Shown piece after piece: positions 1 through 63,483 of a DNA stretch of 63,483 nucleotides. Source of the stretch: Acetobacteraceae bacterium (lineage in GTDB: Bacteria; Pseudomonadota; Alphaproteobacteria; Acetobacterales; Acetobacteraceae). The notes under the pieces are model-generated. The model did not search any database, had not been told where the DNA came from, and saw only the letters and a program-made list of their open reading frames with translations. Both the position numbers and the translations under genes were made by a program. Position 1 is the first letter of the stretch. Each line of letters starts with the position of its first letter. The stretch is taken from contig CANBXZ010000003.1 in assembly GCA_947373495.1 (NCBI GenBank), forward strand, positions 1 to 63,483. The letters are read 5' to 3'.

Positions 1-1415
1 CGCAGCCGCAGGGTGCCCTCGTAGCGGCCCGACGGCGTGCCTTCCGGCACCCGCAGCAGAATGTTCAGCCGGCGCGGCAGGCCGGGTTGCAGCCGCAGCT
101 TGTCCATTTCGCCGCGCAATTGCTCGGCTTCCAGGGTCAGTTGGCCGGCGCTGGGGTTGTGCCGGGTGTAGCGCCAATGGCCCCAGCGCAATTCGGCCGG
201 CAGCGCCAGGCCGGCGCGGCTGGGCGGGGTCAGTTCCACCTGCGGCGCGGCATCCGCGGTGGGGGCCAGCGCCATCACGTCCACCCAGCCGAGCGTGCCC
301 GGCGCGATCTGCGGCGGCGCGCTGGTGGCGCCGGGCTGCCAATCCGCCTGGGCGGGCTGGCCTTCCGGCAGCAGGCCGAGCGTCAGCCGGGCGGGCACGA
401 CGCCGTGGCGCGGCCCCACCACCGGCCAGGCTTCCAGCACCCGTTCACGCCGCGCCGCCTGCACCTGCGCCAGCACGGCGCGGTTGCCCGCGGCCGGTTC
501 CACCAGCATGGCACCGAGGAAGGTGCTTTCCACATTGCTGCCGGCCAGTTCCACCACCAGCCGGCCATCGGCCACCGTCACCTCTCGCGTCAGCAGGCCA
601 CCGCGGCGGGCGGCGAAGGCGGTCCAGGGGTCGGTCACGTCCTCGGTCTCGCGGCCGGCCAGGTATTCCTGGCGCAGCCAGCGTTCCGGGGTGTGCAGGT
701 ATTCCAGCATGGTCTCGCCATTCACCCGGATGCGGCGCTGCACCGGGTGCGGCACGTATTCCCAGTCGCCGATGTCCTCCACCCACAGGGAGACGGTCCA
801 GCGCCCGTTCGGCCAAGGTTGCTCGAAGCGTTCCACCCCGCGCTGGCCGGTGCCGATCAGCGGGTGTTCGCCGCTGCGGCGAATGGGCACGCGCGGGCTG
901 GCGCCGCTGCGGATGCGGGCGTCATCCGGCGCCACCCGGGTGAAGCCGGGGAAGACCGGTGCCTCCAGCGGGCCGAATTGCAGCGCGGCGACACCGGGCG
1001 GAAACGCCAGCGGCGGCACCGCCTCCAGCGCCGTTACCCGCACCTGCGGCGCGCCATAGCCGGTGTTGATGATGACCCGGCGCAGCGCGGCGGGGTTCAG
1101 GAAGCGCCCGGACGGGGTGCGCCAGGCGGTGGGCGCGGTGCGGATGCGGAACGGCCCCGGCAGCACCGTGCGTTCCAGTTCATGCCGGGTGGCGTAGCTG
1201 GCGGATTGCGCGTCGTCGATCCGCAGCACCAGCACCACCGGCGTGGGGTTGGGGTTTTCCCCCACCAGCAGCAGTTCGGCGGCGCCGGACAGGTCCAGCG
1301 TGGCTTCCAGCGGCAGCGGGGTGCTGGCCGGGCGGAAGCCGGGCAGCGATTGCGCCCGGGCACCGGCCAGGGCCAGCAGCAAGGGCAGCGTCAGGGTGAG
1401 CAGATGCTTGAACAT
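1..1415 (-). CDS. secreted protein of unknown function (3' end outside window)
   Basis: The frame stays open from an ATG at 1415 to the window edge, giving about 471 residues with no stop. The N-terminus is a classic signal peptide: Met-Phe-Lys-His, a Leu-rich core, then Ala-Arg-Ala-Gln, so the protein is exported. The mature part is rich in beta-strand-like segments. It contains a stretch resembling a carbohydrate-binding or malectin-like beta-sandwich (Trp-Thr-Val-Ser-Leu-Trp-Val-Glu-Asp, later a V-x-V-N-G-E segment and an alternating hydrophobic strand before GAMLVEP). The last visible residues, near GRYEGTLRL, look like another immunoglobulin-like strand. I do not recognise the family. 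It diverges from the amidohydrolase at 1543, so the roughly 130 bp between them should hold both promoters. Confidence 0.6.
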   Translation of the reverse strand, partial: MFKHLLTLTLPLLLALAGARAQSLPGFRPASTPLPLEATLDLSGAAELLLVGENPNPTPVVLVLRIDDAQSASYATRHELERTVLPGPFRIRTAPTAWRTPSGRFLNPAALRRVIINTGYGAPQVRVTALEAVPPLAFPPGVAALQFGPLEAPVFPGFTRVAPDDARIRSGASPRVPIRRSGEHPLIGTGQRGVERFEQPWPNGRWTVSLWVEDIGDWEYVPHPVQRRIRVNGETMLEYLHTPERWLRQEYLAGRETEDVTDPWTAFAARRGGLLTREVTVADGRLVVELAGSNVESTFLGAMLVEPAAGNRAVLAQVQAARRERVLEAWPVVGPRHGVVPARLTLGLLPEGQPAQADWQPGATSAPPQIAPGTLGWVDVMALAPTADAAPQVELTPPSRAGLALPAELRWGHWRYTRHNPSAGQLTLEAEQLRGEMDKLRLQPGLPRRLNILLRVPEGTPSGRYEGTLRL

Positions 1416-1542
1416 GTCGGCGCCAGTGCAAGCCACGCGCCGGCATTGTGCAAGGCAGGCCGCGAGGGGGCGAGCCCCTTGCCTCGGCGGCGGCGACTGT
1501 TCCACTCTGGCGCCAAGCAGACCCCGAAGGGAGGAGGACACC

Positions 1543-3036
1543 ATGCGTTTCCTGAGCGACGACGACATGGCCCGGGTGACCGGCGCCGAGGAAGCCGCCC
1601 TGCCCACGCCGATCCCGATGCAGATCGTCTCCTCCGAGGAATACCTGCCCACGCCGCAGACGGCGCAGCAGAAGGAGGTCCAGGCCCGGCTGGTCGCGTT
1701 CTCCGACGGCATGGCGAAGAAGCTGGGGCAGTCCCGGCGGGGCTTCTGGCAGTCCGCCGCCGGGTTCGCCGCCGCCTTCCTGGCGATGAACGAGACCTAT
1801 GGCGAGGTGTTCAAGGTCTCCCGCGCCGAAGCCGCCGAGCCGGAGCGCGCCGCGGCCCGCGCCAAGGACCTTTCCGGCCAGTTCATCATGGACATGCACA
1901 CCCACTTCCTGCGCGACGACACCCGCCTGGTGGGCTTCGTGAGCATGCGCGAGGCGGTGGGCCGCGCCGGCTGGAACCGCGCGCTGGCGGAACGGCCGCA
2001 AACCTTGGACGACGTGAAGTTCAACAACTACTTCAAGGAAATCTACCTGGATTCGGACACCAAGGTGGCGATGATCTCCTCCGCCCCGTCCGACGTGCCG
2101 GAAGACTGGTTCCTGACCAACGACATGACGGTGCAGGCCCGCAAGCGCGTCAACGACGCCGCCGGCACCAGGCGGATGATGGCGCATGCCATCTTCACCC
2201 CCGGCCAGCCCGGCTGGCTGGAGGAGGTGGACCGCGCGATCGAGACGCTGAAGCCCGACGCCTTCAAGGGCTACACCATCGGTGACAACACCCATAAGGA
2301 CAAAAGCCAGTTCCCCTGGCGGCTGGACGACGAGAAGCTGGTCTACCCGGCCTATGAACGCTTCGTCCGCGCCGGGCTGAAGAACGTGTGCATCCACAAG
2401 GGCCTGTTCAGCCCGGCGGTGGAAGCCCGCTTCCCCCACCTGGCGCCCTATGCGGATGTGCGGGACGTGGGCAAGGCGGCGAAGGACTGGCCGCAGCTCA
2501 ACTTCATCGTCTACCACGGCGGCTATCGCCATGTGGGCGGCGACCCGGCGGTGGCCATGGCGGAATTCGACCAGACCGGCCGTTCCAGCTGGGTCTCGGA
2601 CCTGGCGGAGATACCGGCCAAGTATGGCGTGCGCAATGTCTATGCCGATGTCGGCCAGCTCTTCGCCCACTCCACCGTCAGCCAGCCGCGGCTGGCCGCC
2701 GCGCTGATGGGCATTCTGATAAAAGGCATGGGCGCCGACCACATCTGCTGGGGCACCGACGCGCTGTGGACCGGCAGCCCGCAATGGCAGATCGAGGCGC
2801 TGCGCCGGCTGGAGATTCCGGAGGATATGCGCCGCCGCTACGGCTTCGCCCCGCTCGGCGCCGCCGATGGCCCGGTGAAGTCGGCGATCTTCGGGGGGAA
2901 CAACCAGCGCCTGTACAACTACCAGCGCAGCGCCGAACTGGGCACCACCGACCGCTTCGCCAGCATCAAGGCCGAATACGATGCCGCCGGCGGCGACCGC
3001 AGCAACCTGCGCTACGGCTATGTGCTGAACGGCTGA
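1543..3036 (+). CDS. amidohydrolase-2 family metal-dependent hydrolase with long N-terminal extension
   Basis: Encodes 497 residues. The ATG at 1543 follows a strong Shine-Dalgarno (gggaggagga) at about 8 nt; upstream in-frame ATGs lack one. The metal-site motif MDMHTHF opens the TIM-barrel domain about residue 115. YHGGYRH and the C-terminal CWGTDALW (the Asp that closes amidohydrolase metal sites) follow, as in the amidohydrolase-2/decarboxylase family. Residues about 70-100 read SRRGFW, then a hydrophobic Ala-rich stretch, then an A-E-A-A-E end. This looks like a Tat signal displaced well inside the protein, so secretion is possible but unproven. Substrate unknown. WcbI follows after 35 nt and may be cotranscribed. 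Confidence 0.8.
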   Translation: MRFLSDDDMARVTGAEEAALPTPIPMQIVSSEEYLPTPQTAQQKEVQARLVAFSDGMAKKLGQSRRGFWQSAAGFAAAFLAMNETYGEVFKVSRAEAAEPERAAARAKDLSGQFIMDMHTHFLRDDTRLVGFVSMREAVGRAGWNRALAERPQTLDDVKFNNYFKEIYLDSDTKVAMISSAPSDVPEDWFLTNDMTVQARKRVNDAAGTRRMMAHAIFTPGQPGWLEEVDRAIETLKPDAFKGYTIGDNTHKDKSQFPWRLDDEKLVYPAYERFVRAGLKNVCIHKGLFSPAVEARFPHLAPYADVRDVGKAAKDWPQLNFIVYHGGYRHVGGDPAVAMAEFDQTGRSSWVSDLAEIPAKYGVRNVYADVGQLFAHSTVSQPRLAAALMGILIKGMGADHICWGTDALWTGSPQWQIEALRRLEIPEDMRRRYGFAPLGAADGPVKSAIFGGNNQRLYNYQRSAELGTTDRFASIKAEYDAAGGDRSNLRYGYVLNG

Positions 3037-3071
3037 ACTGCTACCCCGGCGGCGGCAGGGGTGGTGACGCG

Positions 3072-3917
3072 ATGAAGCTGGCGGTGCTGGGCAATTGCCA
3101 GGCGCAGATCCTGGAAGGGCTGTTCACCGTCGGCAGCCCCGGCGTTGCAGTGCAGTGCCTGCCGCCGAACTACACCCTGACCGAGGCCATGGCCGACAGC
3201 ACCCTGGCGGTACTGGACAGCTGCGACCTGGTGCTGGCCCAGCGCGTGGCGGAGGACTTCCCCCTGCCCTGGCTGCGCCCCTCGGCGCTGCGGGCACGGC
3301 TGGGCCGCCGGATGGTGACCTGGCCCAACATCTACTTCGACGGCTATTTCCCCGGCGTGCGCTACCTGTACCTGGAAGGCTGGCACAAGGTGGGCAGCCC
3401 GCTGGGGGAGTATCACCTGCAGGTGGTGATGGACTGCTTCCAGCGTGGCGAAACCGCCGCCTCCGCCACCGCCGCGCTGTGCGGGCCGGCGGCGCTGGGG
3501 CCGGAAGCTGACCCGGTCGCAGCCTCTCTCGCCGCCTTGCAGGCGCGCGAGCAAGGGCTGGATGTGCGGATTTCGGACTATCTGGGGGCGCAGGTCCTCG
3601 CCCAGCCCTGCTGCTTCACCCCCAACCATCCGCGACGCTTCGTGCTGGTGGAAATGTGTCGCCGGCTGGCCGGCGCCGGCGGCTTCCGCTTCGCCGAGCC
3701 GAACGGCGCGCAGGAATTGGACAGCATCCAGATCCCGCCCTGGCCCGCCATCACGCAGCGCCATCACCTCGGCTTCCCAGCCCCGCCGCGCTTCATTGGG
3801 GTGGAGGTGACGGCGGTGCGGCCCGGCCTGGTGGAACTGGGCGGGGCGCGGGAATACTGGCCGGCGGAGTTGGTCGAGCAGTTCTATCGCATCTACGACC
3901 TGGCCCTGCCGCACTGA
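3072..3917 (+). CDS. WcbI-type polysaccharide biosynthesis/transfer protein
   Basis: Encodes 281 residues from the ATG at 3072. The N-terminus KLAVLGNCQAQ is the signature opening of the WcbI family, a fold related to acyl/glycosyl-modifying enzymes of capsule clusters, where GNCQ forms the nucleotide/CoA-binding start. Further family-like features are an NIYFDGYFPG segment near residue 97 and a C-terminal QFYRIYDL helix. No signal peptide or membrane span is seen, so it is probably cytoplasmic. In known systems WcbI helps build capsular polysaccharide. Here it is not inside a capsule cluster, although glycosyltransferase and methyltransferase genes lie at 30-33 kb. Family assignment is good; substrate unknown. 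Confidence 0.75.
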   Translation: MKLAVLGNCQAQILEGLFTVGSPGVAVQCLPPNYTLTEAMADSTLAVLDSCDLVLAQRVAEDFPLPWLRPSALRARLGRRMVTWPNIYFDGYFPGVRYLYLEGWHKVGSPLGEYHLQVVMDCFQRGETAASATAALCGPAALGPEADPVAASLAALQAREQGLDVRISDYLGAQVLAQPCCFTPNHPRRFVLVEMCRRLAGAGGFRFAEPNGAQELDSIQIPPWPAITQRHHLGFPAPPRFIGVEVTAVRPGLVELGGAREYWPAELVEQFYRIYDLALPH

Positions 3918-3971
3918 ACCTTGGCGCGAGGCGCATTCCCCTCCGGGGGAGAACTGGGCTAGCCTGCCGCG

Positions 3972-4631
3972 GTGAATATCCTCTCCCCGCCCCGCACCCG
4001 GCTGCAGATCGAGGTTGTGTACGACCTGGTCTGCCCCTGGTGCCACCTGGGCATCCGCCGGTTGCGTCGCGCCCTGGCCGCCCGGCCGGATGTGCTGGCC
4101 GAGCTGGTCTGGCGGCCCTTCCTGCTGAACCCCGATCTGGCGCCCAACGGTGTGGCCCGGCAGGACTACATGGTGCGCAAGTTCGGCGGTGAGGAACGCG
4201 CCCGCCGGCTGCACGGCACCATCGCCGAACTCGGCCGGTCCGAGGGCATCGAGTTCCGCTTCGACCTGATCCGCCGCATTCCCCAATCGCTGGACGCGCA
4301 CCGCCTGGTTCGCTGGGCCGGGCGGTTCAACCTGGCCGACCCGCTGGTGGAGGCGCTGTTCGACGGCTATTTCGCCGAGGGCGCCGATATCGGCGACACC
4401 GCGGCACTGGCAACCATCGCCGCCCAGGTCGGGCTGGACCCGGTGGCGGCGCGCCGCTTCCTGGGCACCGGGGCCGAGGTGGAGGGCGTGCACGGCGACA
4501 ACCTGCGGGCCCATCGCCTGGGCATCAACGGCGTGCCCTGCTTCGTCATCGGCGGCCGCCACGCCATTGCGGGCGCACAGGAGCCGGAGGTTTTGGAGCG
4601 ACTGCTGGACGTGGCGCTGCTGGACGAATAG
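3972..4631 (+). CDS. DsbA-family (FrnE/HCCA-isomerase type) thiol oxidoreductase
   Basis: Encodes 219 residues from a GTG at 3972. A CPWC active site sits at residues 21-24 directly after the first beta strand, the hallmark of cytoplasmic FrnE-like DsbA proteins. The GVPCFVIGG segment near residue 190 supplies the cis-proline loop and thioredoxin-fold return strand. No signal peptide is present, so it acts in the cytoplasm as a disulfide oxidoreductase or isomerase. Its last 86 bp are overlapped by the 3' end of the convergent mfd gene, so the two C-termini share DNA on opposite strands. Confidence 0.85.
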   Translation: MNILSPPRTRLQIEVVYDLVCPWCHLGIRRLRRALAARPDVLAELVWRPFLLNPDLAPNGVARQDYMVRKFGGEERARRLHGTIAELGRSEGIEFRFDLIRRIPQSLDAHRLVRWAGRFNLADPLVEALFDGYFAEGADIGDTAALATIAAQVGLDPVAARRFLGTGAEVEGVHGDNLRAHRLGINGVPCFVIGGRHAIAGAQEPEVLERLLDVALLDE

Positions 4632-7600
4632 GCCGCGGCGGCGGCTCTATCGCCCGTACATTGGTGGAGGTGGCCACCTTCGCCAGCGCGCCCATCAACT
4701 CCTTCGCCACCCGCACCCGCTGGGCCAATTGCATGTCCCGCAGCAGCGCCAGCTTGTGGTCCGGCCGCAGCTTCACCAGGCCCTTCTGCGCGCCGACCCA
4801 CACCACCATGCCTTCGGGGTTGCGCGGCGTGTTCTTGAAGAAGCTGAGCACGATGCCCTTCGGCCCGGCGTCCAGCTTCTCCACCCCCGCCACCTTGCAC
4901 AGCGCCTTGATGGCGACGACCTGGAGCAGGTTTTCCACCTCCTCCGGCAGCTTGCCGAAGCGGTCGGCCAACTCGGCACCCATCGCTTCCACCTCGGCCT
5001 CATTCGCCAGGCTGCCGATGCGCCGGTACAGGCCCAGCCGCACCGGCAGGTCCTTCACGTAGCTTTCCGGGATCAGCACCGGCAGGCCCAGGTTGATGTT
5101 GGGGGTGAAGTCGCGGGCGCGCTCGGCTTCGGACTTGGTCTTGTTGGTGCCGGACTTCAGGTCGGCCACGGCTTCTTCCAGCATCTGCTGGTACAGCTCG
5201 ATGCCCACCTCGCGGATATGGCCGCTCTGTTCGTCGCCCAGCAGGTTGCCGGCGCCGCGGATGTCGAGGTCGTGGCTGGCCAGGGTGAAGCCGGCGCCCA
5301 GGTTGTCCAGCGTCTGCATCACCTCCAGCCGCTTCTGCGCCGCCGGGCTGAGCTTGTGGCTGGGCGGCCAGGTCAGGTAGGCGTAGCCGCGCTGCTTGCC
5401 GCGGCCAACCCGGCCGCGCAGCTGGTACAGCTGGCCCAGGCCGAACATGTCGGCGCGGTGGATCAGCAGCGTGTTCACCGCCGGCATGTCCAGCCCACTT
5501 TCCACGATATTGGTGGACAGCAGCACGTCGTACTTGCCGTCGCCGAACTCGGTCATCACCTTCTCAAGCTGGGTTGGCGCCAATTGGCCATGCGCTTCCA
5601 CGATCCGCGCCTCGGGCACGATCTCGCGCAGGCGTTCGCTGACCTTCAGCATGTCCTCCAGCCGCGGCACCACGCAGAAGATCTGCCCGCCGCGGAAGCG
5701 TTCGCGCTGGATGGCTTCGCGCAGCACCACCGGGTCCCACGGCATGATGAAGGTGCGCACCGCCAGGCGGTCCACCGGCGGCGTGGCGATGACGCTCATC
5801 TCCCGCACCCCGGTCAGCGCCAGTTGCAGCGTGCGCGGAATGGGCGTGGCGGTCAGCGTCAGCACGTGCACGTCGGTCTTCAGCGACTTCAGGCGTTCCT
5901 TGTGGGCCACGCCGAAATGCTGTTCCTCATCCACGATCACCATGCCCAGGTCGGCGAATTCCACCCCCTTGGCCAGCAGCGCATGGGTGCCGATGACGAT
6001 GTTGATGCTGCCATCCTTCAGCCCGTCGCGCACCTTGGTGGCGTCCTTGGCCGTGACCATGCGCGACAGCTGCGCCACCTTGATGGGCAGGCCGGCGAAG
6101 CGAGCCTCGAAGGTGCGGGAATGCTGGCGGGACAGCAGCGTGGTCGGCACCACCACCGCCACCTGGGCGCCGGTCATCGCCACCACGAAGGCGGCGCGCA
6201 GCGCCACCTCGGTCTTGCCGAAGCCGACATCGCCGCAAATCAGGCGGTCCATCGGCCGGCCACAGGAAAGGTCTTCCAGGATATCGGCGATGGCGCGCAG
6301 CTGGTCGTCGGTTTCGGCGAAGGGGAAGCGGGCGCAGAACTCGTCCCAGGTGCCTTCCGGCGGCGTGGCCAGCGTGCCTTCCTTCATCTGCCGCTCGGCG
6401 GCGATGCGGATCAACTGGCCCGCCATGTCCTGGATGCGCTGCTTGGCCTTGGACTTGCGGTTCTGCCAGGAAACCCCGCCCAGCTTGTCCAGCGCCACGC
6501 CCTGGCCTTCGCTGCCGAAGCGGCTCAGGACCTCGATATTCTCCACCGGCAGGAACAGCTTGTCGCCGCCATCATAGACCAGGCGCAGGCAGTCATGCGC
6601 GGCGCCGGAAACCTGCAGGGTCTCCAGCCCGTCATAGCGGCCGATGCCGTGGTCCTGGTGCACCACCAGGTCGCCCTGCTCGATGCCGGTGGCATCGGCG
6701 ATGAACTGGTCGGCGCGCTTGCGGCGGCGCGGCGGCCGGGCGATGCGCTCGCCCAGCAGGTCCTGCTCGCCCACCACGGCCAGGCCGCCGCCGACGAAGC
6801 CGCGTTCCAACCCCAGGATCGCCAGCGCCACCACGCCCTTGGGCAGCCGGGCGGCTTCGGCATGGCTTTCGATGCCCTGGGCTTCCAGGCCGTTTTCCCG
6901 CAGCAGGTTGGCCAGCCGTTCGCGCGAACCACGGGTCCAGGCCGCCAGCACCGGCCGGGTGCCGCGTTCCAGCAGCACCTGGGCGTGTTCGGCATAGGCG
7001 GCGAAGACGTTCTGGCCGCTGGTCCGGGCGTCGGTGAACAGCCGGCCGGGGCGGCCACCGGCCTCGATGCCCTCGGCGCCATCGGGCTTGCTGAACGGGG
7101 CGAACTGGAAGCTGGGGGCGCGGCCCAGCATCTCCTCCCAATGGTGCCGGGCCAGGTACAGCCGGCCGGGCGGCGCCGGGCGATAGGGCACCTCGCCTTC
7201 ATGCGTGCGCACCGGCTGGCGGCGGGCCTCGTAGTGGTCGGCCACCATTTCCAGCCGCGCGGTCAGTACTTCCTGCACCTGGTAGTCCAGGCTGATGCTG
7301 GCGCCTTCCAGATAGTCCGGCAGGGTTTCCATCTGCTCGTGGAACAGCCCGGCCCAGTGCTCCATGCCCGGGTGGCGGCGGCCGGCGGTGATGCTCACAT
7401 ACAGCGGGTCCTCGGCCGAGGCGGCGCCGAACAGCTCCCGGTAGCCGGTGCGGAAGCGGGCGATGCTCTCGGCATCCAGGAACACCTCGCCCACCGGGCG
7501 CAGCACCAGCTCGGCCAGCTTGTCGCCGCTGCGCTGGGTTTCGGTGGCGAAGCGGCGGATGCTTTCCACCTCGTCGCCGAACAGGTCGATCCGGATCGGG

Positions 7601-8103
7601 TCGGCCTCGCCGGCCGGGAACACGTCCACGATGCCGCCGCGCATGGCGTATTCGCCATGTTCCATCACCGTGCCGGTGCGGCCATAGCCATTGGCTTCCA
7701 GGAAGGCCGCCAACTTCTCCGGCGCCACCCGGCCGCCCGGCTTCAAGGCCATGACGGAGCCAAGGAAGGCGGCGCGCGGCGGCACCCGCTGCACCATGGC
7801 GTTCACCGTGGTCACCACGATGCGCGGCCGGTCCCCCGGCTCCAGCAGCCGGGTCAGGGTGGCGACGCGCTCGGCCACGATCTCGGGGTTCGGGGAAACC
7901 CGGTCATACGGCAGGCAGTCCCAGGCCGGGAAGCGCAGCACCTCCACCTCGGGCGCGAAGAAACCCAAGGCTTCCGCCAGCCGCGCGGTGCGGCTGTCGT
8001 CCCGGCACACATGCAGCACCGGCGCCTCGGTCTCGGCCCGGCGGCGGGCCAGCAGCAGCGCGTCGAACCCCTCCGGCGCGCCATGGACCTGAAGGATGCT
8101 CAC
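4546..8103 (-). CDS. mfd: transcription-repair coupling factor Mfd
   Basis: Encodes 1185 residues. Mfd removes RNA polymerase stalled at lesions and recruits UvrA. Order of domains: UvrB-like N-terminal modules, a CarD-type RNA-polymerase-interacting module (about residues 477-498, DLVVHQDHGIGRYDGLE), then the RecG-like translocase with Walker A GDVGFGKT (624-631), DEEQ box (725-728) and TATPIPRTL, and the C-terminal TRCF domain. The GTG start at 8103 is chosen because it forms a GTGA overlap with the sdhE stop and gives the usual family length; a longer frame extends to 8277 but would cover sdhE. The tail after about residue 1150 is a low-complexity Pro/Arg/Ala extension that overlaps the convergent DsbA gene. 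Confidence 0.97.
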   Translation of the reverse strand: MSILQVHGAPEGFDALLLARRRAETEAPVLHVCRDDSRTARLAEALGFFAPEVEVLRFPAWDCLPYDRVSPNPEIVAERVATLTRLLEPGDRPRIVVTTVNAMVQRVPPRAAFLGSVMALKPGGRVAPEKLAAFLEANGYGRTGTVMEHGEYAMRGGIVDVFPAGEADPIRIDLFGDEVESIRRFATETQRSGDKLAELVLRPVGEVFLDAESIARFRTGYRELFGAASAEDPLYVSITAGRRHPGMEHWAGLFHEQMETLPDYLEGASISLDYQVQEVLTARLEMVADHYEARRQPVRTHEGEVPYRPAPPGRLYLARHHWEEMLGRAPSFQFAPFSKPDGAEGIEAGGRPGRLFTDARTSGQNVFAAYAEHAQVLLERGTRPVLAAWTRGSRERLANLLRENGLEAQGIESHAEAARLPKGVVALAILGLERGFVGGGLAVVGEQDLLGERIARPPRRRKRADQFIADATGIEQGDLVVHQDHGIGRYDGLETLQVSGAAHDCLRLVYDGGDKLFLPVENIEVLSRFGSEGQGVALDKLGGVSWQNRKSKAKQRIQDMAGQLIRIAAERQMKEGTLATPPEGTWDEFCARFPFAETDDQLRAIADILEDLSCGRPMDRLICGDVGFGKTEVALRAAFVVAMTGAQVAVVVPTTLLSRQHSRTFEARFAGLPIKVAQLSRMVTAKDATKVRDGLKDGSINIVIGTHALLAKGVEFADLGMVIVDEEQHFGVAHKERLKSLKTDVHVLTLTATPIPRTLQLALTGVREMSVIATPPVDRLAVRTFIMPWDPVVLREAIQRERFRGGQIFCVVPRLEDMLKVSERLREIVPEARIVEAHGQLAPTQLEKVMTEFGDGKYDVLLSTNIVESGLDMPAVNTLLIHRADMFGLGQLYQLRGRVGRGKQRGYAYLTWPPSHKLSPAAQKRLEVMQTLDNLGAGFTLASHDLDIRGAGNLLGDEQSGHIREVGIELYQQMLEEAVADLKSGTNKTKSEAERARDFTPNINLGLPVLIPESYVKDLPVRLGLYRRIGSLANEAEVEAMGAELADRFGKLPEEVENLLQVVAIKALCKVAGVEKLDAGPKGIVLSFFKNTPRNPEGMVVWVGAQKGLVKLRPDHKLALLRDMQLAQRVRVAKELMGALAKVATSTNVRAIEPPPRPIRPAAPRPAVAPKPPAPVRPQWRGGRR

Positions 8104-8432
8104 GCCTTGGCCGGGCCTTCCGGCTCGGTGGCCGGCGCCTGCGGCGGCCGCAGGTGCTCCGGCAGGCCGGCGCCGGGCAGGCCGCATTCCAGGATCAGCC
8201 GTTCCAGCATCGGGTTGGCGTGCTCGGCCGGCACCGGGCGGCGGCCACTGAGCCAATCGGCCAGGTCCACGTCCCAATGTTCCAGCGCGGCTTCCAGCTG
8301 GTCCAGTTCAGGGTCGGAAAGACCGGCGATGTGCCGGGCCACGAAGGCACCGATCATCAGGTCGGCCTCCTTGGTGCCGCGATGGTTCGCGCGGAAGACC
8401 AGGCGGCGGCGTCGGGAATCGAGTTCGGTCAT
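8100..8432 (-). CDS. sdhE: succinate dehydrogenase flavinylation factor SdhE
   Basis: Encodes 110 residues from the ATG at 8432. The N-terminus matches the SdhE family: SRRRRLVFRANHRGTKE is the conserved basic RGxxE region needed for covalent FAD attachment to SdhA. D-x-D-L-A-D-W-L-S-G follows in the last helix. The C-terminus extends about 25 residues past the usual end with a Pro/Ala-rich tail. It acts in the cytoplasm on complex II. The stop overlaps the mfd GTG start (GTGA), so the two are translationally coupled. recG starts only 37 bp away on the other strand. Confidence 0.95.
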   Translation of the reverse strand: MTELDSRRRRLVFRANHRGTKEADLMIGAFVARHIAGLSDPELDQLEAALEHWDVDLADWLSGRRPVPAEHANPMLERLILECGLPGAGLPEHLRPPQAPATEPEGPAKA

Positions 8433-8469
8433 GTCGTCGTTTCTGGCTGTCCCTGGCATATAGGGGGGT

Positions 8470-10617
8470 ATGGGAATCATGTCAGCCCAAGCCGCACCGA
8501 TGGGGAATGCATTGCCGGGGGGCGCAGTGCCGGGGGAGGACCCGCGGCTGCTGCCGCTGTTCGCCGACCTGGCCAGCCTGCCGGGGCTGGGGCCGGCCGG
8601 TCCGAAGCTGCTGGTGAAGGCGCTGGCCAATGGCTCCGGCGGCAACCGGGTGCTGGACCTGTTGTTCCACCTGCCCAGCGAGATCACCGACCGCACCGCC
8701 ACCCGCGACCCGGCCCATGCGCTGCATGGCGAGACCGTGACCTGCGAGGTGGAGGTGCTGAAGCACGACCGCATCGGCCCCGGCGGCAAGACCATTCGGG
8801 TACGCGCCCGGGCCGGCGACACCCTGCTGGCCATCCCGATGTTCGGCAGCCGGGCGGAATGGGTGGAACGCCGGCTGCCGGTGGGCGCCACCCGCAAGAT
8901 CAGTGGCCAGATGAAGGTGGACGGCTATGGCCGTTCCATCCCGACGCCGGACTATGTCGAACCACCCGATGTCATTCCGGAGTTTGAACGCAAGTGGCCG
9001 CTGACCCAGGGCCTGCGCCAGCGCAGCGTGGCCCAGGCCATGCGGCTGGCGCTGGCCCGGCTGCCGGAACTGCCGGAATGGCACGACGCGCCGCTGCTGA
9101 AGCGCGAGGCCTGGCCCGGCTTCACCGAGAGCCTGCGCAGTTGGCAGGACCCGGACGGCCCCGCCCCGCTGCCCGGCGCCCGCCAGCGCCTGGCCTATGA
9201 CGAGTTGCTGGCCGGCCAGGTGGCGCTGGGGCTGGTGCGGCGCCGGGTGCGGCATCGGCCCGGCACCGGGCTGGCCGGCACCGGGGAGCTGCGCGCCAAG
9301 GCCCTGGCCGCCTTCGGCCATGCGCCCACGCCTTCCCAGGTGGCGGCGCTGGCGGAGATCGATGCCGACCTCGCCTCCCCGCACCGCATGCTGCGGCTGC
9401 TGCAGGGCGATGTCGGTTCGGGCAAGACCCTGGTGGCGGTGCTGGCCATGCTGCGGGCGGTGGAAAGCGGTGCCCAGGCCGCCATCATGGCGCCCACCGA
9501 AATCCTCGCCCGCCAGCATCTGCGCACCCTGGTAAGGCTGTGCCTGCCGGCCGGGGTGCAGGTGGCCATGCTGGCCGGCAGCGTGAAGGGCGCCGAACGC
9601 AGGAAGGTGTTGCGCGGCCTGGCCGAGGGGGCGGTGCAGATCGTGGTCGGCACCCATGCGCTGTTCCAGGAAGCGGTGGCGTTCCGCAACCTCGGCCTGG
9701 CGGTGGTGGACGAACAGCACCGCTTCGGCGTGGCCCAGCGGCTGATGCTGGCCGAAAAGGGCGAAACCACCGACATGCTGGTGATGACCGCCACCCCCAT
9801 TCCGCGCACCCTGCTGCTGACGCAATGGGGCGAGATGGCGGTCAGTCGGCTGGCGGGCAAGCCGGCCGGGCGCCAGGCCATCACCACCACGCTGCACGGG
9901 CTGCGGCAGAGCCCGGATGTCATCGCCGGCCTGGCCCGCGCGCTGGACAAGGGCGCCCGCTGCTACTGGGTTTGCCCGGCGGTGGAGGAATCGGAGGTAA
10001 TGGACACCGCCGCGGCCGAAACCCGCTTCGCCGAGTTGGCCGAGCGCTTCCCTGGCCAGGTGGGCCTGGCGCATGGCCGGCAGGAAACCGACGTGCGCGA
10101 GGCCGCGCTGCGGGACTTCGCCGCCGGCCGCACCCGGCTGCTGGTCGCCACCACCGTCATCGAGGTGGGCGTGGACGTGCCCGAGGCCACCATCATGGTG
10201 GTGGAGCACGCCGAGCGCTTCGGCCTGGCGCAACTGCACCAGTTGCGCGGCCGCGTCGGCCGGGGCAGCGGCGCCAGCTACTGCATGCTGCTGTACGATG
10301 AAGGGCTGAACAGCACCGCCCGCGAGCGCCTGTTGCTGCTGAAGGAAACCGAGGACGGATTCGTCATCGCCGATGCCGATTTCCACCTGCGCGGCGGCGG
10401 CGAGCTGCTGGGCACCCGGCAGTCCGGCGCGCCGATGTTCCGCCTGGGGCTGCCGGATGGCGAGGCGCAGGAGGGCCTGGTGCACCAGGCCAACCGGGAC
10501 GCCGAGGTGCTGTTGGAACGCGACCCCACCCTGGCCAGCCCGCGCGGCCAGGCGGTGCGCCTGCTGCTGGCGCTGTTCGGCAAGGCCGAGGCGATGCTGA
10601 CGCTGCGCGCCGGCTGA
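8470..10617 (+). CDS. recG: ATP-dependent DNA helicase RecG
   Basis: Encodes 715 residues. RecG remodels stalled forks and branch-migrates Holliday junctions. The wedge OB-fold domain is N-terminal, followed by Walker A GDVGSGKT (313-320), the DEQH box (414-417), TATPIPRT, a helicase C domain with TTVIEVGVDVPEA, and the RecG-type Q-L-R-G-R-V-G-R motif VI. Length is close to the family norm. The start could be 8470 or the ATG three codons on (8479); neither has a strong Shine-Dalgarno. It is divergent from sdhE with 37 bp between start codons, which must hold both promoters. Confidence 0.96.
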   Translation: MGIMSAQAAPMGNALPGGAVPGEDPRLLPLFADLASLPGLGPAGPKLLVKALANGSGGNRVLDLLFHLPSEITDRTATRDPAHALHGETVTCEVEVLKHDRIGPGGKTIRVRARAGDTLLAIPMFGSRAEWVERRLPVGATRKISGQMKVDGYGRSIPTPDYVEPPDVIPEFERKWPLTQGLRQRSVAQAMRLALARLPELPEWHDAPLLKREAWPGFTESLRSWQDPDGPAPLPGARQRLAYDELLAGQVALGLVRRRVRHRPGTGLAGTGELRAKALAAFGHAPTPSQVAALAEIDADLASPHRMLRLLQGDVGSGKTLVAVLAMLRAVESGAQAAIMAPTEILARQHLRTLVRLCLPAGVQVAMLAGSVKGAERRKVLRGLAEGAVQIVVGTHALFQEAVAFRNLGLAVVDEQHRFGVAQRLMLAEKGETTDMLVMTATPIPRTLLLTQWGEMAVSRLAGKPAGRQAITTTLHGLRQSPDVIAGLARALDKGARCYWVCPAVEESEVMDTAAAETRFAELAERFPGQVGLAHGRQETDVREAALRDFAAGRTRLLVATTVIEVGVDVPEATIMVVEHAERFGLAQLHQLRGRVGRGSGASYCMLLYDEGLNSTARERLLLLKETEDGFVIADADFHLRGGGELLGTRQSGAPMFRLGLPDGEAQEGLVHQANRDAEVLLERDPTLASPRGQAVRLLLALFGKAEAMLTLRAG

Positions 10618-10728
10618 ACGCCGGCAGGGTGGTGCCCCGCGCGCCGGGTGGGCGCCTCTCCGCCCTTGCAAACCCCTCGCATCAGGGTAATTCCACCGGA
10701 CTGTCGGGGGACAGCGGGGGATATCGGC

Positions 10729-11463
10729 TTGGCCGCGCTGATCGAGATCGAGAAACTGACCAAGCGCTTCGGCAGCTTCACGGCGGTGGACGAAGTGTCC
10801 TTCTCCGTGGACCGGGGCGAAGTGCTGGGCTTCCTGGGGCCGAATGGCGCCGGCAAATCCACCACCATGCGGATGCTGGCCGGCTTCATGCCGCCCACCG
10901 CCGGCACGGCGCGGATCTGCGGCGCCGACGTGGCGGACAACCCGGTGGAGGCCAAGCGGTCACTGGGCTTTCTGCCCGAAGGCGCCCCCACCTACCCGGA
11001 AATGAGCGTCAGCGGCTTCCTGGCCTTCACCGCCAGCATCCGCGGCTTCCGCGGCAGCGAAAAGGCCGACCGCGTGGCCCTGGCCATGGCGCAGACCCAG
11101 TTGGAAGGCGTGCGCCTGCAACCGATCGAGACGCTGTCAAAAGGCTTCAAGCGCCGCGTCGGACTGGCCCAGGCGCTGCTGCACGACCCGCCGGTGCTGG
11201 TACTGGATGAGCCGACCGACGGCCTGGACCCGAACCAGAAGCACGAAGTCCGCGAACTCATCCGCCGCATGGCGCCCACCAAGGCGATCGTCATCTCCAC
11301 CCACATCCTTGAGGAAGTGGACGCGGTCTGCACCCGCGCCATCATCATCGCCCGCGGCAAGGTGATTGTGGACGCGCCGCCGCGCGCGCTGGAAGTGGAA
11401 GGCCGCAGCCTGGAACAGGTGTTCCGCAGCCTCACCCTCGGCACCCCGAAGGAGGCCGCGTGA
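10729..11463 (+). CDS. GldA-type ABC transporter ATP-binding protein
   Basis: Encodes 244 residues from a TTG at 10729, preceded by GGGGG about 8 nt upstream. An upstream in-frame ATG (10648) would add 27 non-conserved residues. Walker A GPNGAGKST (37-45), a signature-like LSKGFKRR (136-143, the GFKRR variant typical of GldA/CcmA-like exporters) and Walker B VLVLDEPTDGLDP (156-168) are present. It is the first gene of an operon with a permease, a GldG-like protein and a DUF4340 protein, the usual composition of this uncharacterised exporter type. The ATPase energises it from the cytoplasmic face. Confidence 0.92.
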   Translation: MAALIEIEKLTKRFGSFTAVDEVSFSVDRGEVLGFLGPNGAGKSTTMRMLAGFMPPTAGTARICGADVADNPVEAKRSLGFLPEGAPTYPEMSVSGFLAFTASIRGFRGSEKADRVALAMAQTQLEGVRLQPIETLSKGFKRRVGLAQALLHDPPVLVLDEPTDGLDPNQKHEVRELIRRMAPTKAIVISTHILEEVDAVCTRAIIIARGKVIVDAPPRALEVEGRSLEQVFRSLTLGTPKEAA

Positions 11464-12272
11464 TGGGTGGCATGTTCCGGCGCCTGTGCGACCTGCTGGC
11501 CGCCGGCTGGCTGATGTGGGGCCCGCAGGCCGGCCTGCCCTGCCGCCCGGCGCTGATCGTCGGCCGGCGCGAGCTGGCGGCGTATTTCGCCACCCCGGTG
11601 GCCTATGTGTTCATCGTCATCTTCCTGGTGCTGGCCGGGGCGCTGACCTTCACCCTGGGTGGCTTCTTCGCCCGCGGCCAGGCCGACCTGATGCCGTTCT
11701 TCAGCTTCGTGCCCTGGCTGTTCCTGTTCCTGGTGCCGGCGCTGACCATGCGGCTTTGGGCGGAGGAACGCCGCCACGGCACCATTGAGCTGCTGCTGAC
11801 GCTGCCGCTGCCGCAATGGCAGGCGGTGGCCGGCAAGTTCCTGGCGGCCTGGGCGTTCTGCGGCATCGCGCTCGGCCTGACCTTCCCGCTGTGGATCACG
11901 GTGAACGTGCTGGGCAACCCGGACAATGGCGTGATCCTGACCGGCTATGTCGGCTGCCTGCTGGTGGCCGGCGCCTACCTGGCCGTGGGCGCCGCGGTTT
12001 CCGCCGCCACCAAGAACCAGGTCATCGCCTTCGTGCTGGCGGTGGCGATCTGCTTCGTCTTCGCCGCCGCCGGCAGCCCGGTCATCACCGAGTTCCTGTC
12101 CAACCGCATGCCGGCGCTGGCGGAAGCGGCGCGCGGGCTTTCCGTGGCGGACCGTTTCGGCGGCTTCACCCGGGGCGTCATCACCCTGCGCGACCTGGTG
12201 TATTTCGGCAGCTTCATCGGCTTCTGGCTGTTCGTGAACGCGGTGGTGCTCGACCTGAAGAAGGCGGACTGA
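11463..12272 (+). CDS. GldF-type ABC transporter permease
   Basis: Encodes 269 residues. The ATG at 11463 overlaps the ATPase stop (TGATG); a GTG one codon earlier is also possible. About six hydrophobic spans are visible: a strand-like FATPVAYVFIVIFLVLAGAL segment, PFFSFVPWLFLFLVPALTM, a span at AAWAFCGIALGLTF, GYVGCLLVAGAYLAVGAAVS, IAFVLAVAICFVFAAAG, and FGSFIGFWLFVNAVVL at the end. The pattern WAEERRHGTIELLLTLPL after the second span is typical of ABC-2 type GldF permeases. It is the membrane channel for the preceding ATPase. Confidence 0.9.
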   Translation: MGGMFRRLCDLLAAGWLMWGPQAGLPCRPALIVGRRELAAYFATPVAYVFIVIFLVLAGALTFTLGGFFARGQADLMPFFSFVPWLFLFLVPALTMRLWAEERRHGTIELLLTLPLPQWQAVAGKFLAAWAFCGIALGLTFPLWITVNVLGNPDNGVILTGYVGCLLVAGAYLAVGAAVSAATKNQVIAFVLAVAICFVFAAAGSPVITEFLSNRMPALAEAARGLSVADRFGGFTRGVITLRDLVYFGSFIGFWLFVNAVVLDLKKAD

Positions 12273-12275
12273 GCC

Positions 12276-14240
12276 ATGGCCGATCTTGCTGCCGAACAAC
12301 GTGCCGCGCGCCGCCGCTTCATCTTCTCCGGCCTGGGGATTTTGGCCGCGCTGGTGCTGGCCGTGGGCGTGAACATGCTGGCCGACCGCCTGCTGCCGCG
12401 GGTGCGCGTGGACCTGACGCAGAACGCGCTCTACACCCTCAGCGACGGCACTCGGCAGGTGCTGGCCGGGCTGCGGGACCCGGTGACGCTGCGGCTGTTC
12501 TACAGCCGCCGCCTGGGCGCCGAGATCCCGACCTATGGCGCCTATGCCGACCGGGTGCGCGAAATCCTCGGCGAATACGTCTCCCGCTCCAACGGCAAGC
12601 TGAAGCTGGAGGTCTTCGACCCCGAGCCGTTCAGCGAAACCGAGGACCGCGCCATGGGCTACGGCCTGCAGGGCGTGCCGCTGGACCAGGGCGGCGAACA
12701 GGTGTGGTTCGGCCTGGTGGCCGCCAACCTGGTGGACGAGGAACGCAGCATTCCGTTCTTCCAGCCGGAGCGTGAGCGCTTCCTGGAATACGACCTGACC
12801 AAGCTGGTGTGGGAACTGTCCAACCCGCGCCGCCCGACCATTGGCGTGATGACCAGCCTGCCGCTGAACGGCGACCCGCGCGCCATGATGATGCGCCAGC
12901 CCGGCGGCGCCCAGCCCGCGGTGGTGATGCAGCAGCTGCGCCAGTTCTTCACCGTGAAGGACGTGGCGCTGGACACCCAGGTCATCGAGGATGACATCCA
13001 GGTGCTGCTGGTGGCGCATGCCCAGCGGCTGGGCGATGCGGCGCAATACGCCATCGACCAGTTCGTGATGCGCGGCGGCAAGCTGATGGTGCTGGTGGAC
13101 CCGCATTCGGAAGCCCAGGCCAGCCGCCCCGGCCCCGGTGGCCAGCCACCGACCGAAACCGGCTCTCAATTGGACCGGCTGCTGAACGCCTGGGGGGTGG
13201 AAACCCCGCATGACAAGGTGGTGCTGGACCTGCGCGGCGCCTGGCGGGTGCGCGCCAACCCCACCGACCGGGTGCAGGCGGTGGACTATGTCGCCTGGTA
13301 CAACCTGAGCAGCGACAGCATCGCCCGCAATGAGGTGGCCACCGCCCAGCTGGACCAGGTGACCGTCGCCGCGGCCGGCGAGGTGCGCCCGCGCGCCGGC
13401 GCGGCCATCGAGTTCACCCCGCTGCTGACCTCCTCCGCCCAGTCCATGCTGGCCGAGGTGGAGAAGGTGAAGGCGGACCCCAACCCGGTGCGCCTGCTGG
13501 CCGACTTCACCGCCGATGGCCAGCGCCGGGTTTTGATGGCCCGGGTGCGTGGCGTGCTGCGCAGCGCCTTCCCCGAGGGCCCGCCGCCGCTGGCCGAGGG
13601 CCAGCCGGCCCGCCCGGCCGACTTCCCGGCGCATCGCACCGAAACCGCCGGCCCCGCCAACCTGGTGGTGGGCAATGACAGCGACATCCTGGAAGACCGC
13701 TTCTGGGTGCGGGTGCAGGACTTCTTCGGCCAGCAGGTGGCCACGCCCATCAGCAACAACGGCGCCCTGGTTTCCAACCTGGCGGACACGCTGGCGGGCA
13801 GCGATGCGCTGATCTCGCTGCGCTCGCGCGGGGAAAGCCTCCGGCCGTTCGAGCTGGTGGAGAACATCCGCCGCAACGCGGATGCGCAGTACCGGCAGAC
13901 CGAACGCGGCCTGCAGCAACGCCTGGAGGACACCGAGAAGCGCCTGCGCGAGCTGCGCCAGGGGACGCAGCCCGGCAGCCAGCCGGCCCCGGGCGAGCGC
14001 AACCAGGCGCAGACCGTCATCACCCCGGAACAGCGCGCCGAGATCGACAAGGCGCGGGCTGAGATCGTCGCCACCCGGCGCCAACTGCGCGCGGTGCAAC
14101 TGGAACTGCGGCGCGACATCGAACGGCTGGAAACCTGGCTGCGGGTGGTGAACATCGCCCTGGTGCCGGCGCTGCTGACCGCCTTTGCCATCGGGCTGGC
14201 GCTGGTTCGCGCCCGTCGCCGTGCCGCCGCGCGCGCCTGA
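12276..14240 (+). CDS. GldG-family ABC-associated extracytoplasmic protein
   Basis: Encodes 654 residues, starting 3 nt after the permease stop. A membrane span lies at about residues 15-37, followed by the family-typical opening VDLTQNALYTLSDGTRQVL and the LFYSR strand. A coiled-coil-like region rich in Glu/Arg/Gln occupies about residues 530-620, and a second membrane span ends the protein before an Arg-rich cytoplasmic tail. In this family the large middle part faces the periplasm. Length and topology match GldG-like proteins found with GldA and GldF outside the gliding Bacteroidetes, where their substrate is not known. Confidence 0.88.
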   Translation: MADLAAEQRAARRRFIFSGLGILAALVLAVGVNMLADRLLPRVRVDLTQNALYTLSDGTRQVLAGLRDPVTLRLFYSRRLGAEIPTYGAYADRVREILGEYVSRSNGKLKLEVFDPEPFSETEDRAMGYGLQGVPLDQGGEQVWFGLVAANLVDEERSIPFFQPERERFLEYDLTKLVWELSNPRRPTIGVMTSLPLNGDPRAMMMRQPGGAQPAVVMQQLRQFFTVKDVALDTQVIEDDIQVLLVAHAQRLGDAAQYAIDQFVMRGGKLMVLVDPHSEAQASRPGPGGQPPTETGSQLDRLLNAWGVETPHDKVVLDLRGAWRVRANPTDRVQAVDYVAWYNLSSDSIARNEVATAQLDQVTVAAAGEVRPRAGAAIEFTPLLTSSAQSMLAEVEKVKADPNPVRLLADFTADGQRRVLMARVRGVLRSAFPEGPPPLAEGQPARPADFPAHRTETAGPANLVVGNDSDILEDRFWVRVQDFFGQQVATPISNNGALVSNLADTLAGSDALISLRSRGESLRPFELVENIRRNADAQYRQTERGLQQRLEDTEKRLRELRQGTQPGSQPAPGERNQAQTVITPEQRAEIDKARAEIVATRRQLRAVQLELRRDIERLETWLRVVNIALVPALLTAFAIGLALVRARRRAAARA

Positions 14241-14252
14241 AGGAAGCAGCCC

Positions 14253-15302
14253 ATGCTGAACCGGCGATCCCTGATCTGGCTGGGCGGTGGCGGCGCCGCC
14301 GCCGTGGCCGCCGCCCTGGCGCTGGGCCCGGGCAGCCCGAGCCGCGACGCGGTGCCGGGCGGTGGTGGCACGCTCGCCTTCCCCGACCTGGCGCAGCGCC
14401 TGGGCCAGGTGGCCCGGCTGGAACTGCGCAAGGCCGACGCCACCCTGGTGGTGGTGCGCGACGCCGACCGCTGGCTGCTGCCCGACAAGGGCAATTATCC
14501 GGTGCGGCCGGAGCGGGTGCGGGAAACCCTGGTGGGGCTGACCGAGCTGCGCCTGACCGAACAACGCACCAGCGACCGCGCCCAGTTGGCGCAGTTGGGC
14601 CTGGACGACCCCACCAACACCGGCAGCACCGCGGTGGTGCTGCGCGGGCTGGACGCTGCCGGGGGCACGGTGGTGGAACTGGTGGTCGGCCGGCGCCGGG
14701 TACGCACCCAGGGCAACCTGCCGGAAAGCGTCTATGTCCGCCGCCCGAATGAAAGCCAGGCCTGGCTGGCCGAGGGCCGGCTGGCGCTGGACACCGACCC
14801 GCAGCTTTGGGTGGACCGCGACATCGGCAATCTCTCCGCCGAGCGGCTGCGCAAGGTGACCGTGCGCCGGGTGAACGAAGGTGTCCTGGTGCTGGAACGC
14901 GGCGGCGAGGCCGATGCCAAGCTGCGCCTGACCGAACCACCGAACCCGCCCTCCCAGGACGAGGTGGCGCTGGACGAGATTGCCCGCGCCTTCGAATTCC
15001 TGACCTTCCTGGACGTGAAGCCGGCCACGGAAATCCCCGGCGAGGCCCTGGGCGAGGCCCGGTTCGAGTTCACCAATGGCCTGGCGGTTACCGCCTGGCC
15101 AAACAAGGCCGGCGATACGATGTGGGTGCGGCTGGTGGCCGAGGGGGCGGAAGCGGCGCGCTTCAACGCCCGCTGGCAGGGCTGGGCCTATCAGCTTGGG
15201 GTATGGAAGGAAAAAGCCTTCACCCCGCGGCTGGAAGACCTGATGGAGCGCGAGCAACCGCCCGCGCCGCCGGTGGCGCCCGCGCCGGGCGCGCCACGGT
15301 GA
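14253..15302 (+). CDS. DUF4340 domain protein of the Gld-type ABC operon
   Basis: Encodes 349 residues, 12 nt after the GldG-like gene. One N-terminal membrane anchor (RRSLIWLGGGGAAAVAAALA) is followed by repeated strand units: LAQRLGQVARLELRKADATL, a DRWLLPDKGNYPV segment and LTEQRTSDRAQLAQLGLDDP. These are characteristic of DUF4340 proteins, which almost always follow GldG-like genes. It probably sits on the periplasmic face as part of the same complex. The last residues are Pro/Ala-rich. Its stop overlaps the Nudix start (GTGA). Confidence 0.87.
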   Translation: MLNRRSLIWLGGGGAAAVAAALALGPGSPSRDAVPGGGGTLAFPDLAQRLGQVARLELRKADATLVVVRDADRWLLPDKGNYPVRPERVRETLVGLTELRLTEQRTSDRAQLAQLGLDDPTNTGSTAVVLRGLDAAGGTVVELVVGRRRVRTQGNLPESVYVRRPNESQAWLAEGRLALDTDPQLWVDRDIGNLSAERLRKVTVRRVNEGVLVLERGGEADAKLRLTEPPNPPSQDEVALDEIARAFEFLTFLDVKPATEIPGEALGEARFEFTNGLAVTAWPNKAGDTMWVRLVAEGAEAARFNARWQGWAYQLGVWKEKAFTPRLEDLMEREQPPAPPVAPAPGAPR

Positions 15303-15730
15303 CCGACCGCGAATACCCTACCCGGCCCTGGGTGGGCATCGGCGTCATCGCCTTTCGTGGCGATGAAGTGCTGCTGGTGCAGCGCGGCAAGCCGCCGCGC
15401 CTGGGCAGTTGGTCCCTGCCCGGCGGCGCCCAGCACCTGGGTGAGCCGGCCGAAACCGCCGCCCGGCGCGAATTGCTGGAGGAGACCGGCATCGAGGTCG
15501 GGCCGCTGACGCTGACGGCGGTGATCGACGGCATCAGCTACGACGCCCGGCGCACGGTGCGCTACCACTACACCATCGTGGACTACTGCGCCGAGTGGAC
15601 CGCGGGCGAGGCGGTGGCCGGGGATGACGTGGCCGCCGTGGCCTGGGCCGGGCCGGATGACCTGGCCCGCTACGACCTGACCGAAGCGGTGCACCAGGTG
15701 ATCGCCACCGCCCGGGCCCGGCTGGCATGA
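15299..15730 (+). CDS. Nudix hydrolase
   Basis: Encodes 143 residues from a GTG at 15299 that overlaps the previous stop by GTGA, which fixes the start. The Nudix box spans residues 43-65 with all signature positions intact (G43, E49, R57-E58, E61-E62, G64), so it should hydrolyse a nucleoside-diphosphate-X compound with Mg2+. The opening strand RPWVGIGVIAF and the C-terminal DLTEAVHQVI helix resemble ADP-ribose/ADP-sugar pyrophosphatase-like members, but the substrate cannot be read from the sequence. It is translationally coupled to both neighbours. Confidence 0.92.
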   Translation: MTDREYPTRPWVGIGVIAFRGDEVLLVQRGKPPRLGSWSLPGGAQHLGEPAETAARRELLEETGIEVGPLTLTAVIDGISYDARRTVRYHYTIVDYCAEWTAGEAVAGDDVAAVAWAGPDDLARYDLTEAVHQVIATARARLA

Positions 15731-16479
15731 GCCTGCTGCCGGCGGCGGATCTGGCGCTGCTGGCGGCATCGGGGGTGCTCGGCGGGCTGGCCAATGCGCT
15801 GGCCGGCGGCGGCACCCTGTTGACCTTTCCCGCCTTCCTGGCCGCTGGGGTGCCACCGGTGGTGGCCAATGCCTCCAACGCGCTGGCGATATGGCCGGCG
15901 CATGCCGCCGCCGCCTGGGCCGAGCGCGCCACGCTGGCACCGCTGCTGCCCGGCTGGCGCGGCCGGGCGCTGCTGCTGGCGCTGGGCGGCGCGGCCGGGG
16001 CGGCGCTGCTGCTGGCCAGCGGCGACCGCGCCTTCCTGGCCCTGGTGCCGCCCTTGCTGGGGCTGGCGACGCTGCTGTTCGCGCTGCGCCGCCGGCTGGC
16101 GGGGCTGGCCGGGCGCTGGCTGGCCTCCCCGGCCGCCAGCTTCGTGCTGGCCGTGTATGGCGGCTATTTCGGCGCCGGGCTGGGGGTGATGCTGCTGGCC
16201 TGGCTCGGGCTGGTGCTGCCCGCCGGCACACCGCCGGCCACGGCGAATGCGCTGAAGAACCTGCTCGCCAGCCTGGTGACCGCCGCCGGCATCCTGCTGC
16301 TGGTGCTGGCCGGCGCCATTGACTGGCCGGCGGCGCTGGCCTGCCTGCTGGGCGCCGCGGCTGGCGGCTGGCTGGGCGGCCGGCTGGCCGGGCGATTGCC
16401 GGCCCGCTGGGTGGAGGCATTTGTTATCCTGGCCGGCGGTGGCCTGACGTTGTTCTATGGCTGGCGCATCTATTGCTGA
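15727..16479 (+). CDS. TSUP (TauE/SafE) family membrane permease
   Basis: Encodes 250 residues. The ATG at 15727 overlaps the Nudix stop (ATGA). About seven hydrophobic spans are present, arranged as two similar halves. Each half begins with the TSUP hallmark of Gly- and Asn-rich turns (GGLANALAGGGTLLTFP near residue 20; GYFGAGLGVMLLAWLGL near residue 147). TSUP proteins move sulfite, sulfonates or related organic anions across the inner membrane. It is the penultimate gene of the 10729-17491 run; the cargo is unknown. Confidence 0.9.
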   Translation: MSLLPAADLALLAASGVLGGLANALAGGGTLLTFPAFLAAGVPPVVANASNALAIWPAHAAAAWAERATLAPLLPGWRGRALLLALGGAAGAALLLASGDRAFLALVPPLLGLATLLFALRRRLAGLAGRWLASPAASFVLAVYGGYFGAGLGVMLLAWLGLVLPAGTPPATANALKNLLASLVTAAGILLLVLAGAIDWPAALACLLGAAAGGWLGGRLAGRLPARWVEAFVILAGGGLTLFYGWRIYC

Positions 16480-16492
16480 AAGGTCCCTGCCG

Positions 16493-17491
16493 ATGAGGTT
16501 TCCTCGCCGCACCCTGCTGGCCGCCCTGGCCGCGGCACCCTTGGCCAGCCCCGCCCTGGCGCAAACCGTGGGGGGCGGGCGCACGGTGAAGCTGGTGGTG
16601 CCCTTCCCGCCCGGCGGCGCGGTGGACATCCTGGGCCGCCTGGTGGGCGAACGCCTGGGCGCCGTGCTGGGGCAGACCGTGGTGGTGGAAAACCGCGGCG
16701 TCGCCGGCGGCAATATCGGAGACGATGCCGTGGAGCGCGCCCCGGCCGATGGCACCACCATCGGCATCATCGGCGTCACCACGCTGTGCGCCGCGCCCAC
16801 GCTGTACAAGACGCTGAGCTTCGACCCGCAGAAGGACCTGGCCCCGGTCAGCGAGGTGGTGACCGGCGCGGTGATGTGCGTGGTGAACGCGCAGACCGCG
16901 GCGAAACACGGCTGGACCGACTTTCCCAGCATGATCGCCTGGGCCAAGGCGCACCCGGGCGATGTGCGGATGGGCTCCTCCGGCACCGGCACCACCAGCC
17001 ACCTGACGATCGAGGCGGTGAACCGCGCCACCAATGCGCAGATCACCCATGTGCCCTATCGCGGCGGCGGCCCGGCGATCAGCGACCTGGTGGCCGGCAC
17101 CATCGACATGATGTTCGACGTGATGCCGGCGCTGATGCCGCATGTGGAAGGTGGCCGGTTCAAGGCGCTGGCGGTTTCCAGCGCCAAGCGGCTGCCGTTC
17201 CTGCCGAACATCCCCGGCCTGGCGGAGTTCACCAACCTGGGGCTGGGCCACATCGACATCCAGACCTGGAGCGCCATCATGACCAGTGGCGGCACGCCGG
17301 AGCCGGTGCTGGCGCGGCTGAACCAGGCGGTGCGGCAATTGGCGCAACAGGCCGAGTTCGCCGACCGGCTGCGGCCGCTGGGCTATACCGTCATCACCAG
17401 CGAAACCCCGGCGGCGCTGGCGGCGCTGATCCGCGCCGAAACCCCGCGCTGGCAGGAACTGGTCCGCACCAGCGGCGTGACGCTGGACTGA
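16493..17491 (+). CDS. TctC/Bug-type tripartite tricarboxylate transporter binding protein
   Basis: Encodes 332 residues from the ATG at 16493, 13 nt after the TSUP stop. The N-terminus has a twin-Arg (PRRTLLAALAAAPLASPALA) export signal cut near ALA-Q. Family marks: VVPFPPGGAVDILGR, VVVENRGVAGGNIG, and HVPYRGGGPAISDLVAGTID in the second lobe. These proteins bind small organic acids in the periplasm. No TctA or TctB membrane subunits are in the window, so it is an orphan receptor. A bidirectional terminator follows at 17498. Confidence 0.92.
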   Translation: MRFPRRTLLAALAAAPLASPALAQTVGGGRTVKLVVPFPPGGAVDILGRLVGERLGAVLGQTVVVENRGVAGGNIGDDAVERAPADGTTIGIIGVTTLCAAPTLYKTLSFDPQKDLAPVSEVVTGAVMCVVNAQTAAKHGWTDFPSMIAWAKAHPGDVRMGSSGTGTTSHLTIEAVNRATNAQITHVPYRGGGPAISDLVAGTIDMMFDVMPALMPHVEGGRFKALAVSSAKRLPFLPNIPGLAEFTNLGLGHIDIQTWSAIMTSGGTPEPVLARLNQAVRQLAQQAEFADRLRPLGYTVITSETPAALAALIRAETPRWQELVRTSGVTLD

Positions 17492-17497
17492 GCCAGA

Positions 17498-17529
17498 CCG
17501 GCCTGGGGGAGATCACGCCCCCAGGCCGG
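17498..17529. terminator. bidirectional hairpin between convergent TctC and msrP genes
   Basis: A perfect 12-bp stem (CCGGCCTGGGGG / CCCCCAGGCCGG) with an 8-nt loop sits in the 46-bp gap between the TctC stop (17491) and the msrP stop (17538). There is no long T-run, as is usual in very GC-rich genomes. Its position and symmetry suit termination from both sides. Confidence 0.8.
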
Positions 17530-17537
17530 AACGGGGT

Positions 17538-18485
17538 TCAGACGAACAGGCGTTCGCGCATCAGGCCGCTGTACAGGCCGGCCACCTGCTCGCCATAGCC
17601 GTTCCAGATCACCGTCGGCACGCGTTCGCCGCTGCCCAGCAGGCGTTCGCTGGCCTGGCTCCAGCGCGGGTGGGAAACCTCCGGGTTCACATTGGCCCAG
17701 AAGCCGTATTCGCTGGCCTGGATGGCTTCCCACAGCCCCTTCGGGCGCTGGTCGGTCAGGGTGATCCTCACCAGCGACTTGCCGGCCTTGAAGCCGTACT
17801 TCCACGGGAAATGCACCCGCAGCGGCGCGCCCATCTGCGCCGGCAAGGTCTTGCCGTAGGCGCCAACCACCATGAAGGACAGCTCGTTGGCGGCTTCCTC
17901 GATGGTGCAGCCCTCGATGTAGGGCCAGGGGTACCAGCTCTGCCGCAGGCCGGGCATCACCCCGCGCAGCGCGGCGCTTTCAAACCGCACATACTTCGCC
18001 CCGCTCAGCGGCTTCACCTGCGCCAGCAATTGGGAAAGCTGGAAGCCGGTCCAGGGCACCACCATGCTCCACGCCTCGACGCAGCGATGGCGATAGACCC
18101 GCTCCTCCAGCGTCATCAGCTTCAGCAGGTCGTCCATGTCGAATTCGCGCGGGGCTTCCACCATGCCGTCCACCTTCACGGTCCAGGGCCGGGTGGGCAG
18201 GGCCTGGGCCGGGCGGTGGATGCCCTTGTCGGTGCCGAATTCGTAGAAGTTGTTGTAGGTGGTGGCGTCGCGTTCCGGCGTTACCTCCCGCCCCGGCGGG
18301 TACTTCGTGCTGCGCGGCGCCGGCATGGGCGCCAGCGCGGCGCCCTGGGCCTGGGCCATTCCCGGCGCCAGCAAGCCCAGCCCCAGCCCGGCGCTGGCCA
18401 GGGCGGCGCGGCGGTTCAGCACCAGGTGTTCCGGCGTGGCCAGCCGTTCCGGAAGTTCCCAGCCGCGTGGAATGCGGATCGCCAT
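17538..18485 (-). CDS. msrP: protein-methionine-sulfoxide reductase catalytic subunit MsrP
   Basis: Encodes 315 residues. MsrP is a periplasmic molybdopterin enzyme that repairs oxidised methionines. A Tat signal (LNRRAALASAGLGLGLLAPG, R25-R26) precedes the mature domain. The molybdenum ligand is Cys135 in YRHRCVEAWSMVVPW, and YNNFYEFGTDK is the family's pterin-binding opening. Length is normal. The usual membrane haem partner msrQ should lie next to it but does not: downstream is a convergent TctC gene, and upstream a divergent transglycosylase. Electron delivery must come from elsewhere. Confidence 0.95.
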   Translation of the reverse strand: MAIRIPRGWELPERLATPEHLVLNRRAALASAGLGLGLLAPGMAQAQGAALAPMPAPRSTKYPPGREVTPERDATTYNNFYEFGTDKGIHRPAQALPTRPWTVKVDGMVEAPREFDMDDLLKLMTLEERVYRHRCVEAWSMVVPWTGFQLSQLLAQVKPLSGAKYVRFESAALRGVMPGLRQSWYPWPYIEGCTIEEAANELSFMVVGAYGKTLPAQMGAPLRVHFPWKYGFKAGKSLVRITLTDQRPKGLWEAIQASEYGFWANVNPEVSHPRWSQASERLLGSGERVPTVIWNGYGEQVAGLYSGLMRERLFV

Positions 18486-18601
18486 GGTGCCTGTTCCTTC
18501 TGCCTCGGCCCCTATGTCGGGGCGCCTGCCTCATTCGTCCAGCGGCGAGGGGTGCCGTTACAGCGGGGCGGGCTGGCATGGGGCTTGCGCAAGGCCCTGC
18601 C

Positions 18602-19417
18602 ATGCGCACTCCCTCCCCCCTCGCCCGCCGCCGGGTCTTCCCCTTGGCCCTGCTGTTGTTCTTCGCCACGCCGGCGGCGCCGGTGACGGCCCAGGGCCTG
18701 CCGAATGGCGGTCTTTCGGAGTTGCTGGACCCGATGCACCTCTGCCGCGCCGCCGTGGCGGTGGTGGAACGCGAGGCCGGGCTGCCGCCGGCGCTGCTGG
18801 CGGCCATCGCCCGGGTTGAATCCGGCAAGCGGGACAGCGCGACCGGCACGGTCAACCCCTGGCCCTGGACCATCAATGCCGAGGGCCGCGGCAGTCTTTT
18901 CCCCACCAAGGCGGCAGCTATTGCCGCCGTGCGGGAATTGCAGGCCCAAGGGGTGCGCAGCATCGATGTCGGCTGCATGCAGGTGAACCTGCACCACCAC
19001 CCCAACGCCTTCCCGAACCTGGAGGTGGCCTTCGACCCGCTGGCCAATGCCCGCTACGCCGCGCGCTTCCTGCAGGAACTGCAGAGCACGCGGCAGGACT
19101 GGATGGCGGCGGCCGGGGCCTATCACAGCCAAACGCCGGAACGGGCGGAACCCTACAAGGGCATGGTGGCGCAGGCCTGGGCCACCGAACGCCAGGGCGG
19201 CGGCGGCGTACCCTCCCCGGCGCTGCTGGCGGCGTTGCAGAGCGTGACGCCCACCTTCCAGGGCAACCCGGGCTTCATGCCCAACCCGGGCGGCGGCGGC
19301 GCGCTGCTGGGCAACCGGGCGGACCGGGTGGCGGTGGTGCCCATGGCCGAGGGCGGGCGTGGCCGCGGACTGGACGCCTATCGTGCCGCGCCCACCATGC
19401 TGGCGCGGCGGTTCTAG
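18602..19417 (+). CDS. lytic transglycosylase (SLT domain), exported
   Basis: Encodes 271 residues. The ATG at 18602 opens a signal peptide (Arg-rich, then LALLLFFATPAAPVTAQ). The SLT domain follows: catalytic Glu73 in IARVESGKR, then DVGCMQVNLHHH and an AAGAYHSQTPER motif, matching the small lysozyme-like transglycosylases. The C-terminal 70 residues are Gly/Pro-rich and poorly conserved. It cleaves peptidoglycan glycan strands in the periplasm. It is a single gene, divergent from msrP, with a palindromic repeat directly after its stop. Confidence 0.88.
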   Translation: MRTPSPLARRRVFPLALLLFFATPAAPVTAQGLPNGGLSELLDPMHLCRAAVAVVEREAGLPPALLAAIARVESGKRDSATGTVNPWPWTINAEGRGSLFPTKAAAIAAVRELQAQGVRSIDVGCMQVNLHHHPNAFPNLEVAFDPLANARYAARFLQELQSTRQDWMAAAGAYHSQTPERAEPYKGMVAQAWATERQGGGGVPSPALLAALQSVTPTFQGNPGFMPNPGGGGALLGNRADRVAVVPMAEGGRGRGLDAYRAAPTMLARRF

Positions 19418-19418
19418 G

Positions 19419-19463
19419 GCGCGATCACCTGAGGTGGAGTCGCCGAAAGGCGTGAATCACGCG
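19419..19463 (+). repeat. intergenic palindromic element, copy 1
   Basis: The sequence starts GCGCGATCACC, contains CGCCGAAAGGCG and ends GAATCACGC. It is a member of the family described at 20649. It starts one base after the transglycosylase stop and lies between convergent genes, so it probably also acts as a terminator. Confidence 0.8.
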
Positions 19464-19530
19464 ACAAAACAACATGTTGGAGCATGAGCGCCGCCCGGAG
19501 GATGTGTTCCGGGCGGCGCGGGTGCTCCGT

Positions 19531-20553
19531 TCAGCGCATCGGCCACGCGTACATCAGGCCACCATTGGTCCACAGCCGGTTCATGCCGCGGTCCAGGCCA
19601 ATCGGGGTGTTCGGGCCGATCGTGCGCTCGAACAGCTCGCCGTAGTTACCAATGGCCTTCACCGCGTTGTACAGCCAGCGCGGGTCCAGCTTCAGCGCAT
19701 TGCCCAGCACCGGGTCCACGCCCAGCAGGCGGCGGATGTCGGGGTTGGTGCTGGTCAGCATCTGGTCCAGGTTGCGGCTGGTCACGCCCAGTTCCTCGGC
19801 GTTGATCAGGCCCATCACGGTCCAGCGCACCACGTCGAACCATTCGGCGTCGTCGCGCCGCACCACGGGGCCATAGGGCTCCTTGCTGATACGCTCGGGC
19901 AGGATCACCCAGTCGGCCGGGTTCTGGAACTGGCTGCGCAGCGCCGCCAACTGGGTGGCGTCGGTGCCGATGGAATCGCAGCGGCCGGCCTGCAGCGCGG
20001 TGGCGGCATCGGCCATGCGTTCGATCAGCAGCGGGGTGAACGGCAGGTTGTTGCTGCGGAACCAGTCGGCCGTCACCACCTCGTTCGTGGTGCCGGGCGA
20101 CAGGCAGATGGTGGCGCCGCCCAGGCCGCGCAGGTTGGCGATGTTGGCGTTCTTGCGCACGATGAAGCCATGGCCGTCATACAGGTTGGCGGCGGTCAGG
20201 CGCATGCCGAGGGAGGTGTCGCGCGTCATGCTCAGCGTGGTCTGGCGGATCAGCACGTCGATCTCGCCGGATTGCAGCGCCGGGAAGCGCTGCACCGCGG
20301 TCAGCGGCACGAAGCGCACCTTGGAGGGGTCGCCCAGCACGGCGGCGGCAACGCCACGGCACAGGTCCGCATCCATGCCCTGCCAGATGCCGCGGCTGTC
20401 CGGCAGGGAGAACCCGGCCACGCCGACATTCACGCCGCAGGCCAGCACGCCACGGGCCTTCACGCCATCCAGCGTCGCGCCGGCCTGGGCGGCATGGCCG
20501 CCGAGAGCCGCCAGGGCAAGCCCGGCCAATGCGCCGAGCAGGGTCTTCTTCAT
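19531..20553 (-). CDS. general amino-acid ABC transporter binding protein (AapJ-like), orphan
   Basis: Encodes 340 residues with a typical signal peptide (MKKTLLGALAGLALAALGGHAAQA). The mature part has AapJ/BztA family marks: LDGVKARGVLACGVNVGVAGFS, the GMDADLCRGVAAAVLGD segment, and the C-terminal RNYGELFERTIG-type ending (here GNYGELFERTIGPNTPIGLDRGMN). It should bind L-amino acids in the periplasm. The AapQMP permease and ATPase genes that normally follow are absent. Both flanks carry palindromic repeats. It may feed a transporter encoded elsewhere. Confidence 0.92.
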   Translation of the reverse strand: MKKTLLGALAGLALAALGGHAAQAGATLDGVKARGVLACGVNVGVAGFSLPDSRGIWQGMDADLCRGVAAAVLGDPSKVRFVPLTAVQRFPALQSGEIDVLIRQTTLSMTRDTSLGMRLTAANLYDGHGFIVRKNANIANLRGLGGATICLSPGTTNEVVTADWFRSNNLPFTPLLIERMADAATALQAGRCDSIGTDATQLAALRSQFQNPADWVILPERISKEPYGPVVRRDDAEWFDVVRWTVMGLINAEELGVTSRNLDQMLTSTNPDIRRLLGVDPVLGNALKLDPRWLYNAVKAIGNYGELFERTIGPNTPIGLDRGMNRLWTNGGLMYAWPMR

Positions 20554-20648
20554 GCGGAAACCTCCATGAGGGAACGTATGGGGTGGCAGGGCACGGTAGC
20601 AACGAACCTGGTTCGAAGGCCGCGGGACTTCGGAACCAGGACACTAGA

Positions 20649-20693
20649 GCGTGATCGCCTGAGGTGGAATCGCCGAAAGGCGTGAATCACGCG
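20649..20693 (+). repeat. intergenic palindromic element, copy 2 (best match to consensus)
   Basis: The outer arms GCGTGAT and ATCACGC pair perfectly. Inside them CGCC pairs with GGCG around a loop containing GAGGTGGAATC; TGA forms a 3-nt bulge on the 3' side. Lies between dadA (stop 20819) and the AapJ-like gene (start 20553), both on the minus strand. It is not coding in any credible frame. The same core recurs at 19419, 20712, 22575, 44508 and 45504. Confidence 0.85.
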
Positions 20694-20711
20694 ACATATC
20701 AATAATCTAGA

Positions 20712-20763
20712 GCGTGATCGCCCGGGACGGAATCGCCGAAAGCTGTTTATCGGCCATTCCGGG
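20712..20763 (+). repeat. intergenic palindromic element, copy 3 (diverged)
   Basis: Keeps the 5' arm GCGTGATCGCC and the CGCCGAAAG core of copy 2, but the 3' half is replaced. A different pairing closes it: CGGAAT (20728-20733) with ATTCCG (20756-20761). It lies 19 bp from copy 2, head to tail, just downstream of dadA in transcription order. Confidence 0.65.
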
Positions 20764-20818
20764 AGAAAAGCCGGGGTGGCGGCATGCCGGCCGGCCAACG
20801 CCCGGGCGGAACCCCGGT

Positions 20819-22114
20819 TCAGGCCGGCGTGGCCATGGCCGGCGCGATGGCGGTGCCGCGGCGCAGCGCGAAGGGAGCGGCGTCCAGCGCCAGTTCCTGG
20901 TTGTCGATCATGTCCGCCAGCAACTGGCCGGTGGCCGGCGCCAGGGTGAAACCCAGCGCGCCATGGCCGACATTCAGCCACAGCCCGGGAATACCGCTGA
21001 GACCCACGATGGGCTTGCCATCCGGCGTCGCCGGCCGCAGCCCGGCCCAGCTGGTGGCGCGGGACCAGTCCGCCGCCGCCGGAAACGCCGCTGCCGCCTG
21101 GCGCGCCAGGGTGGCCAGCCGGCGGGCGGGCTGGGCGGCTTCCTCCCCGGCCAGGTCCACCATGCCGGCCACGCGCAACTGCTGGCTGGCGCGGTCCCGC
21201 AGCGGGGCGAAGACCAGCTTGTGGTGCGAATCCGTGATGCTGATGCGCGGCGGCGAATGCCACGGCTCCACCGGCAGGGTGAGGCTGTAGCCACGCAGCG
21301 GGTAGATCGGCAGCCGAATGCCGTGCGGCCGCAGCAGATGCACCGCCGCGGCCCCGCCGGCCAGCACCACCGCATCGGCTTCCAGTGGCCCCTCGGCGGT
21401 CACCACGCCCCGCGCCTGGCCGCCACGCAGCAGCAGCCCCTGCACCTGGCAGCCGAAGCGGAAGCCGGCGCCCTGGGCCAGCAGCACGCGCTGCAATTCG
21501 CGACAGAAACGATGCGCGTCGCCGACTTCCTCGCTGGGGGTATGGATGCCACCGGCCAGCACGCCCCGCATGCCTTCCAGCGCCGGTTCCAGCGTCAGGC
21601 ATTGGCCGACGTCCAGCACCTCCTGCTCGGCGCCGTGCTCGGCTTGCAGGCGCACCACCCGGGCGGCGGCGGCCAGTTCCGCCGGGTCGCGATAGACCAC
21701 CAGCTTGCCGTTCATCGCCCAGGCGAATTCCAGCGCCTCCCGCTGCATCAGCCGATGCACCATGCGGCGGCTGTAGGCGCCCAGCGCCAGCAATTCCACC
21801 GTGGTGGCGGCAAAGCGCTCGGCGGTGCAGCAGCGCAGGAATTCCAGCAGCCAGCGCCATTGCGCCGGCTCCAGCCGGGCCTGCACCCGCAGCGGCGCTT
21901 CCGGGTCCAGCAGCCAGCCCAGGGCCTTGGTGGCCACGCCCGGCGCGGCCAGCGGCGCCACGTAGCTGTAGGAAAGCTGGGCGCCATTGGCGAAGCTGGC
22001 GCCGTTGCCGGGCTGCGGTTCGCGGTCCAGCACCGTCACCTGGTGGCCGGACTGCACCAGGCTGTAGGCGGCGGTCATGCCGGCCACGCCGGCGCCAATC
22101 ACAAGAATGCGCAT
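20819..22114 (-). CDS. dadA: D-amino-acid dehydrogenase (FAD-dependent, DadA-like)
   Basis: Encodes 431 residues from the ATG at 22114; longer frames run into the ferredoxin gene. The FAD-binding Rossmann start MRILVIGAGVAGMTAAYSL is followed by a VLDREPQPGNGASFANGAQL segment, which is diagnostic of DadA. The C-terminal GLRPATPDGKPIVG and NVGHGALGFTLAP motifs close the FAD site. It oxidises D-amino acids to 2-oxo acids and ammonia at the inner membrane. No alanine racemase is adjacent. An amino-acid-binding protein lies 265 bp downstream on the same strand, separated by repeats. Confidence 0.88.
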   Translation of the reverse strand: MRILVIGAGVAGMTAAYSLVQSGHQVTVLDREPQPGNGASFANGAQLSYSYVAPLAAPGVATKALGWLLDPEAPLRVQARLEPAQWRWLLEFLRCCTAERFAATTVELLALGAYSRRMVHRLMQREALEFAWAMNGKLVVYRDPAELAAAARVVRLQAEHGAEQEVLDVGQCLTLEPALEGMRGVLAGGIHTPSEEVGDAHRFCRELQRVLLAQGAGFRFGCQVQGLLLRGGQARGVVTAEGPLEADAVVLAGGAAAVHLLRPHGIRLPIYPLRGYSLTLPVEPWHSPPRISITDSHHKLVFAPLRDRASQQLRVAGMVDLAGEEAAQPARRLATLARQAAAAFPAAADWSRATSWAGLRPATPDGKPIVGLSGIPGLWLNVGHGALGFTLAPATGQLLADMIDNQELALDAAPFALRRGTAIAPAMATPA

Positions 22115-22147
22115 GCGGCGACTATGACAGTGATCCTGCCCCAGGCG

Positions 22148-22204
22148 CCAGGGTGGCAACACCCAGGTGGCAACACCCAGGTGGCAACGCCAAGGTTGCC
22201 GCGC
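22148..22204 (+). repeat. 14-bp tandem direct repeat between dadA and ferredoxin
   Basis: Three near-identical units in a row (core CCAGGTGGCAACAC at 22163-22176, with one-base variants before and after) and a fourth decayed unit (CAAGGTTGCC). The array sits in the 136-bp divergent spacer between dadA and the ferredoxin gene, a position that suits regulator binding. Confidence 0.75.
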
Positions 22205-22250
22205 CTGCCCGGCGGCGCTAGGCCGGCGCCGCACCAGCCGGAGCCCGCCG

Positions 22251-22574
22251 ATGCCGACCGTCACCTTCACCCAGCCCGATGGCAGCAGCCGCACCGTGGA
22301 CAGCACCGGCTGCGCCACGCTGATGCATGCGGTGATCCGCCACGACATCCCCGGCATCGAGGCCGAGTGCGGCGGCCAGCTGATCTGCGCCACCTGCCAG
22401 GTCTACGTGGACCCGGCCTGGCAGGCCGCCCTGCCCGCCCCCAGCGGCGACGAGCAGGACATGATGGAGGACCTGGCGGTGGAACGCCGGCCGGAAAGCC
22501 GGCTGGCCTGCCAGATCTTCCTGACCCCGGAACTGGATGGCCTGAGCGTGCGGGTGCCGGTGCGGCAGCGTTAG
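22251..22574 (+). CDS. 2Fe-2S ferredoxin (adrenodoxin/Isc type)
   Basis: Encodes 107 residues from the ATG at 22251. The four cluster ligands are C40, C46, C49 and C87, spaced C-x5-C-x2-C-x37-C as in adrenodoxin-type ferredoxins. The ECGGQLICATCQVYV stretch and the LACQI ending match well. Such small cytoplasmic proteins pass electrons to P450s, ring-hydroxylating oxygenases or Fe-S assembly. No obvious partner lies next to it. It is divergent from dadA and convergent with the CoA-transferase gene. Confidence 0.93.
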   Translation: MPTVTFTQPDGSSRTVDSTGCATLMHAVIRHDIPGIEAECGGQLICATCQVYVDPAWQAALPAPSGDEQDMMEDLAVERRPESRLACQIFLTPELDGLSVRVPVRQR

Positions 22575-22612
22575 AGCGTGGCCGCCTGAGGCAGGATGAC
22601 CGAACGGCGCTT
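22575..22612 (+). repeat. intergenic palindromic element, copy 4 (degenerate)
   Basis: AGAGCGTGGCCGCCTGAGG, then CCGAACGGCG, follows the ferredoxin stop immediately. It keeps the 5' arm, CGCCTGAGG and CGAA-GGCG core of copy 2 but has lost the clean outer 3' arm. It lies between convergent genes. Confidence 0.55.
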
Positions 22613-22615
22613 GCC

Positions 22616-23722
22616 CTAGCCCTCGCCCACTTCCGGCGTGCGGGTGCGGCCGGAAGCCGGGCGCACGCCGTCGAAGCTCAGCGGCAGGTCGACGTAGCGG
22701 ATGCCCTTCGGGGTTTCCCGCACCATGCCCAGCGCCTGCACCTGCGGGTGCGCCACCGCCTGCGCCACGCCCTGCACCGGGGTGAAGGGCACGCCGACCT
22801 GCACGAACAGCGCTTCCCATTCCGCATTGCCCTTGGCCAGCAGCAATTGCTGGATGCGGGCGTTCAGGTCCTCCCGGTTGGCCACGCGCGCCGGGTTGGT
22901 GGCGTAGCGCGGGTCGTCGCACCATTCCGGGTGGCCGATCAGCTTGGCCAGGCGGCGGAACAGGTTGTCGTTGCCGGCGCCGACCACCGCTTCGCCATCG
23001 GCGGTGCTGAACACCTGGTAGGGCACGATCATCGCCGCGCCGCTGCCCTCCCGCTTGGGCTCCTCGCCGGAGGCACTGTGGTTGGTGACGTGGTACATCA
23101 TCCAGCCCATCGCCACTTCCAGCAGGGAGGTGTCCACCGCGCCGCCACGGCCGGTCTGCTCGCGCCGGTACAGCGCGGTGGTGATGCCGGTGACCAGCCA
23201 CATGCCGGCGCCCATGTCGATGATGCTGGTGCCAACCCGCACCGGCGGCCGGCCCATTTCCCCGGTGACGTTCATGATGCCGGAAAACGCCTGCATCAGC
23301 GGGTCGTAGCCCGGGCGGTCGCGCAGCGGGCCGGTGTTGCCGAAGGCGCCGATGCTGGCGTGGATCAGCCGCGGATTGGCGGCACACAGCTCGGCCGCGC
23401 CGAAGCCCATCTCCTCGGCCTGGCCCGGCTTCATGTTCTGGATCACCACGTCGCTGTCCAAAATCAGCGCGCGCAGTTCGGCCTTGGCCGCGTCGCTGCG
23501 CAGGTCGAACGCGCGGGACGTCTTGCCGCGGTTCAGCGCCATGAACAGGCTGGCCTGGCCATCGGCAAAGGGCGGTCCCCAGCCACGGCACGGGTCACCC
23601 TCGCCCGGGCGTTCGATCTTGGTGACCTCGGCGCCCAGTTCCGACAGCACGAAGGCGGCATAGGGCGCGGCCACGCTGTGGCCCATTTCAACGACCTTCA
23701 GGCCGGCAAGCGGCAAGCTCAT
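22616..23722 (-). CDS. class III (CaiB/BaiF) CoA-transferase
   Basis: Encodes 368 residues from the ATG at 23722. Family III marks: LAGLKVVEMGHSVAAPYAA at the start, a GAEVTKIERPGEGDPCRGWG segment, and SIIDMGAGMW near residue 170, where the Asp is the catalytic residue forming the acyl anhydride. It moves CoA between acyl groups in the cytoplasm. The start overlaps the stop of the flavin oxidoreductase gene (ATGA), so the two form a coupled pair, suggesting a shared catabolic route for an acid activated by CoA transfer. Substrate unknown. Confidence 0.9.
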   Translation of the reverse strand: MSLPLAGLKVVEMGHSVAAPYAAFVLSELGAEVTKIERPGEGDPCRGWGPPFADGQASLFMALNRGKTSRAFDLRSDAAKAELRALILDSDVVIQNMKPGQAEEMGFGAAELCAANPRLIHASIGAFGNTGPLRDRPGYDPLMQAFSGIMNVTGEMGRPPVRVGTSIIDMGAGMWLVTGITTALYRREQTGRGGAVDTSLLEVAMGWMMYHVTNHSASGEEPKREGSGAAMIVPYQVFSTADGEAVVGAGNDNLFRRLAKLIGHPEWCDDPRYATNPARVANREDLNARIQQLLLAKGNAEWEALFVQVGVPFTPVQGVAQAVAHPQVQALGMVRETPKGIRYVDLPLSFDGVRPASGRTRTPEVGEG

Positions 23723-24924
23723 GCCATGATTTCCTCGGCGGCGGGAACGCGGGTGATCTGGTGCGCCTGCAACCTCGGCAGCACTTCCTGGCCGAAGCGG
23801 CGGATCTGGTTCAGGAACATCTCGTGTGGCATGGCGCCGCGATTCATGCTGACCAGCAAGGTCTCGGCGCCGCACTTCTCCGCCTCCGCGATCAGGCGGG
23901 AAGCCACTTCGTCGGGGGTGCCCCAGGGCATGAACTCGGCCCGCTTCTCCACGTCCGCCATGGTCATGTTGCGGAAGTCCTCGCGGTCGAAGGCGGCCTG
24001 CTTCAGGTTCTCCTGGCGCACGTAGTCGGTGCTGCTCTGGGAGACATAGCCGTGTTCGCGCTGGATGGCGGTTTCGGTGAAGTTGCCGTGGCTGAACAGG
24101 GTCTGGTTGAAATACAGGTGGTAGGGGCCGTTTTCCTTCACCGCCTGGGCCTTGCTGTCGGCGACATAGGCGTTGACGCCGATGCTGAGGTGCTGCGGCG
24201 TGACCTTGCGGCCGTGCTGCGCCTGCACCTTGGCATAGAGCCGGATGATGTCATCCCTGAGGCCGCCGGGCGCCAGGCCGGGGGTGATCGGCACGTCCTT
24301 GCGCGCCGCCCATTCGATGCTTTCCTTGCTGCCGACCACCGGCACCCAGACACGCGGATGCGGCCGCTGCACCGGGCGCGGCCACAGCGCCACATCCTTG
24401 TAGGACCAGAACTTGCCCTCGTAGCTGAACACGTCCTGGGTCCAGGCGCCGGTGACGATCTCATACGCTTCCTCGAAGCGGTCGCGGCTCTCGCTCATCG
24501 GCACGTTGTGCACGCCGTATTCGCGCGGAATGCCGCGGGCGAAGCCACTGATGATGCGCCCGCCCGAAAGGCAGTCCAGCATCGCCAATTCCTCCGCCAG
24601 GCGCAGCGGCGAATGCAGCGGCAGCAGGTTGCCGTAGATCAGCAGTTGCAGGTTCTTGGTGCGCTGCGCCGCCGCCGCCGCCATCAGGTTGGGCGAGTTC
24701 ATCAGGCCATAGGGCGAGGTATGATGCTCGTTGAAGCCAACGCCGTCGTAGCCCAGCCGGTCCATTTCCGCCCAGGCCTGCAGATGTTCCTCATAGGTCT
24801 GCATCCCCACCTTGGGGTCGAAGTGCGTCGCACTCAGCGGATAGGGCAATTCCTTGGCGCCAGGAGCCTTCACATGGTCCAGGTGGGCGCCATAGGCCAG
24901 CAGGTCGAAGACGAAGACTTTCAT
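23719..24924 (-). CDS. LLM-class (luciferase-like) flavin-dependent oxidoreductase
   Basis: Encodes 401 residues. The bacterial-luciferase TIM barrel is evident: MKVFVFDLLAYG start, EMDRLGYDGVGFNEHHTSPYGL (the EHH motif of the family), NLLPLHSPLRLAEELAMLDCLSGGR and GFARG. It is an FMN/FMNH2-dependent monooxygenase or dehydrogenase. It is first in a two-gene operon with the CoA-transferase (ATGA overlap) and diverges from the TctC gene at 25044. A receptor, an oxygenase and a CoA-transferase in one neighbourhood would fit uptake and activation of an organic acid, though this is inference. Confidence 0.88.
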   Translation of the reverse strand: MKVFVFDLLAYGAHLDHVKAPGAKELPYPLSATHFDPKVGMQTYEEHLQAWAEMDRLGYDGVGFNEHHTSPYGLMNSPNLMAAAAAQRTKNLQLLIYGNLLPLHSPLRLAEELAMLDCLSGGRIISGFARGIPREYGVHNVPMSESRDRFEEAYEIVTGAWTQDVFSYEGKFWSYKDVALWPRPVQRPHPRVWVPVVGSKESIEWAARKDVPITPGLAPGGLRDDIIRLYAKVQAQHGRKVTPQHLSIGVNAYVADSKAQAVKENGPYHLYFNQTLFSHGNFTETAIQREHGYVSQSSTDYVRQENLKQAAFDREDFRNMTMADVEKRAEFMPWGTPDEVASRLIAEAEKCGAETLLVSMNRGAMPHEMFLNQIRRFGQEVLPRLQAHQITRVPAAEEIMA

Positions 24925-25043
24925 CGGGGCTTCCTCAGGTTTGGCGCAAGGTGGCGCAGGCTTTCGGGCTGGGCAAGTCGCCGCTACGGTGGGGCAAAGC
25001 CAGGCCGCCGCCAGGGCGCTGCCGAGCCAAAAGGAAACGCCCG

Positions 25044-26009
25044 ATGCGCCTGACGCGCCGCCTGCTGCTGGCCTCCCCCGCGCTGCTGCCGCTGGTGGCC
25101 GCGGCGCAGGACTATCCCACCAAGCCGGTCACGCTGGTCATCAGCTACCCGCCGGGCGGTATCGTTGACACCGTGGGCAGGCGCATGGCGGAACGGTTGG
25201 GCGGGCTGCTCGGCAAGCCGGTGGTGGTGGAAAATCGTGGCGGCGCCGGCGGCAACATCGCCGCTTCCGCCGTGGCCAAGGCGCCGCCGGATGGCCATAC
25301 GCTGCTGTTCTGCACCTATGCCACGCTGTCCATCGCCGCCGCCGCCGGCACCAGGCTGGACTTCGACCCGCTGCGCTCGCTCACCGCCGTGGCGCCGGTT
25401 GGCCCGCTGACCGTGCTGCTGGTGGTGCGCAACGACTTCCCGGCCCAGAGCATCGAGGAGTTCGTCGCCTATGCCCGGGCCAATCCGGGGCGGGTGAACT
25501 TCGGCAGCATCGGCGTGGGCAGCAGCTACCACCTGGCGCTGGAACAGCTGAAGGCGCTGTCGGGCACCGACATTGCCCATGTGCCCTATCGTGGCGGCGC
25601 GGCGGCGATGACGGACCTGCTGGGCGGCCGGCTGGACGCCATGCTGGGCACCTGGTCCATGACCCGGCCGCACCTGCAGAATGGCGGCTTCCGCGCCCTG
25701 GCCCTGGCCAACGAACAGCGCGCCAGCGTCACCCCCAACCTGCCCACGGTGGCCGAACACGCGGTGCCCGGCGCCCGGCTGGTGGATGGCCTGGGCATCT
25801 TCGCCCCCGCCGCCACGCCGGCGCCGGTGGTGGCGCGGCTGAACGCGGCGGTGCGGGAGATTCTGGCCGAACCCGGCATGGCCGCCTGGCTGACCGAGCA
25901 AGGCACCCCGCCGACCCCGCTTTCCGCCGCCGCGTTCACCGCCATGATGCAGCAGGACGCGGCGATGCTCGGCAGCTTGATCCGCCACTACAACATCAGC
26001 GTGGAATAG
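25044..26009 (+). CDS. TctC/Bug-type tripartite tricarboxylate transporter binding protein
   Basis: Encodes 321 residues from the ATG at 25044 after aaaggaaac. A short signal peptide (MRLTRRLLLASPALLPLVAAAQ) has a twin Arg. Family marks: VISYPPGGIVDTVGRRMAE, VVVENRGGAGGNIAA and HVPYRGGAAAMTDLLGGRLD. It should be a periplasmic receptor for an organic acid. No TctAB genes are near. The MBL-fold gene follows 4 nt later and is probably cotranscribed. Confidence 0.92.
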   Translation: MRLTRRLLLASPALLPLVAAAQDYPTKPVTLVISYPPGGIVDTVGRRMAERLGGLLGKPVVVENRGGAGGNIAASAVAKAPPDGHTLLFCTYATLSIAAAAGTRLDFDPLRSLTAVAPVGPLTVLLVVRNDFPAQSIEEFVAYARANPGRVNFGSIGVGSSYHLALEQLKALSGTDIAHVPYRGGAAAMTDLLGGRLDAMLGTWSMTRPHLQNGGFRALALANEQRASVTPNLPTVAEHAVPGARLVDGLGIFAPAATPAPVVARLNAAVREILAEPGMAAWLTEQGTPPTPLSAAAFTAMMQQDAAMLGSLIRHYNISVE

Positions 26010-26013
26010 CGGC

Positions 26014-27600
26014 ATGAACGTCTCCCTGCGGGTATGCGGCGCGGCGCGCACCGTCACCGGGCTTTCCCTGCTGTTCACCGCGCCGGGCGGCCGCTTCCTG
26101 GTGGATTGCGGCATGTTCCAGGGGCCGAAGACGCTGAAGTCGCTGAACTACGAGCCCTTCCCGTATGAACCGCGCGAGCTGGACGCGGTGCTGCTGACGC
26201 ATGCGCATATCGACCATTCCGGCCTGCTGCCCAAGCTGGCGAAGGACGGCTTCCGCGGCCCCATCCTGGCCACCAGCGCCACCACGGACCTGTGTGGCTG
26301 CATGCTGCCGGACGCTGGGCATATCCAGGAAATGGAGGTCGGCCAGCTCAACCGCCGCAACCACCGGCGCGGCCATGACGAGGTGGCGCCGATCTACACC
26401 GCCGAGGACGCCGAGCGGCTGATGCCGCAGTTCCGCACCGTGCAGATCGGCCACTGGGTCAACCCCATCAAGGGCGTGCGGGCGCGGTTCTGGAATGCCG
26501 GGCACATGCTGGGTTCGGCCTCGATCGAGTTGGAGTTCGCCGGCACGCCGCCGATGCGGGTGCTGGTTTCCGGCGACCTCGGCCCCGACACCACGCTGCT
26601 GGAGCCGCCCGGCGAGGCCCCGAGCGGCCTGGACCACGTGATCTGCGAAAGCACCTATGGCGACCGCGAACGGGACCGCACCACGCCCGCCGCCCGCCGC
26701 CAGCGCCTGGCCGAGGTGGTGCGCGCCGCGGCCAAGGCCGGCGGGCCGCTGCTGGTGCCGGTATTCGCGGTGGAGCGGGCGCAGGAGCTGATGCTGGACC
26801 TGGTGCGGCTGATGCAGGCCGGCACGGTGCCGCAGGCGCCGATCTACCTGGACAGCCCGCTGGCCATCCGCGCCACCAAGGTGTTCGTCCGCCACGCCGC
26901 TGGGCTGGAGGAAGGCGAGGCGCTGCGTCAGGCCCTCGCCTCCCCGTTGCTGCGATTTTCGGAAACGGTGGAACAGAGCCGCGCCATCGGCCGGCAAACC
27001 GGCTTCCATGTGGTGCTGGCCGGCAGCGGCATGTGCGAGGCCGGGCGGATCCGCCACCATCTGAAGGAATGGCTGTGGGCGCCGGCGGCCACCGTGCTGC
27101 TGGTGGGCTTCCAGGCCGAGGGCACGCTGGGCCGCCTGCTGCGCAATGGCGCCAGCCGGGTGCGCATCCAGGGCGAGACGATCGAGGTGAAGGCCAGCAT
27201 CGCCGAACTCAGCGACTATTCCGCCCATGCCGATGGCCCGGAACTGGGCCGCTGGTTGCAGGCGCGGGCACCGCTGAAGGGCGGGCTGTTCCTGGTGCAT
27301 GGCGAACCCACGGCCATTGAAGGGCTGGCGCAGCGGGCGCTGGCGCTTGGGGTGGTGGCGCCGGCCGCGGTGTTCCGCCCGCTGCTGGATGAGAGCTTCA
27401 CCCTGGCCCCGGGCGCCCTGCCCCAGCCCGTGGCCGCCACCCCGGGCCGCCGGGCGGAACCGGAACAGGCGGGGCGGGAGGACTGGCACAACGCCCGCGC
27501 CGCGCTGCAACTGGAACTGGAAGCGGCGCTGGACCAGGCCCCGGACGACGCCGCCCGGCAACGGCTGCTTTCCAGGCTGCGCGGCACGTTGCAGGCTTAG
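26014..27600 (+). CDS. MBL-fold/beta-CASP metallo-hydrolase (RNA-processing type)
   Basis: Encodes 528 residues, 4 nt after the TctC stop. The metallo-beta-lactamase metal site HAHIDH is at residues 63-68, followed by GHMLGSASIELEF and SGDLGPDTTLL. The beta-CASP part has the YLDSPLAIRATKVF, GSGMCEAGRIRHH and SDYSAHADGPEL motifs of the CPSF/Ysh1-like prokaryotic group, which cleave RNA. The last 80 residues form an Arg/Glu/Ala-rich extension without a recognised fold. It acts in the cytoplasm and is likely an endo- or exoribonuclease. Confidence 0.9.
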   Translation: MNVSLRVCGAARTVTGLSLLFTAPGGRFLVDCGMFQGPKTLKSLNYEPFPYEPRELDAVLLTHAHIDHSGLLPKLAKDGFRGPILATSATTDLCGCMLPDAGHIQEMEVGQLNRRNHRRGHDEVAPIYTAEDAERLMPQFRTVQIGHWVNPIKGVRARFWNAGHMLGSASIELEFAGTPPMRVLVSGDLGPDTTLLEPPGEAPSGLDHVICESTYGDRERDRTTPAARRQRLAEVVRAAAKAGGPLLVPVFAVERAQELMLDLVRLMQAGTVPQAPIYLDSPLAIRATKVFVRHAAGLEEGEALRQALASPLLRFSETVEQSRAIGRQTGFHVVLAGSGMCEAGRIRHHLKEWLWAPAATVLLVGFQAEGTLGRLLRNGASRVRIQGETIEVKASIAELSDYSAHADGPELGRWLQARAPLKGGLFLVHGEPTAIEGLAQRALALGVVAPAAVFRPLLDESFTLAPGALPQPVAATPGRRAEPEQAGREDWHNARAALQLELEAALDQAPDDAARQRLLSRLRGTLQA

Positions 27601-27658
27601 GACCAACGCCGCAGGGCCGCGGCACCGACACGCCCCAGGCCACCGAGGGAGAACCACC

Positions 27659-28609
27659 ATGCCGACCATCCTGCTCTGGCTGGACGAGGCCGAGACCTAT
27701 CGCCGCGCCGCGGAAGCCGCCGGGCTGGCCAGCCGTTGCACCCTGGTGGCGGTGCCGCGCGCCGGCACGCCCGACGCCGCCCTGCTGGAACAGGCCGATG
27801 CCGTGCTGGCCTGGGGAGCCCCGGCCGGGCTGCTGGACCGCATGCCGAAGCTGCGCTGGGTGCAGGCGCTGACCGCCGGGGTGGAGATGTGGCTCGGCCG
27901 GCCGGACGTGACCGACCGCTTCGCGCTGTGCTGCGCCCGTGGCACCCACCGGGTGGCGATGCCGGAAAACATCCTCGGCGCGCTGTTCCACATCACCAAG
28001 CCCTACACCCACGCCGCCCTGGCGCAGCGGGAGCATAAATGGGTCCGCAAGGTGGGCCAGCCGCTGGCCGGCAAGACGCTCGGCATCATCGGCCTCGGCG
28101 CCATCGGGGCCGAGGTGGCGAAGAAGGCCGCGGCGCTGGAGTTACGCGTCATCGGCACCAAGCGCCGGGCCGAGCCGGTGGCGCATGTGGACAAAGTGGT
28201 GCCGCCGGAACGCACCGCCGAGATCCTGGCCGAGAGCGACTTCGTGCTGCTGCTGCTGCCGGCCACGCCCAGCACGGAAAACAGCGCGGACGCCGCCTTC
28301 CTGGCGCAGATGAAGCCGGGCGCCTGGCTGCTGAACTTCGGCCGTGGCGCCCTGGTGGTGGATGCCGACCTGATCGCGGCGGTGAACCGCAAGCAGATCG
28401 CCGGCGCGGTGCTGGACGTGTTCCGCCAGGAACCGCTGCCGCCGGAACATCCCTTCTGGGCCACCGAGAACATCCAGGTGCTGCCGCATATCGGCGGCAT
28501 GCACCCGACACGGGATGCGATCGTGGCCGAATTGTTCGTGGAAAACCTCGGCCGCTTCCTGGATGGGCGGCCGCTGGCGGCCAAGGTGGACCTGGCCGCC
28601 GGCTACTGA
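27659..28609 (+). CDS. D-2-hydroxyacid dehydrogenase (NAD-dependent)
   Basis: Encodes 316 residues; the ATG at 27659 follows agggagaacc. The Rossmann NAD site GIIGLGAIGAEVAKKA lies near residue 145. Catalytic-region motifs follow: LLPATPSTENSADA, NFGRGALVVDADLI (the family Arg), DVFRQEPLPPEHPFW (the family Glu) and LPHIGG (the catalytic His). It reduces 2-oxo acids or oxidises D-2-hydroxy acids in the cytoplasm; glyoxylate/hydroxypyruvate reductase is one possibility. It is separated from the MBL gene by 58 nt and followed by osmC-like after 58 nt. Confidence 0.9.
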   Translation: MPTILLWLDEAETYRRAAEAAGLASRCTLVAVPRAGTPDAALLEQADAVLAWGAPAGLLDRMPKLRWVQALTAGVEMWLGRPDVTDRFALCCARGTHRVAMPENILGALFHITKPYTHAALAQREHKWVRKVGQPLAGKTLGIIGLGAIGAEVAKKAAALELRVIGTKRRAEPVAHVDKVVPPERTAEILAESDFVLLLLPATPSTENSADAAFLAQMKPGAWLLNFGRGALVVDADLIAAVNRKQIAGAVLDVFRQEPLPPEHPFWATENIQVLPHIGGMHPTRDAIVAELFVENLGRFLDGRPLAAKVDLAAGY

Positions 28610-28667
28610 GGGAACCCATGCCGGCCCTGGTGGCTTCCTGCGGGGCAACCCGCGCAAAGGAAACACC

Positions 28668-29102
28668 ATGGCCAGCATTCATCGCAGCGCCAGCGCCCAA
28701 TGGCAGGGCGGCGGCAAGGACGGCACCGGCAGCCTGAGCAGCCAAAGCGGCGCGCTGCGGCAAACGCCCTACGGTTTCAACACCCGCTTCGGCGACACCC
28801 CGGGCACCAACCCGGAGGAACTCATCGCCGCCGCGCATGCCGGCTGCTTCACCATGGCGCTGGCCTTCAAGCTGCAGGCCGCCGGCCATGTGGCCGAGCA
28901 GTTGCACACCGAAGCCCGGCTGGCGATGGAACAGGAAGCCGGTGGCTGGAAGATCGCCAGCGTGGCCCTGACCCTGAAGGCCAGGGTGCCAGGGCTGGAT
29001 GTGGCCGAATTCCAGCGCCTGGCGGCCGACGCCAAGGCCACCTGCCCGGTTTCCCGGGTGCTGAACGCCAGCATTACCCTGGACGCGACGCTGGAGGGCT
29101 GA
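28668..29102 (+). CDS. OsmC-family peroxiredoxin-like protein
   Basis: Encodes 144 residues from the ATG at 28668. The two redox Cys of OsmC are present: C60 in AHAGCFTMAL and C126 in DAKATCPVSRVL. The N-terminal strand pattern ASAQWQGGGKDGTGSLSSQSG is also typical. OsmC removes organic hydroperoxides. A strong hairpin terminator follows at 29112. Confidence 0.95.
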   Translation: MASIHRSASAQWQGGGKDGTGSLSSQSGALRQTPYGFNTRFGDTPGTNPEELIAAAHAGCFTMALAFKLQAAGHVAEQLHTEARLAMEQEAGGWKIASVALTLKARVPGLDVAEFQRLAADAKATCPVSRVLNASITLDATLEG

Positions 29103-29111
29103 AACGCCCAA

Positions 29112-29142
29112 CGGCCCGGTACGGCGCAAGCCGTCCGGGCCG
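29112..29142 (+). terminator. hairpin terminator after osmC-like gene
   Basis: CGGCCCGG-T-ACGGC, loop GCAA, GCCGT-CCGGGCCG gives a 13-bp stem with one bulged T and a GCAA tetraloop, 9 nt past the stop. From here to 29362 no gene is seen on either strand. Confidence 0.8.
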
Positions 29143-29362
29143 GGGAACCGGGGCTGGCCTTGCTGGGGGCAGCGAAGGCCGGCCTGCGGTTCGGCGCCAG
29201 TCGGTGGGGGAACCAACCGGCGCTGAAATCTGTCCCCCCGCGGTGCGTCCACCTGGGGCTGTTGGCGCAGGCGCCAGAACAAGTTGGCCTTGGGCTGCGT
29301 CGCCTGGGTCGCGCCGGTTGCCGGCATGACGCAGGCCCTGACCCATGGGCCGTGGCAAGGCT

Positions 29363-29379
29363 GCCTCCCGGAAGGAGGC
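29363..29379 (-). terminator. short hairpin after the small membrane protein gene
   Basis: GCCTCC and GGAGGC arms around a 5-nt loop lie 6 bp past the TAA of the 53-residue gene on the minus strand. It is a modest 6-bp stem, but the placement suits termination. Confidence 0.5.
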
Positions 29380-29385
29380 GCCGGC

Positions 29386-29547
29386 TTAGCTGCCGATGAC
29401 CTTCAGCGCGACATTGCCGAGGGTACCGACCAGGGCCAAGGCAACCCCGATCAGGGTAAAGCGCAACAGGAACAGGGCGACCGCGCCAGCGCGCGCATCA
29501 GGAATCTCATGTACGCCGGTACGACCGGAGATGGGGGTAGCGCTCAT
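29386..29547 (-). CDS. small single-span membrane protein (53 aa), unknown function
   Basis: ATG at 29547 to TAA at 29386. A textbook Shine-Dalgarno AGGAGG (29554-29559) sits 6 nt before the ATG, the strongest in the neighbourhood. The protein has a short polar N-terminus (about 19 residues with GRTGVHEIPDARAG) and then one long hydrophobic span (AVALFLLRFTLIGVALALVG), with a short basic C-terminus ending VIGS. It is too short for usual gene calling. An AT-rich leader and a hairpin precede it, and a hairpin follows. I do not recognise the family. Codon use fits a translated gene. Confidence 0.75.
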   Translation of the reverse strand: MSATPISGRTGVHEIPDARAGAVALFLLRFTLIGVALALVGTLGNVALKVIGS

Positions 29548-29559
29548 TGAATGCCTCCT

Positions 29560-29592
29560 AAGGTTGTGTTTTCCCGAACACTCAGCAACCTT
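29560..29592 (-). promoter_or_regulatory. 5'-leader hairpin abutting the ribosome-binding site of the small membrane protein gene
   Basis: On the minus strand AAGGTTG pairs with CAACCTT, then after a 5-nt bulge TGTT pairs with AACA around a 6-nt loop. The last paired base is immediately followed by the AGGAGG ribosome-binding site. The structure could hold the site open or respond to temperature or a ligand. Confidence 0.5.
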
Positions 29593-30100
29593 ACGTTATC
29601 AATTGTCTCGCGCCAACCCGAATTTGCGTGATTTGACGAGAAATGTCTCTTTTTCGGTACAACCTGGGGTTGTTCTCAGCGCCGCGACAGTCAGCCCGAA
29701 CAAGCAACTGATTTCATTGAATTTTTAGGTCGCACCGGCGCCCGCCAGGCGGCCCGATCAGGCAATGGCGACGACACTCGGCGACAAATCAGCCAAACAC
29801 GACCGCGCGAGGCCGCCCTGCCCCTGCCACACGCCTTGGTTGCAGCCAGGGAGCCCGTCCCGATCTCGGCAAGAGGACCGCGCCAACCTCACCCGCGCGT
29901 CGCACGAACGGGCGCCCTTGGCGCCAGGGCCGTGCCACCAGAAGGCCTGGCAGCCAAGCATGATGAGTGGCGATAACCGTGGACCGCTTCGGCCCGGGGG
30001 CCGGAGGAGGCGCCGGCCTGCCTCAAGCCTGCGGGCGATGCAGCCCTGCCGGCCTTTGCCCTGAAATCCGATCGGCGCTTCAGCCAGGACCGATCGCGAT
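29593..30100. other. intergenic region with markedly AT-rich part
   Basis: About 500 bp without a convincing gene. From 29593 to about 29730 the sequence is far more AT-rich than anything else in the window (runs such as CTCTTTTTC and ATTGAATTTTTAG), and includes a small palindrome ACAACC-TGG-GGTTGT. It probably holds the promoter and leader of the 53-residue gene. From about 29740 to 30100 it is GC-rich again; I see no gene, repeat or clear signal there. Confidence 0.5.
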
Positions 30101-31336
30101 CTAGCCGCGCTGGCGCAGCCGGAACAGCCAGGCGCGCAATGCCACCGGCGTGGTGGCCCGCCACAGGCGCCGCAGGGTGGCCGCCAGCCCGGCCTGGCGT
30201 TGCAAGCCTTCCAAGGCGTCGATCTTCTCGCCCAACGCCGCCACATCGGCCCGCACCGCCATCGCCCAGGGCTCCAACGGCGCCTGCAGGGGCGGCAAGG
30301 CCGGCGCCACCTGCTCGGCCAGGCGGCGCCACGGAGCGGTCAGGTCGAAATGCGGGGTCCAGGCGGAGATGAAGGCCCCCACCGCCGCCGCTTCGGCGAG
30401 GGGGTCGGCCGGCAGCGGTTCGGCCAGCAACTCCCGGTAGGTCGTTTCCAACTGGTCCAGCATCGCTTCCAGGTCGCAATGGGTCCGGACCAGGGCGCTT
30501 GCTGCCGTCGCTTCCGGGGCCGACCATTCGGCAATGGCCGCGGCCACCTGTGCCGCATCGGTCGGCTGGGCCAGGATGCCGGCGCCCAGGTTCCAGGGCA
30601 GCCAGGCCGCGGCCCGCGCCTGGGTGAGGAAGCCGGCGCAACCACGGGCATCGCAGACCACCACGCCGGCACCCGCCGCGGCGGCTTCCAGCGCGGTGCG
30701 GGCCGTGGCGAAAACCAGGTCCACCTCGGCGAACAAGGCTTCGGGCTGGTCGGTCATCCGCCCCGGGCCAGCGCCATATTCGGTCAGTTCCAACCCCGCC
30801 GCCGCGCAGGCCTGCCGCAGCGCCGGCAGGTGCGCGGCATGCTTGCTCAGCACCAGGGCACGGGCCGGCTGCGCCGGCAGCGGCGGGCGCGGCGGGATGC
30901 GCCCCAGTTCCACCGCATTGCGCAGCAGCGCCACCTGCCCGGCCGGCACGCCTTCCGCCACCAGGCGGGCGCGGCAGCGTTCATCCACGGCGAAGATCCG
31001 GCGCAGCCGAGGATGCGGCGGTGCCGCATCGAAGGCCGAACTGGCATCGTGGCAGAGGAACAGCGCCGGCACGCCCGGGTGGGCCGCCAGCGCCGCCATG
31101 GTGGGGGCGGTGTGGTGGCCATGGATGACGTCCGGCCGCCAGGGCAGGCCCTGCGGCGTGGCAATGACCAAATGGCCGCGCCGGCGCATTTCCTCCGCCA
31201 GCGGCCCCAGTTGCTGCGCGTAGACCACCGGCCGGTGGCCGCGGCGGCGCAGGCCATCGGCCAATTGCTCCACCACCACTTCGGTACCGGATCGCGCCAC
31301 CAGGGCGATGTTGGTCAGCAGAATGGTCAGGGACAC
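30101..31336 (-). CDS. glycosyltransferase-like protein (GT-B, family 4 type)
   Basis: Encodes 411 residues from a GTG at 31336 with GGAG 7 nt upstream. A longer frame to 31438 would overlap the divergent gene. The N-terminal half has GT-4-like features: the strand TILLTNIALVARSGTEVVVEQLA, then ADGLRRRGH, and DVIHGHHTAPTMAALA near residue 75. A FARTALEAAAAGAGVVVCDARG segment resembles the donor-binding Glu-rich helix. The C-terminal 90 residues form an extension with heptad-like VAALGEKIDALEGLQ, possibly coiled coil. Likely cytoplasmic or peripheral at the membrane; sugar unknown. Confidence 0.7.
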   Translation of the reverse strand: MSLTILLTNIALVARSGTEVVVEQLADGLRRRGHRPVVYAQQLGPLAEEMRRRGHLVIATPQGLPWRPDVIHGHHTAPTMAALAAHPGVPALFLCHDASSAFDAAPPHPRLRRIFAVDERCRARLVAEGVPAGQVALLRNAVELGRIPPRPPLPAQPARALVLSKHAAHLPALRQACAAAGLELTEYGAGPGRMTDQPEALFAEVDLVFATARTALEAAAAGAGVVVCDARGCAGFLTQARAAAWLPWNLGAGILAQPTDAAQVAAAIAEWSAPEATAASALVRTHCDLEAMLDQLETTYRELLAEPLPADPLAEAAAVGAFISAWTPHFDLTAPWRRLAEQVAPALPPLQAPLEPWAMAVRADVAALGEKIDALEGLQRQAGLAATLRRLWRATTPVALRAWLFRLRQRG

Positions 31337-31399
31337 GATTGGCTCCGAGGGTAGCGGGCGGCTTTGACCCCTTTTCGAGTCGGGGGGTAAGATGAAGGA

Positions 31400-32104
31400 A
31401 TGTCCACTCCAGTACTCATCCTGGCTCATCCTGGCCATGAACTGCGTCTATTCGGCTGGATGGAATGCCACCATCCCCTGGTCTGCATCCTGACCGATGG
31501 CTCCGGCAGTGCCGCCCCGCCGCGCACCGCCCTGTCGCAGGCCCTGATCCGGCGCTGTGGTGCATCCGCCGGCCCGGTGCTGGGCAGCATGCCGGACCGG
31601 GCCTGGTATGCGGCACTGTTGCAGGGGGATGCCGCGCCCTTCCTGGCGGCGGCAACGACCATTGCCGGCCGCGTGGCGCCGGGCAGCCTGGTCGTCTCCG
31701 ACCCGGTCGAGGGCTACAACCCGATGCACGACCTGGCCGCCGCGGTGGCGGACCGGGTGGCCGCCCTGGTTGGCGGCCGGCGCGCCAGCTACCCGCTGAT
31801 GCAACCGGCGCCCGCAGGCGATGACACCCTGCGGCTGGACCCGGCAGCCCAACGGCGCAAGCAGGAAGCCATCGCCGCCTACGCCCCGCTGGCCCAGGAA
31901 GCCGCCACCCTGTTGCAGGCCATGCCGGAGGCGCTGGCATCGGAATACCTGGTCGCGGCCACCTATGACTGGCCCGCCACCCCGGCCATCCCGCCGGGCT
32001 ATGAGGCCATTGGCGCCGGCCGTTCGGCGGCGGGCATCTATGCACAGACCATCACCTACGCCGCGCATGTGCGGCCCATGGCCAAGCTGCTGCGGGCGGC
32101 TTGA
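31400..32104 (+). CDS. LmbE/PIG-L-like protein with altered metal motif
   Basis: Encodes 234 residues from the ATG at 31400 (GAAGGA just upstream). The opening strand and motif VLILAHPGHELRLFGWM (A9-H-P-G-H-E14) sit exactly where PIG-L/LmbE N-acetylglucosamine deacetylases carry AHPDDE. His10 and Glu14 are kept, but the two Asp are Gly and His. LTDGSGS and a late AATYDWPATPAIP segment also recall the family. It may be a hydrolase with a changed site, or a non-catalytic relative. A weak promoter-like pair (TTGACC at 31364, TAAGAT at 31388) lies upstream. It diverges from the glycosyltransferase-like gene, hinting at a shared sugar pathway. Confidence 0.6.
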   Translation: MSTPVLILAHPGHELRLFGWMECHHPLVCILTDGSGSAAPPRTALSQALIRRCGASAGPVLGSMPDRAWYAALLQGDAAPFLAAATTIAGRVAPGSLVVSDPVEGYNPMHDLAAAVADRVAALVGGRRASYPLMQPAPAGDDTLRLDPAAQRRKQEAIAAYAPLAQEAATLLQAMPEALASEYLVAATYDWPATPAIPPGYEAIGAGRSAAGIYAQTITYAAHVRPMAKLLRAA

Positions 32105-32119
32105 ACAGCGCGCCGCCGG

Positions 32120-33010
32120 CTATCGCTTGCGGGCGGTGACGATGTGCGTGAGGCCGAACAGGTCCAGGGCGGAATAGCCCTGGTCGATCAAGGCCCGGAC
32201 CATGCCGGGGTCGAAGCCATCCTGCTTTTCCACCTCGATGCGGTTCACCAGGATGTCGATGCGGTCGAGAATGGCGATGGCGTCCAGGTATTCATCGGCC
32301 CGCCGCCGGTTGAACAGCATCGGGTCTGTCATGAACTCCCGCAGCCGCACCGGCTCATGATAGGGGTGCTCCCGCCCCTCAGCGCGCGCCTGCTCGGCCA
32401 GGGCCAGCACGCCCTCGGCGTCGAGCCGCAGATGCGGCCAGGGGTCATGGTCGAAGGCGTCGCCCCAATGCGGGCCCGAGCGGGAACACCATAGCGGTGC
32501 CGCCGCGCTGTAGATGACGCCGCCCGGTGCCGCAACGCGGGCCATTTCCTGGAAGGCGGCGCGAATGTCGGGCACATGCTCCAGCGTGGCATAGGCGAAG
32601 ACCAGGTCGAAGCTGTCGCTCGGCAGCGGCATGCTTTCGGCCGATGCCAGCGTGTAGGAGACGGCGGGGTGGGTATAGTCCCACCCGATCTCGCTGATGA
32701 CATCCAGCCCAACCACGCTGGCGGCACCCAGGTTGATGAAATGGGCGCAGTCATCGCCGCGGTTGCAGCCCACCACCAGCACGCGCTTGCCGGTGATATC
32801 CACCCACCGCATCGCCGAGGACTGGTGGTAGCGCTTGTAGTCGGCGGGCATGCCGGCAACGGCGGCCGCGGCATCCTGGTCTCGCAGGGCTTCCCAGGTC
32901 GGGGGGGCCACCGGTTCGGGTGGGGCGGGTTCGGGTTGGGGCGGCGGTGGCGGCGCCAGACTGCGCCGAATGCGGCGCGCCACACGTGCGGCCAATGAGA
33001 GCAGCGCCAT
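32120..33010 (-). CDS. class I SAM-dependent methyltransferase
   Basis: Encodes 296 residues; the ATG at 33010 follows AAAGGAA. After a Pro-rich linker (about residues 18-40) comes the methyltransferase core: motif I VLVVGCNRGDD, acidic LDVISE after strand 2, then SMPLPSDSFDLVFAYATLEHVPD (motifs II/III of the UbiE/type-11 group) and a RVAAPGGVIYSAAAP strand. It ends convergent with the LmbE-like gene (15 bp apart). With the neighbouring glycosyltransferase-like gene it could modify a surface glycan, but this is inference. Confidence 0.85.
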   Translation of the reverse strand: MALLSLAARVARRIRRSLAPPPPPQPEPAPPEPVAPPTWEALRDQDAAAAVAGMPADYKRYHQSSAMRWVDITGKRVLVVGCNRGDDCAHFINLGAASVVGLDVISEIGWDYTHPAVSYTLASAESMPLPSDSFDLVFAYATLEHVPDIRAAFQEMARVAAPGGVIYSAAAPLWCSRSGPHWGDAFDHDPWPHLRLDAEGVLALAEQARAEGREHPYHEPVRLREFMTDPMLFNRRRADEYLDAIAILDRIDILVNRIEVEKQDGFDPGMVRALIDQGYSALDLFGLTHIVTARKR

Positions 33011-33164
33011 TCGGCTTCCTTTCGCCCGCCAGGTCACCTGGCTGATGCGGGGCTTGGCCTGCGCGCGCCACACCGGGGCGGCAAGGCGTTGCGACGGGAT
33101 GGCATCGCAGGGTAACGCCGCAACCTGCGGGTAGCGGTATCGCACCCCATGAGGCATGGGGGTT

Positions 33165-33239
33165 TGGTGTGCCCGGTGGGATTCGAACCCACGGCCATTC
33201 GATTAAAAGTCGAATGCTCTACCACTGAGCTACGGGCAC
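33165..33239 (-). tRNA. tRNA-Lys (anticodon TTT)
   Basis: A complete cloverleaf is readable on the minus strand. The acceptor stem GTGCCCG pairs with CGGGCAC, followed by discriminator A and an encoded CCA. The D-arm is TAGCTCAGTGGTAGAGCA. The anticodon stem TTCGA/TCGAA holds loop CTTTTAA, giving TTT (Lys). The T-arm GTGGGTTCGAATCCCAC is perfect. It lies 154 bp upstream of the methyltransferase gene. Confidence 0.97.
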
Positions 33240-33321
33240 AACGCGAACCAGCGGCGCCGGAGAGGCTGCCTCATGCCGTGCGACGATTCCGTCACCGGCG
33301 ATCAGGCTTCAGTCTCACCAA

Positions 33322-33349
33322 CGGCCGGGGCGGTGAAAAGCCCCGGCCG
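33322..33349. terminator. strong hairpin between tRNA-Lys and peptidyl-prolyl isomerase gene
   Basis: A 10-bp perfect stem CGGCCGGGGC / GCCCCGGCCG with an 8-nt loop. It is the distal of two hairpins downstream of the minus-strand isomerase gene. Confidence 0.7.
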
Positions 33350-33375
33350 CCGATATTGTCAAGCTTGAGCTGGCA

Positions 33376-33402
33376 ACGGGCCGGGCTTGGTACCCGGCCC
33401 GT
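33376..33402 (-). terminator. hairpin terminator after peptidyl-prolyl isomerase gene
   Basis: A 10-bp perfect stem ACGGGCCGGG / CCCGGCCCGT with a 7-nt loop lies 7 bp past the isomerase stop (33410). It and the hairpin at 33322 form a double terminator for the coaD-ppi run. Confidence 0.8.
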
Positions 33403-33409
33403 GGCTCAC

Positions 33410-34018
33410 TCAGGCCTCGTCGGCCGGGATATCGGCCAGGATGCGGGCGCGGGCAATGCGGTCCGGACCCTGCACCATGCCGGAGCCACCGCTGCCGCGC
33501 TTGATCTTGTCCACGTTCTCCATGCCCTGCGTCACCTTGCCCCAGATGGTGTACTGGCCATCCAGGTGGCTGCTGGGCGCGAACATGATGAAGAACTGGC
33601 TGTTCGCGCTGTCCGGGTTGTTGGTGCGCGCCGCGCCCAGCGTGCCGCGCTGGAAGCGGGCCTTCTGCGGCGAGGAGAACTCGGCGGGCAGGTCCGGCAG
33701 GTCGGAACCGCCGGTGCCGGTGCCGGTGGGGTCGCCACCCTGGGCCATGAAGCCTTCGATCACGCGGTGGAACGGCGTGCCATCGTAGAAGCCGCGGCGT
33801 ACCAGGGTCTTGATGCGTTCCACGTGCAGCGGCGCCAGGTCGGGGCGCAGCTCGATCACCACCTTGCCGTGCGGCGTTTCCAGCACCAGCGTATCTTCGG
33901 CCTTGGGGTCCACCACCGCAGGGGCGGCGGCAGGCGCGGCCGGGGCCACGGCGCCGGTTTCGTCGGCGGTCTCGGCCGGGATCTCGGCGGGGGTCTCAGC
34001 CGGGGTTTCGTCGCTCAT
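33410..34018 (-). CDS. cyclophilin-type peptidyl-prolyl isomerase, cytoplasmic
   Basis: Encodes 202 residues. The first 45 residues are low complexity with repeated P-A-E-T/P-A-E-I units, then Ala-rich. They contain no signal peptide, so the protein should stay in the cytoplasm. The cyclophilin core follows: GTPFHRVIEGFMAQGGDPTGTG (catalytic Arg in FHRV) and NSQFFIMFAPSSHLDGQYTIWGKV. It catalyses cis-trans proline isomerisation. It is a paralogue of the next gene, 21 bp upstream on the same strand. Confidence 0.95.
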   Translation of the reverse strand: MSDETPAETPAEIPAETADETGAVAPAAPAAAPAVVDPKAEDTLVLETPHGKVVIELRPDLAPLHVERIKTLVRRGFYDGTPFHRVIEGFMAQGGDPTGTGTGGSDLPDLPAEFSSPQKARFQRGTLGAARTNNPDSANSQFFIMFAPSSHLDGQYTIWGKVTQGMENVDKIKRGSGGSGMVQGPDRIARARILADIPADEA

Positions 34019-34039
34019 TGTTTCATGTCCTTGCGAAAT

Positions 34040-34579
34040 TCAGGCGTTTACCAGGCGGGCGCGCAGCAGGCGGTCGGGGCCATTGACCACACCGCCACTG
34101 CCGGTTCCGCGCTTGATCTTGTCCACGGCATCCATGCCGCCCACCACCTGGCCCCAGATGGTGTATTGGCCGTCCAGGTTCGGAGACGGCCCGAACATGA
34201 TGTAGAACTGGCTGTTGGCGCTGTTCGGGTCGCTGGCGCGGGCCATGCCGCAGGTGCCGCGCAGGAAGCGGTAGCGGTTGGTGAACTCGGCCCGCAGGTT
34301 GGGCAGCGGGGAACCGCCGGTGCCGGTGCCGGTGGGGTCGCCACCCTGGGCCATGAAGCCCTCGATCACGCGATGGAACGGCGTGCCATCGTAGAAGCCC
34401 TGGCGCACCAGGGTCTTGATGCGCTCGACATGGTTCGGCGCGACATCATGGCGGAACTGGATGGTGACCGGGCCGTCCTTCAGCTCGAACACCAGACGTT
34501 CCTCGGCCGGCTGCGCGCGCAGCACGGAGGGGGAGGCCAGCCCGGCAAGGGCCAGGCCGGCGAGAACACGACGCTGCAT
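34040..34579 (-). CDS. cyclophilin-type peptidyl-prolyl isomerase, exported
   Basis: Encodes 179 residues. It begins with a signal peptide (MQRRVLAGLALAGLASPSVLRAQ), so it is a periplasmic folding catalyst. The core is nearly the same as in its neighbour: GTPFHRVIEGFMAQGGDPTGTG and NSQFYIMFGPSPNLDGQYTIWG. The tandem pair looks like a duplication followed by compartment specialisation. It lies between coaD (14 bp) and the cytoplasmic copy (21 bp). Confidence 0.95.
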   Translation of the reverse strand: MQRRVLAGLALAGLASPSVLRAQPAEERLVFELKDGPVTIQFRHDVAPNHVERIKTLVRQGFYDGTPFHRVIEGFMAQGGDPTGTGTGGSPLPNLRAEFTNRYRFLRGTCGMARASDPNSANSQFYIMFGPSPNLDGQYTIWGQVVGGMDAVDKIKRGTGSGGVVNGPDRLLRARLVNA

Positions 34580-34593
34580 GGAAAAGACCTTTC

Positions 34594-35106
34594 CTAACCG
34601 GCGGGCTTGGTGACGCGCGCCATCGTGCGCTCGAACGTCAGCCGGGGCACGAAGCTGCGGATATCGCCGCCCAGCATGGCAATTTCCTTGACCAGGCGGG
34701 AGGCGATGAACTGGTTGGTTTCGCTGGCCATCAGGAAGACGGTCTCGATCTCGTCGTTCAGGCGCCGGTTCATGCCGGTCATCTGGAACTCGTAGTCGAA
34801 GTCCGACACCGCGCGCAGGCCGCGCACCAGCATCTGCGCGCCGACTTCGGCGCAGAAATGGATCAGCAGGCCCTGGAACGGCCGCACATCGATGACGCAG
34901 CCGGTGCGGGCGGCAACGTGGTCGGTTTCGGCCTTCACCAGTTCAACCCGTTCCTCAAGGCTGAACAGCGGCCCCTTGGCGTTGTTGATGGCCACGCCCA
35001 CCACCAGCCGGTCCATCAACCGCGCGGCGCGGCTGATGACGTCCAGGTGGCCATTGGTGATCGGGTCGAAGGTGCCGGGATAAAGCCCGACGCGTTCACG
35101 CGACAT
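34594..35106 (-). CDS. coaD: pantetheine-phosphate adenylyltransferase CoaD
   Basis: Encodes 170 residues of the usual length. The nucleotidyltransferase motif [10 protein letters not shown] (T17-N-G-H20) and the C-terminal [15 protein letters not shown] are typical, as is [27 protein letters not shown] in the middle. It makes dephospho-CoA from 4'-phosphopantetheine and ATP, the fourth step of CoA synthesis. Its start overlaps the end of gyrA by 11 bp, so the two are cotranscribed. Confidence 0.97.
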
Positions 35107-37885
35107 CAGAAGTCTCCTCGGATTCAGGGCCGGCGGTCGGCGGGTCCTGGCCCTGCTCGTCTGCCACCGGGAAGCAACTGGTCACGCGCTCACTGCCGTT
35201 CAGCTTCAGCAGCGTCACGCCCATGGCCTGGCGGCCCAGCGGGCGAACCTGGCGGGCCGGCAGGCGGATGAGCTGGCCGCCATCGGTCACCAGCATCACG
35301 TCGTCGCTGGCGCGCACCGGGAAGGTGGCCACCACCTCACGGCCATCCTTCACCCGGCGCTGGTCGATGCCGAGGATGCCGAGGCCACCACGGCCGGAGA
35401 CGCGGTATTCATAGGCGGAACTGACCTTGCCGAAGCCGGCATCGGTCACCGTCAGCAGCAGTTCCTCGGCCGCTTCCATGGCGTCGAAGCGTTCGGCGGT
35501 CAGCACCACCTCCTCGCTCGGCGCCTCGGCGTCGTCCTCGGTGGCTTCGCTGGCGGTGTCGGCGGCGTCAAGCTCCTCGCCGGCGGCGCGGCGCTTCTGC
35601 GCCTTGGCCTTCAGGTAGGCGGCGCGTTCCGCCGGCGTGGCCTGCATATGCGTCAGCACGGCCAGCGAGATCACCGCATCCTTGTCCGCCAGCTTGATGC
35701 CGCGCACGCCGGAACTGTCCCGCCCGGCGAAGACGCGCAGCGTCTCGGTCTCGGCCACGAAGCGAATGGCGCGGCCACGGCGGGTGGCCAGCATGATGTC
35801 ATCGCCCTCGCGGCAGGACGCCACGCCGATCAGGCTGTCGCCGTCGTCCAGCTTCATCGCGATCAGCCCCACGGCCCGCATGTTGCGGAAGTCCGAGAGC
35901 TTGTTGCGGCGCACATTGCCCTGCGCCGTGGCGAAGACCAGGTGCAGGTTTTCCCACAGCGCTTCTTCCTGCGGCAGGGACAGCACGGCGGTCACCGCCT
36001 CGGCTTCCTGCAACTGCAGCACCTGGCGCAGCGAACGCCCCTTCCCTTGCGGGCCGGCTTCCGGCAACTGCCAGACCTTGGTGCGGAAGGCGATGCCGCG
36101 GCTGGTGAAGAACAGCACCCATTGGTGGGTATGGGCGATGAAGCTGCGCACCACCACGTCGTCCTGGCGGGTGCTGGCGGCGGACCGCCCCTTGCCGCCG
36201 CGGTTCTGGGCGCGGAAGGTCTCCAGCGGGGTGCGCTTGACGTAGCCGTCGCGCGTCAGCGTCACCACCATCATGCCTGGCTCGATCAGGCTCTCGTCAT
36301 CCACATCGGCAACGCTGTCGAGGATCTGCGTCATCCGCGGCGAGGCGATCTGCGCCCGCACCGCCAGCAACTCCTCGGTCATCACCTCCATGCGGCGGAT
36401 GCGGCTGCTGAGGATGTCCAGCAGGGCGGCGATCTTCTCACCCACCTCGGTCAGCTCGGCGGTGATCTTGTCGCGTTCCAGGCCGGTCAGCCGGTTCAGC
36501 GTCAGCGCCAGGATGCCGCGGGCCTGGGCGTCGGTCAGCCGCACCGTGTTCTCGGCCGTCACCACATTGCCGGCATCCTGCACCAGCGCCAGCAGCACGC
36601 CGACATCGCCGGCCGGCCAGTCGCGGCCCATCAGGCTGGCGCGCGCCTCGGCCGGGTCCCGGCTGGCGCGGATCACGCGGATGATCTCGTCGATATTGGC
36701 CACGGCGATGGCCAGGCCGATCAGCAGGTGGCCGCGTTCGCGCGCCTTGTTCAGCCGGTAGCGGCTGCGCCGCAGCACCACCTCCTCGCGGAACTCGATG
36801 AAGGCCATCAGCGCCTCGCGCAGGCCCATCTGCTGCGGCCGGCCGTTGTTCAGCGCCAGGAAGTTGACCGGGAAGGAGGTTTGCAGCTGCGTCATGCGGT
36901 AGAGCTGGTTCAGCACCACCTCCGCCGTGGCGTCGCGCTTCAGCTCGATCACCATGCGCATGCCGTCGCGGTCGCTTTCGTCCCGCAGGTCGGAAATGCC
37001 CTCGATCGCCTTGGCGCGCACCAGTTCGGCGATCTTCTCCATCAGGCTGGACTTGTTGACCTGATAGGGAATTTCGGTGGCGACAATCTGCTGCCGGCCG
37101 CCGCGCATCTCCTCGATCTCGCACTTGGCGCGCAGCGGAATGCTGCCGCGCCCGGTCTCGAAGGCGGCGCGGATGCCGGCGCGGCCGAGGATGAGGCCAC
37201 CGGTCGGGAAGTCCGGCCCGGGCACGATCTCCATCAACTGCTCAAGCGTGGTGTCCGGCTCGCTGATCAGCTTCAGCGTGGCGTCGATGATCTCGCCCGG
37301 GTTGTGTGTCGGGATATTGGTCGCCATGCCCACGGCGATGCCGCTGGCGCCGTTCACCAGCAGGTTCGGGAAGGCGGCCGGCAGGACCTTCGGCTCGCTC
37401 TCGCTCTCGTCGTAGTTCGGCTGGAAATCGACCGTATCCTCGTCGATGCCTTCCAGCAGCGCCGCGGCGGACCTGGCCAGCCGCACCTCGGTATACCGCA
37501 TGGCCGCCGGCGGGTCGCCGTCCACGCTGCCGAAATTGCCCTGGCCGTCGATCAACGGCACGCGCAGGGAGAAGGTCTGCGCCATGCGCACCATGGCGTC
37601 GTAGATCGCGCTGTCGCCATGCGGGTGGTACTTACCCATCACGTCGCCGACCACGCGGGAAGATTTGCGGTGCGGCTTGTCCGCCGTGTAGCCGCTTTCC
37701 TGCATGGCGTAGAGGATGCGGCGATGCACCGGCTTCAGGCCGTCCCGCGCATCCGGCAAGGCGCGCGAGACGATGACGCTCATGGCGTAGGCCAGGTAGG
37801 AGGAGCGCATCTCCTCCTCCAGCCCAACCGGCACGGTATCCATCGGCCGGGGTGCGTCGCCGGCGCCGCCTTTGGTGTCACTCAC
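35096..37885 (-). CDS. gyrA: DNA gyrase subunit A
   Basis: Encodes 929 residues. It is the breakage-reunion subunit of gyrase. The active-site Tyr131 is in [10 protein letters not shown]. The quinolone region has the wild-type Ser92 and Asp96 ([12 protein letters not shown]), so sequence alone suggests no target-site resistance. The GyrA box reads QNRGGKG (usual QRRGGKG). The C-terminal beta-pinwheel carries a charged insert of about 60 residues ([13 protein letters not shown] onward, ending near SEEVV), as in other alphaproteobacterial GyrA. It is the first gene of a run with coaD and two isomerases. Confidence 0.98.
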
Positions 37886-38038
37886 GCTTGGTTCGGTCCT
37901 GTCATGGCCTGGCCAAGGCCCGGCCGGGCATGGAGATATGGAGGGCCGCCAGAACGGCCACGAGGCCCGAGTCTATAGCAGTTTCAAGTAAATGACGCAC
38001 CCCGCCCCCCGGCATTGGCCGCGGCGCGCCAGCCATGC

Positions 38039-38066
38039 GCCTGGGGCGGGCTTATTCGCCCCAGGC
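38039..38066 (-). terminator. hairpin terminator after the MmgE/PrpD gene
   Basis: A 10-bp perfect stem (GCCTGGGGCG / CGCCCCAGGC) with an 8-nt loop lies 42 bp past the MmgE/PrpD stop on the minus strand. It separates the catabolic operon from gyrA. Confidence 0.75.
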
Positions 38067-38108
38067 CGTTGATTTCACTTGGTTTGTCGGCAAGCCCCGG
38101 CGGCCAGG

Positions 38109-39470
38109 CTATTCCGCCGCCAGCCGGGCCGGCGCCAGCAGGCCCAGCAGCGCCGTCACCGGCCGGTCCCCGGGGGCCAAAATGGCCTGGGCCACCGCCC
38201 CGGCATCGGCCACGCTGCCGGCATGGCGGAGGCAGCCGGCCAGCTTGGTGGTCAGCTCGGCATCGCTCAGCGGCAGTTCCGCGCCCCCGCGCAGCGCGTC
38301 CACCCGGCGGCTCAAGGTGCGGCCATCCTTCAGCGCCAGGGTCACGCTGCTGAAGCGCGGCTTCAGGCTGCCGGGCAGTTCCTTCTTGGTCACCTTGGGC
38401 AGGAAGGCCTGGATCTCGGCCCGCTGCACCGCGGCGTCCTCGAAGCTGGCCAGTTCCACCCGGCCATCCGCCAGGCCGGCGGCCATGGCGTATTGCATGG
38501 AGAACTTGCCCTCCAGCCCGGTCTTCGGCGCGTCGTGCAGCAAGGGCGAGAAGCTGCGGTTGGTGCCCTCCACCGCCACGCTGGCCACATCCGCCAGCGC
38601 CACGCCGGTTTCCCGCTTCAGGTCCAGCAGCGCGTCCAACGCGCGATGGGTGGCGTAGCACATCGGGTATTTCTTCACCTCCAGCCCGGCCCGCACCAGC
38701 AGGCGCGGTGCCTGGCCCAGCTCGGCCATCCCGGCCACCAGGTCCTCCCCGGCGCCATACAGCTTGGCGTAGCCGCGCGGGCCTTCCAGGCTTTCCGGCG
38801 CGCTGTCAAAACCTTCCCGCGCCAGCAGCACGGACTGCAGCGCGGCGCGGTTGCTGTGGCCGGCCTGGAAGCTCTTGGCGTCGGTGCCGAAATTCTCGCG
38901 GCTGCCGGCGGCCTGGGCCACGGTCAGGCCAATGGCGTTGGCGGTCTGCTCGGCGGTGAGCTTCAGCAGGTTGGCGCAGGCGGCCGTGGCGCCGAACATG
39001 CCGATGCTGGCGGTGGCGTGAAAGCCCTTGGCGTAGTGTTCATCCCCCAAGGCTTCGCCGATGCGGCCGGCGACCTCGAAGCCCACGGCATAGGCGGTGC
39101 ACACCGCTTCCAGCCCCAGCCCCTCGGCTTCCGCCAGCGCCAGCAGCGCCGGCAGCATGGCAACGGAGGGGTGGCCGCGCATCGGGCCGGTCACGTCGTC
39201 AAAGTCCAGCACATGGCCCAGCACCGCATTGGCGAAGGCGGCCTGTTCGATGCCGAGCTTTTCCTCGGTGCCCCAGATGCGCGCCACGCCCGGGCCGCTG
39301 GCGCGGCGGGCATAGGCCAGCGCCTTGACGAAGGCGGGTTCATGCGTGCCGCCGATGGCACAGGCCAACGTGTCCAGCAGGGCGCGGCGGGCGGCGTGGC
39401 TTTCCTCCGGGCTCATGTCGGCCGCGGTGAAGCCGGCGGCGAAGGCACCGATTTTCTGCGCGAGTGTCAT
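38109..39470 (-). CDS. MmgE/PrpD family protein (2-methylcitrate dehydratase-like)
   Basis: Encodes 453 residues. I chose the ATG at 39470, which follows GAAGGGAAC; an ATG at 39494 overlapping the previous stop is the alternative. Family marks: EESHAARRALLDTLACAIGG, DFDDVTGPMRGHPSVAMLPALLALAE, and KKYPMCYATHRALDALLDL. Members include 2-methylcitrate dehydratase, itaconate-related and other hydro-lyases, and many of unknown role. Last gene of the 42535-38109 operon, where it could act on the acid left after ring cleavage. The activity is not certain from sequence. Confidence 0.88.
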   Translation of the reverse strand: MTLAQKIGAFAAGFTAADMSPEESHAARRALLDTLACAIGGTHEPAFVKALAYARRASGPGVARIWGTEEKLGIEQAAFANAVLGHVLDFDDVTGPMRGHPSVAMLPALLALAEAEGLGLEAVCTAYAVGFEVAGRIGEALGDEHYAKGFHATASIGMFGATAACANLLKLTAEQTANAIGLTVAQAAGSRENFGTDAKSFQAGHSNRAALQSVLLAREGFDSAPESLEGPRGYAKLYGAGEDLVAGMAELGQAPRLLVRAGLEVKKYPMCYATHRALDALLDLKRETGVALADVASVAVEGTNRSFSPLLHDAPKTGLEGKFSMQYAMAAGLADGRVELASFEDAAVQRAEIQAFLPKVTKKELPGSLKPRFSSVTLALKDGRTLSRRVDALRGGAELPLSDAELTTKLAGCLRHAGSVADAGAVAQAILAPGDRPVTALLGLLAPARLAAE

Positions 39471-39490
39471 GCGTGCGTTCCCTTCCCTGT

Positions 39491-40309
39491 TCATTGCTTC
39501 GCCAGGAAGGCCAGCACATCGCGTGCGCAGCGTTCCGGCACGGCGTCGCCGATATTGTGCGGCATGCCGTCATAGGTGATCAGTTCGGCCTGCGGGATCG
39601 CGTCCCGCATGCCCTCGTACAGCCCATGGTGGCCGATGGGCTCGGCACCCGGCGCCACCAGCAGCGTCGGGCACTGGATGCGCGGCAGGTCGCCGGCCCA
39701 GTTGCGGCTGCTCATGTGGTTGACGAAGCGGCCGATGAAGGCCGGGTCGTTGCGGCCCATGTCCTGCGGGAACCATTCCAGGAAGCCCGGGTCCTGGTCG
39801 GCCGGGAAACGGTCGGCGATGGTCTCACGGATGAAGCGCTCGATGCCGTCGCGCTGGAAGCGGGCGACCCAGCCGGTGGCCTGGGTGCCGGCCAGGCCGG
39901 GCGAGGCGGCGAACAGGCTGAGGCTGGCAACCCGGCCCGGATGCTCGATGGCCATGCGCTGGCCGATATAGCCGCCGGCCGAGTTGCCGACGACATGCGC
40001 CTTTGCCACTCCCAGGTGGTCCAGCAGTTCCAGTGCATCGGCCAGCAGGCGTTCCAGCGTCAGCGGCCGCTCCTCACCGGGGATTTCGCTGGCGCCGTGG
40101 CCGCGCAGTTCCGGCGTGATGCAGGTGTATTCCCGCGCCAGGATGGGCAGCCAGCCGAACCAGCGGCGATAGCTGCTCATGGCCGGGTGCAGCAGCAGCA
40201 CCGGAATGGCCGGCGTGCGCCAGGGGTCGGTGAAGTCGTCCACCCGGTAGGCCAGGCTGGTGCCGTCGCTGGCGCGGAACCGCGCCATGTTGGGGGCAAG
40301 CTGGGTCAT
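39491..40309 (-). CDS. alpha/beta hydrolase (ring-fission-product hydrolase type)
   Basis: Encodes 272 residues. The ATG at 40309 overlaps the monooxygenase stop (ATGA). The nucleophile elbow is GNSAGG with Ser110. HPAM near residue 42 supplies the oxyanion hole, and PHNIGD near the end carries the catalytic His. In meta-cleavage operons such enzymes hydrolyse the ring-fission product into a 2-hydroxydienoate and a carboxylic acid. Its position, coupled to the monooxygenase and dioxygenase genes, fits that role. Other esterase roles cannot be excluded. Confidence 0.85.
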   Translation of the reverse strand: MTQLAPNMARFRASDGTSLAYRVDDFTDPWRTPAIPVLLLHPAMSSYRRWFGWLPILAREYTCITPELRGHGASEIPGEERPLTLERLLADALELLDHLGVAKAHVVGNSAGGYIGQRMAIEHPGRVASLSLFAASPGLAGTQATGWVARFQRDGIERFIRETIADRFPADQDPGFLEWFPQDMGRNDPAFIGRFVNHMSSRNWAGDLPRIQCPTLLVAPGAEPIGHHGLYEGMRDAIPQAELITYDGMPHNIGDAVPERCARDVLAFLAKQ

Positions 40310-41490
40310 ATCGCCGCCGTCGTCGGGTCGTAGGTGTAGAGCCATTCGTAGCGGGCGCGGATTTTCTCGGCCTGCCATTCATTGTCGATATAGGCCGCCG
40401 CGCCCTCGGCATTGGCCAGCGCCGGGTTGTGGAAGCGGGCGGTGTTGTCGGTGGCGCCGCGCACCATGCGGGCGGTGCGCTCCACCCGGGCGCCCTCATA
40501 GCGGCGCAGCGCGGCCTCGGTGCCGGTTACCTCGTCCAGCGCCCGGGCCAGCATGTAGCCATCCTCGATCGCATGCACCGCGCCCTGGGCCAGGAAGGGC
40601 AGCGTCGGGTGGCAGGCATCGCCCAGCAGCGTGACGCGGCCGCGGCCCCATTCCATCAGCGGGTCGCGCGCCAGGAAGGCCCAGCGGAACGGCGTCTCGA
40701 TGGCGTCGATCATCAGGTGGATGTCGTCGTGCCAGCCGGCGAAATCGGCGTGCATCTCGGCGTGGCTGCCGCGCGAGGTCCAGCTTTCCTCCTGCCAGTG
40801 CTGGCCTTCCACCACGCCCACCAGGTTCATCAGGCGGAAGTTGCGCAGCGGGTACTGCACCACGTGGCGGCCCGGGCCGACCCAGTTGGTGGCGACGGCG
40901 CGGCGCATCCGTTCCGGCAGCTTTTCGGTCGGAATCACTCCGCGCCAGGCAAAGATGCCGGTGAAGCGCGCCTTGGCCTCGCCCCACAGCTGGTGGCGGA
41001 TGGCGCTGTGGATGCCATCGGCGCCCAGCAGCATGTCGCCCTCGGCGCTGCTGCCATCGGTGAAGCGCAGGCGCACTCTCTCGCCCAGGTCATCGAAGCC
41101 GGCGGCCTTCCGGCCCAGGCGGATGCAGCCCGGCGCGGCTTCGCGCACCGCCGCTTCCAGCACGCCCAGCAGGTCCGGCCGATACACGGTGAGGTAGGGA
41201 AAGCCGTAGCGTTCAATGCATTCGCCGACGATGTCGAACGGCTGCCACGCCTGGCCGGTGGACCACAGCCGCACCTCCTTGCCCGGCGTCTCGCAGGAGA
41301 TGGCGGTGACCTTCTCCCCCACGCCCAGCGCGTAGAGCACGCGGGCACCGTTGGGCGAAACCTGCACCCCGGCGCCAACTTCGGTCAGTGCCTGGGCCTG
41401 TTCGTAGACCTCAACCTCATAGCCGCGCTGCAGCAGGGCCAGCGCCGCGGTCAGGCCGCCAATGCCGCCGCCGGCGATCAGGATCTTCAT
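40306..41490 (-). CDS. FAD-dependent aromatic monooxygenase (salicylate/3-hydroxybenzoate hydroxylase type)
   Basis: Encodes 394 residues from the ATG at 41490. A GGGIGG FAD motif lies at 7-12, the DG motif GADGIHSAIRHQL in the middle, and the GD motif GDACHPTLPFLAQGA near residue 300: the three marks of group A flavoprotein hydroxylases. It would add a hydroxyl to an aromatic ring using NAD(P)H and O2, preparing the substrate for the extradiol dioxygenase encoded 37 bp upstream. Closest by look to salicylate and 3-hydroxybenzoate 6-hydroxylases; the exact substrate is unknown. Confidence 0.9.
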   Translation of the reverse strand: MKILIAGGGIGGLTAALALLQRGYEVEVYEQAQALTEVGAGVQVSPNGARVLYALGVGEKVTAISCETPGKEVRLWSTGQAWQPFDIVGECIERYGFPYLTVYRPDLLGVLEAAVREAAPGCIRLGRKAAGFDDLGERVRLRFTDGSSAEGDMLLGADGIHSAIRHQLWGEAKARFTGIFAWRGVIPTEKLPERMRRAVATNWVGPGRHVVQYPLRNFRLMNLVGVVEGQHWQEESWTSRGSHAEMHADFAGWHDDIHLMIDAIETPFRWAFLARDPLMEWGRGRVTLLGDACHPTLPFLAQGAVHAIEDGYMLARALDEVTGTEAALRRYEGARVERTARMVRGATDNTARFHNPALANAEGAAAYIDNEWQAEKIRARYEWLYTYDPTTAAI

Positions 41491-41527
41491 GGCTTGTCGT
41501 TCCCCTGGGCTTGCTGCCGGTCGGGGC

Positions 41528-42535
41528 TCATTCCGCGGCCCCGCGCACATTCTGGTCCCACCACAGGCATTCGCCCTGGCGCAGTTGGTGATTGCCTTCC
41601 AGCACCTGCACCGGCACCCGCTCGCCGCGCTTGGCCGCCGCCATGCGCATTTCCTTGGCCGCCGCGCGCTGGTCCGGCGGGGTCCAGTCGCGGTCATGGC
41701 CCCAGAGCGACGGGCCGCTGGTCACCTCGGTGGCGGTCCAGTTCGGGTCGTCGATGGTGCGGCCGCCCCAGCCGTATTCCACCAGGAAGCCGCTGGGCGA
41801 GTAATTGTAGAAGCTGAGCATGTAGTCGTTCACATGCCGGCCCAGCGTGGTGGCGATGCGCTTTTCCTGCTCCTGGGCGATGTCATAGGCTTGGCCGACA
41901 TCGTCCATCATGTAGGTCTCAAGCATCAGGTGGTGCAGCTTCGGCTGCGGATTCTCGATCAGCGCCAGGCTGTGGTGCCGGGCATTGCAGTGGAAGAAAT
42001 AGGCGCGGAACGGCTGGGTGATGTAGTCGCTGACCCGGAAGCCCAGGATGTCGCGGTAGAAGCCCAGCATCCGGTCGATATCCGGCACCCACAGCACCGC
42101 ATGGCCCATGCCCAGCACGCCGGTGCGGAAGCCGCTGATCGGCCGGCCCGGCACGAAGGGTGCCGCGGTGCTCTCGGCGCCGTGGGTCAGTTCCACCCGG
42201 TTGCCCAGCGGGTCCTCGCACCACACCAGGCCGGCCACGGCGCGCTGCGCGCACAGCGCCGCGTCGCCGCGATGCACCCGCACCCCGGCGGCTTCCAGCT
42301 TGGCCGCCATCGCGTCCAGCGCGGTGGCGTCGGCCAGTTCCCAGCCGAAGAAGGCGGCGCCATTGCCGGCATCCTCGGCCACCAGCAGGCGCTGCTTGCG
42401 GTCGTCCATCCGGAAGCGCAGCTGGGTGCGGGTCTGCTCGGCCAGTTGCAGCCCCAGCAGCCTGGTGCCGAAGCTGGCCCAATCTTCCAGAGAGGTGGCG
42501 CGCACGCCGACATACCCCAAGGCCTGAACCTGCAT
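41528..42535 (-). CDS. extradiol ring-cleavage dioxygenase (VOC/type I, two-domain)
   Basis: Encodes 335 residues; the ATG at 42535 follows GAAGGGAACG. Two vicinal-oxygen-chelate domains are visible. The C-terminal one carries the iron triad: His145 (GMGHAVLWVPD), a His in LHHLMLETYMMDDVG (201 or 202) and Glu253 (SPSGFLVEYGWGG), matching BphC-type catechol 2,3-dioxygenases. It opens a catecholic ring next to a hydroxyl. First gene of a four-gene minus-strand operon with a flavin hydroxylase, a hydrolase and MmgE/PrpD. Divergent from the TctC pair at 42621. Confidence 0.9.
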   Translation of the reverse strand: MQVQALGYVGVRATSLEDWASFGTRLLGLQLAEQTRTQLRFRMDDRKQRLLVAEDAGNGAAFFGWELADATALDAMAAKLEAAGVRVHRGDAALCAQRAVAGLVWCEDPLGNRVELTHGAESTAAPFVPGRPISGFRTGVLGMGHAVLWVPDIDRMLGFYRDILGFRVSDYITQPFRAYFFHCNARHHSLALIENPQPKLHHLMLETYMMDDVGQAYDIAQEQEKRIATTLGRHVNDYMLSFYNYSPSGFLVEYGWGGRTIDDPNWTATEVTSGPSLWGHDRDWTPPDQRAAAKEMRMAAAKRGERVPVQVLEGNHQLRQGECLWWDQNVRGAAE

Positions 42536-42620
42536 GGCACCGTTCCCTTCCTGTCTTGCCGGCGATGTTAGACTGCGCTTGGCTGGCTGGCGACACCCGG
42601 GGTGTCCAAGGGGGAAACGC

Positions 42621-43568
42621 ATGTTCTGGCGCGGCATACTGCTGCTGGTTGCATTGTATCTGGCCGGGGCTGCCCAGGCGCAGCCGGCGTTTCCGGACCA
42701 CCCGATCCAGGTCATCAACCCCTATGGCGCCGGCAGCACCACCGACCTGCTGACCCGCGCCCTGGCCAGCGCCATGCAGCCCCGCCTGGGCCAGCCGGTG
42801 GTGGTGGTGAACCGAGACGGCGTGGCCGGCGGGCTGGGCACCGGCCTGGCCGCCCGCGCCCCGGCCGATGGCTACACCCTGCTGTTCGCGCCGGCGGTGG
42901 TGTTCTCGGTGCTGCCCAGCGTCCGGCAGGACCTTGGCTACCGGCCGGAAAGCTTCACCCCGGTGTGCCAGGCGTTCGAGAACACCATGGTGCTGGCGGT
43001 GCGGCAGGACAGCCCGCTGCGCACCCTGGCCGACCTGGTGACAGCCGCTAAGGCCCGCCCCGGCGCGCTGACCTATGGCCATCAGGGCGTCGCCTCGGTG
43101 CCGCATCTGGCCGCGGTGGTGTTCCTCCAGGCCGCGGGGGTCGAGGCGCAGGACGTGCCCTATCGCAGCGAGCCGAACGTGGTGGTGGAATTGCAGGCCG
43201 GGCGGGTGGATTTCGGCGCGCTGGTGGCAGGTTCCATCAACAACCAGCCGCTGCGGGCGCTGGCGGTGTTCGCGCCCCGCCGCCACCATCTGCTGCCGGA
43301 GGCCCCGACCGCCCGCGAGCAGGGCTACGACCTCTCGCCGGCCAGCTTCGGCGGGCTGTTCGCCCCGGCCGGCACCCCGGCGCCAGTGGTGGCGCGGCTG
43401 GCTGCCGCCTGCGCCGCCGCGGCAACGGAGCCGAGCTATGCCGAGGCCGCCCGGCGCGGCTTCCAGCCGCAGGCGTATCACCTGGGCCCGGAAGCCTTCG
43501 CCGCCCGCCTGCAAGCCGAGATTGCCGAGAAAGCCCGGCTGCTCGCCGGCCTGCGACTGGACCGCTGA
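42621..43568 (+). CDS. TctC/Bug-type binding protein, first of tandem pair
   Basis: Encodes 315 residues; the ATG at 42621 follows gggggaaacgc. The signal peptide (MFWRGILLLVALYLAGAAQA) ends before QPAFPDHPIQVINPYGAGS. Family marks VVVVNRDGVAGGLGT and GHQGVASVPHLAAVV are shared with the next gene, so the two are recent paralogues. Likely periplasmic receptor for an aromatic or related acid, given the divergent ring-cleavage operon 85 bp away. No TctAB subunits in the window. Confidence 0.9.
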   Translation: MFWRGILLLVALYLAGAAQAQPAFPDHPIQVINPYGAGSTTDLLTRALASAMQPRLGQPVVVVNRDGVAGGLGTGLAARAPADGYTLLFAPAVVFSVLPSVRQDLGYRPESFTPVCQAFENTMVLAVRQDSPLRTLADLVTAAKARPGALTYGHQGVASVPHLAAVVFLQAAGVEAQDVPYRSEPNVVVELQAGRVDFGALVAGSINNQPLRALAVFAPRRHHLLPEAPTAREQGYDLSPASFGGLFAPAGTPAPVVARLAAACAAAATEPSYAEAARRGFQPQAYHLGPEAFAARLQAEIAEKARLLAGLRLDR

Positions 43569-43569
43569 G

Positions 43570-44505
43570 ATGCGCCTGACCTGCCTGACCTGCCTGCTGC
43601 TGCTCGCCCTGCCGGCCTGGGCCCAGGCGCCCTTCCCGGCCCGGCCGATCACCATCATCAACCCCACCGCCGCCGGCGCCAGTACCGATGTGCTGCTGCG
43701 CGCCCTGGCGCCCGCGCTGCAGGCCCGGCTGGGCCAGCCCGTGGTGGTGGTGAACCGCGAGGGTGGTTCCAGTTCGCTCGGCACCGCCATGGTCGCCAGG
43801 TCCCAGCCCGATGGCTACACGCTGTGGTTCGGTGCCGCCTATTCGCTTTCGGTGCTGCCGGTGATCCGCGCCGATGTCGGCTACAGCGCCGCCAGCCTGG
43901 AGCCGGTGTGCCAGGCCTTCGTCAACACCATGGTGCTGGCGGTGCGGCCCGACAGCCCCTTCGCCACCTTGCAGGACTACATCGCCCGGGCGCGGCAGCA
44001 GGGCGCCACCTTCGGCCACCAGGGCGTGGCCAGCATTCCGCACCTGGCCATGGTGGAACTGGGCCAGGTGGCCGGGGTGCCGTTGCAGGACATTCCCTAT
44101 CGCGGTGATCCGCCGGTGGTGGTGGATACGCTGGCCGGCCGGGTGGACGCCGGGGCGCTGGTGCTGGGCAGCCTGCGCGGCCAGAACCTGCGGGCGCTGG
44201 CGGTGTTCGGCGCCAGCCGCCACCCGGACCTGCCGCAGGTGCCCACGGTGCGCGAAGCCGGTTGGGACGTGGCGCCGGAAAGCTTCGGCGGCATCTTCGC
44301 CCCCACCGGCCTGCCCGCCACGGTGCGCGCCACCCTGGCCGCGGCCTGCGAGGCCGGCGTCGCCGACCCGGGCTATCGGGAGGCCGCGCGGCGCGGCTTC
44401 CAGCCGGCGGAACTCTTCCTCGGCCCAGCCGAACTTGCCGCCAAGCTGCAACGGGACATCGCCGCCAAGGCCCGGCTGCTGCGCGGCATCAGCCTGGAAC
44501 GCTAG
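43570..44505 (+). CDS. TctC/Bug-type binding protein, second of tandem pair
   Basis: Encodes 311 residues, one base after the previous stop (tgagATG). Signal peptide MRLTCLTCLLLLALPAWAQ. It shares with its neighbour the blocks NPTAAGASTDVLLRAL, CQAFVNTMVLAVRPDSPF and GHQGVASIPHLAMVE, which points to tandem duplication. The C-terminal REAARRGFQPAELFLGP block is also common to both. It may bind a related but different ligand. A strong palindromic element follows. Confidence 0.9.
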   Translation: MRLTCLTCLLLLALPAWAQAPFPARPITIINPTAAGASTDVLLRALAPALQARLGQPVVVVNREGGSSSLGTAMVARSQPDGYTLWFGAAYSLSVLPVIRADVGYSAASLEPVCQAFVNTMVLAVRPDSPFATLQDYIARARQQGATFGHQGVASIPHLAMVELGQVAGVPLQDIPYRGDPPVVVDTLAGRVDAGALVLGSLRGQNLRALAVFGASRHPDLPQVPTVREAGWDVAPESFGGIFAPTGLPATVRATLAAACEAGVADPGYREAARRGFQPAELFLGPAELAAKLQRDIAAKARLLRGISLER

Positions 44506-44507
44506 AT

Positions 44508-44549
44508 CGTGATCGCCTGAGGTGGAAGCACCTGCAGGCGTGCATCACG
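44508..44549. repeat. intergenic palindromic element, copy 5 (strongest hairpin)
   Basis: Outer arms CGTGAT / ATCACG pair across a 3-nt bulge. The inner stem CGCCTG-AGGTG / CACCT-G-CAGGCG adds 11 bp around a GAAG loop, with one bulged G. It lies between the convergent TctC and PhyH genes, so it likely serves as a two-way terminator. The base changes relative to copy 2 preserve and extend the pairing. Confidence 0.85.
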
Positions 44550-44567
44550 CGACCAGTCGGTCAGCCT

Positions 44568-45419
44568 CTAGTGAACCAGTTGCATCTCCGGAATGCCTTC
44601 GCTGGCCACCCAGAAGCGGTTGATGGAATCGGCATGGGTGGCGCGGGCGGCGGCATCGGCTTCCGCCGCCGGGCGGGGTTCCAGGTCGAAATGGCCATGC
44701 CGGTCCACGCCGCGCACCAGGGTAGCGGAAAGCCGGGTGGGGCCGACATGCCGGACGCTGGCCGGAATATAGCTGATCCCCAGCCCGATACGATCCTGCG
44801 CCGTATGGTTCGGCGCGCTGGCATGCAGCGCCAGGGTGTGATGCAGGCTGAACTCGCCCGGTGCCAGCACCAGCGGCACCGCGCCGGCTTCCTCCACCGC
44901 CGCCTGCACCGTCTGCCCGCGTGAGAGCATGTTGTCCGGGTTCTTGTGGTCCGCATGCGGCAGTTGGCCGCGCTTGTGGCTGCCCGGCAGCACGCGCACA
45001 CAGCCGGCTTCCGGCGTGCTCGGCGTCAGCGCCAACCAGGCGGTCACGTGCTCGAACGGCTCCAGCCCGAAATAGGTGCCGTCCTGGTGCCAGGGCACGA
45101 AGCCCTCGCCCTGCGCCGGCTTCCACCAGATGGTGGTGTGGAAGATCATGATGTCAGGGCCGATCACATCCTCCACCGCATCCAGGATGGCGGGGCTGCG
45201 CACCAGCTCGGCCGCCCAGGGGAACAGCAGGTAGGGCTTGATCCGGTTGCTGGGCTGGCGGATGCCGGCCGCGGAAGCCAGGCGTTCCGCCTGGCCGCAG
45301 CAGCGCACCAGGTCGGCCTGCCAGCGGGCCGCCTGGGCCGCTTCCACCGCGCGCAGCGGCGCGGCGTAGCCTTGCTCGCGGTAGCGGACGATGGCGGCTT
45401 CATCCAGCAGCTTGGGCAT
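44568..45419 (-). CDS. phytanoyl-CoA dioxygenase (PhyH) family Fe(II)/2-oxoglutarate oxygenase
   Basis: Encodes 283 residues from the ATG at 45419. Iron ligands His111 and Asp113 are in FVPWHQDGTYFGL, and the distal His is in the FSLHHTLALHAS segment near residue 205; the facial triad is complete. Family members hydroxylate or oxidise diverse small molecules using 2-oxoglutarate and O2. It stands alone between two palindromic elements. The substrate is unknown. Confidence 0.88.
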   Translation of the reverse strand: MPKLLDEAAIVRYREQGYAAPLRAVEAAQAARWQADLVRCCGQAERLASAAGIRQPSNRIKPYLLFPWAAELVRSPAILDAVEDVIGPDIMIFHTTIWWKPAQGEGFVPWHQDGTYFGLEPFEHVTAWLALTPSTPEAGCVRVLPGSHKRGQLPHADHKNPDNMLSRGQTVQAAVEEAGAVPLVLAPGEFSLHHTLALHASAPNHTAQDRIGLGISYIPASVRHVGPTRLSATLVRGVDRHGHFDLEPRPAAEADAAARATHADSINRFWVASEGIPEMQLVH

Positions 45420-45503
45420 GGGTGGCTCCCGGCAATGGCCAGGGCAGCCTAAAGCAAATGCCGCCCACGTGGAATCGGCCCGCCGCCGCGCTGGAGCCTG
45501 ATC

Positions 45504-45547
45504 GCGTGATTCACGCCTTTCGGGGAGCACATCTCAGGCGATCACGC
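45504..45547 (-). repeat. intergenic palindromic element, copy 6 (reverse orientation)
   Basis: Read on the minus strand it starts GCGTGATCGCCTGAG, contains CCCCGAAAGGCG and ends GAATCACGC, the same arms and core as copy 2. It ends one base from the stop codon of the hot-dog gene (45549), suggesting a role at the 3' end of that transcript. Confidence 0.85.
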
Positions 45548-45548
45548 G

Positions 45549-46271
45549 TCATGCCGCCACGGGCTGCGGCATGACCCACAGCGCCCGCGCCGCGCCGCGC
45601 AGCCCGCCATCGGCGCCGAAGATGGCGGTGCCGGCATGCAGCTTGCGACCCTCCCGCGCGATCTGCCAGCCCAGCACGATGCACGCCTCCCCGGCTGCCA
45701 CGCCGCCGGTCAGCCGCGCCGTCAGCCGGGCGAGCAGCGAACGCGGCGGCGCATCCGCCAGGGTGAAGGCGAACTGGCCGGGGCAGTCCAGCGCCGTCCA
45801 CAGGAACTCCGGCCGCACCTGGCCGCTGGCATCGGCGAAGACCGGGTCTGGCCGCCACAGCGCCGCCGAGATGCCCGGCCGGCCCGGCACCGTGCCACTG
45901 AAGACGCGCAGCCCGAACGCCGGGGCCAGGTTGGTGCCGCAGCAGAAGCATTGGCCGGTGGAATGGCTGAAGCCGGCGCCCTGGAACCAGGCGCTGGCCG
46001 CGGCGGCCGCCGCCGTGCTGGGCGGTTCCGGCACCTCCAGTTCCAACTCAGCCGGCCTGGCCTCCACGATCAGGGTGCCGGCGTCGTCGCAGACCAGGGC
46101 GCGGTCGGCTTCCAGCCGGGCCTGCAGCGTGGTGTCCAACGGCACCGGACGGCGCAGGGTTACCTCGGCCGGGCCATCGTCCAGCAGCAACGCCGCGCGC
46201 CCGGCCACATAGCCGCCATTGCCGGTGCCCGGCGGGCCGCGGAACTGCGCGGCAACACGATATTCGCTCAT
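45549..46271 (-). CDS. hot-dog-fold (thioesterase-like) protein
   Basis: Encodes 240 residues; the ATG at 46271 overlaps the cupin stop (ATGA). The N-terminal GPPGTGNGGYVAGRAALLL and the internal CFCCGTNLAPAFGLRVF resemble acyl-CoA thioesterase-like double hot-dog proteins, with the C-terminal strand LHAGTAIFGADGGLRGAARALWV typical of the fold. No catalytic Asp/His is obvious. It is the last gene of a coupled trio with the cupin and cyclase genes. Function not recognised; thioesterase or dehydratase-like activity is possible. Confidence 0.65.
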   Translation of the reverse strand: MSEYRVAAQFRGPPGTGNGGYVAGRAALLLDDGPAEVTLRRPVPLDTTLQARLEADRALVCDDAGTLIVEARPAELELEVPEPPSTAAAAAASAWFQGAGFSHSTGQCFCCGTNLAPAFGLRVFSGTVPGRPGISAALWRPDPVFADASGQVRPEFLWTALDCPGQFAFTLADAPPRSLLARLTARLTGGVAAGEACIVLGWQIAREGRKLHAGTAIFGADGGLRGAARALWVMPQPVAA

Positions 46272-46717
46272 CTGATCTCCGCCGGGGTGGAGGTGCCGGG
46301 GCCTTGGCCGACAATCAGCAACTCGCAGGATTCCGCCTTGGCGCCATCGTAATGGATGCCACGGCCAAAATGGGTGATGAAGCTGCCGGCCGAAACCGGC
46401 ACGGTGCTGTCGGGGTTGAAGCGCGGGCCGCTGCCCATCCACCAGGTGCCCTTCAGCACGGTGATGAAGCGGTCATTCGGGTGGAAATGCGGCCGCGACA
46501 TGCTGTTGGGCAGCCAGCGGTTCATCACCGCGTAGAAGCCTTCCTGCCGCGGGTCGCCCACCAGCAGCGCCTGCTGGCTGCCACTGGCGGAAACCGGGCC
46601 CCAGGGGATCTGTTCCGGCAGCTTGAAGGCGATGGCGGCGGGGTCCACCCCCTGCGCCCAGGCCTGGCGGGAAAGCGGTGCCAGCGCGGCGGCCAGCAGC
46701 AGCGCACGGCGGTTCAT
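46268..46717 (-). CDS. secreted cupin-domain protein
   Basis: Encodes 149 residues. A signal peptide (MNRRALLLAAALAPLSRQAWA) precedes a single cupin barrel with the metal-binding block SRPHFHPNDRFITVLKGTWW and a GSFITHFGRGIHYDG second block. It is exported and should bind a divalent metal. Its start and stop both overlap neighbours (ATGA at each end), so its level is tied to the cyclase gene. Confidence 0.85.
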   Translation of the reverse strand: MNRRALLLAAALAPLSRQAWAQGVDPAAIAFKLPEQIPWGPVSASGSQQALLVGDPRQEGFYAVMNRWLPNSMSRPHFHPNDRFITVLKGTWWMGSGPRFNPDSTVPVSAGSFITHFGRGIHYDGAKAESCELLIVGQGPGTSTPAEIR

Positions 46718-47391
46718 GGCGCATCACCCTCAATGGCGATGACGCGCGCCGGGGCGCCGTCGCTGTCGGGCAGCTTCACCGGCAGCGCCACCACGAAGCT
46801 GCGCGCCTGGGTCAGCGCCCCGGTGTTGCACAGGTATTCGAACATGATGACGCCCTGCTTCAGCAGGTGGAAATGCGTGACATGTTCCGGCAGGGGCGGC
46901 CGCTGCTGCTTGGTGATGAAGTAGCGGATGCAATGGTCCTGCGGAAAGTCGAAGCCCACCGCCTTGATGCCGGCCTCACGCAGGAAAATCGCCGCGTCGG
47001 CGCTCATCCACGGCGCCAGCCCCCAGAATTCCGGCTGGTTGATGCTGTAGTGCCGGTCCCATTGGGTCTTGAGGATGGCGATGTCACCGCGCTTCAGGTG
47101 CCTGGCGCTGGCGGCGATGCGCTCGCCACTGATCTCGGTGTTCTCCGGCACGTCCGACAGGTCGAGGATCGCCGCCTCGCCCACCGTCATGTCCAGGTTG
47201 ATGCTGTCCGTGGTGAAGCCCTGCGGGTCGACGTGGCGCGGGCTGTCCATGTGGGTGAAGGAATGCAGGTTCCAGCCCGCCCAGGTGCCCTGGCCTTGGC
47301 CGTCCTCGTGCTTCTTGAACAGGCGGCGTTCCACCGGCCAGCGGAAATGCCCGGTGGTGACTGGTGTGGAAAGGTCCACATAGCGGCGCAT
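46714..47391 (-). CDS. cyclase-family (kynurenine formamidase-like) metal hydrolase
   Basis: Encodes 225 residues. The cyclase family metal motif (usually H-x-G-T-H-x-D-x-P-x-H) is present as H43-S-F-T-H47-M-D49-S-P-R-H53, with Phe in place of the usual Gly. DLSDVPENTEISGERI and GFDFPQDHCIRYF follow. Relatives hydrolyse amides, lactones or cyclic imides. It is the first gene of a trio with the cupin and hot-dog genes. Its ribosome-binding site lies in the 3' arm of a hairpin (47400-47419). Confidence 0.85.
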   Translation of the reverse strand: MRRYVDLSTPVTTGHFRWPVERRLFKKHEDGQGQGTWAGWNLHSFTHMDSPRHVDPQGFTTDSINLDMTVGEAAILDLSDVPENTEISGERIAASARHLKRGDIAILKTQWDRHYSINQPEFWGLAPWMSADAAIFLREAGIKAVGFDFPQDHCIRYFITKQQRPPLPEHVTHFHLLKQGVIMFEYLCNTGALTQARSFVVALPVKLPDSDGAPARVIAIEGDAP

Positions 47392-47399
47392 GGCGACAA

Positions 47400-47419
47400 C
47401 CTCCCGTTATCGCGGGAGG
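47400..47419 (-). promoter_or_regulatory. hairpin sequestering the ribosome-binding site of the cyclase-family gene
   Basis: On the minus strand CCTCCCG pairs with CGGGAGG around a 6-nt loop (CGATAA). The 3' arm CGGGAGG is itself the Shine-Dalgarno, 8 nt before the ATG at 47391. When folded, the site is fully paired, suggesting that translation of the trio is regulated. Confidence 0.6.
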
Positions 47420-47449
47420 CTAGAGCAAAGCCGGGGCGGAGGGAATCAT

Positions 47450-47475
47450 CCGGGGCGGGTAATTCACCGCCCCGG
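47450..47475 (-). terminator. hairpin terminator after pepN
   Basis: A perfect 9-bp stem CCGGGGCGG / CCGCCCCGG with an 8-nt loop lies 10 bp past the pepN stop. It closes the eight-gene operon that starts at 58050. Confidence 0.8.
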
Positions 47476-47485
47476 GTGGCGCGGC

Positions 47486-50050
47486 TCAGGCCAGGGCCTT
47501 GGCCACCTTTTCATAGGTTCCCTTGCTCAGCTTCGGCTGCGCCAGAATGCGCCGCAGCTCGCGCTGCATCAGCGTGCCGCGCGTGGCGTTCTGCCGCCGC
47601 CACTGGCCCAGCGGGCCAACCATGCGCGCCGCGGTCTGACCATTGATGAGGTCCAGCGCCAGCACCGCATCGGCCAGGAACCGGTAGCCCTCGCCCGAGG
47701 TGTCGTGGAAGCGCACCGGGTTGCCGGCGGCGAAGGCCCCGATGACGCTGCGCGCCCGGTTCGGGTTCTTCAGGTCGAAATCCGGGTGGGCGTACAGCGC
47801 GCGCACCTCGGCGATGGCGTTCGGCCGCGGCGCCATGGCCTGCAGGCTGAACCACATGTCCAGCACCAGGTCCTGGCCGCGCCATTTGGCATGGAACGCG
47901 GCCATGGCGGCATCGCGTTCCGGGGTTTCGGTTTCCGCCAGCACGCCCAGTGCGGCCACCACCTCGGTCATGTTGCGCCCGGCGTCGAATTGCGCCTTGG
48001 CCAGCGCCACATCCTGCGTCGCCAGGTAGCCAAGGCAGGCATTGCGCAGCGCCCGGCGGCCAATGGCCTCTCCGGTGATGCTGTTGGGGTCGGTCGCGGC
48101 CATGGCGTCGTACACGCGGCGCAGACTGGTGGCGCAGCGCCGGGCAATCTCCCGCCGCAGGAATTGGCGGGCGTGGTGGATCGCCTCGGGCTCGGCCACC
48201 GGCATCTGGTCGGCCACGAAGGCCTCACCGGGCAGTAGCAGGGCTTCGGCGGCAAAGGCGGGGTCGGCCTCGGCCGCGGCCAGGGTGGCCTCCACCGCTT
48301 CGGCCAGTGCGGGGTCGAAGCCGGCGCCAGGGTTGGCCACCAGGTCCAGCATCACCGCGGTGGCGTATTGCTGGCCGCTTTCCCAGCGCACGAACGGGTC
48401 GCTGTCATGCACCGCCAGGAAGCGCAGCCGGTCCCGCGGCACGCCCAGCAGCTTCACCGGGGCGGAAAACCCGCGCAGCAGCGAAGGCGTCGGCGGCGTG
48501 GCGACATCCTCGAACACGAAGCTCTGCTCGGCGGCTTCCAGCAGCAGCATCCGCTCCGCGATCTGCTGGCCATTGGCGTCCAGCAGGCCGGTGGCGACCG
48601 GAATGGGCAGCGGCGCCTTGGTCGGCTGGCCCGGGGTGGCGGCGGTGTGCTGGCGCAGCGTCAGCGTGTAGCGGCGGGCGGCGGGGTCGTAGCTGTCCTC
48701 GGCGGTCAGTTCCGGGGTGCCGGCCTGGCTGTACCAGCCCTTGAACGCGGTCAGGTCGATGCCCGAGGCGTCCTGCATGGCGGCGACGAAATCCTCGATC
48801 GTCACCGCCTGGTTGTCGTGGCGCTGGAAGTACAGGTCCATGCCGCGGCGGAAATTGGCGGCGCCGATGCGGGTGTGCAGCAGGCGCACCACCTCCGCGC
48901 CCTTGTCATACACCGTGGGGGTGTAGAAATTGTCGATCTCGATGTAGCTGTCGGGCCGCACCGGGTGGGCCATGGGGCCGGCGTCTTCCGGGAATTGCGC
49001 GGCGCGCAGCCGGCGCACATCCTTCAGCCGCTTCACCGCGCGGCTGCCCATGTCGCTGCTGAACTCCTGGTCGCGGAAGACCGTCAGCCCTTCCTTCAGG
49101 CTCAGCTGGAACCAGTCCCGGCAGGTGACGCGATTGCCGGTCCAGTTGTGGAAGTATTCGTGCGCCACCACGGTCTCGATGCCCTGGTAGTCGCCATCGG
49201 TCGCGGTTTCGGCCGTGGCCAGCACGTATTTGGTGTTGAAGACGTTGAGGCCCTTGTTCTCCATCGCACCCATGTTGAAGTCCGACACGGCGGCGATGTT
49301 GAACACGTCCAGGTCGTATTCCAGGCCGAAGACGTCCTCGTCCCACTTCATGCTGCGCTTCAGGCTGTCCATCGCATGGGCGCAGCGGGTTTCGTCGCCT
49401 CGGCGAACCCAGATGTTCAGCTCCACGTCGCGGCCGCTGGCGGTGATGAAGCGGTCCGGCACGTTCACCAGTTCACCGGCCACCAGCGCGAACAGGTAGC
49501 AGGGCTTCGGGTGCGGGTCCTCCCAGCGCGCCCAGTGGCGGCCATCCGCGTGCTCGCCCTGGGCCACCAGGTTGCCATTGGAAAGCAGCACCGGCACCCG
49601 CGCCTTCTCGGCGGTGATGGTCACGCTGTAGCGGCTCATCACATCCGGCCGGTCGGGGAACCAGGTGATGCGGCGGAAGCCCTCGGCCTCGCACTGGGTG
49701 TAGTAGTTGCCGCCCGAGGTATAGAGCCCGGCCAGTTCGGTGTTCAGCTCCGGCGCGATCCGGGTGGTCACCTCCAGCACCGCCTGGTCCGGCAGCGTGG
49801 CAATGGTGAGGCCGGTCTCGTCCAGCACGTAGCGGCCGGGCTCCAGCGCGGCGCCATCCAGGCTGATGCCGACCAACTCCAGCGCCAGCCCGTCCAGCCG
49901 CAGCGGCCCGGGCGTGTTGCGCCGCAGCGCCAGGCGGGAGCGCACGATGGTCGCCGCCGGCGCCAGGTCGAAGGCCAGTTCCACCGTCTCCACCAGGAAG
50001 ACGGGCGGCGTGTAGTCCAGGCGATTGGTGGCGCGCGGCGTTTCGGTCAT
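47486..50050 (-). CDS. pepN: aminopeptidase N (M1 family)
   Basis: Encodes 854 residues from the ATG at 50050, four bases after the M81 stop; an ATG at 50062 would overlap that gene. The exopeptidase motif GAMEN is at 261-265 and the zinc site HEYFH at 297-301, with Glu320 as third ligand. The C-terminal ARM-like domain ends normally. It removes N-terminal residues from peptides in the cytoplasm. Here it is the last gene of an otherwise catabolic operon, which is unusual for a housekeeping enzyme. Confidence 0.96.
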   Translation of the reverse strand: MTETPRATNRLDYTPPVFLVETVELAFDLAPAATIVRSRLALRRNTPGPLRLDGLALELVGISLDGAALEPGRYVLDETGLTIATLPDQAVLEVTTRIAPELNTELAGLYTSGGNYYTQCEAEGFRRITWFPDRPDVMSRYSVTITAEKARVPVLLSNGNLVAQGEHADGRHWARWEDPHPKPCYLFALVAGELVNVPDRFITASGRDVELNIWVRRGDETRCAHAMDSLKRSMKWDEDVFGLEYDLDVFNIAAVSDFNMGAMENKGLNVFNTKYVLATAETATDGDYQGIETVVAHEYFHNWTGNRVTCRDWFQLSLKEGLTVFRDQEFSSDMGSRAVKRLKDVRRLRAAQFPEDAGPMAHPVRPDSYIEIDNFYTPTVYDKGAEVVRLLHTRIGAANFRRGMDLYFQRHDNQAVTIEDFVAAMQDASGIDLTAFKGWYSQAGTPELTAEDSYDPAARRYTLTLRQHTAATPGQPTKAPLPIPVATGLLDANGQQIAERMLLLEAAEQSFVFEDVATPPTPSLLRGFSAPVKLLGVPRDRLRFLAVHDSDPFVRWESGQQYATAVMLDLVANPGAGFDPALAEAVEATLAAAEADPAFAAEALLLPGEAFVADQMPVAEPEAIHHARQFLRREIARRCATSLRRVYDAMAATDPNSITGEAIGRRALRNACLGYLATQDVALAKAQFDAGRNMTEVVAALGVLAETETPERDAAMAAFHAKWRGQDLVLDMWFSLQAMAPRPNAIAEVRALYAHPDFDLKNPNRARSVIGAFAAGNPVRFHDTSGEGYRFLADAVLALDLINGQTAARMVGPLGQWRRQNATRGTLMQRELRRILAQPKLSKGTYEKVAKALA

Positions 50051-50054
50051 GCGA

Positions 50055-51554
50055 TTACCCATTGGTCCCGGGGTCCAGCGGATAGATCGGTCGCCGGACA
50101 TTGCGGAACGTCAGCTGTGAATAGTCGGAGGTGCAGACACCAACGCCGGCGCACTCCACGATTTCCCGCGCCAGCGGCCCCAGCGCCGCGCGCCAGTGCA
50201 CGCGGGACTTGATGGCCAGGAAGCGCTTGTCCCGCGGCTCGATGCCCAGCACCCGGAACATGTCCGGCGAGGTGGGTTCGATCTGCCGGGTCACCAGCAC
50301 GATCTCCACCGCGCCGGTGTCGAGCACCACGGTGGGGCCCATGTACACCTTCAGCCCCGGCGCCAGCCCGGCCTTGGTGACGAAATAGCCGGCGGAGATG
50401 GTCTTCACCGTGCCCTTCACCCGCAGCGGGGTGGAGGAACGCGGCAGTTCCGGCATCGGCAGCTTGCCGCCGAGGTCCAACTCCACCTCCGCGCCCACGC
50501 CGGCGCGCTGGCAGGCGGCCACCGCCGCGGGATCGCAGATGCCGAAGAAGGCCACGTCGGTCAGGCCCTGGCGAAGGATTTCCGCCAGCACCTCCGTGGT
50601 GTCCATGGTGCCGCCGGAAGCGCAGTTGTCATAGTGGTCCAGCAGTACCACCGGCAACTCCGCCTTGGTGGCACCGGCCTGCTTTGCCCGCGCCACGCTG
50701 GCTTCCAGCGCCTCCGGCCTGAAGGTGAAGTCCTCCCGCGCCTTCCAGGCGAAGTCGAGCAGTTCCTGCACCATGGCGGCGGCGTCGGCCGGGTTGTTGT
50801 CGGTGCAGACCACGGCCGAAAGCCCGGCACCGTGGATATCGGCATGCGGGAAGCCGACATAGAGGCTGGCGCTGAGCGCGCGGCCACTGGCTTCCCAGCC
50901 GCGGCACATCGCCTGCAATTCCTTGTTGGGGAAGGCATGGGTGCCCTGCGCCATCACGTGCGGCAGCATCGGCGCCCGGGCCCAGGCGGTGGTGGGCTTC
51001 ACCTCGCCCCGCAATGCGCGCAGCAGCGGGCGGGCGGCACGCTCGGCGGTCTGGTACATGTCCACATGCGGGTAGGTCTGGTAGCCGGCGGTGATGGTGG
51101 CGTTGTCCACCATGGCGTCATGCATGTTGGCGTGCATGTCATAGGCCACGGCCATCGGCGTGGTGGCGTCGATCGCGCGGATCCGGCGCAGCAACTCGCC
51201 CTCGCCGTCCTCAAAGCGGTCGGTCACCATGGCGCCGTGCAGGTCCAGCAGAATGGCGTCCCAGCCGCCCTGCCGCACCGCATCGGTAATGGCGGTGCAG
51301 AACGCCTCATACGCGGCGCCCTCCACCTTGCCCGAGGGTGGGGCGTGGGCGGCTACCGGCACCACCACCTCGGCCCCGGCCTCGGCGGCGACATCCAGGA
51401 AGCCGCCCATGCAGGTGCGCGTGCCGCGAAAGAACCCGATGGCCCGCTCGCCCGCCAGCAACTCCGTGCCATCCCGGCAGAACCGCGCCAGGGGCGTCGG
51501 CACCGGCGAGAAGGTGTTGGTTTCGTGGCTGAGCGCGGCGAGCAGGAAACGCAT
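50055..51554 (-). CDS. M81 family metallopeptidase (microcystinase C, MlrC-like)
   Basis: Encodes 499 residues. It opens with MRFLLAALSHETNTFSP, the diagnostic start of M81 proteins. LDLHGAMVTDRFEDGEGE, AYDMHANMHDAM and GYQTYPHVDMYQTAERAARPL carry the metal-binding residues, and a second conserved block DHYDNCASGGTMDTTEVL closes the site. MlrC degrades linear microcystin fragments; most other members act on unknown peptides or amides. It is the seventh gene of the operon and sits 4 nt before pepN, suggesting a linked peptide or amide breakdown step. Confidence 0.9.
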   Translation of the reverse strand: MRFLLAALSHETNTFSPVPTPLARFCRDGTELLAGERAIGFFRGTRTCMGGFLDVAAEAGAEVVVPVAAHAPPSGKVEGAAYEAFCTAITDAVRQGGWDAILLDLHGAMVTDRFEDGEGELLRRIRAIDATTPMAVAYDMHANMHDAMVDNATITAGYQTYPHVDMYQTAERAARPLLRALRGEVKPTTAWARAPMLPHVMAQGTHAFPNKELQAMCRGWEASGRALSASLYVGFPHADIHGAGLSAVVCTDNNPADAAAMVQELLDFAWKAREDFTFRPEALEASVARAKQAGATKAELPVVLLDHYDNCASGGTMDTTEVLAEILRQGLTDVAFFGICDPAAVAACQRAGVGAEVELDLGGKLPMPELPRSSTPLRVKGTVKTISAGYFVTKAGLAPGLKVYMGPTVVLDTGAVEIVLVTRQIEPTSPDMFRVLGIEPRDKRFLAIKSRVHWRAALGPLAREIVECAGVGVCTSDYSQLTFRNVRRPIYPLDPGTNG

Positions 51555-51580
51555 CGGGGGGTCCTTCGTGGCAACGGGCC

Positions 51581-52681
51581 TCAGCGGTAGCCGGGGTCGG
51601 TCAGGTTCAGCAGCGGGAAGGCGCTGAACAGGCTGGGCGGCCGCACCGGCTGCGCCTGGTGCAGGTAGCCCGGATGCAGGTCGGCGAAGCGGGAGACGCC
51701 GAGCAGGCCGAGCACCTCATGGATTTCGGTCTGCAGCAACTCCAGCACGCGCTGCACGCCATCCTCGCCCGCCGCGGCCAGGCCGTAGCAATACAGCCGG
51801 CCGATCGCCACCATGTCCGCACCCAGCGCCATGGCCTTCACCACGTCGCTGCCGCGGCTGATGGAGCCGTCCATCCATACCTTGGCGCGGCCACCCACGG
51901 CCTTCACCACTTCCGGCAGCACGTCCAGCGAGCCGCGGCCGTGGTCCAACTGGCGGCCGCCATGGTTGGAGACGTACACCACATCGACGCCGTGGTCGCA
52001 GGCCATGCTGGCGTCTTCCGCCGTGGCGATGCCCTTCAGTACCAGCGGTACATTCGGGAACTTCGCCTTGAAATGCTTGACGTAGTCCCAGTTCAGCCCG
52101 GCCTGGAAGCTGTGGCCCACGGCGCGCGCGCGCCACGGCTTGACGAAGCGCTTGGCGATGTCGCGTTCGCGGCGACTGTAGATCGCGGTGTCCACGGTGA
52201 GGCAGAAGGCGTCGTAGCCGGCATCCATCGCCTGCTTGACGATATCGTCGCACCAGGCGGTGTCACCACGCACATACAGCTGGAACACGTTGGGGCCATT
52301 GCCGCTGGCTTCCGCCATGGGCTTCAGGCCGGGTGCGCTGACGCTGGAGACGATGGTCGGCACGCCGAACTTCGCCGCCGCGCGCGCCGCCGGGGCACCA
52401 CCCTCGGGGTCGAAGTTCTCCAACCCGCCCACCGGCGCCAGCGCGACCGGAATGCTGATCTTCTTGCCGAAGAAGGTGCTGGAGGTGTCGATGTTCGACA
52501 CATCGCGCAGCACGCGCGGGCGGAAGGCCTGCATGTCCAGCGCCATGCGGTTGCGCAGCACGGTGGTTTCGGTTTCGGTGCCGCCCACCAGGTAGTCCCA
52601 GGTGCCCGGAGTGACGCGGCGCTTCGCCTCGCTGACGAACTCGTGCAGCGTCAGGTATTGGTGGTCAGGTTCGTTCATCAT
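51581..52681 (-). CDS. FMN-dependent alpha-hydroxy-acid oxidase/dehydrogenase
   Basis: Encodes 366 residues; GAGGAA precedes the first of two adjacent ATGs. The FMN-binding barrel is complete. The catalytic His240 is in YVSNHGGRQLDHG, and MDGSISRGSDVVKAMALGADMVAIGR forms the phosphate site. The family includes lactate, glycolate and mandelate oxidases. It oxidises a 2-hydroxy acid to the 2-oxo acid. It lies between the oxaloacetate-decarboxylase-like gene (15 nt upstream) and the M81 gene (26 nt downstream). Confidence 0.93.
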   Translation of the reverse strand: MMNEPDHQYLTLHEFVSEAKRRVTPGTWDYLVGGTETETTVLRNRMALDMQAFRPRVLRDVSNIDTSSTFFGKKISIPVALAPVGGLENFDPEGGAPAARAAAKFGVPTIVSSVSAPGLKPMAEASGNGPNVFQLYVRGDTAWCDDIVKQAMDAGYDAFCLTVDTAIYSRRERDIAKRFVKPWRARAVGHSFQAGLNWDYVKHFKAKFPNVPLVLKGIATAEDASMACDHGVDVVYVSNHGGRQLDHGRGSLDVLPEVVKAVGGRAKVWMDGSISRGSDVVKAMALGADMVAIGRLYCYGLAAAGEDGVQRVLELLQTEIHEVLGLLGVSRFADLHPGYLHQAQPVRPPSLFSAFPLLNLTDPGYR

Positions 52682-52696
52682 GCTCGTCGTTCCTCG

Positions 52697-53566
52697 TCAG
52701 CCGCCCAGGTATGCCTTGGTCCAGCGTTTATACTCGTTGTCCCGCGTCACCCGCGGCATCAGCCCGGCTTCCGGCATGCCAGGCAGCGCCGCTGGCTGCA
52801 CGCCATCGCGCAGCGCCTGCAATGTCTCATGCACCGCACGCTGCGCCGCCTGGATGGGCTGGTGGCCCTGCAACGCAATGCGCACGCCGCGCGCCGCCAG
52901 ATAGTCGCGGTCCCGCATCTCCGCCGTCTCCAGCCCACCCAGGATGATGGGCAACGTGGCGACGGCGCTGATCGCGTCCAGTTCCGCCCGTGACTTCACC
53001 CCGGTGAAGAACAGCGCATCGGCGCCGGAGGCCGAGTACACCTTGGTGCGCTCCACCGCGTCGGCGATACCGTTCACCTGCACCGCGCTGGTGCGCGCCA
53101 CGATGACGAAGCTGGCGTCATCCCGCGCCGCCAGCCCGGCCTGCACCTTGCCCAGCCCCTCGGCGATGCCATGCAGCACCACGGCGCCGTCGCCGAAGGG
53201 GCGCGGCAGCACGGTGTCTTCCAGCGTCATGCCGGCGACACCCGCCGTTTCCACTTCCTGCACCGTGCGCATGGCGTTCAGCGCGTTGCCGTAGCCGTGG
53301 TCGGCGTCCACCATCAGCGGCATGGTGCTGACCGCGCGGCAGATGCGGCGGCACTGCTCGGCGAACTCGGTCAGCGTCACCACGATGAGGTCGGGCGCAC
53401 CCAGCACCGCCAGCGACGCGGTGGAGCCGGCGAACATGCCGACCTCGAAGCCGATATCCTCGGCGATCCGCGCCGACATCGGGTCCCATACCGAACCGGG
53501 GTGGATGCAGGTGGTGCCGGCCAGCACGGCGCGCAGGCGCTGGCGGCGGTCGGTGATCGTGCTCAT
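52697..53566 (-). CDS. isocitrate lyase/PEP mutase superfamily protein, oxaloacetate decarboxylase type
   Basis: Encodes 289 residues. The ATG at 53566 overlaps the Gfo/Idh stop (ATGA). The metal-site DADHGYGNALNAMRTVQEVE and EDTVLPRPFG segments, the opening SVWDPMSARIAEDIGFE, and a His in ALQGHQPIQAA all correspond to Pseudomonas aeruginosa PA4872, which the literature describes as an oxaloacetate decarboxylase. It would make pyruvate and CO2 from a 2-oxo-diacid. Within the operon it could end the pathway by feeding central metabolism. Confidence 0.85.
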   Translation of the reverse strand: MSTITDRRQRLRAVLAGTTCIHPGSVWDPMSARIAEDIGFEVGMFAGSTASLAVLGAPDLIVVTLTEFAEQCRRICRAVSTMPLMVDADHGYGNALNAMRTVQEVETAGVAGMTLEDTVLPRPFGDGAVVLHGIAEGLGKVQAGLAARDDASFVIVARTSAVQVNGIADAVERTKVYSASGADALFFTGVKSRAELDAISAVATLPIILGGLETAEMRDRDYLAARGVRIALQGHQPIQAAQRAVHETLQALRDGVQPAALPGMPEAGLMPRVTRDNEYKRWTKAYLGG

Positions 53567-54708
53567 AGCGCGGGCATCTCCACCCACCGGCGGCCGCGGT
53601 GGCTCTCGTAGCAGGCTTCGATCAGCTGCAGCCCGCGCGCCGCCTGCAACAGGCTGGCGGTGTTCGGCGTGCCTTCGGCCAGGTGGCGCAGGAACAGCTC
53701 CCACGCCTGGCGATAGCTGTTCTTGAACGGCATCAGCTCCGGCGCCTTCTGCCACTGGCTGAAGAAGTCCGCGGTCTGCGGCGCCTGCACCGGAAACACC
53801 GGCTTCGGCGTGGTGCCGATGGTCTGCACGAAGCAGTCATGCAGCGTGGCGTGCGCGCTGGCCTTGTCGCCATCCACGCTCACCACCAGCATGTCGTCGC
53901 GCCGGATGCGCGTGGCCCAGGAGGAGAACACCTCCCCCACCACGCCATTCTCGAACTCGACGATGGCGCGGACCTCGTCCTCCACATCCACGTCGTAGGG
54001 CTGGTGCTGTTCATCCCAGCGCTTCGGCTGCGCGGTGTTGATGCGCGCCGTCACCGCGGTGGGGCGACCGAACAGATGCTCGATGACGTAGCGCCAGTGC
54101 GGGAACATATCCAGCACCAGGCCGCCGCCCAGCGCCTTCTTGTAGTTCCAGCTGGTGCGCTGCGCCGGAATGTGCTCGCCATCGAACACCCACCAGCCGA
54201 ATTCCAGCCGCATGCCGTGGATCTTGCCGAAATAGCCCATGTCCAGCAGCGTCTTCAGCTTGGCCAGACCGGGCAGGTGGATCTTGTCCTGCATCACCGC
54301 GTGGCTGACCCCGGCGGCTTCCGCCGTCTCCCGCAGTGCCAGCACCTCGGCCATGCTCTCGGCCACCGGCTTTTCCAGGTAGATGTGCTTGCCGGCCGCA
54401 ATCGCGCGCCGCGCCAGTTCCACCCGGTTGCCGCCATAGGCGCATTCGAAGAACAGCGCGTCGTTCTTGTCCGCCAGGCAGGCGTCGATATCGGTGCTCC
54501 AGCGCTTGATGCCGAAGCGCGCCGCCAGCGCCGCCATCTTCTCCGGCGTGCGGCCGAGCAGGATGGGGTCGGGCATCAGCCGGTCGCCATTGGCCAGCGG
54601 CAGGCCGCCCTCGGCGATGATCGGCACCAGGCTGTTCATCAGGTGCTGCGTGGTGCCGATGCGGCTGGTGGCACCATGCATGATGATGCCGAGGCGTTGC
54701 GTTGCCAT
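53563..54708 (-). CDS. Gfo/Idh/MocA family NAD(P)-dependent oxidoreductase
   Basis: Encodes 381 residues from the ATG at 54708. The Rossmann start is slightly unusual (RLGIIMHGATSRIG). The family lysine motif is intact in KHIYLEKPVAESMAEVLAL, and the C-terminal domain has KKALGGGLVLDMFPHWRYVIEHL. These enzymes oxidise sugars, inositols or related polyols. It is fourth in the operon, 4 nt after the amidohydrolase gene and coupled to the decarboxylase-like gene. Confidence 0.9.
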   Translation of the reverse strand: MATQRLGIIMHGATSRIGTTQHLMNSLVPIIAEGGLPLANGDRLMPDPILLGRTPEKMAALAARFGIKRWSTDIDACLADKNDALFFECAYGGNRVELARRAIAAGKHIYLEKPVAESMAEVLALRETAEAAGVSHAVMQDKIHLPGLAKLKTLLDMGYFGKIHGMRLEFGWWVFDGEHIPAQRTSWNYKKALGGGLVLDMFPHWRYVIEHLFGRPTAVTARINTAQPKRWDEQHQPYDVDVEDEVRAIVEFENGVVGEVFSSWATRIRRDDMLVVSVDGDKASAHATLHDCFVQTIGTTPKPVFPVQAPQTADFFSQWQKAPELMPFKNSYRQAWELFLRHLAEGTPNTASLLQAARGLQLIEACYESHRGRRWVEMPAL

Positions 54709-54712
54709 GTTC

Positions 54713-55945
54713 TTATTCCGGGCGATGCAGCACGGCGGCCGTGCGGGTGAAGGTGCGGCGACCACGCTTGAAGGCATACAGCGTGGGCGCAACCTGGCGA
54801 ATGGCGGCAACCGGGTTGGGCGCGTCCACCACCACCATGTCGGCGTCGTTGCCCACGGCAATGCCGTAGCCCTTGCGGTTCATCAGCCGGGCGCTGTTGC
54901 TGGTGAACATCGCCCAGGTGTCCATCAGGTCGTCCGGCATCGCGTGCTGGACGATGTTGGCATACATGTTGGCCTGGCGGATCAACTGGCCATCCCCCAG
55001 CGGGGTGAAGGCGTTCTGGATGTTGTTGCTGCTGATGTTGCAGTTCACGCCCAGCCGGAACAGCCGGTTGGCATCGGCCACCGCGCGCTCGATGCGATGG
55101 TCCTTCTCCCGGCTGCCCAGGTACAGGTCGGTGGCCGGCAGCACGGTCAGCGCCACGCCGCTGTCAGCCATGCGCCGGGCCACCTTGTCCAGCTCGGCCG
55201 GCGGCATGGTGGAAAGCTTGGTGCCATGGCCGATGGCAACGCGGCCGCCGTAGTTGTACTTGTCGGCCAGCTCGCACACCAGCAGCACATCCAGCTCCTG
55301 CGCCGAATTGCCGCTGTCCAGGTGCATGTCGATGTCGATGCCGTACTTCAGCGCCAGTTCGAACACGCGATGGATCTGCGCGGCGCGGTCGCTGTCGTAG
55401 TTCGGCGCGGCGCCCACCACCGTGGCGCCGGTCTCCAGTGCCGCCACCATCAGTTCATCGGTGCCCGGGTTGTTGGTCAGGCCCTCCTGCGGCATCACGC
55501 AGATCTCGATGTCGATGGCCCACTTGTAGGCCTCGATCAACGCCTTGACGCCCTCCAGCCCGCGCAGGCCAACCCGCGGGTCCACCTCCACATGGGTGCG
55601 CATCAGCGTGGCGCCGTGCAGGATGCACATCTCCAGCGTGCGGCTGGCGCGGCTGGTCACATCCTCCACCGTGAAGGTCGGCTTGATCGCACTGGTGCGC
55701 TCCATCGCATGATGCGGGAAGCGCGCCGTCTCGCAGGCGCAGCGGTCGATGGTGCACGACTTGTCGAGGTGGATGTGCGTCTCGACGAAGCCGGGCGAAA
55801 CCAGCCGGCCGCCGCAGTCGATCACTTCCCGCGCGTCGGTGCCCAGGTTGGCGCCCAGCGCGGCGATGCGGCCATTGGCCACGCCGATATCGGTGGCGGT
55901 GCCATCCACCAGGTGGGCATTCTTCAGGATCAGGTCGAAGGTCAT
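54713..55945 (-). CDS. cytosine-deaminase-like amidohydrolase
   Basis: Encodes 410 residues from the ATG at 55945. The metal motif is VETHIHLDKS with H57 and H59, the HIHLDK form used by cytosine deaminase and the AtzC-like group. DMHLDSGNS and IGHGTK provide the later His residues, and a final NDADMVVVDAPNP strand is typical of the composite beta domain. It breaks a C-N bond in a cyclic or N-substituted amide or amine. It is third in the operon, 4 nt from both neighbours. The substrate is not recognised. Confidence 0.87.
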   Translation of the reverse strand: MTFDLILKNAHLVDGTATDIGVANGRIAALGANLGTDAREVIDCGGRLVSPGFVETHIHLDKSCTIDRCACETARFPHHAMERTSAIKPTFTVEDVTSRASRTLEMCILHGATLMRTHVEVDPRVGLRGLEGVKALIEAYKWAIDIEICVMPQEGLTNNPGTDELMVAALETGATVVGAAPNYDSDRAAQIHRVFELALKYGIDIDMHLDSGNSAQELDVLLVCELADKYNYGGRVAIGHGTKLSTMPPAELDKVARRMADSGVALTVLPATDLYLGSREKDHRIERAVADANRLFRLGVNCNISSNNIQNAFTPLGDGQLIRQANMYANIVQHAMPDDLMDTWAMFTSNSARLMNRKGYGIAVGNDADMVVVDAPNPVAAIRQVAPTLYAFKRGRRTFTRTAAVLHRPE

Positions 55946-55949
55946 GGGG

Positions 55950-57257
55950 TCAGTCCGCCGCTTCCGCATAGGGTACGTTGCGCCCGCCATAGCGGCGCAC
56001 CCGCACATTGGCCTGTTCCGCGTGGCCGGCGAAGCCTTCCAGCATGCACAGGCGGGAACAATAGGCGCCGATCATGGCGCTGGCCTCGTCGGTGGTGACG
56101 CGCTGGTAGGTCACCGTCTTGAGGAACTTGCCCACCCACAGCCCGCCGGTGTAGCGCGCCGCGCCCTGCGTCGGCAGCGTGTGGTTGGTGCCGATCACCT
56201 TGTCGCCATAGGCCACGTTGGTGCGCGGGCCGAGGAACAGCGCGCCGTAATTCTTCATCCGCGCCAGGAAGAAGTCGTCGTCGCTGGTCATCACCTGCAC
56301 ATGCTCGCTGGCGATGCGGTCGGCCTGTTCCACCATCTCGTCGAAGCTGTCGCAGACAATCACCTCGCCATAGTCTTCCCACGCCTTCCGGGCCACGGCG
56401 GCGGTGGGCAGGATGGCCAGCAGCTTGTCCACCTGGGCCATGGTTTCCTTGGCCAGCTTCGCGCTGTTGGTCAGCAGGATGGCCGGCGTGGTCGGGCCGT
56501 GCTCGGCCTGGCCCAGCAGGTCGGTGGCGCAGATCTCGGCATCCACGGTCTCATCGGCGATGATCAGGGTCTCGGTCGGGCCGGCGAACAGGTCGATCCC
56601 GACCCGGCCGAACAACTGGCGCTTGGCCTCGGCCACATAGGCGTTGCCCGGGCCCACCAGCATGTCCACGCCCTTGATGCTCTGGGTGCCGATGGCCATG
56701 GCGGCCACCGCCTGCACGCCGCCCAGGCAGTAGATCTCATCCGCGCCCGCCAGGTGCTGCGCCGCCACGATGGCCGGCGCCGGCTTGCCATTGAACGGCG
56801 GCGCGCAGGTGATGATGCGCGGCACCCCGGCCACCTTGGCGGTCACCACCGACATGTGCGCGCTGGCCAGCAACGGATACTTGCCGCCCGGCACGTAGCA
56901 GCCCACCGACTGCACCGGGATATTCTTGTGGCCCAGCACCACGCCGGGCAGGGTCTCGACCTCGATATCCTGCAACGCCGCCTTCTGGTGCCGGGCGAAA
57001 TTCTTCACCTGGGCCTGGGCGAAGCGGATGTCCTCCAGGTCGCGCGGCTTCAATTGCGCCAGGCAATCGTCGATCTCGGCCTTGGAGAGGCGAAAATCAT
57101 CGCGGTCCCAGTTGTCGAACTTGATCGACATCTCGCGCACGGCGTCGTCGCCACGCGCGGCCACGTCTTCCAGCAAGGCTTCCACCGTGGCGCGCACCGC
57201 CGCATTGGCCGCCGCCTTCTCGCCTGCCGCGATGCTCTGCTTCAACCAACGCGCCAT
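55950..57257 (-). CDS. histidinol dehydrogenase-like protein (HpsN-type alcohol dehydrogenase candidate)
   Basis: Encodes 435 residues. All key HisD residues are in place: zinc ligands Q250 and H253 (LLGQAEHGP), D352 and H412 (EGFAGHAEQ), catalytic E318-H319 (IASEHVQVM). HisD oxidises an alcohol to a carboxylic acid in two NAD+ steps. No other histidine genes are nearby, and it sits second in a catabolic operon. It is therefore more likely a HisD paralogue such as HpsN (sulfopropanediol dehydrogenase) than true HisD, though sequence reading cannot decide. Confidence 0.85.
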
Positions 57258-57285
57258 GTCATTTCTCCCTCGCTCGCGGCATCGC

Positions 57286-58050
57286 TTACTCCGCCGTCCA
57301 GCCGCCGTCCACGACCAGGGCGCTGCCGGTCATCAGCGCCGAAGCGTCCGACGCCAGGAACACCACCGGGCCCATCAGGTCCTGCACCTGGCCGACGCGC
57401 CCCAGCTTGATCCTGCTCAGCACCCAGTCGCGGAACTCCGGCTTCTCGAAGAACGGCTTGGTCAACGGAGTCTCGATGAAGGTGGGCCCAAGCGTATTCA
57501 TGCGAATGCCGAACGGCGCCAGCTCGATCGCCGCGGCCTTGGTCCAGCCCTCCATGGCCCATTTGCTGGCGCAGTAGACCGTTCGGTTCGGCCCGCCGAC
57601 ATGGCCCATCTGGGAGGAGACGTTGATGATGGAGCCGGCGACGCCAGCCTCCCGCATCCGCCGGGCCACCGCCTGGGCGGCGAAGAAGGCGGCGCGCAGG
57701 TTCAGCTCCATCACCTGGTCGAAATCGGCCTCGGCCACGTCCAGGAAATGCGCCGGCTTGTTGGTGCCGGCATTGTTCAGGAAGGCGTGGAACGCCGGGC
57801 GGGCGGCCATGGCGGCGCGAAAGCCGGCGGTGTCGGTCACGTCCAGCACCAGGGCCTCGGCCTGGCCGCCGGTGGCGCGGATGGCCTCGGCCAGGGCGGA
57901 GATCTCGCCGCCGCTGCGGGCCAGCAGGGTCACCGCCGCCCCGGCCTCGGCCAGCGCCACGGCGGCGGCCAGGCCAATGCCACGCCCGGCGCCGCTGACC
58001 AGGGCGCGCTTGCCGTCCAGCCGGAAGCCTGGGGATTGCGGCAGGTTCAT
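57286..58050 (-). CDS. short-chain dehydrogenase/reductase, first gene of catabolic operon
   Basis: Encodes 254 residues from the ATG at 58050. Cofactor motif GAGRGIG and catalytic YCASK are intact, with NNAGTN and VDGGWTAE at the usual places. An NAD(P)-dependent alcohol dehydrogenase of unknown substrate. It opens the minus-strand run to pepN and is divergent from the TRAP binding protein (121 bp between starts). Confidence 0.92.
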
Positions 58051-58171
58051 CGTCTCATGGCTTTCTGCATCTCCGGGACTGTAGCGGGCACGGCCGCGCG
58101 GTCCAGGGGGGCCTTGCAACCGGGGGCGGAACCACTTGAAACTGGCGCCATAAGAAATGGGAGGACCAACC

Positions 58172-59185
58172 ATGCGTCGCTTGATCGGTGCCCTGCTGGG
58201 CGCCCTGCTGCTGGCCGGACCGGCCGCGGCCCAACCCCAGGCCCCCGCCGCCGCCCCGGCTCCGGCCTCGGCCCGCTGGGTCATGGCCACGCCCTATGCC
58301 GAAGCCAACTACCACACCCGCAACATCCGCGCCTTCATCGAGGACATGGAGAAGTCCACCGCCGGCCGGGTGGGCGTGCAGTTGCACGTGAATGCCAGCC
58401 TGCTGCCGCTGCCGCAGATCAAGCGCGCGGCGCAGACCGGCCAGGTGCAACTGGGCGAGGTGCTGCTCTCCGCCTTCGGCAACGAGGACCCGTTCTTCGA
58501 CGTGGACAGCGTGCCCTTCCTGGCCGACACCTGGGAAGGCGCCGCGGCGCTGCACCAGGCCAGCCTGCCCTTCATCCAGCAACGGTTCGAGCGCACCGGG
58601 CTGCGGCTGCTGTACATGGTCAACTGGACCAGCCAGGGCTTCTACACCCGCACCCCGCTGACCGATGTGGAAACCCTGCGCGGCAGCCGCTTCCGCGTGT
58701 TCAATGTGCTCACCACCCGCTTCGCCGAACTGCTGGGCGCCACGCCGGTGACGGTGCAGGTGGCTGAAATTCCGCAGGCCTTTGCCACCAATGTGGTCAA
58801 TGTGATGTTCACCTCGGCCCCGACCGGCGTGGACACCAGCGCCTGGGACTTCGCCCGCCACTTCACCGATGTGGGCGGCATGCGCACCCGCAATGCCATC
58901 TTCGTCAACGCCCGCGCCTTCAACGCGTTGTCCCAGGCGGACCAGCAGGCGGTGCTGCAGGCCGCCGCCCGGGCCCAGGTGCGGGGCCTGGACTTCGCCC
59001 GCCAGGCCGAGGAGGAGATGCTCGGCCGGCTGCGCAGCCGCGGCATGGAAGTTGCCCAGGCCAACCCGGTACTTCTCGGCCAACTGCGCGCCATCGGGGC
59101 CCGCCAGACCGAGGAATGGGCGCAGCGCGCCGGGCCCGAAGGCCCGCGCATGCTGGCCCGCTACAGGGAGTTGATGGGTCGATGA
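58172..59185 (+). CDS. TRAP transporter substrate-binding protein (DctP-like), orphan
   Basis: Encodes 337 residues; the ATG at 58172 follows gggaggaccaac. A signal peptide (MRRLIGALLGALLLAGPAAA) and an Ala/Pro-rich linker precede the DctP fold: WVMATPYAEANYHTRNIRAF, GEVLLSAFGNEDPFFDVDSVPFL, LRGSRFRVFNVLTTRFAELLGATPV. It captures an organic acid, often a sulfonate, sugar acid or hydroxy acid, in the periplasm. No DctQ/DctM genes are in the window. Its stop overlaps the next SDR start (ATGA). Confidence 0.9.
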   Translation: MRRLIGALLGALLLAGPAAAQPQAPAAAPAPASARWVMATPYAEANYHTRNIRAFIEDMEKSTAGRVGVQLHVNASLLPLPQIKRAAQTGQVQLGEVLLSAFGNEDPFFDVDSVPFLADTWEGAAALHQASLPFIQQRFERTGLRLLYMVNWTSQGFYTRTPLTDVETLRGSRFRVFNVLTTRFAELLGATPVTVQVAEIPQAFATNVVNVMFTSAPTGVDTSAWDFARHFTDVGGMRTRNAIFVNARAFNALSQADQQAVLQAAARAQVRGLDFARQAEEEMLGRLRSRGMEVAQANPVLLGQLRAIGARQTEEWAQRAGPEGPRMLARYRELMGR

Positions 59186-59925
59186 GCAACAAGGTCGTCC
59201 TGGTCACCGGTGCGCAGCAGGGCATCGGTGCCGCCTGCGCGCTGGCCTTCGCCGCCGCGGGTTATGATGTGGCGGTGAACTGGCTGGACGACCTGGCCGC
59301 CGCCGAAGCGGTGGCCGAGGGGGTGCGCGGCCACGGCCGCCGCGCCGCCCTGGTGCAGGGCAGCGTCGGCACCGTGGCCGGCTGCCAGGCCATCGTGCGG
59401 GAAGCCCTGGCCGCGCTCGGCCGGGTGGACGCGCTGGTGAACAACGCCGGCATCTTCCCGCGCACCAGCTTCCTGGAGATGGCGGAAGCCCAGTGGGACG
59501 CGGTGCTGGGGGTGAACCTGAAGGGCAGCGCCTTCACCGCCCAGGCGGTGGCCCGGGCCATGGTGGCGGCCGGGCATGGCGGGGCCATGGTGAACCTGTC
59601 CTCATCCTCGGTGCGCGGGGCGCCGCTGGGGGTGCACTACAGCGCCAGCAAGAACGGCGTCATCGGCATCACCCGCAGCATGGCGCTGGCCATGGCGCCC
59701 CACGGCATTCGGGTGAATGCCATCGCCCCCGGCACCAGCGACACCGCGCAGCCGCGCCATGGCAACACCGATGCCGAACTGGCCGAGATCGTCCAGGGCT
59801 TCCCGATTCCCCGCCTGGGCACGCCGGAGGAAATCGCCAGCCTGGCGGTTTACCTCTGCTCGGATGCCGCCGCCTGGGTCACCGGGCAATGCTGGCACAT
59901 CAATGGCGGCAACTACCTGGTGTAG
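59182..59925 (+). CDS. short-chain dehydrogenase/reductase coupled to TRAP binding protein
   Basis: Encodes 247 residues from the ATG at 59182 (ATGA overlap with the TRAP gene). Cofactor motif GAQQGIG, NNAGIFPR and catalytic YSASK are intact; it ends WHINGGNYLV. It is not the closest sister of the SDR at 57286. A coupled receptor and dehydrogenase suggest that the imported compound is oxidised directly. It ends convergent with the phosphatase gene, 9 bp apart. Confidence 0.92.
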   Translation: MSNKVVLVTGAQQGIGAACALAFAAAGYDVAVNWLDDLAAAEAVAEGVRGHGRRAALVQGSVGTVAGCQAIVREALAALGRVDALVNNAGIFPRTSFLEMAEAQWDAVLGVNLKGSAFTAQAVARAMVAAGHGGAMVNLSSSSVRGAPLGVHYSASKNGVIGITRSMALAMAPHGIRVNAIAPGTSDTAQPRHGNTDAELAEIVQGFPIPRLGTPEEIASLAVYLCSDAAAWVTGQCWHINGGNYLV

Positions 59926-59934
59926 CCGTAGCGG

Positions 59935-60693
59935 CTATTCCAGCAGCAGGTCGCGCAGCCGGGGCAACCGCTCGGCATCGAGGCCCAGGCCTTGGTCCAG
60001 CAGCGCCGCGACCGTGCCGAAGGGCTGTACCGCCGCCTCCAGCGCCGCTTCCAGCAGGGCGGGATGGGTGGAGAGCAGCGCATCGGCCAGCGGCCGCGGC
60101 GCACCGGAAGGCATGGCCAGGTCGCGCCGCCACAGCCGGTCCGTCGCCACGTAGTCGGCCAGGATGGTCTGCCGGCTGGCGCCCAGGGCCAGCAGGATCA
60201 GCGCCGCCCCCAGGCCGGTACGGTCCTTGCCGGCCGAGCAATGGAACAGCAGCGCCTGGCGTTCCGGTTGCAGCAGCAGGTCGAACATCTGCCGGTAGCG
60301 GCCGAGGTAGGTGGTCACGTAGTCCAGGTAGGCGCGGCGCAGCAGGTCCACCACATCCTCACCGGTGGCCATTTCCCGCCGCATCAGGTCGGCCAGGCTG
60401 GCGCCCACGGTCGGCTCGATCGGCAGCGGCACCCGCACGGCGCCTTCCGGCAGGCGGCTCGGCCGGTGTTCGGCTTCCTGCACGCCACGCAGGTCGCACA
60501 CGGTGCGCAGGCCCAGCGCCCGCACCGCCGCCACATCGGCCGCGGTCAGGTTGGCCAGGGTGGCGGAGCGATAGACCCGGCCCTGCCGCACCCGCCGGCC
60601 ATCGGCCACCGGGTAGCCCCCCAGGTCGCGCAGGTTGGAGGCGCCCTCAAGCGGGACGGCATGGGGCAGTTGGGCGCTGGCATGTGCTGTCAT
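59935..60693 (-). CDS. tyrosine-protein phosphatase (DSP/Tyr-phosphatase 3 type)
   Basis: Encodes 252 residues from the ATG at 60693. The P-loop HCSAGKDRTG is at 151-160, with nucleophile Cys152 and Arg158. The N-terminal ASNLRDLGGYPVADGRRVRQGRVYRSA is typical of the Tyr-phosphatase-3 (LipA/Ptp) group, which also dephosphorylates phosphoinositides. Cytoplasmic, no signal peptide. It is a lone gene between two SDRs. Confidence 0.92.
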   Translation of the reverse strand: MTAHASAQLPHAVPLEGASNLRDLGGYPVADGRRVRQGRVYRSATLANLTAADVAAVRALGLRTVCDLRGVQEAEHRPSRLPEGAVRVPLPIEPTVGASLADLMRREMATGEDVVDLLRRAYLDYVTTYLGRYRQMFDLLLQPERQALLFHCSAGKDRTGLGAALILLALGASRQTILADYVATDRLWRRDLAMPSGAPRPLADALLSTHPALLEAALEAAVQPFGTVAALLDQGLGLDAERLPRLRDLLLE

Positions 60694-60774
60694 ACCGGCA
60701 TTTTCGCCGCCGACTTGACGGCGGGCAAGCCTGCCCAGGACAATCAGCCACAATCTTTCATGGAGGAGACTGCA

Positions 60775-61566
60775 ATGCCCGGACCAGCCCTGTTCGACCT
60801 TACCGGCAAGGTGGCCATCGTAACCGGCGGCAGCCGCGGCATCGGCCGTGCCATCGCCGAACGCATGGCCGAGCACGGTGCCAAGGTGGTGGTGGCCAGC
60901 CGCAAGCTGGATGCCTGCCAGGAAGTGGTGGATGTCATCAAGTCCAAGGGCGGCGAGGCGATGGCCGTGGCCTGCAACATCGGCCGCAAGCCGGAATTGC
61001 AGAACCTGGTGGACCAGACCCTCGCGGCCTATGGCGGCGTGGACGTGCTGGTGGCCAATGCCGCCATCAACCCGCACTACGGCAGCATGACCGCCATTCC
61101 GGACGACATCTTCGACAAGATGATGGCGACCAACGTGAAGTCCAACATGTGGCTGTCACACATGTGCATTCCCAGCATGGAACAGCGCGGCGGCGGCTCC
61201 ATCATCATCATCTCCTCCATCGGCGGCTATCGCGGCAGCCAGATGCTGGGCACTTATGCCATCACCAAGGCGGCCGACATCCAGTTGGCGCGCAACCTGG
61301 CGGTGGAGCACGGGCCGAAGAACATCCGCGCCAACTGCATCGCCCCCGGCCTGATCCGCACCGACTTCGCCCGCGCGCTGTGGGAAAACCCGGTGCTGTA
61401 CAAGAAGCGGACGCGCGACACGCCGCTGCAGCGCATCGGCGAGCCGGATGAGATCGCCGGCGCCGCGGTATTCCTGGCGGCGCCCGCCGGCAGCTTCACC
61501 ACCGGCCAGAGCTTCGTCATCGACGGCGGCACCACCTGCGGCAGCGTGGTTCACCCCGACGACTGA
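60775..61566 (+). CDS. short-chain dehydrogenase/reductase
   Basis: Encodes 263 residues; the ATG at 60775 follows ggaggagactgca. Cofactor motif GGSRGIG, ANAAINPH and catalytic YAITK are present, with the common ending GQSFVIDGGTT. It resembles NAD(P)-dependent glucose/ribitol-type dehydrogenases but the substrate is unknown. Monocistronic, closed by a strong hairpin at 61584. Confidence 0.92.
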   Translation: MPGPALFDLTGKVAIVTGGSRGIGRAIAERMAEHGAKVVVASRKLDACQEVVDVIKSKGGEAMAVACNIGRKPELQNLVDQTLAAYGGVDVLVANAAINPHYGSMTAIPDDIFDKMMATNVKSNMWLSHMCIPSMEQRGGGSIIIISSIGGYRGSQMLGTYAITKAADIQLARNLAVEHGPKNIRANCIAPGLIRTDFARALWENPVLYKKRTRDTPLQRIGEPDEIAGAAVFLAAPAGSFTTGQSFVIDGGTTCGSVVHPDD

Positions 61567-61583
61567 GCCGGACGTTCCGACGC

Positions 61584-61612
61584 TGGCCAGCGGGCGCCCT
61601 GCCCGCTGGCCA
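61584..61612 (+). terminator. strong hairpin terminator after SDR gene
   Basis: A perfect 12-bp stem TGGCCAGCGGGC / GCCCGCTGGCCA with a 5-nt loop, 17 bp past the stop. Confidence 0.85.
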
Positions 61613-62197
61613 AAGCCGCCTTGTCATCAACTCCGCGTTGAAATGCTGCCGCCCAGGGCAGCCCAAGGGGTCGCCAGGGCCATGGCGTTTGCGCCGGCCC
61701 GGCCGCCATGGCCGGCCTGCCAGCAGGCCGCGGCGCCATTCCGGCCCGCCCGCGCCGCCCCATGGCCGCGGCGCCACAGCCCGCCAGCCACCCTTCCCGG
61801 ACCCACGATTACAGTTGCATTCGCGCCGCGCGTTCAGCCACGATGATGCGGCGTTGCGAAGCATTCTCATGGTTTGCAAGGTCAGGTCGCCAGCGCACTT
61901 GAAGGCGGCAGCCCGCCGGCCCTGGCCACACGCCACGAAGCGCTTCGCGCACAGGGAAGAAACGCGTTGTTCCGTTGAGCGTTCAGGCACCATGCCATGG
62001 TGCGCTGCGCGCTGGCTAACGTATCCCGAGTGCTGCTTGCGGTCTGGCGCGCCGAGAGACCTGCTGGCGGAGAACGGCATGTTGTTCCGTTCGCCCCCGC
62101 GTCGGTTCGTGGCAGCACAACATGGTTATCCGATGCGTCACGCGCGAACGGATGCAACTCCCGCCGCGCTTGGACCGCATCGCTGCAGGAGCGGCCG
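61613..62197. other. long upstream region of prkA with palindromes and a direct repeat
   Basis: About 585 bp with no convincing gene on either strand. It holds a 12-bp perfect palindrome CGAAGCGCTTCG (61936-61947), a 17-bp palindrome GCACCATG-C-CATGGTGC (61987-62003), and two copies of GTTGTTCCGTT (61966-61976 and 62081-62091). The features cluster in the 260 bp before prkA, where regulation would be expected. Confidence 0.5.
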
Positions 62198-63483
62198 ATG
62201 AACACGATCACCGACATCTTCGCTGACTACTCCCGGGCCTATGAACAACGGCGCGACGCCGACATGTCGCTGGCCGAATTCCTTGAAGGCTGCCGCACCG
62301 ACCCGGGGCATTACGCCAGCGCGGCCGAACGCATCCTGGCCGCGATCGGCGAGGCCGAGGTGGTGGACACCGCCCGCGAAGCAAGGCTCGGCCGCATTTT
62401 CCTGAACCGGACCATCCGCCGCTACCCCGCCTTCGCCGAGTTCCATGGCATGGAGGAGACGATCGAGCGGATTGTCGGCTTCTTCCGCCACGCCGCCCAG
62501 GGGCTGGAGGAGCGCAAGCAGATCCTCTACCTGCTCGGCCCGGTGGGCGGCGGCAAATCCTCCCTGGCGGAGCGCCTGAAGGCGTTGATGGAGCAGGAGC
62601 CGATCTATGTGCTGAAGGCCGGGAACGACCTGTCCCCGGTGTTCGAAAGCCCGCTCGGCCTGTTCGACCCGGAACGCATGGGCGAGGTGCTGGAAACGCG
62701 CTACGGTATTCCGCGCCGCCGGCTGAATGGGCTGATGAGCCCCTGGTGCATCAAGCGGCTGGACGAGTTCGGCGGCGACATCACCCGCTTCCGCGTGGCC
62801 AAGGTGCGGCCTTCCCGGCTGCGGCAGATCGCCATCGCCAAGACCGAACCGGGCGATGAGAACAACCAGGACATCTCCAGCCTGGTTGGCAAGGTGGACA
62901 TCCGCAAGCTGGAGGTCTTCCCGCAGAACGACCCCGACGCCTACAGCTTCAGCGGTGGCCTGAACCGCGCCAACCAGGGCATTCTTGAATTCGTCGAGAT
63001 GTTCAAGGCGCCGATCAAGATGCTGCACCCGCTGCTGACGGCGACGCAGGAGGGCAACTACATCGGCACCGAGAATATCGGCGCCCTGCCCTATACCGGC
63101 ATCATCCTGGCGCACTCGAACGAAAGCGAGTGGCAGACCTTCAAGAACAACAAGAACAACGAAGCCTTCATCGACCGCATCTACGTCATCAAGGTGCCGT
63201 ACTGCCTGCGGGCCACCGAGGAACAGAAGATCTACGCCAAGCTGGTCAGCGGCAGCGAGCTGGCGACGGCCCCCTGCGCGCCGGCGACGTTGGAAATGCT
63301 GGCCCGCTTCAGCGTGCTGTCCCGCCTGCGCAAGCATGAGAACAGCAACCTGTTCGCCAAGATGCGCGTCTATGACGGTGAGAGCCTGAAGGAGACCGAC
63401 CCGCGGGCCAAGACGTTGCAGGAATACCGCGACGCCGCCGGCCCGGACGAGGGCATGGAAGGCGCCAGCACGCGCTTCGCCTT
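62198..63483 (+). CDS. prkA: serine protein kinase PrkA (YeaG), 3' part outside window
   Basis: About 428 residues are visible of an expected roughly 640. The N-terminus matches PrkA/YeaG: EFLEGCRTDPGHYASAAER, AIGEAEVVDT, and a Walker A GPVGGGKS at 114-121 (AAA+ core). SFSGGLNRANQGILEFVEMFK and GIILAHSNESEWQTF follow. PrkA is a nutrient-stress Ser/Thr kinase or Lon-like regulator usually encoded with yeaH and spoVR, which would lie beyond the window edge. A long leader with palindromes precedes it. Confidence 0.93.
   Translation, partial: MNTITDIFADYSRAYEQRRDADMSLAEFLEGCRTDPGHYASAAERILAAIGEAEVVDTAREARLGRIFLNRTIRRYPAFAEFHGMEETIERIVGFFRHAAQGLEERKQILYLLGPVGGGKSSLAERLKALMEQEPIYVLKAGNDLSPVFESPLGLFDPERMGEVLETRYGIPRRRLNGLMSPWCIKRLDEFGGDITRFRVAKVRPSRLRQIAIAKTEPGDENNQDISSLVGKVDIRKLEVFPQNDPDAYSFSGGLNRANQGILEFVEMFKAPIKMLHPLLTATQEGNYIGTENIGALPYTGIILAHSNESEWQTFKNNKNNEAFIDRIYVIKVPYCLRATEEQKIYAKLVSGSELATAPCAPATLEMLARFSVLSRLRKHENSNLFAKMRVYDGESLKETDPRAKTLQEYRDAAGPDEGMEGASTRFA

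Follow-up and report, generated by a model that had tools for sequence, protein, structure and literature searches.

The gene cluster described here probably encodes a conserved catabolic route for a hydroxylated aromatic compound, in which meta-cleavage would be followed by a non-standard lower pathway with an MmgE/PrpD family protein acting on the cleavage product. The cluster is located in a stretch of 63,483 nt from an Acetobacteraceae bacterium (GCA_947373495.1, contig CANBXZ010000003.1); this whole stretch is referred to as the window.

Gene set and operon layout

Four genes on the minus strand are arranged in the order BphC-type dioxygenase, flavin hydroxylase, alpha/beta hydrolase and MmgE/PrpD, with a gap of 37 bp between the first two, a 4-bp overlap (ATGA) between hydroxylase and hydrolase, and a gap of 20 bp between hydrolase and MmgE/PrpD. 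Two TctC genes are located divergently on the plus strand. These six genes, reported in an earlier note on this DNA, are all present where it had placed them, and their families were confirmed with Pfam. That description was too small: the conserved unit extends to position 47391 and includes a second operon (PhyH, TesB-like protein, cupin and PF04199 cyclase). The features are as follows:

38039..38066, no strand: 12-pair hairpin in the MmgE-gyrA intergenic region (terminator-like scan; the strand of the operon showed no T run)
38109..39470, minus strand: MmgE/PrpD family protein, 453 aa (PF03972, 208 bits; PF19305, 99 bits; cut-offs 32)
39491..40309, minus strand: alpha/beta hydrolase, 272 aa, enol-lactonase-like or C-C hydrolase (PF00561)
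40306..41490, minus strand: predicted Group A FAD-dependent aromatic hydroxylase, 394 aa (PF01494, 77.9 bits)
41528..42535, minus strand: predicted BphC-type type I extradiol dioxygenase, 335 aa, with a conserved C-terminal tail at about 283-335 (PF00903 and PF22632, BphC_D1)
42565..42596, no strand: conserved stretch of 32 bp in the space between the divergent operons, a candidate operator/promoter for both
42621..43568, plus strand: TctC/Bug periplasmic receptor 1 (PF03401)
43570..44505, plus strand: TctC/Bug periplasmic receptor 2 (PF03401)
44568..45419, minus strand: PhyH (phytanoyl-CoA dioxygenase) family Fe/2OG oxygenase (PF05721, 104 bits)
45549..46271, minus strand: TesB-like protein with a predicted double-hotdog (acyl-CoA thioesterase) fold (AlphaFold2 and Foldseek)
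46268..46717, minus strand: small cupin-like protein, N-terminus signal-peptide-like by eye (PF12973, E 4e-5, 23.8 bits, below the cut-off of 27)
46714..47391, minus strand: PF04199 cyclase/metal-dependent hydrolase of the kynurenine formamidase-isatin hydrolase type (PF04199, 77 bits)

The hairpin is weak, the terminator-like scan having returned 5 sites in the region with 3.6 expected; the promoter scan of the region returned a single weak site, located inside a gene.

Because the six genes occur in the same order in near relatives (80-96% protein identity), the arrangement is more than chance. The four-gene operon is complete in L001, L002, L004 and L005, the last with one of the two TctC genes; the L003 contig stops inside the hydroxylase gene. 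Identical places (G015 and G155, L004; G106 and G154, L002) were counted once, and L104, L115 and L113, which are the same loci as L006, L009 and L008, respectively, were not double-counted. In five or six related genera, parts of the two operons occur together. BphC has PhyH and the thioesterase-fold gene as neighbours in five genera, whereas MmgE adjoins it in four and the hydrolase in one.

Dioxygenase and hydroxylase

Relatives of the dioxygenase were collected by tblastn of genome_contigs, 323 candidate stretches being confirmed and the best 80 of these kept. After gene-call and length filters had removed 7 of the 80, the remaining 73 were aligned with the dioxygenase of the window (n=74). 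Residues H145, H202 and E253, taken as the iron ligands by analogy with BphC structures, and H188, H234 and Y243, taken as catalytic in the same way, are unchanged in 74 of 74 sequences. This 2-His-1-Glu and His/His/Tyr pattern points to a type I (VOC) extradiol dioxygenase of the BphC type, and the best PDB match is 1han (248 bits). Against TIGR03213 the protein scores 289.7 bits, below the cut-off of 366.45 (a plasmid BphC reaches 419.8), by which it would not be classed as a biphenyl-2,3-diol 1,2-dioxygenase proper. The C-terminal tail of the subfamily was followed within the aligned dioxygenases. A structure model of mean pLDDT 85 was obtained; its AlphaFold2 placement of the tail was discarded because residues 311-323 have pLDDT below 50.

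The hydroxylase carries GGGIGG, GADGIHS and GDACHP, matching the GxGxxG, DG and GD fingerprints, and its sequence is consistent with a Group A flavin aromatic hydroxylase. The closest PDB entry is tropone 2-monooxygenase (8rqh, 261 bits), followed by 6-hydroxynicotinate 3-monooxygenase. The 3-hydroxybenzoate 6-monooxygenase model NF006021 gave the highest score of 60 models (289.7 bits, cut-off 459), the 25 best listed being all below cut-off. The gentisate route hinted at by this score is not favoured, since the score lies under the cut-off and the partner enzyme is BphC.

A ring hydroxylase is located within 5 kb of BphC at 20 of the best 80 of 323 loci (8 window-type, 8 Rieske, 4 MhpA-related). 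The window-type enzyme accompanies BphC at about 70% identity in g35 and Siccirubricoccus, hence in three genera in all; S. deserti has none nearby. The earlier proposal that one operon provides hydroxylation, ring opening and C-C hydrolysis is thus supported for the first two, given the intact dioxygenase residues and the pairing of BphC with the hydroxylase in three genera; for the third part the scores of the hydrolase are too weak to lend support.

Alpha/beta hydrolase

The sequence lends no support to a ring-fission C-C hydrolase: the BphD model gave 23.2 bits (cut-off 462), the HsaD model 45.4 bits (cut-off 400), and pairwise comparison with a BphD gave 28% identity over 102 residues, values too weak for a BphD-type assignment. 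Its best scores were obtained with enol-lactonase models (PcaDC, 96.7 bits, under cut-off). Close orthologues adjoin BphC solely in the window's genus. Outside it, 13 matches were recorded, and the 9 strongest (44-63%, L087-L093) were inspected by eye; their neighbours are TctC, ABC transporters and amidohydrolases, and BphC, where present in these genomes, is located on a separate contig. By these comparisons the hydrolase appears to be the weak point of the pathway reading.

The enol-lactonase scores bear on a quite improbable alternative, according to which the cleavage product resembles a pyrone or muconolactone, its lactone is opened by the hydrolase or, elsewhere, by an amidohydrolase like 2-pyrone-4,6-dicarboxylate lactonase, and MmgE hydrates a tricarboxylate, e.g., 4-oxalomesaconate, to a citrate-like alcohol. 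Citrate-like acids are the substrates of MmgE/PrpD enzymes, which would suit such a step, and an amidohydrolase related to 4-sulfomuconolactone and 2-pyrone-4,6-dicarboxylate hydrolases is present in the clusters of Roseicella L011 and G088; however, it scores 159-161 bits against a cut-off of 500 and is missing from the window's cluster, no LigK-type aldolase was found over cut-off, and the usual substrates of BphC-type enzymes are 3-substituted catechols.

Also rather improbable is a degradation of the flavonoid/isoflavonoid type, in which the A-ring of a plant polyphenol would be hydroxylated and opened by extradiol cleavage, with the hydrolase and cupins following and the thioesterase and PhyH acting on the released phenylpropanoid. 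The ifc and fde clusters, as far as their gene lists go, combine an FAD monooxygenase, a glyoxalase-like dioxygenase, an alpha/beta hydrolase and two cupins (PMC11069340), and the BphC relatives L015, L024 and L033 have an MhpA-related hydroxylase and a large alpha/beta hydrolase within 5 kb (families checked for L015). The hydrolase of the window, however, is small and of a different type, its cupin is single, small and, judging by its N-terminus, apparently exported, and no result points toward a polyphenol. A Variovorax locus (H66) considered as an ifc cluster was rejected because it contains a 2,5-dihydroxypyridine dioxygenase.

MmgE/PrpD protein and its linkage to BphC

With both Pfam domains well over cut-off, the protein is assigned by sequence to the MmgE/PrpD family. 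Its nearest PDB entries are iminodisuccinate epimerase (2hp3, 234 bits), bacterial IRG1-like (7bra, 192 bits) and PrpD (1szq, 48 bits); against the 2-methylcitrate dehydratase model TIGR02330 it scores 39.5 bits (cut-off 458).

In the window's family, 7 of 150 genomes have an orthologue (E 1e-130), in 5 cases within about 6 kb of BphC; S. deserti (L007), which is outside this count, also has one near BphC, and four genera are thereby covered. A second type (L038) is present in 13 of 198 Xanthobacteraceae-type genomes, of which 12 also have BphC, and directly follows a dioxygenase of the window's BphC subfamily in 4. The two types fall into separate clades of a tree from which one G150 fragment was left out. 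With 7-11 MmgE copies per genome (8 genomes counted), roughly 4% of loci should have one within 10 kb by chance. The suggestion that MmgE is non-standard in meta-cleavage clusters was borne out, and the association recurs, near BphC in four genera and in an independent case from another taxonomic order. From this distribution, MmgE appears not to be a stray gene in the cluster.

The co-occurrence check that had been proposed gave a divided answer: the four genera and the 4 of 198 Xanthobacteraceae-type genomes speak for it, whereas most BphC carriers lack MmgE. As far as the loci reach, 73 of the best 80 of 323 have no MmgE within 10 kb; the orthologue (1e-130) is missing from 39 of 45 BphC genomes of the window's family, and the L038 type from 62 of 74 in the other family. 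S. soli (G138) and S. phaeus (G063) have no orthologue, yet cupin, thioesterase, PhyH, BphC and hydroxylase are kept. The G088 gene looks frameshifted, and a G301 copy has an internal stop.

Another reading, which we consider unlikely, runs as follows: dioxygenase and hydroxylase would form a short ring-opening module, and MmgE, hydrolase, PhyH, thioesterase, cupin and cyclase would serve other functions while sharing a pepN-linked catabolic hot spot. Consistent with this, the pepN region holds other-looking catabolic genes (window 50055-59185), cluster members are gained and lost between genera, and G021 retains MmgE beside pepN without BphC. Against it stand the gene overlap and the 20-37 bp gaps in the operon, the recurrence of MmgE near BphC just described, the examined stretches of g35 G035, g88 and S. 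phaeus (the last for the other genes), in which no pepN was seen, and the near-confinement of the thioesterase-fold gene to BphC genomes.

Second operon

The thioesterase-fold gene (E 1e-25) was found in 11 of 150 genomes, 10 of them with BphC and 8 within about 4 kb of it. Its product has no Pfam or NCBIfam family at E 0.001; an AlphaFold2 model (mean pLDDT 83) gave TesB (4r4u) as the top Foldseek match (E 1.9e-8, TM 0.61 by query length, rmsd 6.3, 11% identity), so that the model suggests a double-hotdog fold, the assignment being one of fold only. PhyH, which adjoins BphC in relatives, matches 6zyk (138 bits) and 2a1x (56 bits), and the cyclase matches 4cz1 (53 bits) and 8hmo (50 bits).

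TctC receptors and intergenic stretch

The two receptors are 60% identical to each other and score 156 and 146 bits with PF03401 (cut-off 27); neither TctA nor TctB was found among the cluster genes. The proposed link to the operon was strengthened: in two further genera a TctC gene of 58-62% identity also occupies the divergent position next to it, and the 32-bp stretch between the operons is conserved in the window's genus (six genomes counting the window, four with the same sequence and none with more than 3 mismatches). Even with 3 mismatches allowed, the window contains no second copy, nor was the stretch found upstream of BphC at four loci of other genera (L006, L007, L009 and L011).

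Search for a standard lower pathway

The lack of a standard hydratase and aldolase, first remarked for the operon, extends beyond it: among 9 distinct genomes, the window's own being 85% complete, no protein exceeded the cut-offs of the 4-hydroxy-2-oxovalerate aldolase, 2-oxopent-4-enoate hydratase or LigK models. The best scores were 89 bits for the hydratase (cut-off 409) and 66 bits for the aldolase (cut-off 286). A true aldolase (548 bits) and a true hydratase (473 bits) lie far over the cut-offs; the E. coli control was also under the aldolase cut-off and is therefore no proof of sensitivity.

A PrpB-like gene (52697-53566) was rejected as a pathway member, its nearest solved relative being an oxaloacetate decarboxylase; given this kinship and a sulfopropanediol dehydrogenase relative as neighbour, it probably belongs to another pathway.

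Proposed pathway

For meta-cleavage with MmgE in the lower pathway, we infer the reactions, their order, the substrate and the MmgE reaction as follows. Uptake of the aromatic substrate would probably be aided by the TctC receptors; the narrower suggestion, made earlier, that this substrate is an aromatic acid gained no support. The flavin hydroxylase would hydroxylate the compound, perhaps with release of CO2, and the ring of the resulting substituted catechol would be opened next to the diol by the BphC-type enzyme. The alpha/beta hydrolase, in whose place other genera have a different enzyme or none, may then hydrolyse the product at a C-C bond or a lactone, and MmgE/PrpD would hydrate, isomerise or decarboxylate the unsaturated oxo-acid, standing in for the missing standard hydratase. 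The neighbouring operon (PhyH, thioesterase-fold protein, cupin and cyclase) may prepare the substrate or a side chain.

A bolder version, which we regard as possible though doubtful, is that two or more separate recruitments, each from its own branch of the MmgE/PrpD family, supplied the lower-pathway enzyme for the product of the tail-bearing BphC subfamily, which would amount to a form of meta-cleavage free of hydratase and aldolase and to a new MmgE/PrpD reaction type. A literature search on MmgE/PrpD with extradiol or aromatic ring cleavage returned nothing on topic, judged by the search listings. If MmgE acts on cleavage products, annotation of meta-cleavage by hydratase and aldolase overlooks a class of aromatic degraders; many MmgE/PrpD proteins without an assigned role would gain a testable function, and the tail-bearing BphC subfamily would serve as a useful marker.

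Comparison with known systems

The biphenyl/naphthalene operon bphBC-dmpE-bphJ-bphI-bphD, e.g., of Polaromonas pPNAP01 (L107), shares a BphC homologue (44% over 290 residues, with the catalytic residues) and an alpha/beta hydrolase within the operon. Unlike it, the cluster described here has no Rieske oxygenase, dihydrodiol dehydrogenase, hydratase, acetaldehyde dehydrogenase or aldolase; it has instead a flavin hydroxylase, MmgE, a hydrolase barely related to BphD and a dioxygenase with a C-terminal tail.

The fde (naringenin, Herbaspirillum) and ifc (isoflavone, Variovorax) clusters, likened by gene lists alone (PMC11069340), have the same FAD monooxygenase, glyoxalase-like dioxygenase, alpha/beta hydrolase and cupin, whereas MmgE, PhyH, the TesB-like protein and the cyclase are additional in the window.

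Plasmid-borne BphC-like/FAH clusters (Martelella L086, Pannonibacter L108 and Roseinatronobacter L109) have a BphC of 50-54% identity, a flavin hydroxylase with or near it and an organic-acid uptake system. They differ in having a fumarylacetoacetate-hydrolase family protein in place of the alpha/beta hydrolase and MmgE, and a TRAP transporter where the window has TctC; the Martelella dioxygenase, the one checked of the three, is without the N...C.WWD tail motif.

With the methylcitrate and itaconate pathways (PrpD and cis-aconitate decarboxylase) and iminodisuccinate epimerase, the last being the nearest solved relative, the MmgE/PrpD family is shared. In contrast to the methylcitrate and itaconate enzymes, the MmgE protein of the window scores far below the PrpD model cut-offs and is coupled to an extradiol dioxygenase.

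Gene arrangement and flanking regions

The window corresponds to contig C3 in a draft assembly (4.58 Mb, 469 contigs, completeness 85%). The cluster consists of the dioxygenase operon, a divergent TctC pair and, beyond it, a second minus-strand set.

Genes of the cluster
41528-42535, minus strand: BphC-type dioxygenase, first in transcription order
40306-41490, minus strand: flavin hydroxylase, 37-bp gap after the dioxygenase gene
39491-40309, minus strand: alpha/beta hydrolase, 4-bp overlap with the hydroxylase gene
38109-39470, minus strand: MmgE/PrpD protein, 20-bp gap after the hydrolase gene
42621-43568, divergent from the operon: TctC 1
43570-44505, divergent from the operon: TctC 2
46714-47391, minus strand: cyclase, second set
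46268-46717, minus strand: cupin, second set
45549-46271, minus strand: protein without family, second set
44568-45419, minus strand: PhyH, second set

By structure modelling, the protein without family is predicted to fold as a TesB-like double-hotdog protein ("thioesterase" below). Upstream of the second set lies pepN; downstream of MmgE, outside the cluster unit, lies gyrA (both assigned by eye). Neither inspection by eye nor a Pfam scan picked out a regulator gene in the cluster. The 85-bp BphC-TctC intergenic region holds a 32-bp stretch that is identical in four of six genomes and carries one and three mismatches in the other two; its flank is poorly conserved on the TctC side and fairly well conserved on the BphC side in five of the six. 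The stretch gave zero matches in shuffles of the window and has no second copy within it. It is a candidate operator or promoter for both transcription directions.

A second catabolic block (50055-59185) adjoins pepN. By eye it encodes an M81-like peptidase, an FMN-dependent hydroxyacid dehydrogenase, a Gfo/Idh-like protein, an amidohydrolase, SDRs and a TRAP receptor, together with oxaloacetate-decarboxylase-like and sulfopropanediol-dehydrogenase-like proteins; several of these genes are also close to BphC or pepN in other genera (loci L094, L116, L117). Close to coaD and gyrA, a tandem pair of similar peptidyl-prolyl isomerase genes (33410-34579, by eye) forms a single protein cluster found in four loci.

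Protein families and predicted chemistry

The 80 BphC loci used were the best of 323 confirmed in genome_contigs. The window dioxygenase was aligned with 73 of them (n=74), the other seven having failed filters on gene call and length. All 74 proteins share the same iron ligands and catalytic residues. At the C-terminus, a tail of some 50 residues contains N315 (74/74), C323 (73/74), W325 (73/74), W326 (70/74) and D327 (67/74); the best solved BphC structures align no further than residue 283 or 284, and in the structure model both VOC domains are confident and residues 311-323 are not. Identity to a plasmid BphC is 44% and the score against the BphC equivalog model is below cut-off; the Martelella homologue lacks the tail motif. 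The cold-seep plasmids CP070278.1 and NZ_CP066788.1 (246,192 and 246,197 bp) carry the host labels Dysgonomonadaceae and Martelella; given near-equal lengths and the same dioxygenase match scores, one host label is probably wrong.

The hydroxylase is a group A flavin enzyme whose nearest PDB entries are tropone 2-monooxygenase and 6-hydroxynicotinate 3-monooxygenase. Hydroxylation followed by extradiol cleavage, as proposed in the earlier note, is well supported by families and residues as chemistry, not as to substrate. Within 5 kb of BphC, a Rieske oxygenase occurs in 8/80 loci (L023, the one scanned, is best to AndAc) and an MhpA-related flavin enzyme in 4/80, which fits a general role of the BphC subfamily after ring hydroxylation. 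In the Hyphomicrobiales loci L022, L023, L026, L049, L064 and L075, one operon carries BphC and, behind it, the alpha and beta subunits and the reductase of a Rieske oxygenase (family assignments checked for L023).

Conservation among relatives

The nearest BphC relatives are MAGs titled "Acetobacteraceae bacterium" or "uncultured Rhodospirillales bacterium". Loci L001-L005 (BphC identity 88-94%) retain almost the entire gene set; L003 is missing the cupin and its contig stops inside the hydroxylase gene; L005 is without the second TctC. L002 and L004 (via genomes G106 and G015) belong to the window's genus. Parts of the cluster are shared by five or six genera, as g24 and Roseicella may be one genus.

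Genes found with BphC in related genera
Genus g35, G035: thioesterase, PhyH, hydroxylase, TctC, MmgE
Genus g35, G120: the same genes on three contigs, plus cyclase and SDR
Siccirubricoccus soli and S. phaeus: cupin, thioesterase, PhyH, hydroxylase
S. deserti: cupin, thioesterase, PhyH, MmgE
Genus g24: cupin, thioesterase, PhyH
Roseicella: amidohydrolase, thioesterase, PhyH
Genus g88, G088: MmgE, TctC (62%), cupin, SDR, cyclase, amidohydrolase as in Roseicella

BphC is accompanied most consistently by thioesterase and PhyH, and frequently by hydroxylase (three genera) and MmgE (four genera). Among the 80 loci, the hydrolase is limited to the window's genus, save one remote match in L067. The divergent TctC is also conserved (62% in G088, 58% in genus g44, L101 and L102, where the remaining listed matches reach only 31-42%). 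pepN adjoins the set in the window's genus, S. soli, S. deserti, Roseicella, g24 and G120; the retrieved sequence of S. phaeus and G035 and the viewed part of G088 did not show it.

In a tool-drawn sample of 150 genomes of the window's family, matches were found for BphC (E 1e-40) in 45, hydrolase (1e-40) in 10, thioesterase (1e-25) in 11 and MmgE (1e-130) in 7. BphC was also present in 10 of the 11 thioesterase genomes, within about 4 kb in eight of them, and in six of the seven MmgE genomes. In five of these six (G000, G015, G106, G035, G088) the two genes share a contig and lie about 6 kb or less apart; the assembly of G120 is broken. The seventh, G021 (99% complete), has its MmgE orthologue directly behind pepN (L111, 9570-10937) and no BphC at E 1e-40; this MmgE looks like a relic. 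The G088 gene (L095, 2634-3995, minus strand) matches only from residue 119, with extra MmgE similarity in an overlapping frame, and looks frameshifted, by decay or assembly error.

Possible independent recruitment of MmgE beside BphC

Window MmgE compares best with iminodisuccinate epimerase and with bacterial IRG1-like proteins rather than with PrpD. A second kind, the L038 type (27% identity to the window type), was searched for in 198 genomes of the L038 family (titled Xanthobacteraceae). It matched in 13 (E 1e-130) and BphC in 74 (1e-90), with 12 of the 13 having both. The two adjoin on one contig in G150, G151, G301 and G348 (at most about 180 bp between matches); the called genes are 7 bp apart in L038 (G150) and 22 bp in L048 (G151), and the G301 MmgE has a stop codon inside the gene. 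Within 10 kb in L038 lie a PF04199 cyclase, a second cyclase-like gene (below model cut-off) and a small cupin-like protein (by eye), a neighbourhood resembling the window's set. The surrounding stretch (L038, 1004-16217) also holds genes for a PF04909 amidohydrolase and, by eye, for an SDR and a 3-hydroxyacyl-CoA-dehydrogenase-like protein.

A tree was built from 28 MmgE proteins: 10 of the window type, 4 of the L038 type (two of them away from BphC), and further paralogues from G000 (9) and G150 (5). The window type forms a 100/100 clade that groups with one G000/G150 pair (99/96). The L038 type falls in another part of the tree, beside a partial paralogue from G000 (92/88). The tree contains several long branches and leaves seven inner ones open.

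Because genomes hold 7-11 MmgE copies (eight genomes), a chance MmgE within 10 kb is expected in about 4% of loci, against the 7/80 observed in two lineages. This count is modest evidence by itself; the weight of the link rests on direct adjacency and recurrence in a second order. The window-type MmgE (1e-130) is missing from 39 of the 45 BphC genomes of the window's family.

Lower pathway and comparison with known systems

Models for 4-hydroxy-2-oxovalerate aldolase, 2-oxopent-4-enoate hydratase and LigK gave matches only far below cut-off (11 genome handles, nine distinct genomes). A genuine aldolase scored 548 bits and a genuine hydratase 473 bits; the E. coli control for the aldolase model was likewise not above cut-off. 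These steps could be carried out by fumarylacetoacetate-hydrolase-family or other enzymes. From its linkage and the missing hydratase, we infer that MmgE acts on the ring-cleavage product. Searches mostly without subscription journals yielded no literature on MmgE together with extradiol cleavage. The nearest published analogue found is A-ring cleavage by the fde/ifc flavonoid and isoflavone degradation clusters (PMC11069340; PMC8552027).
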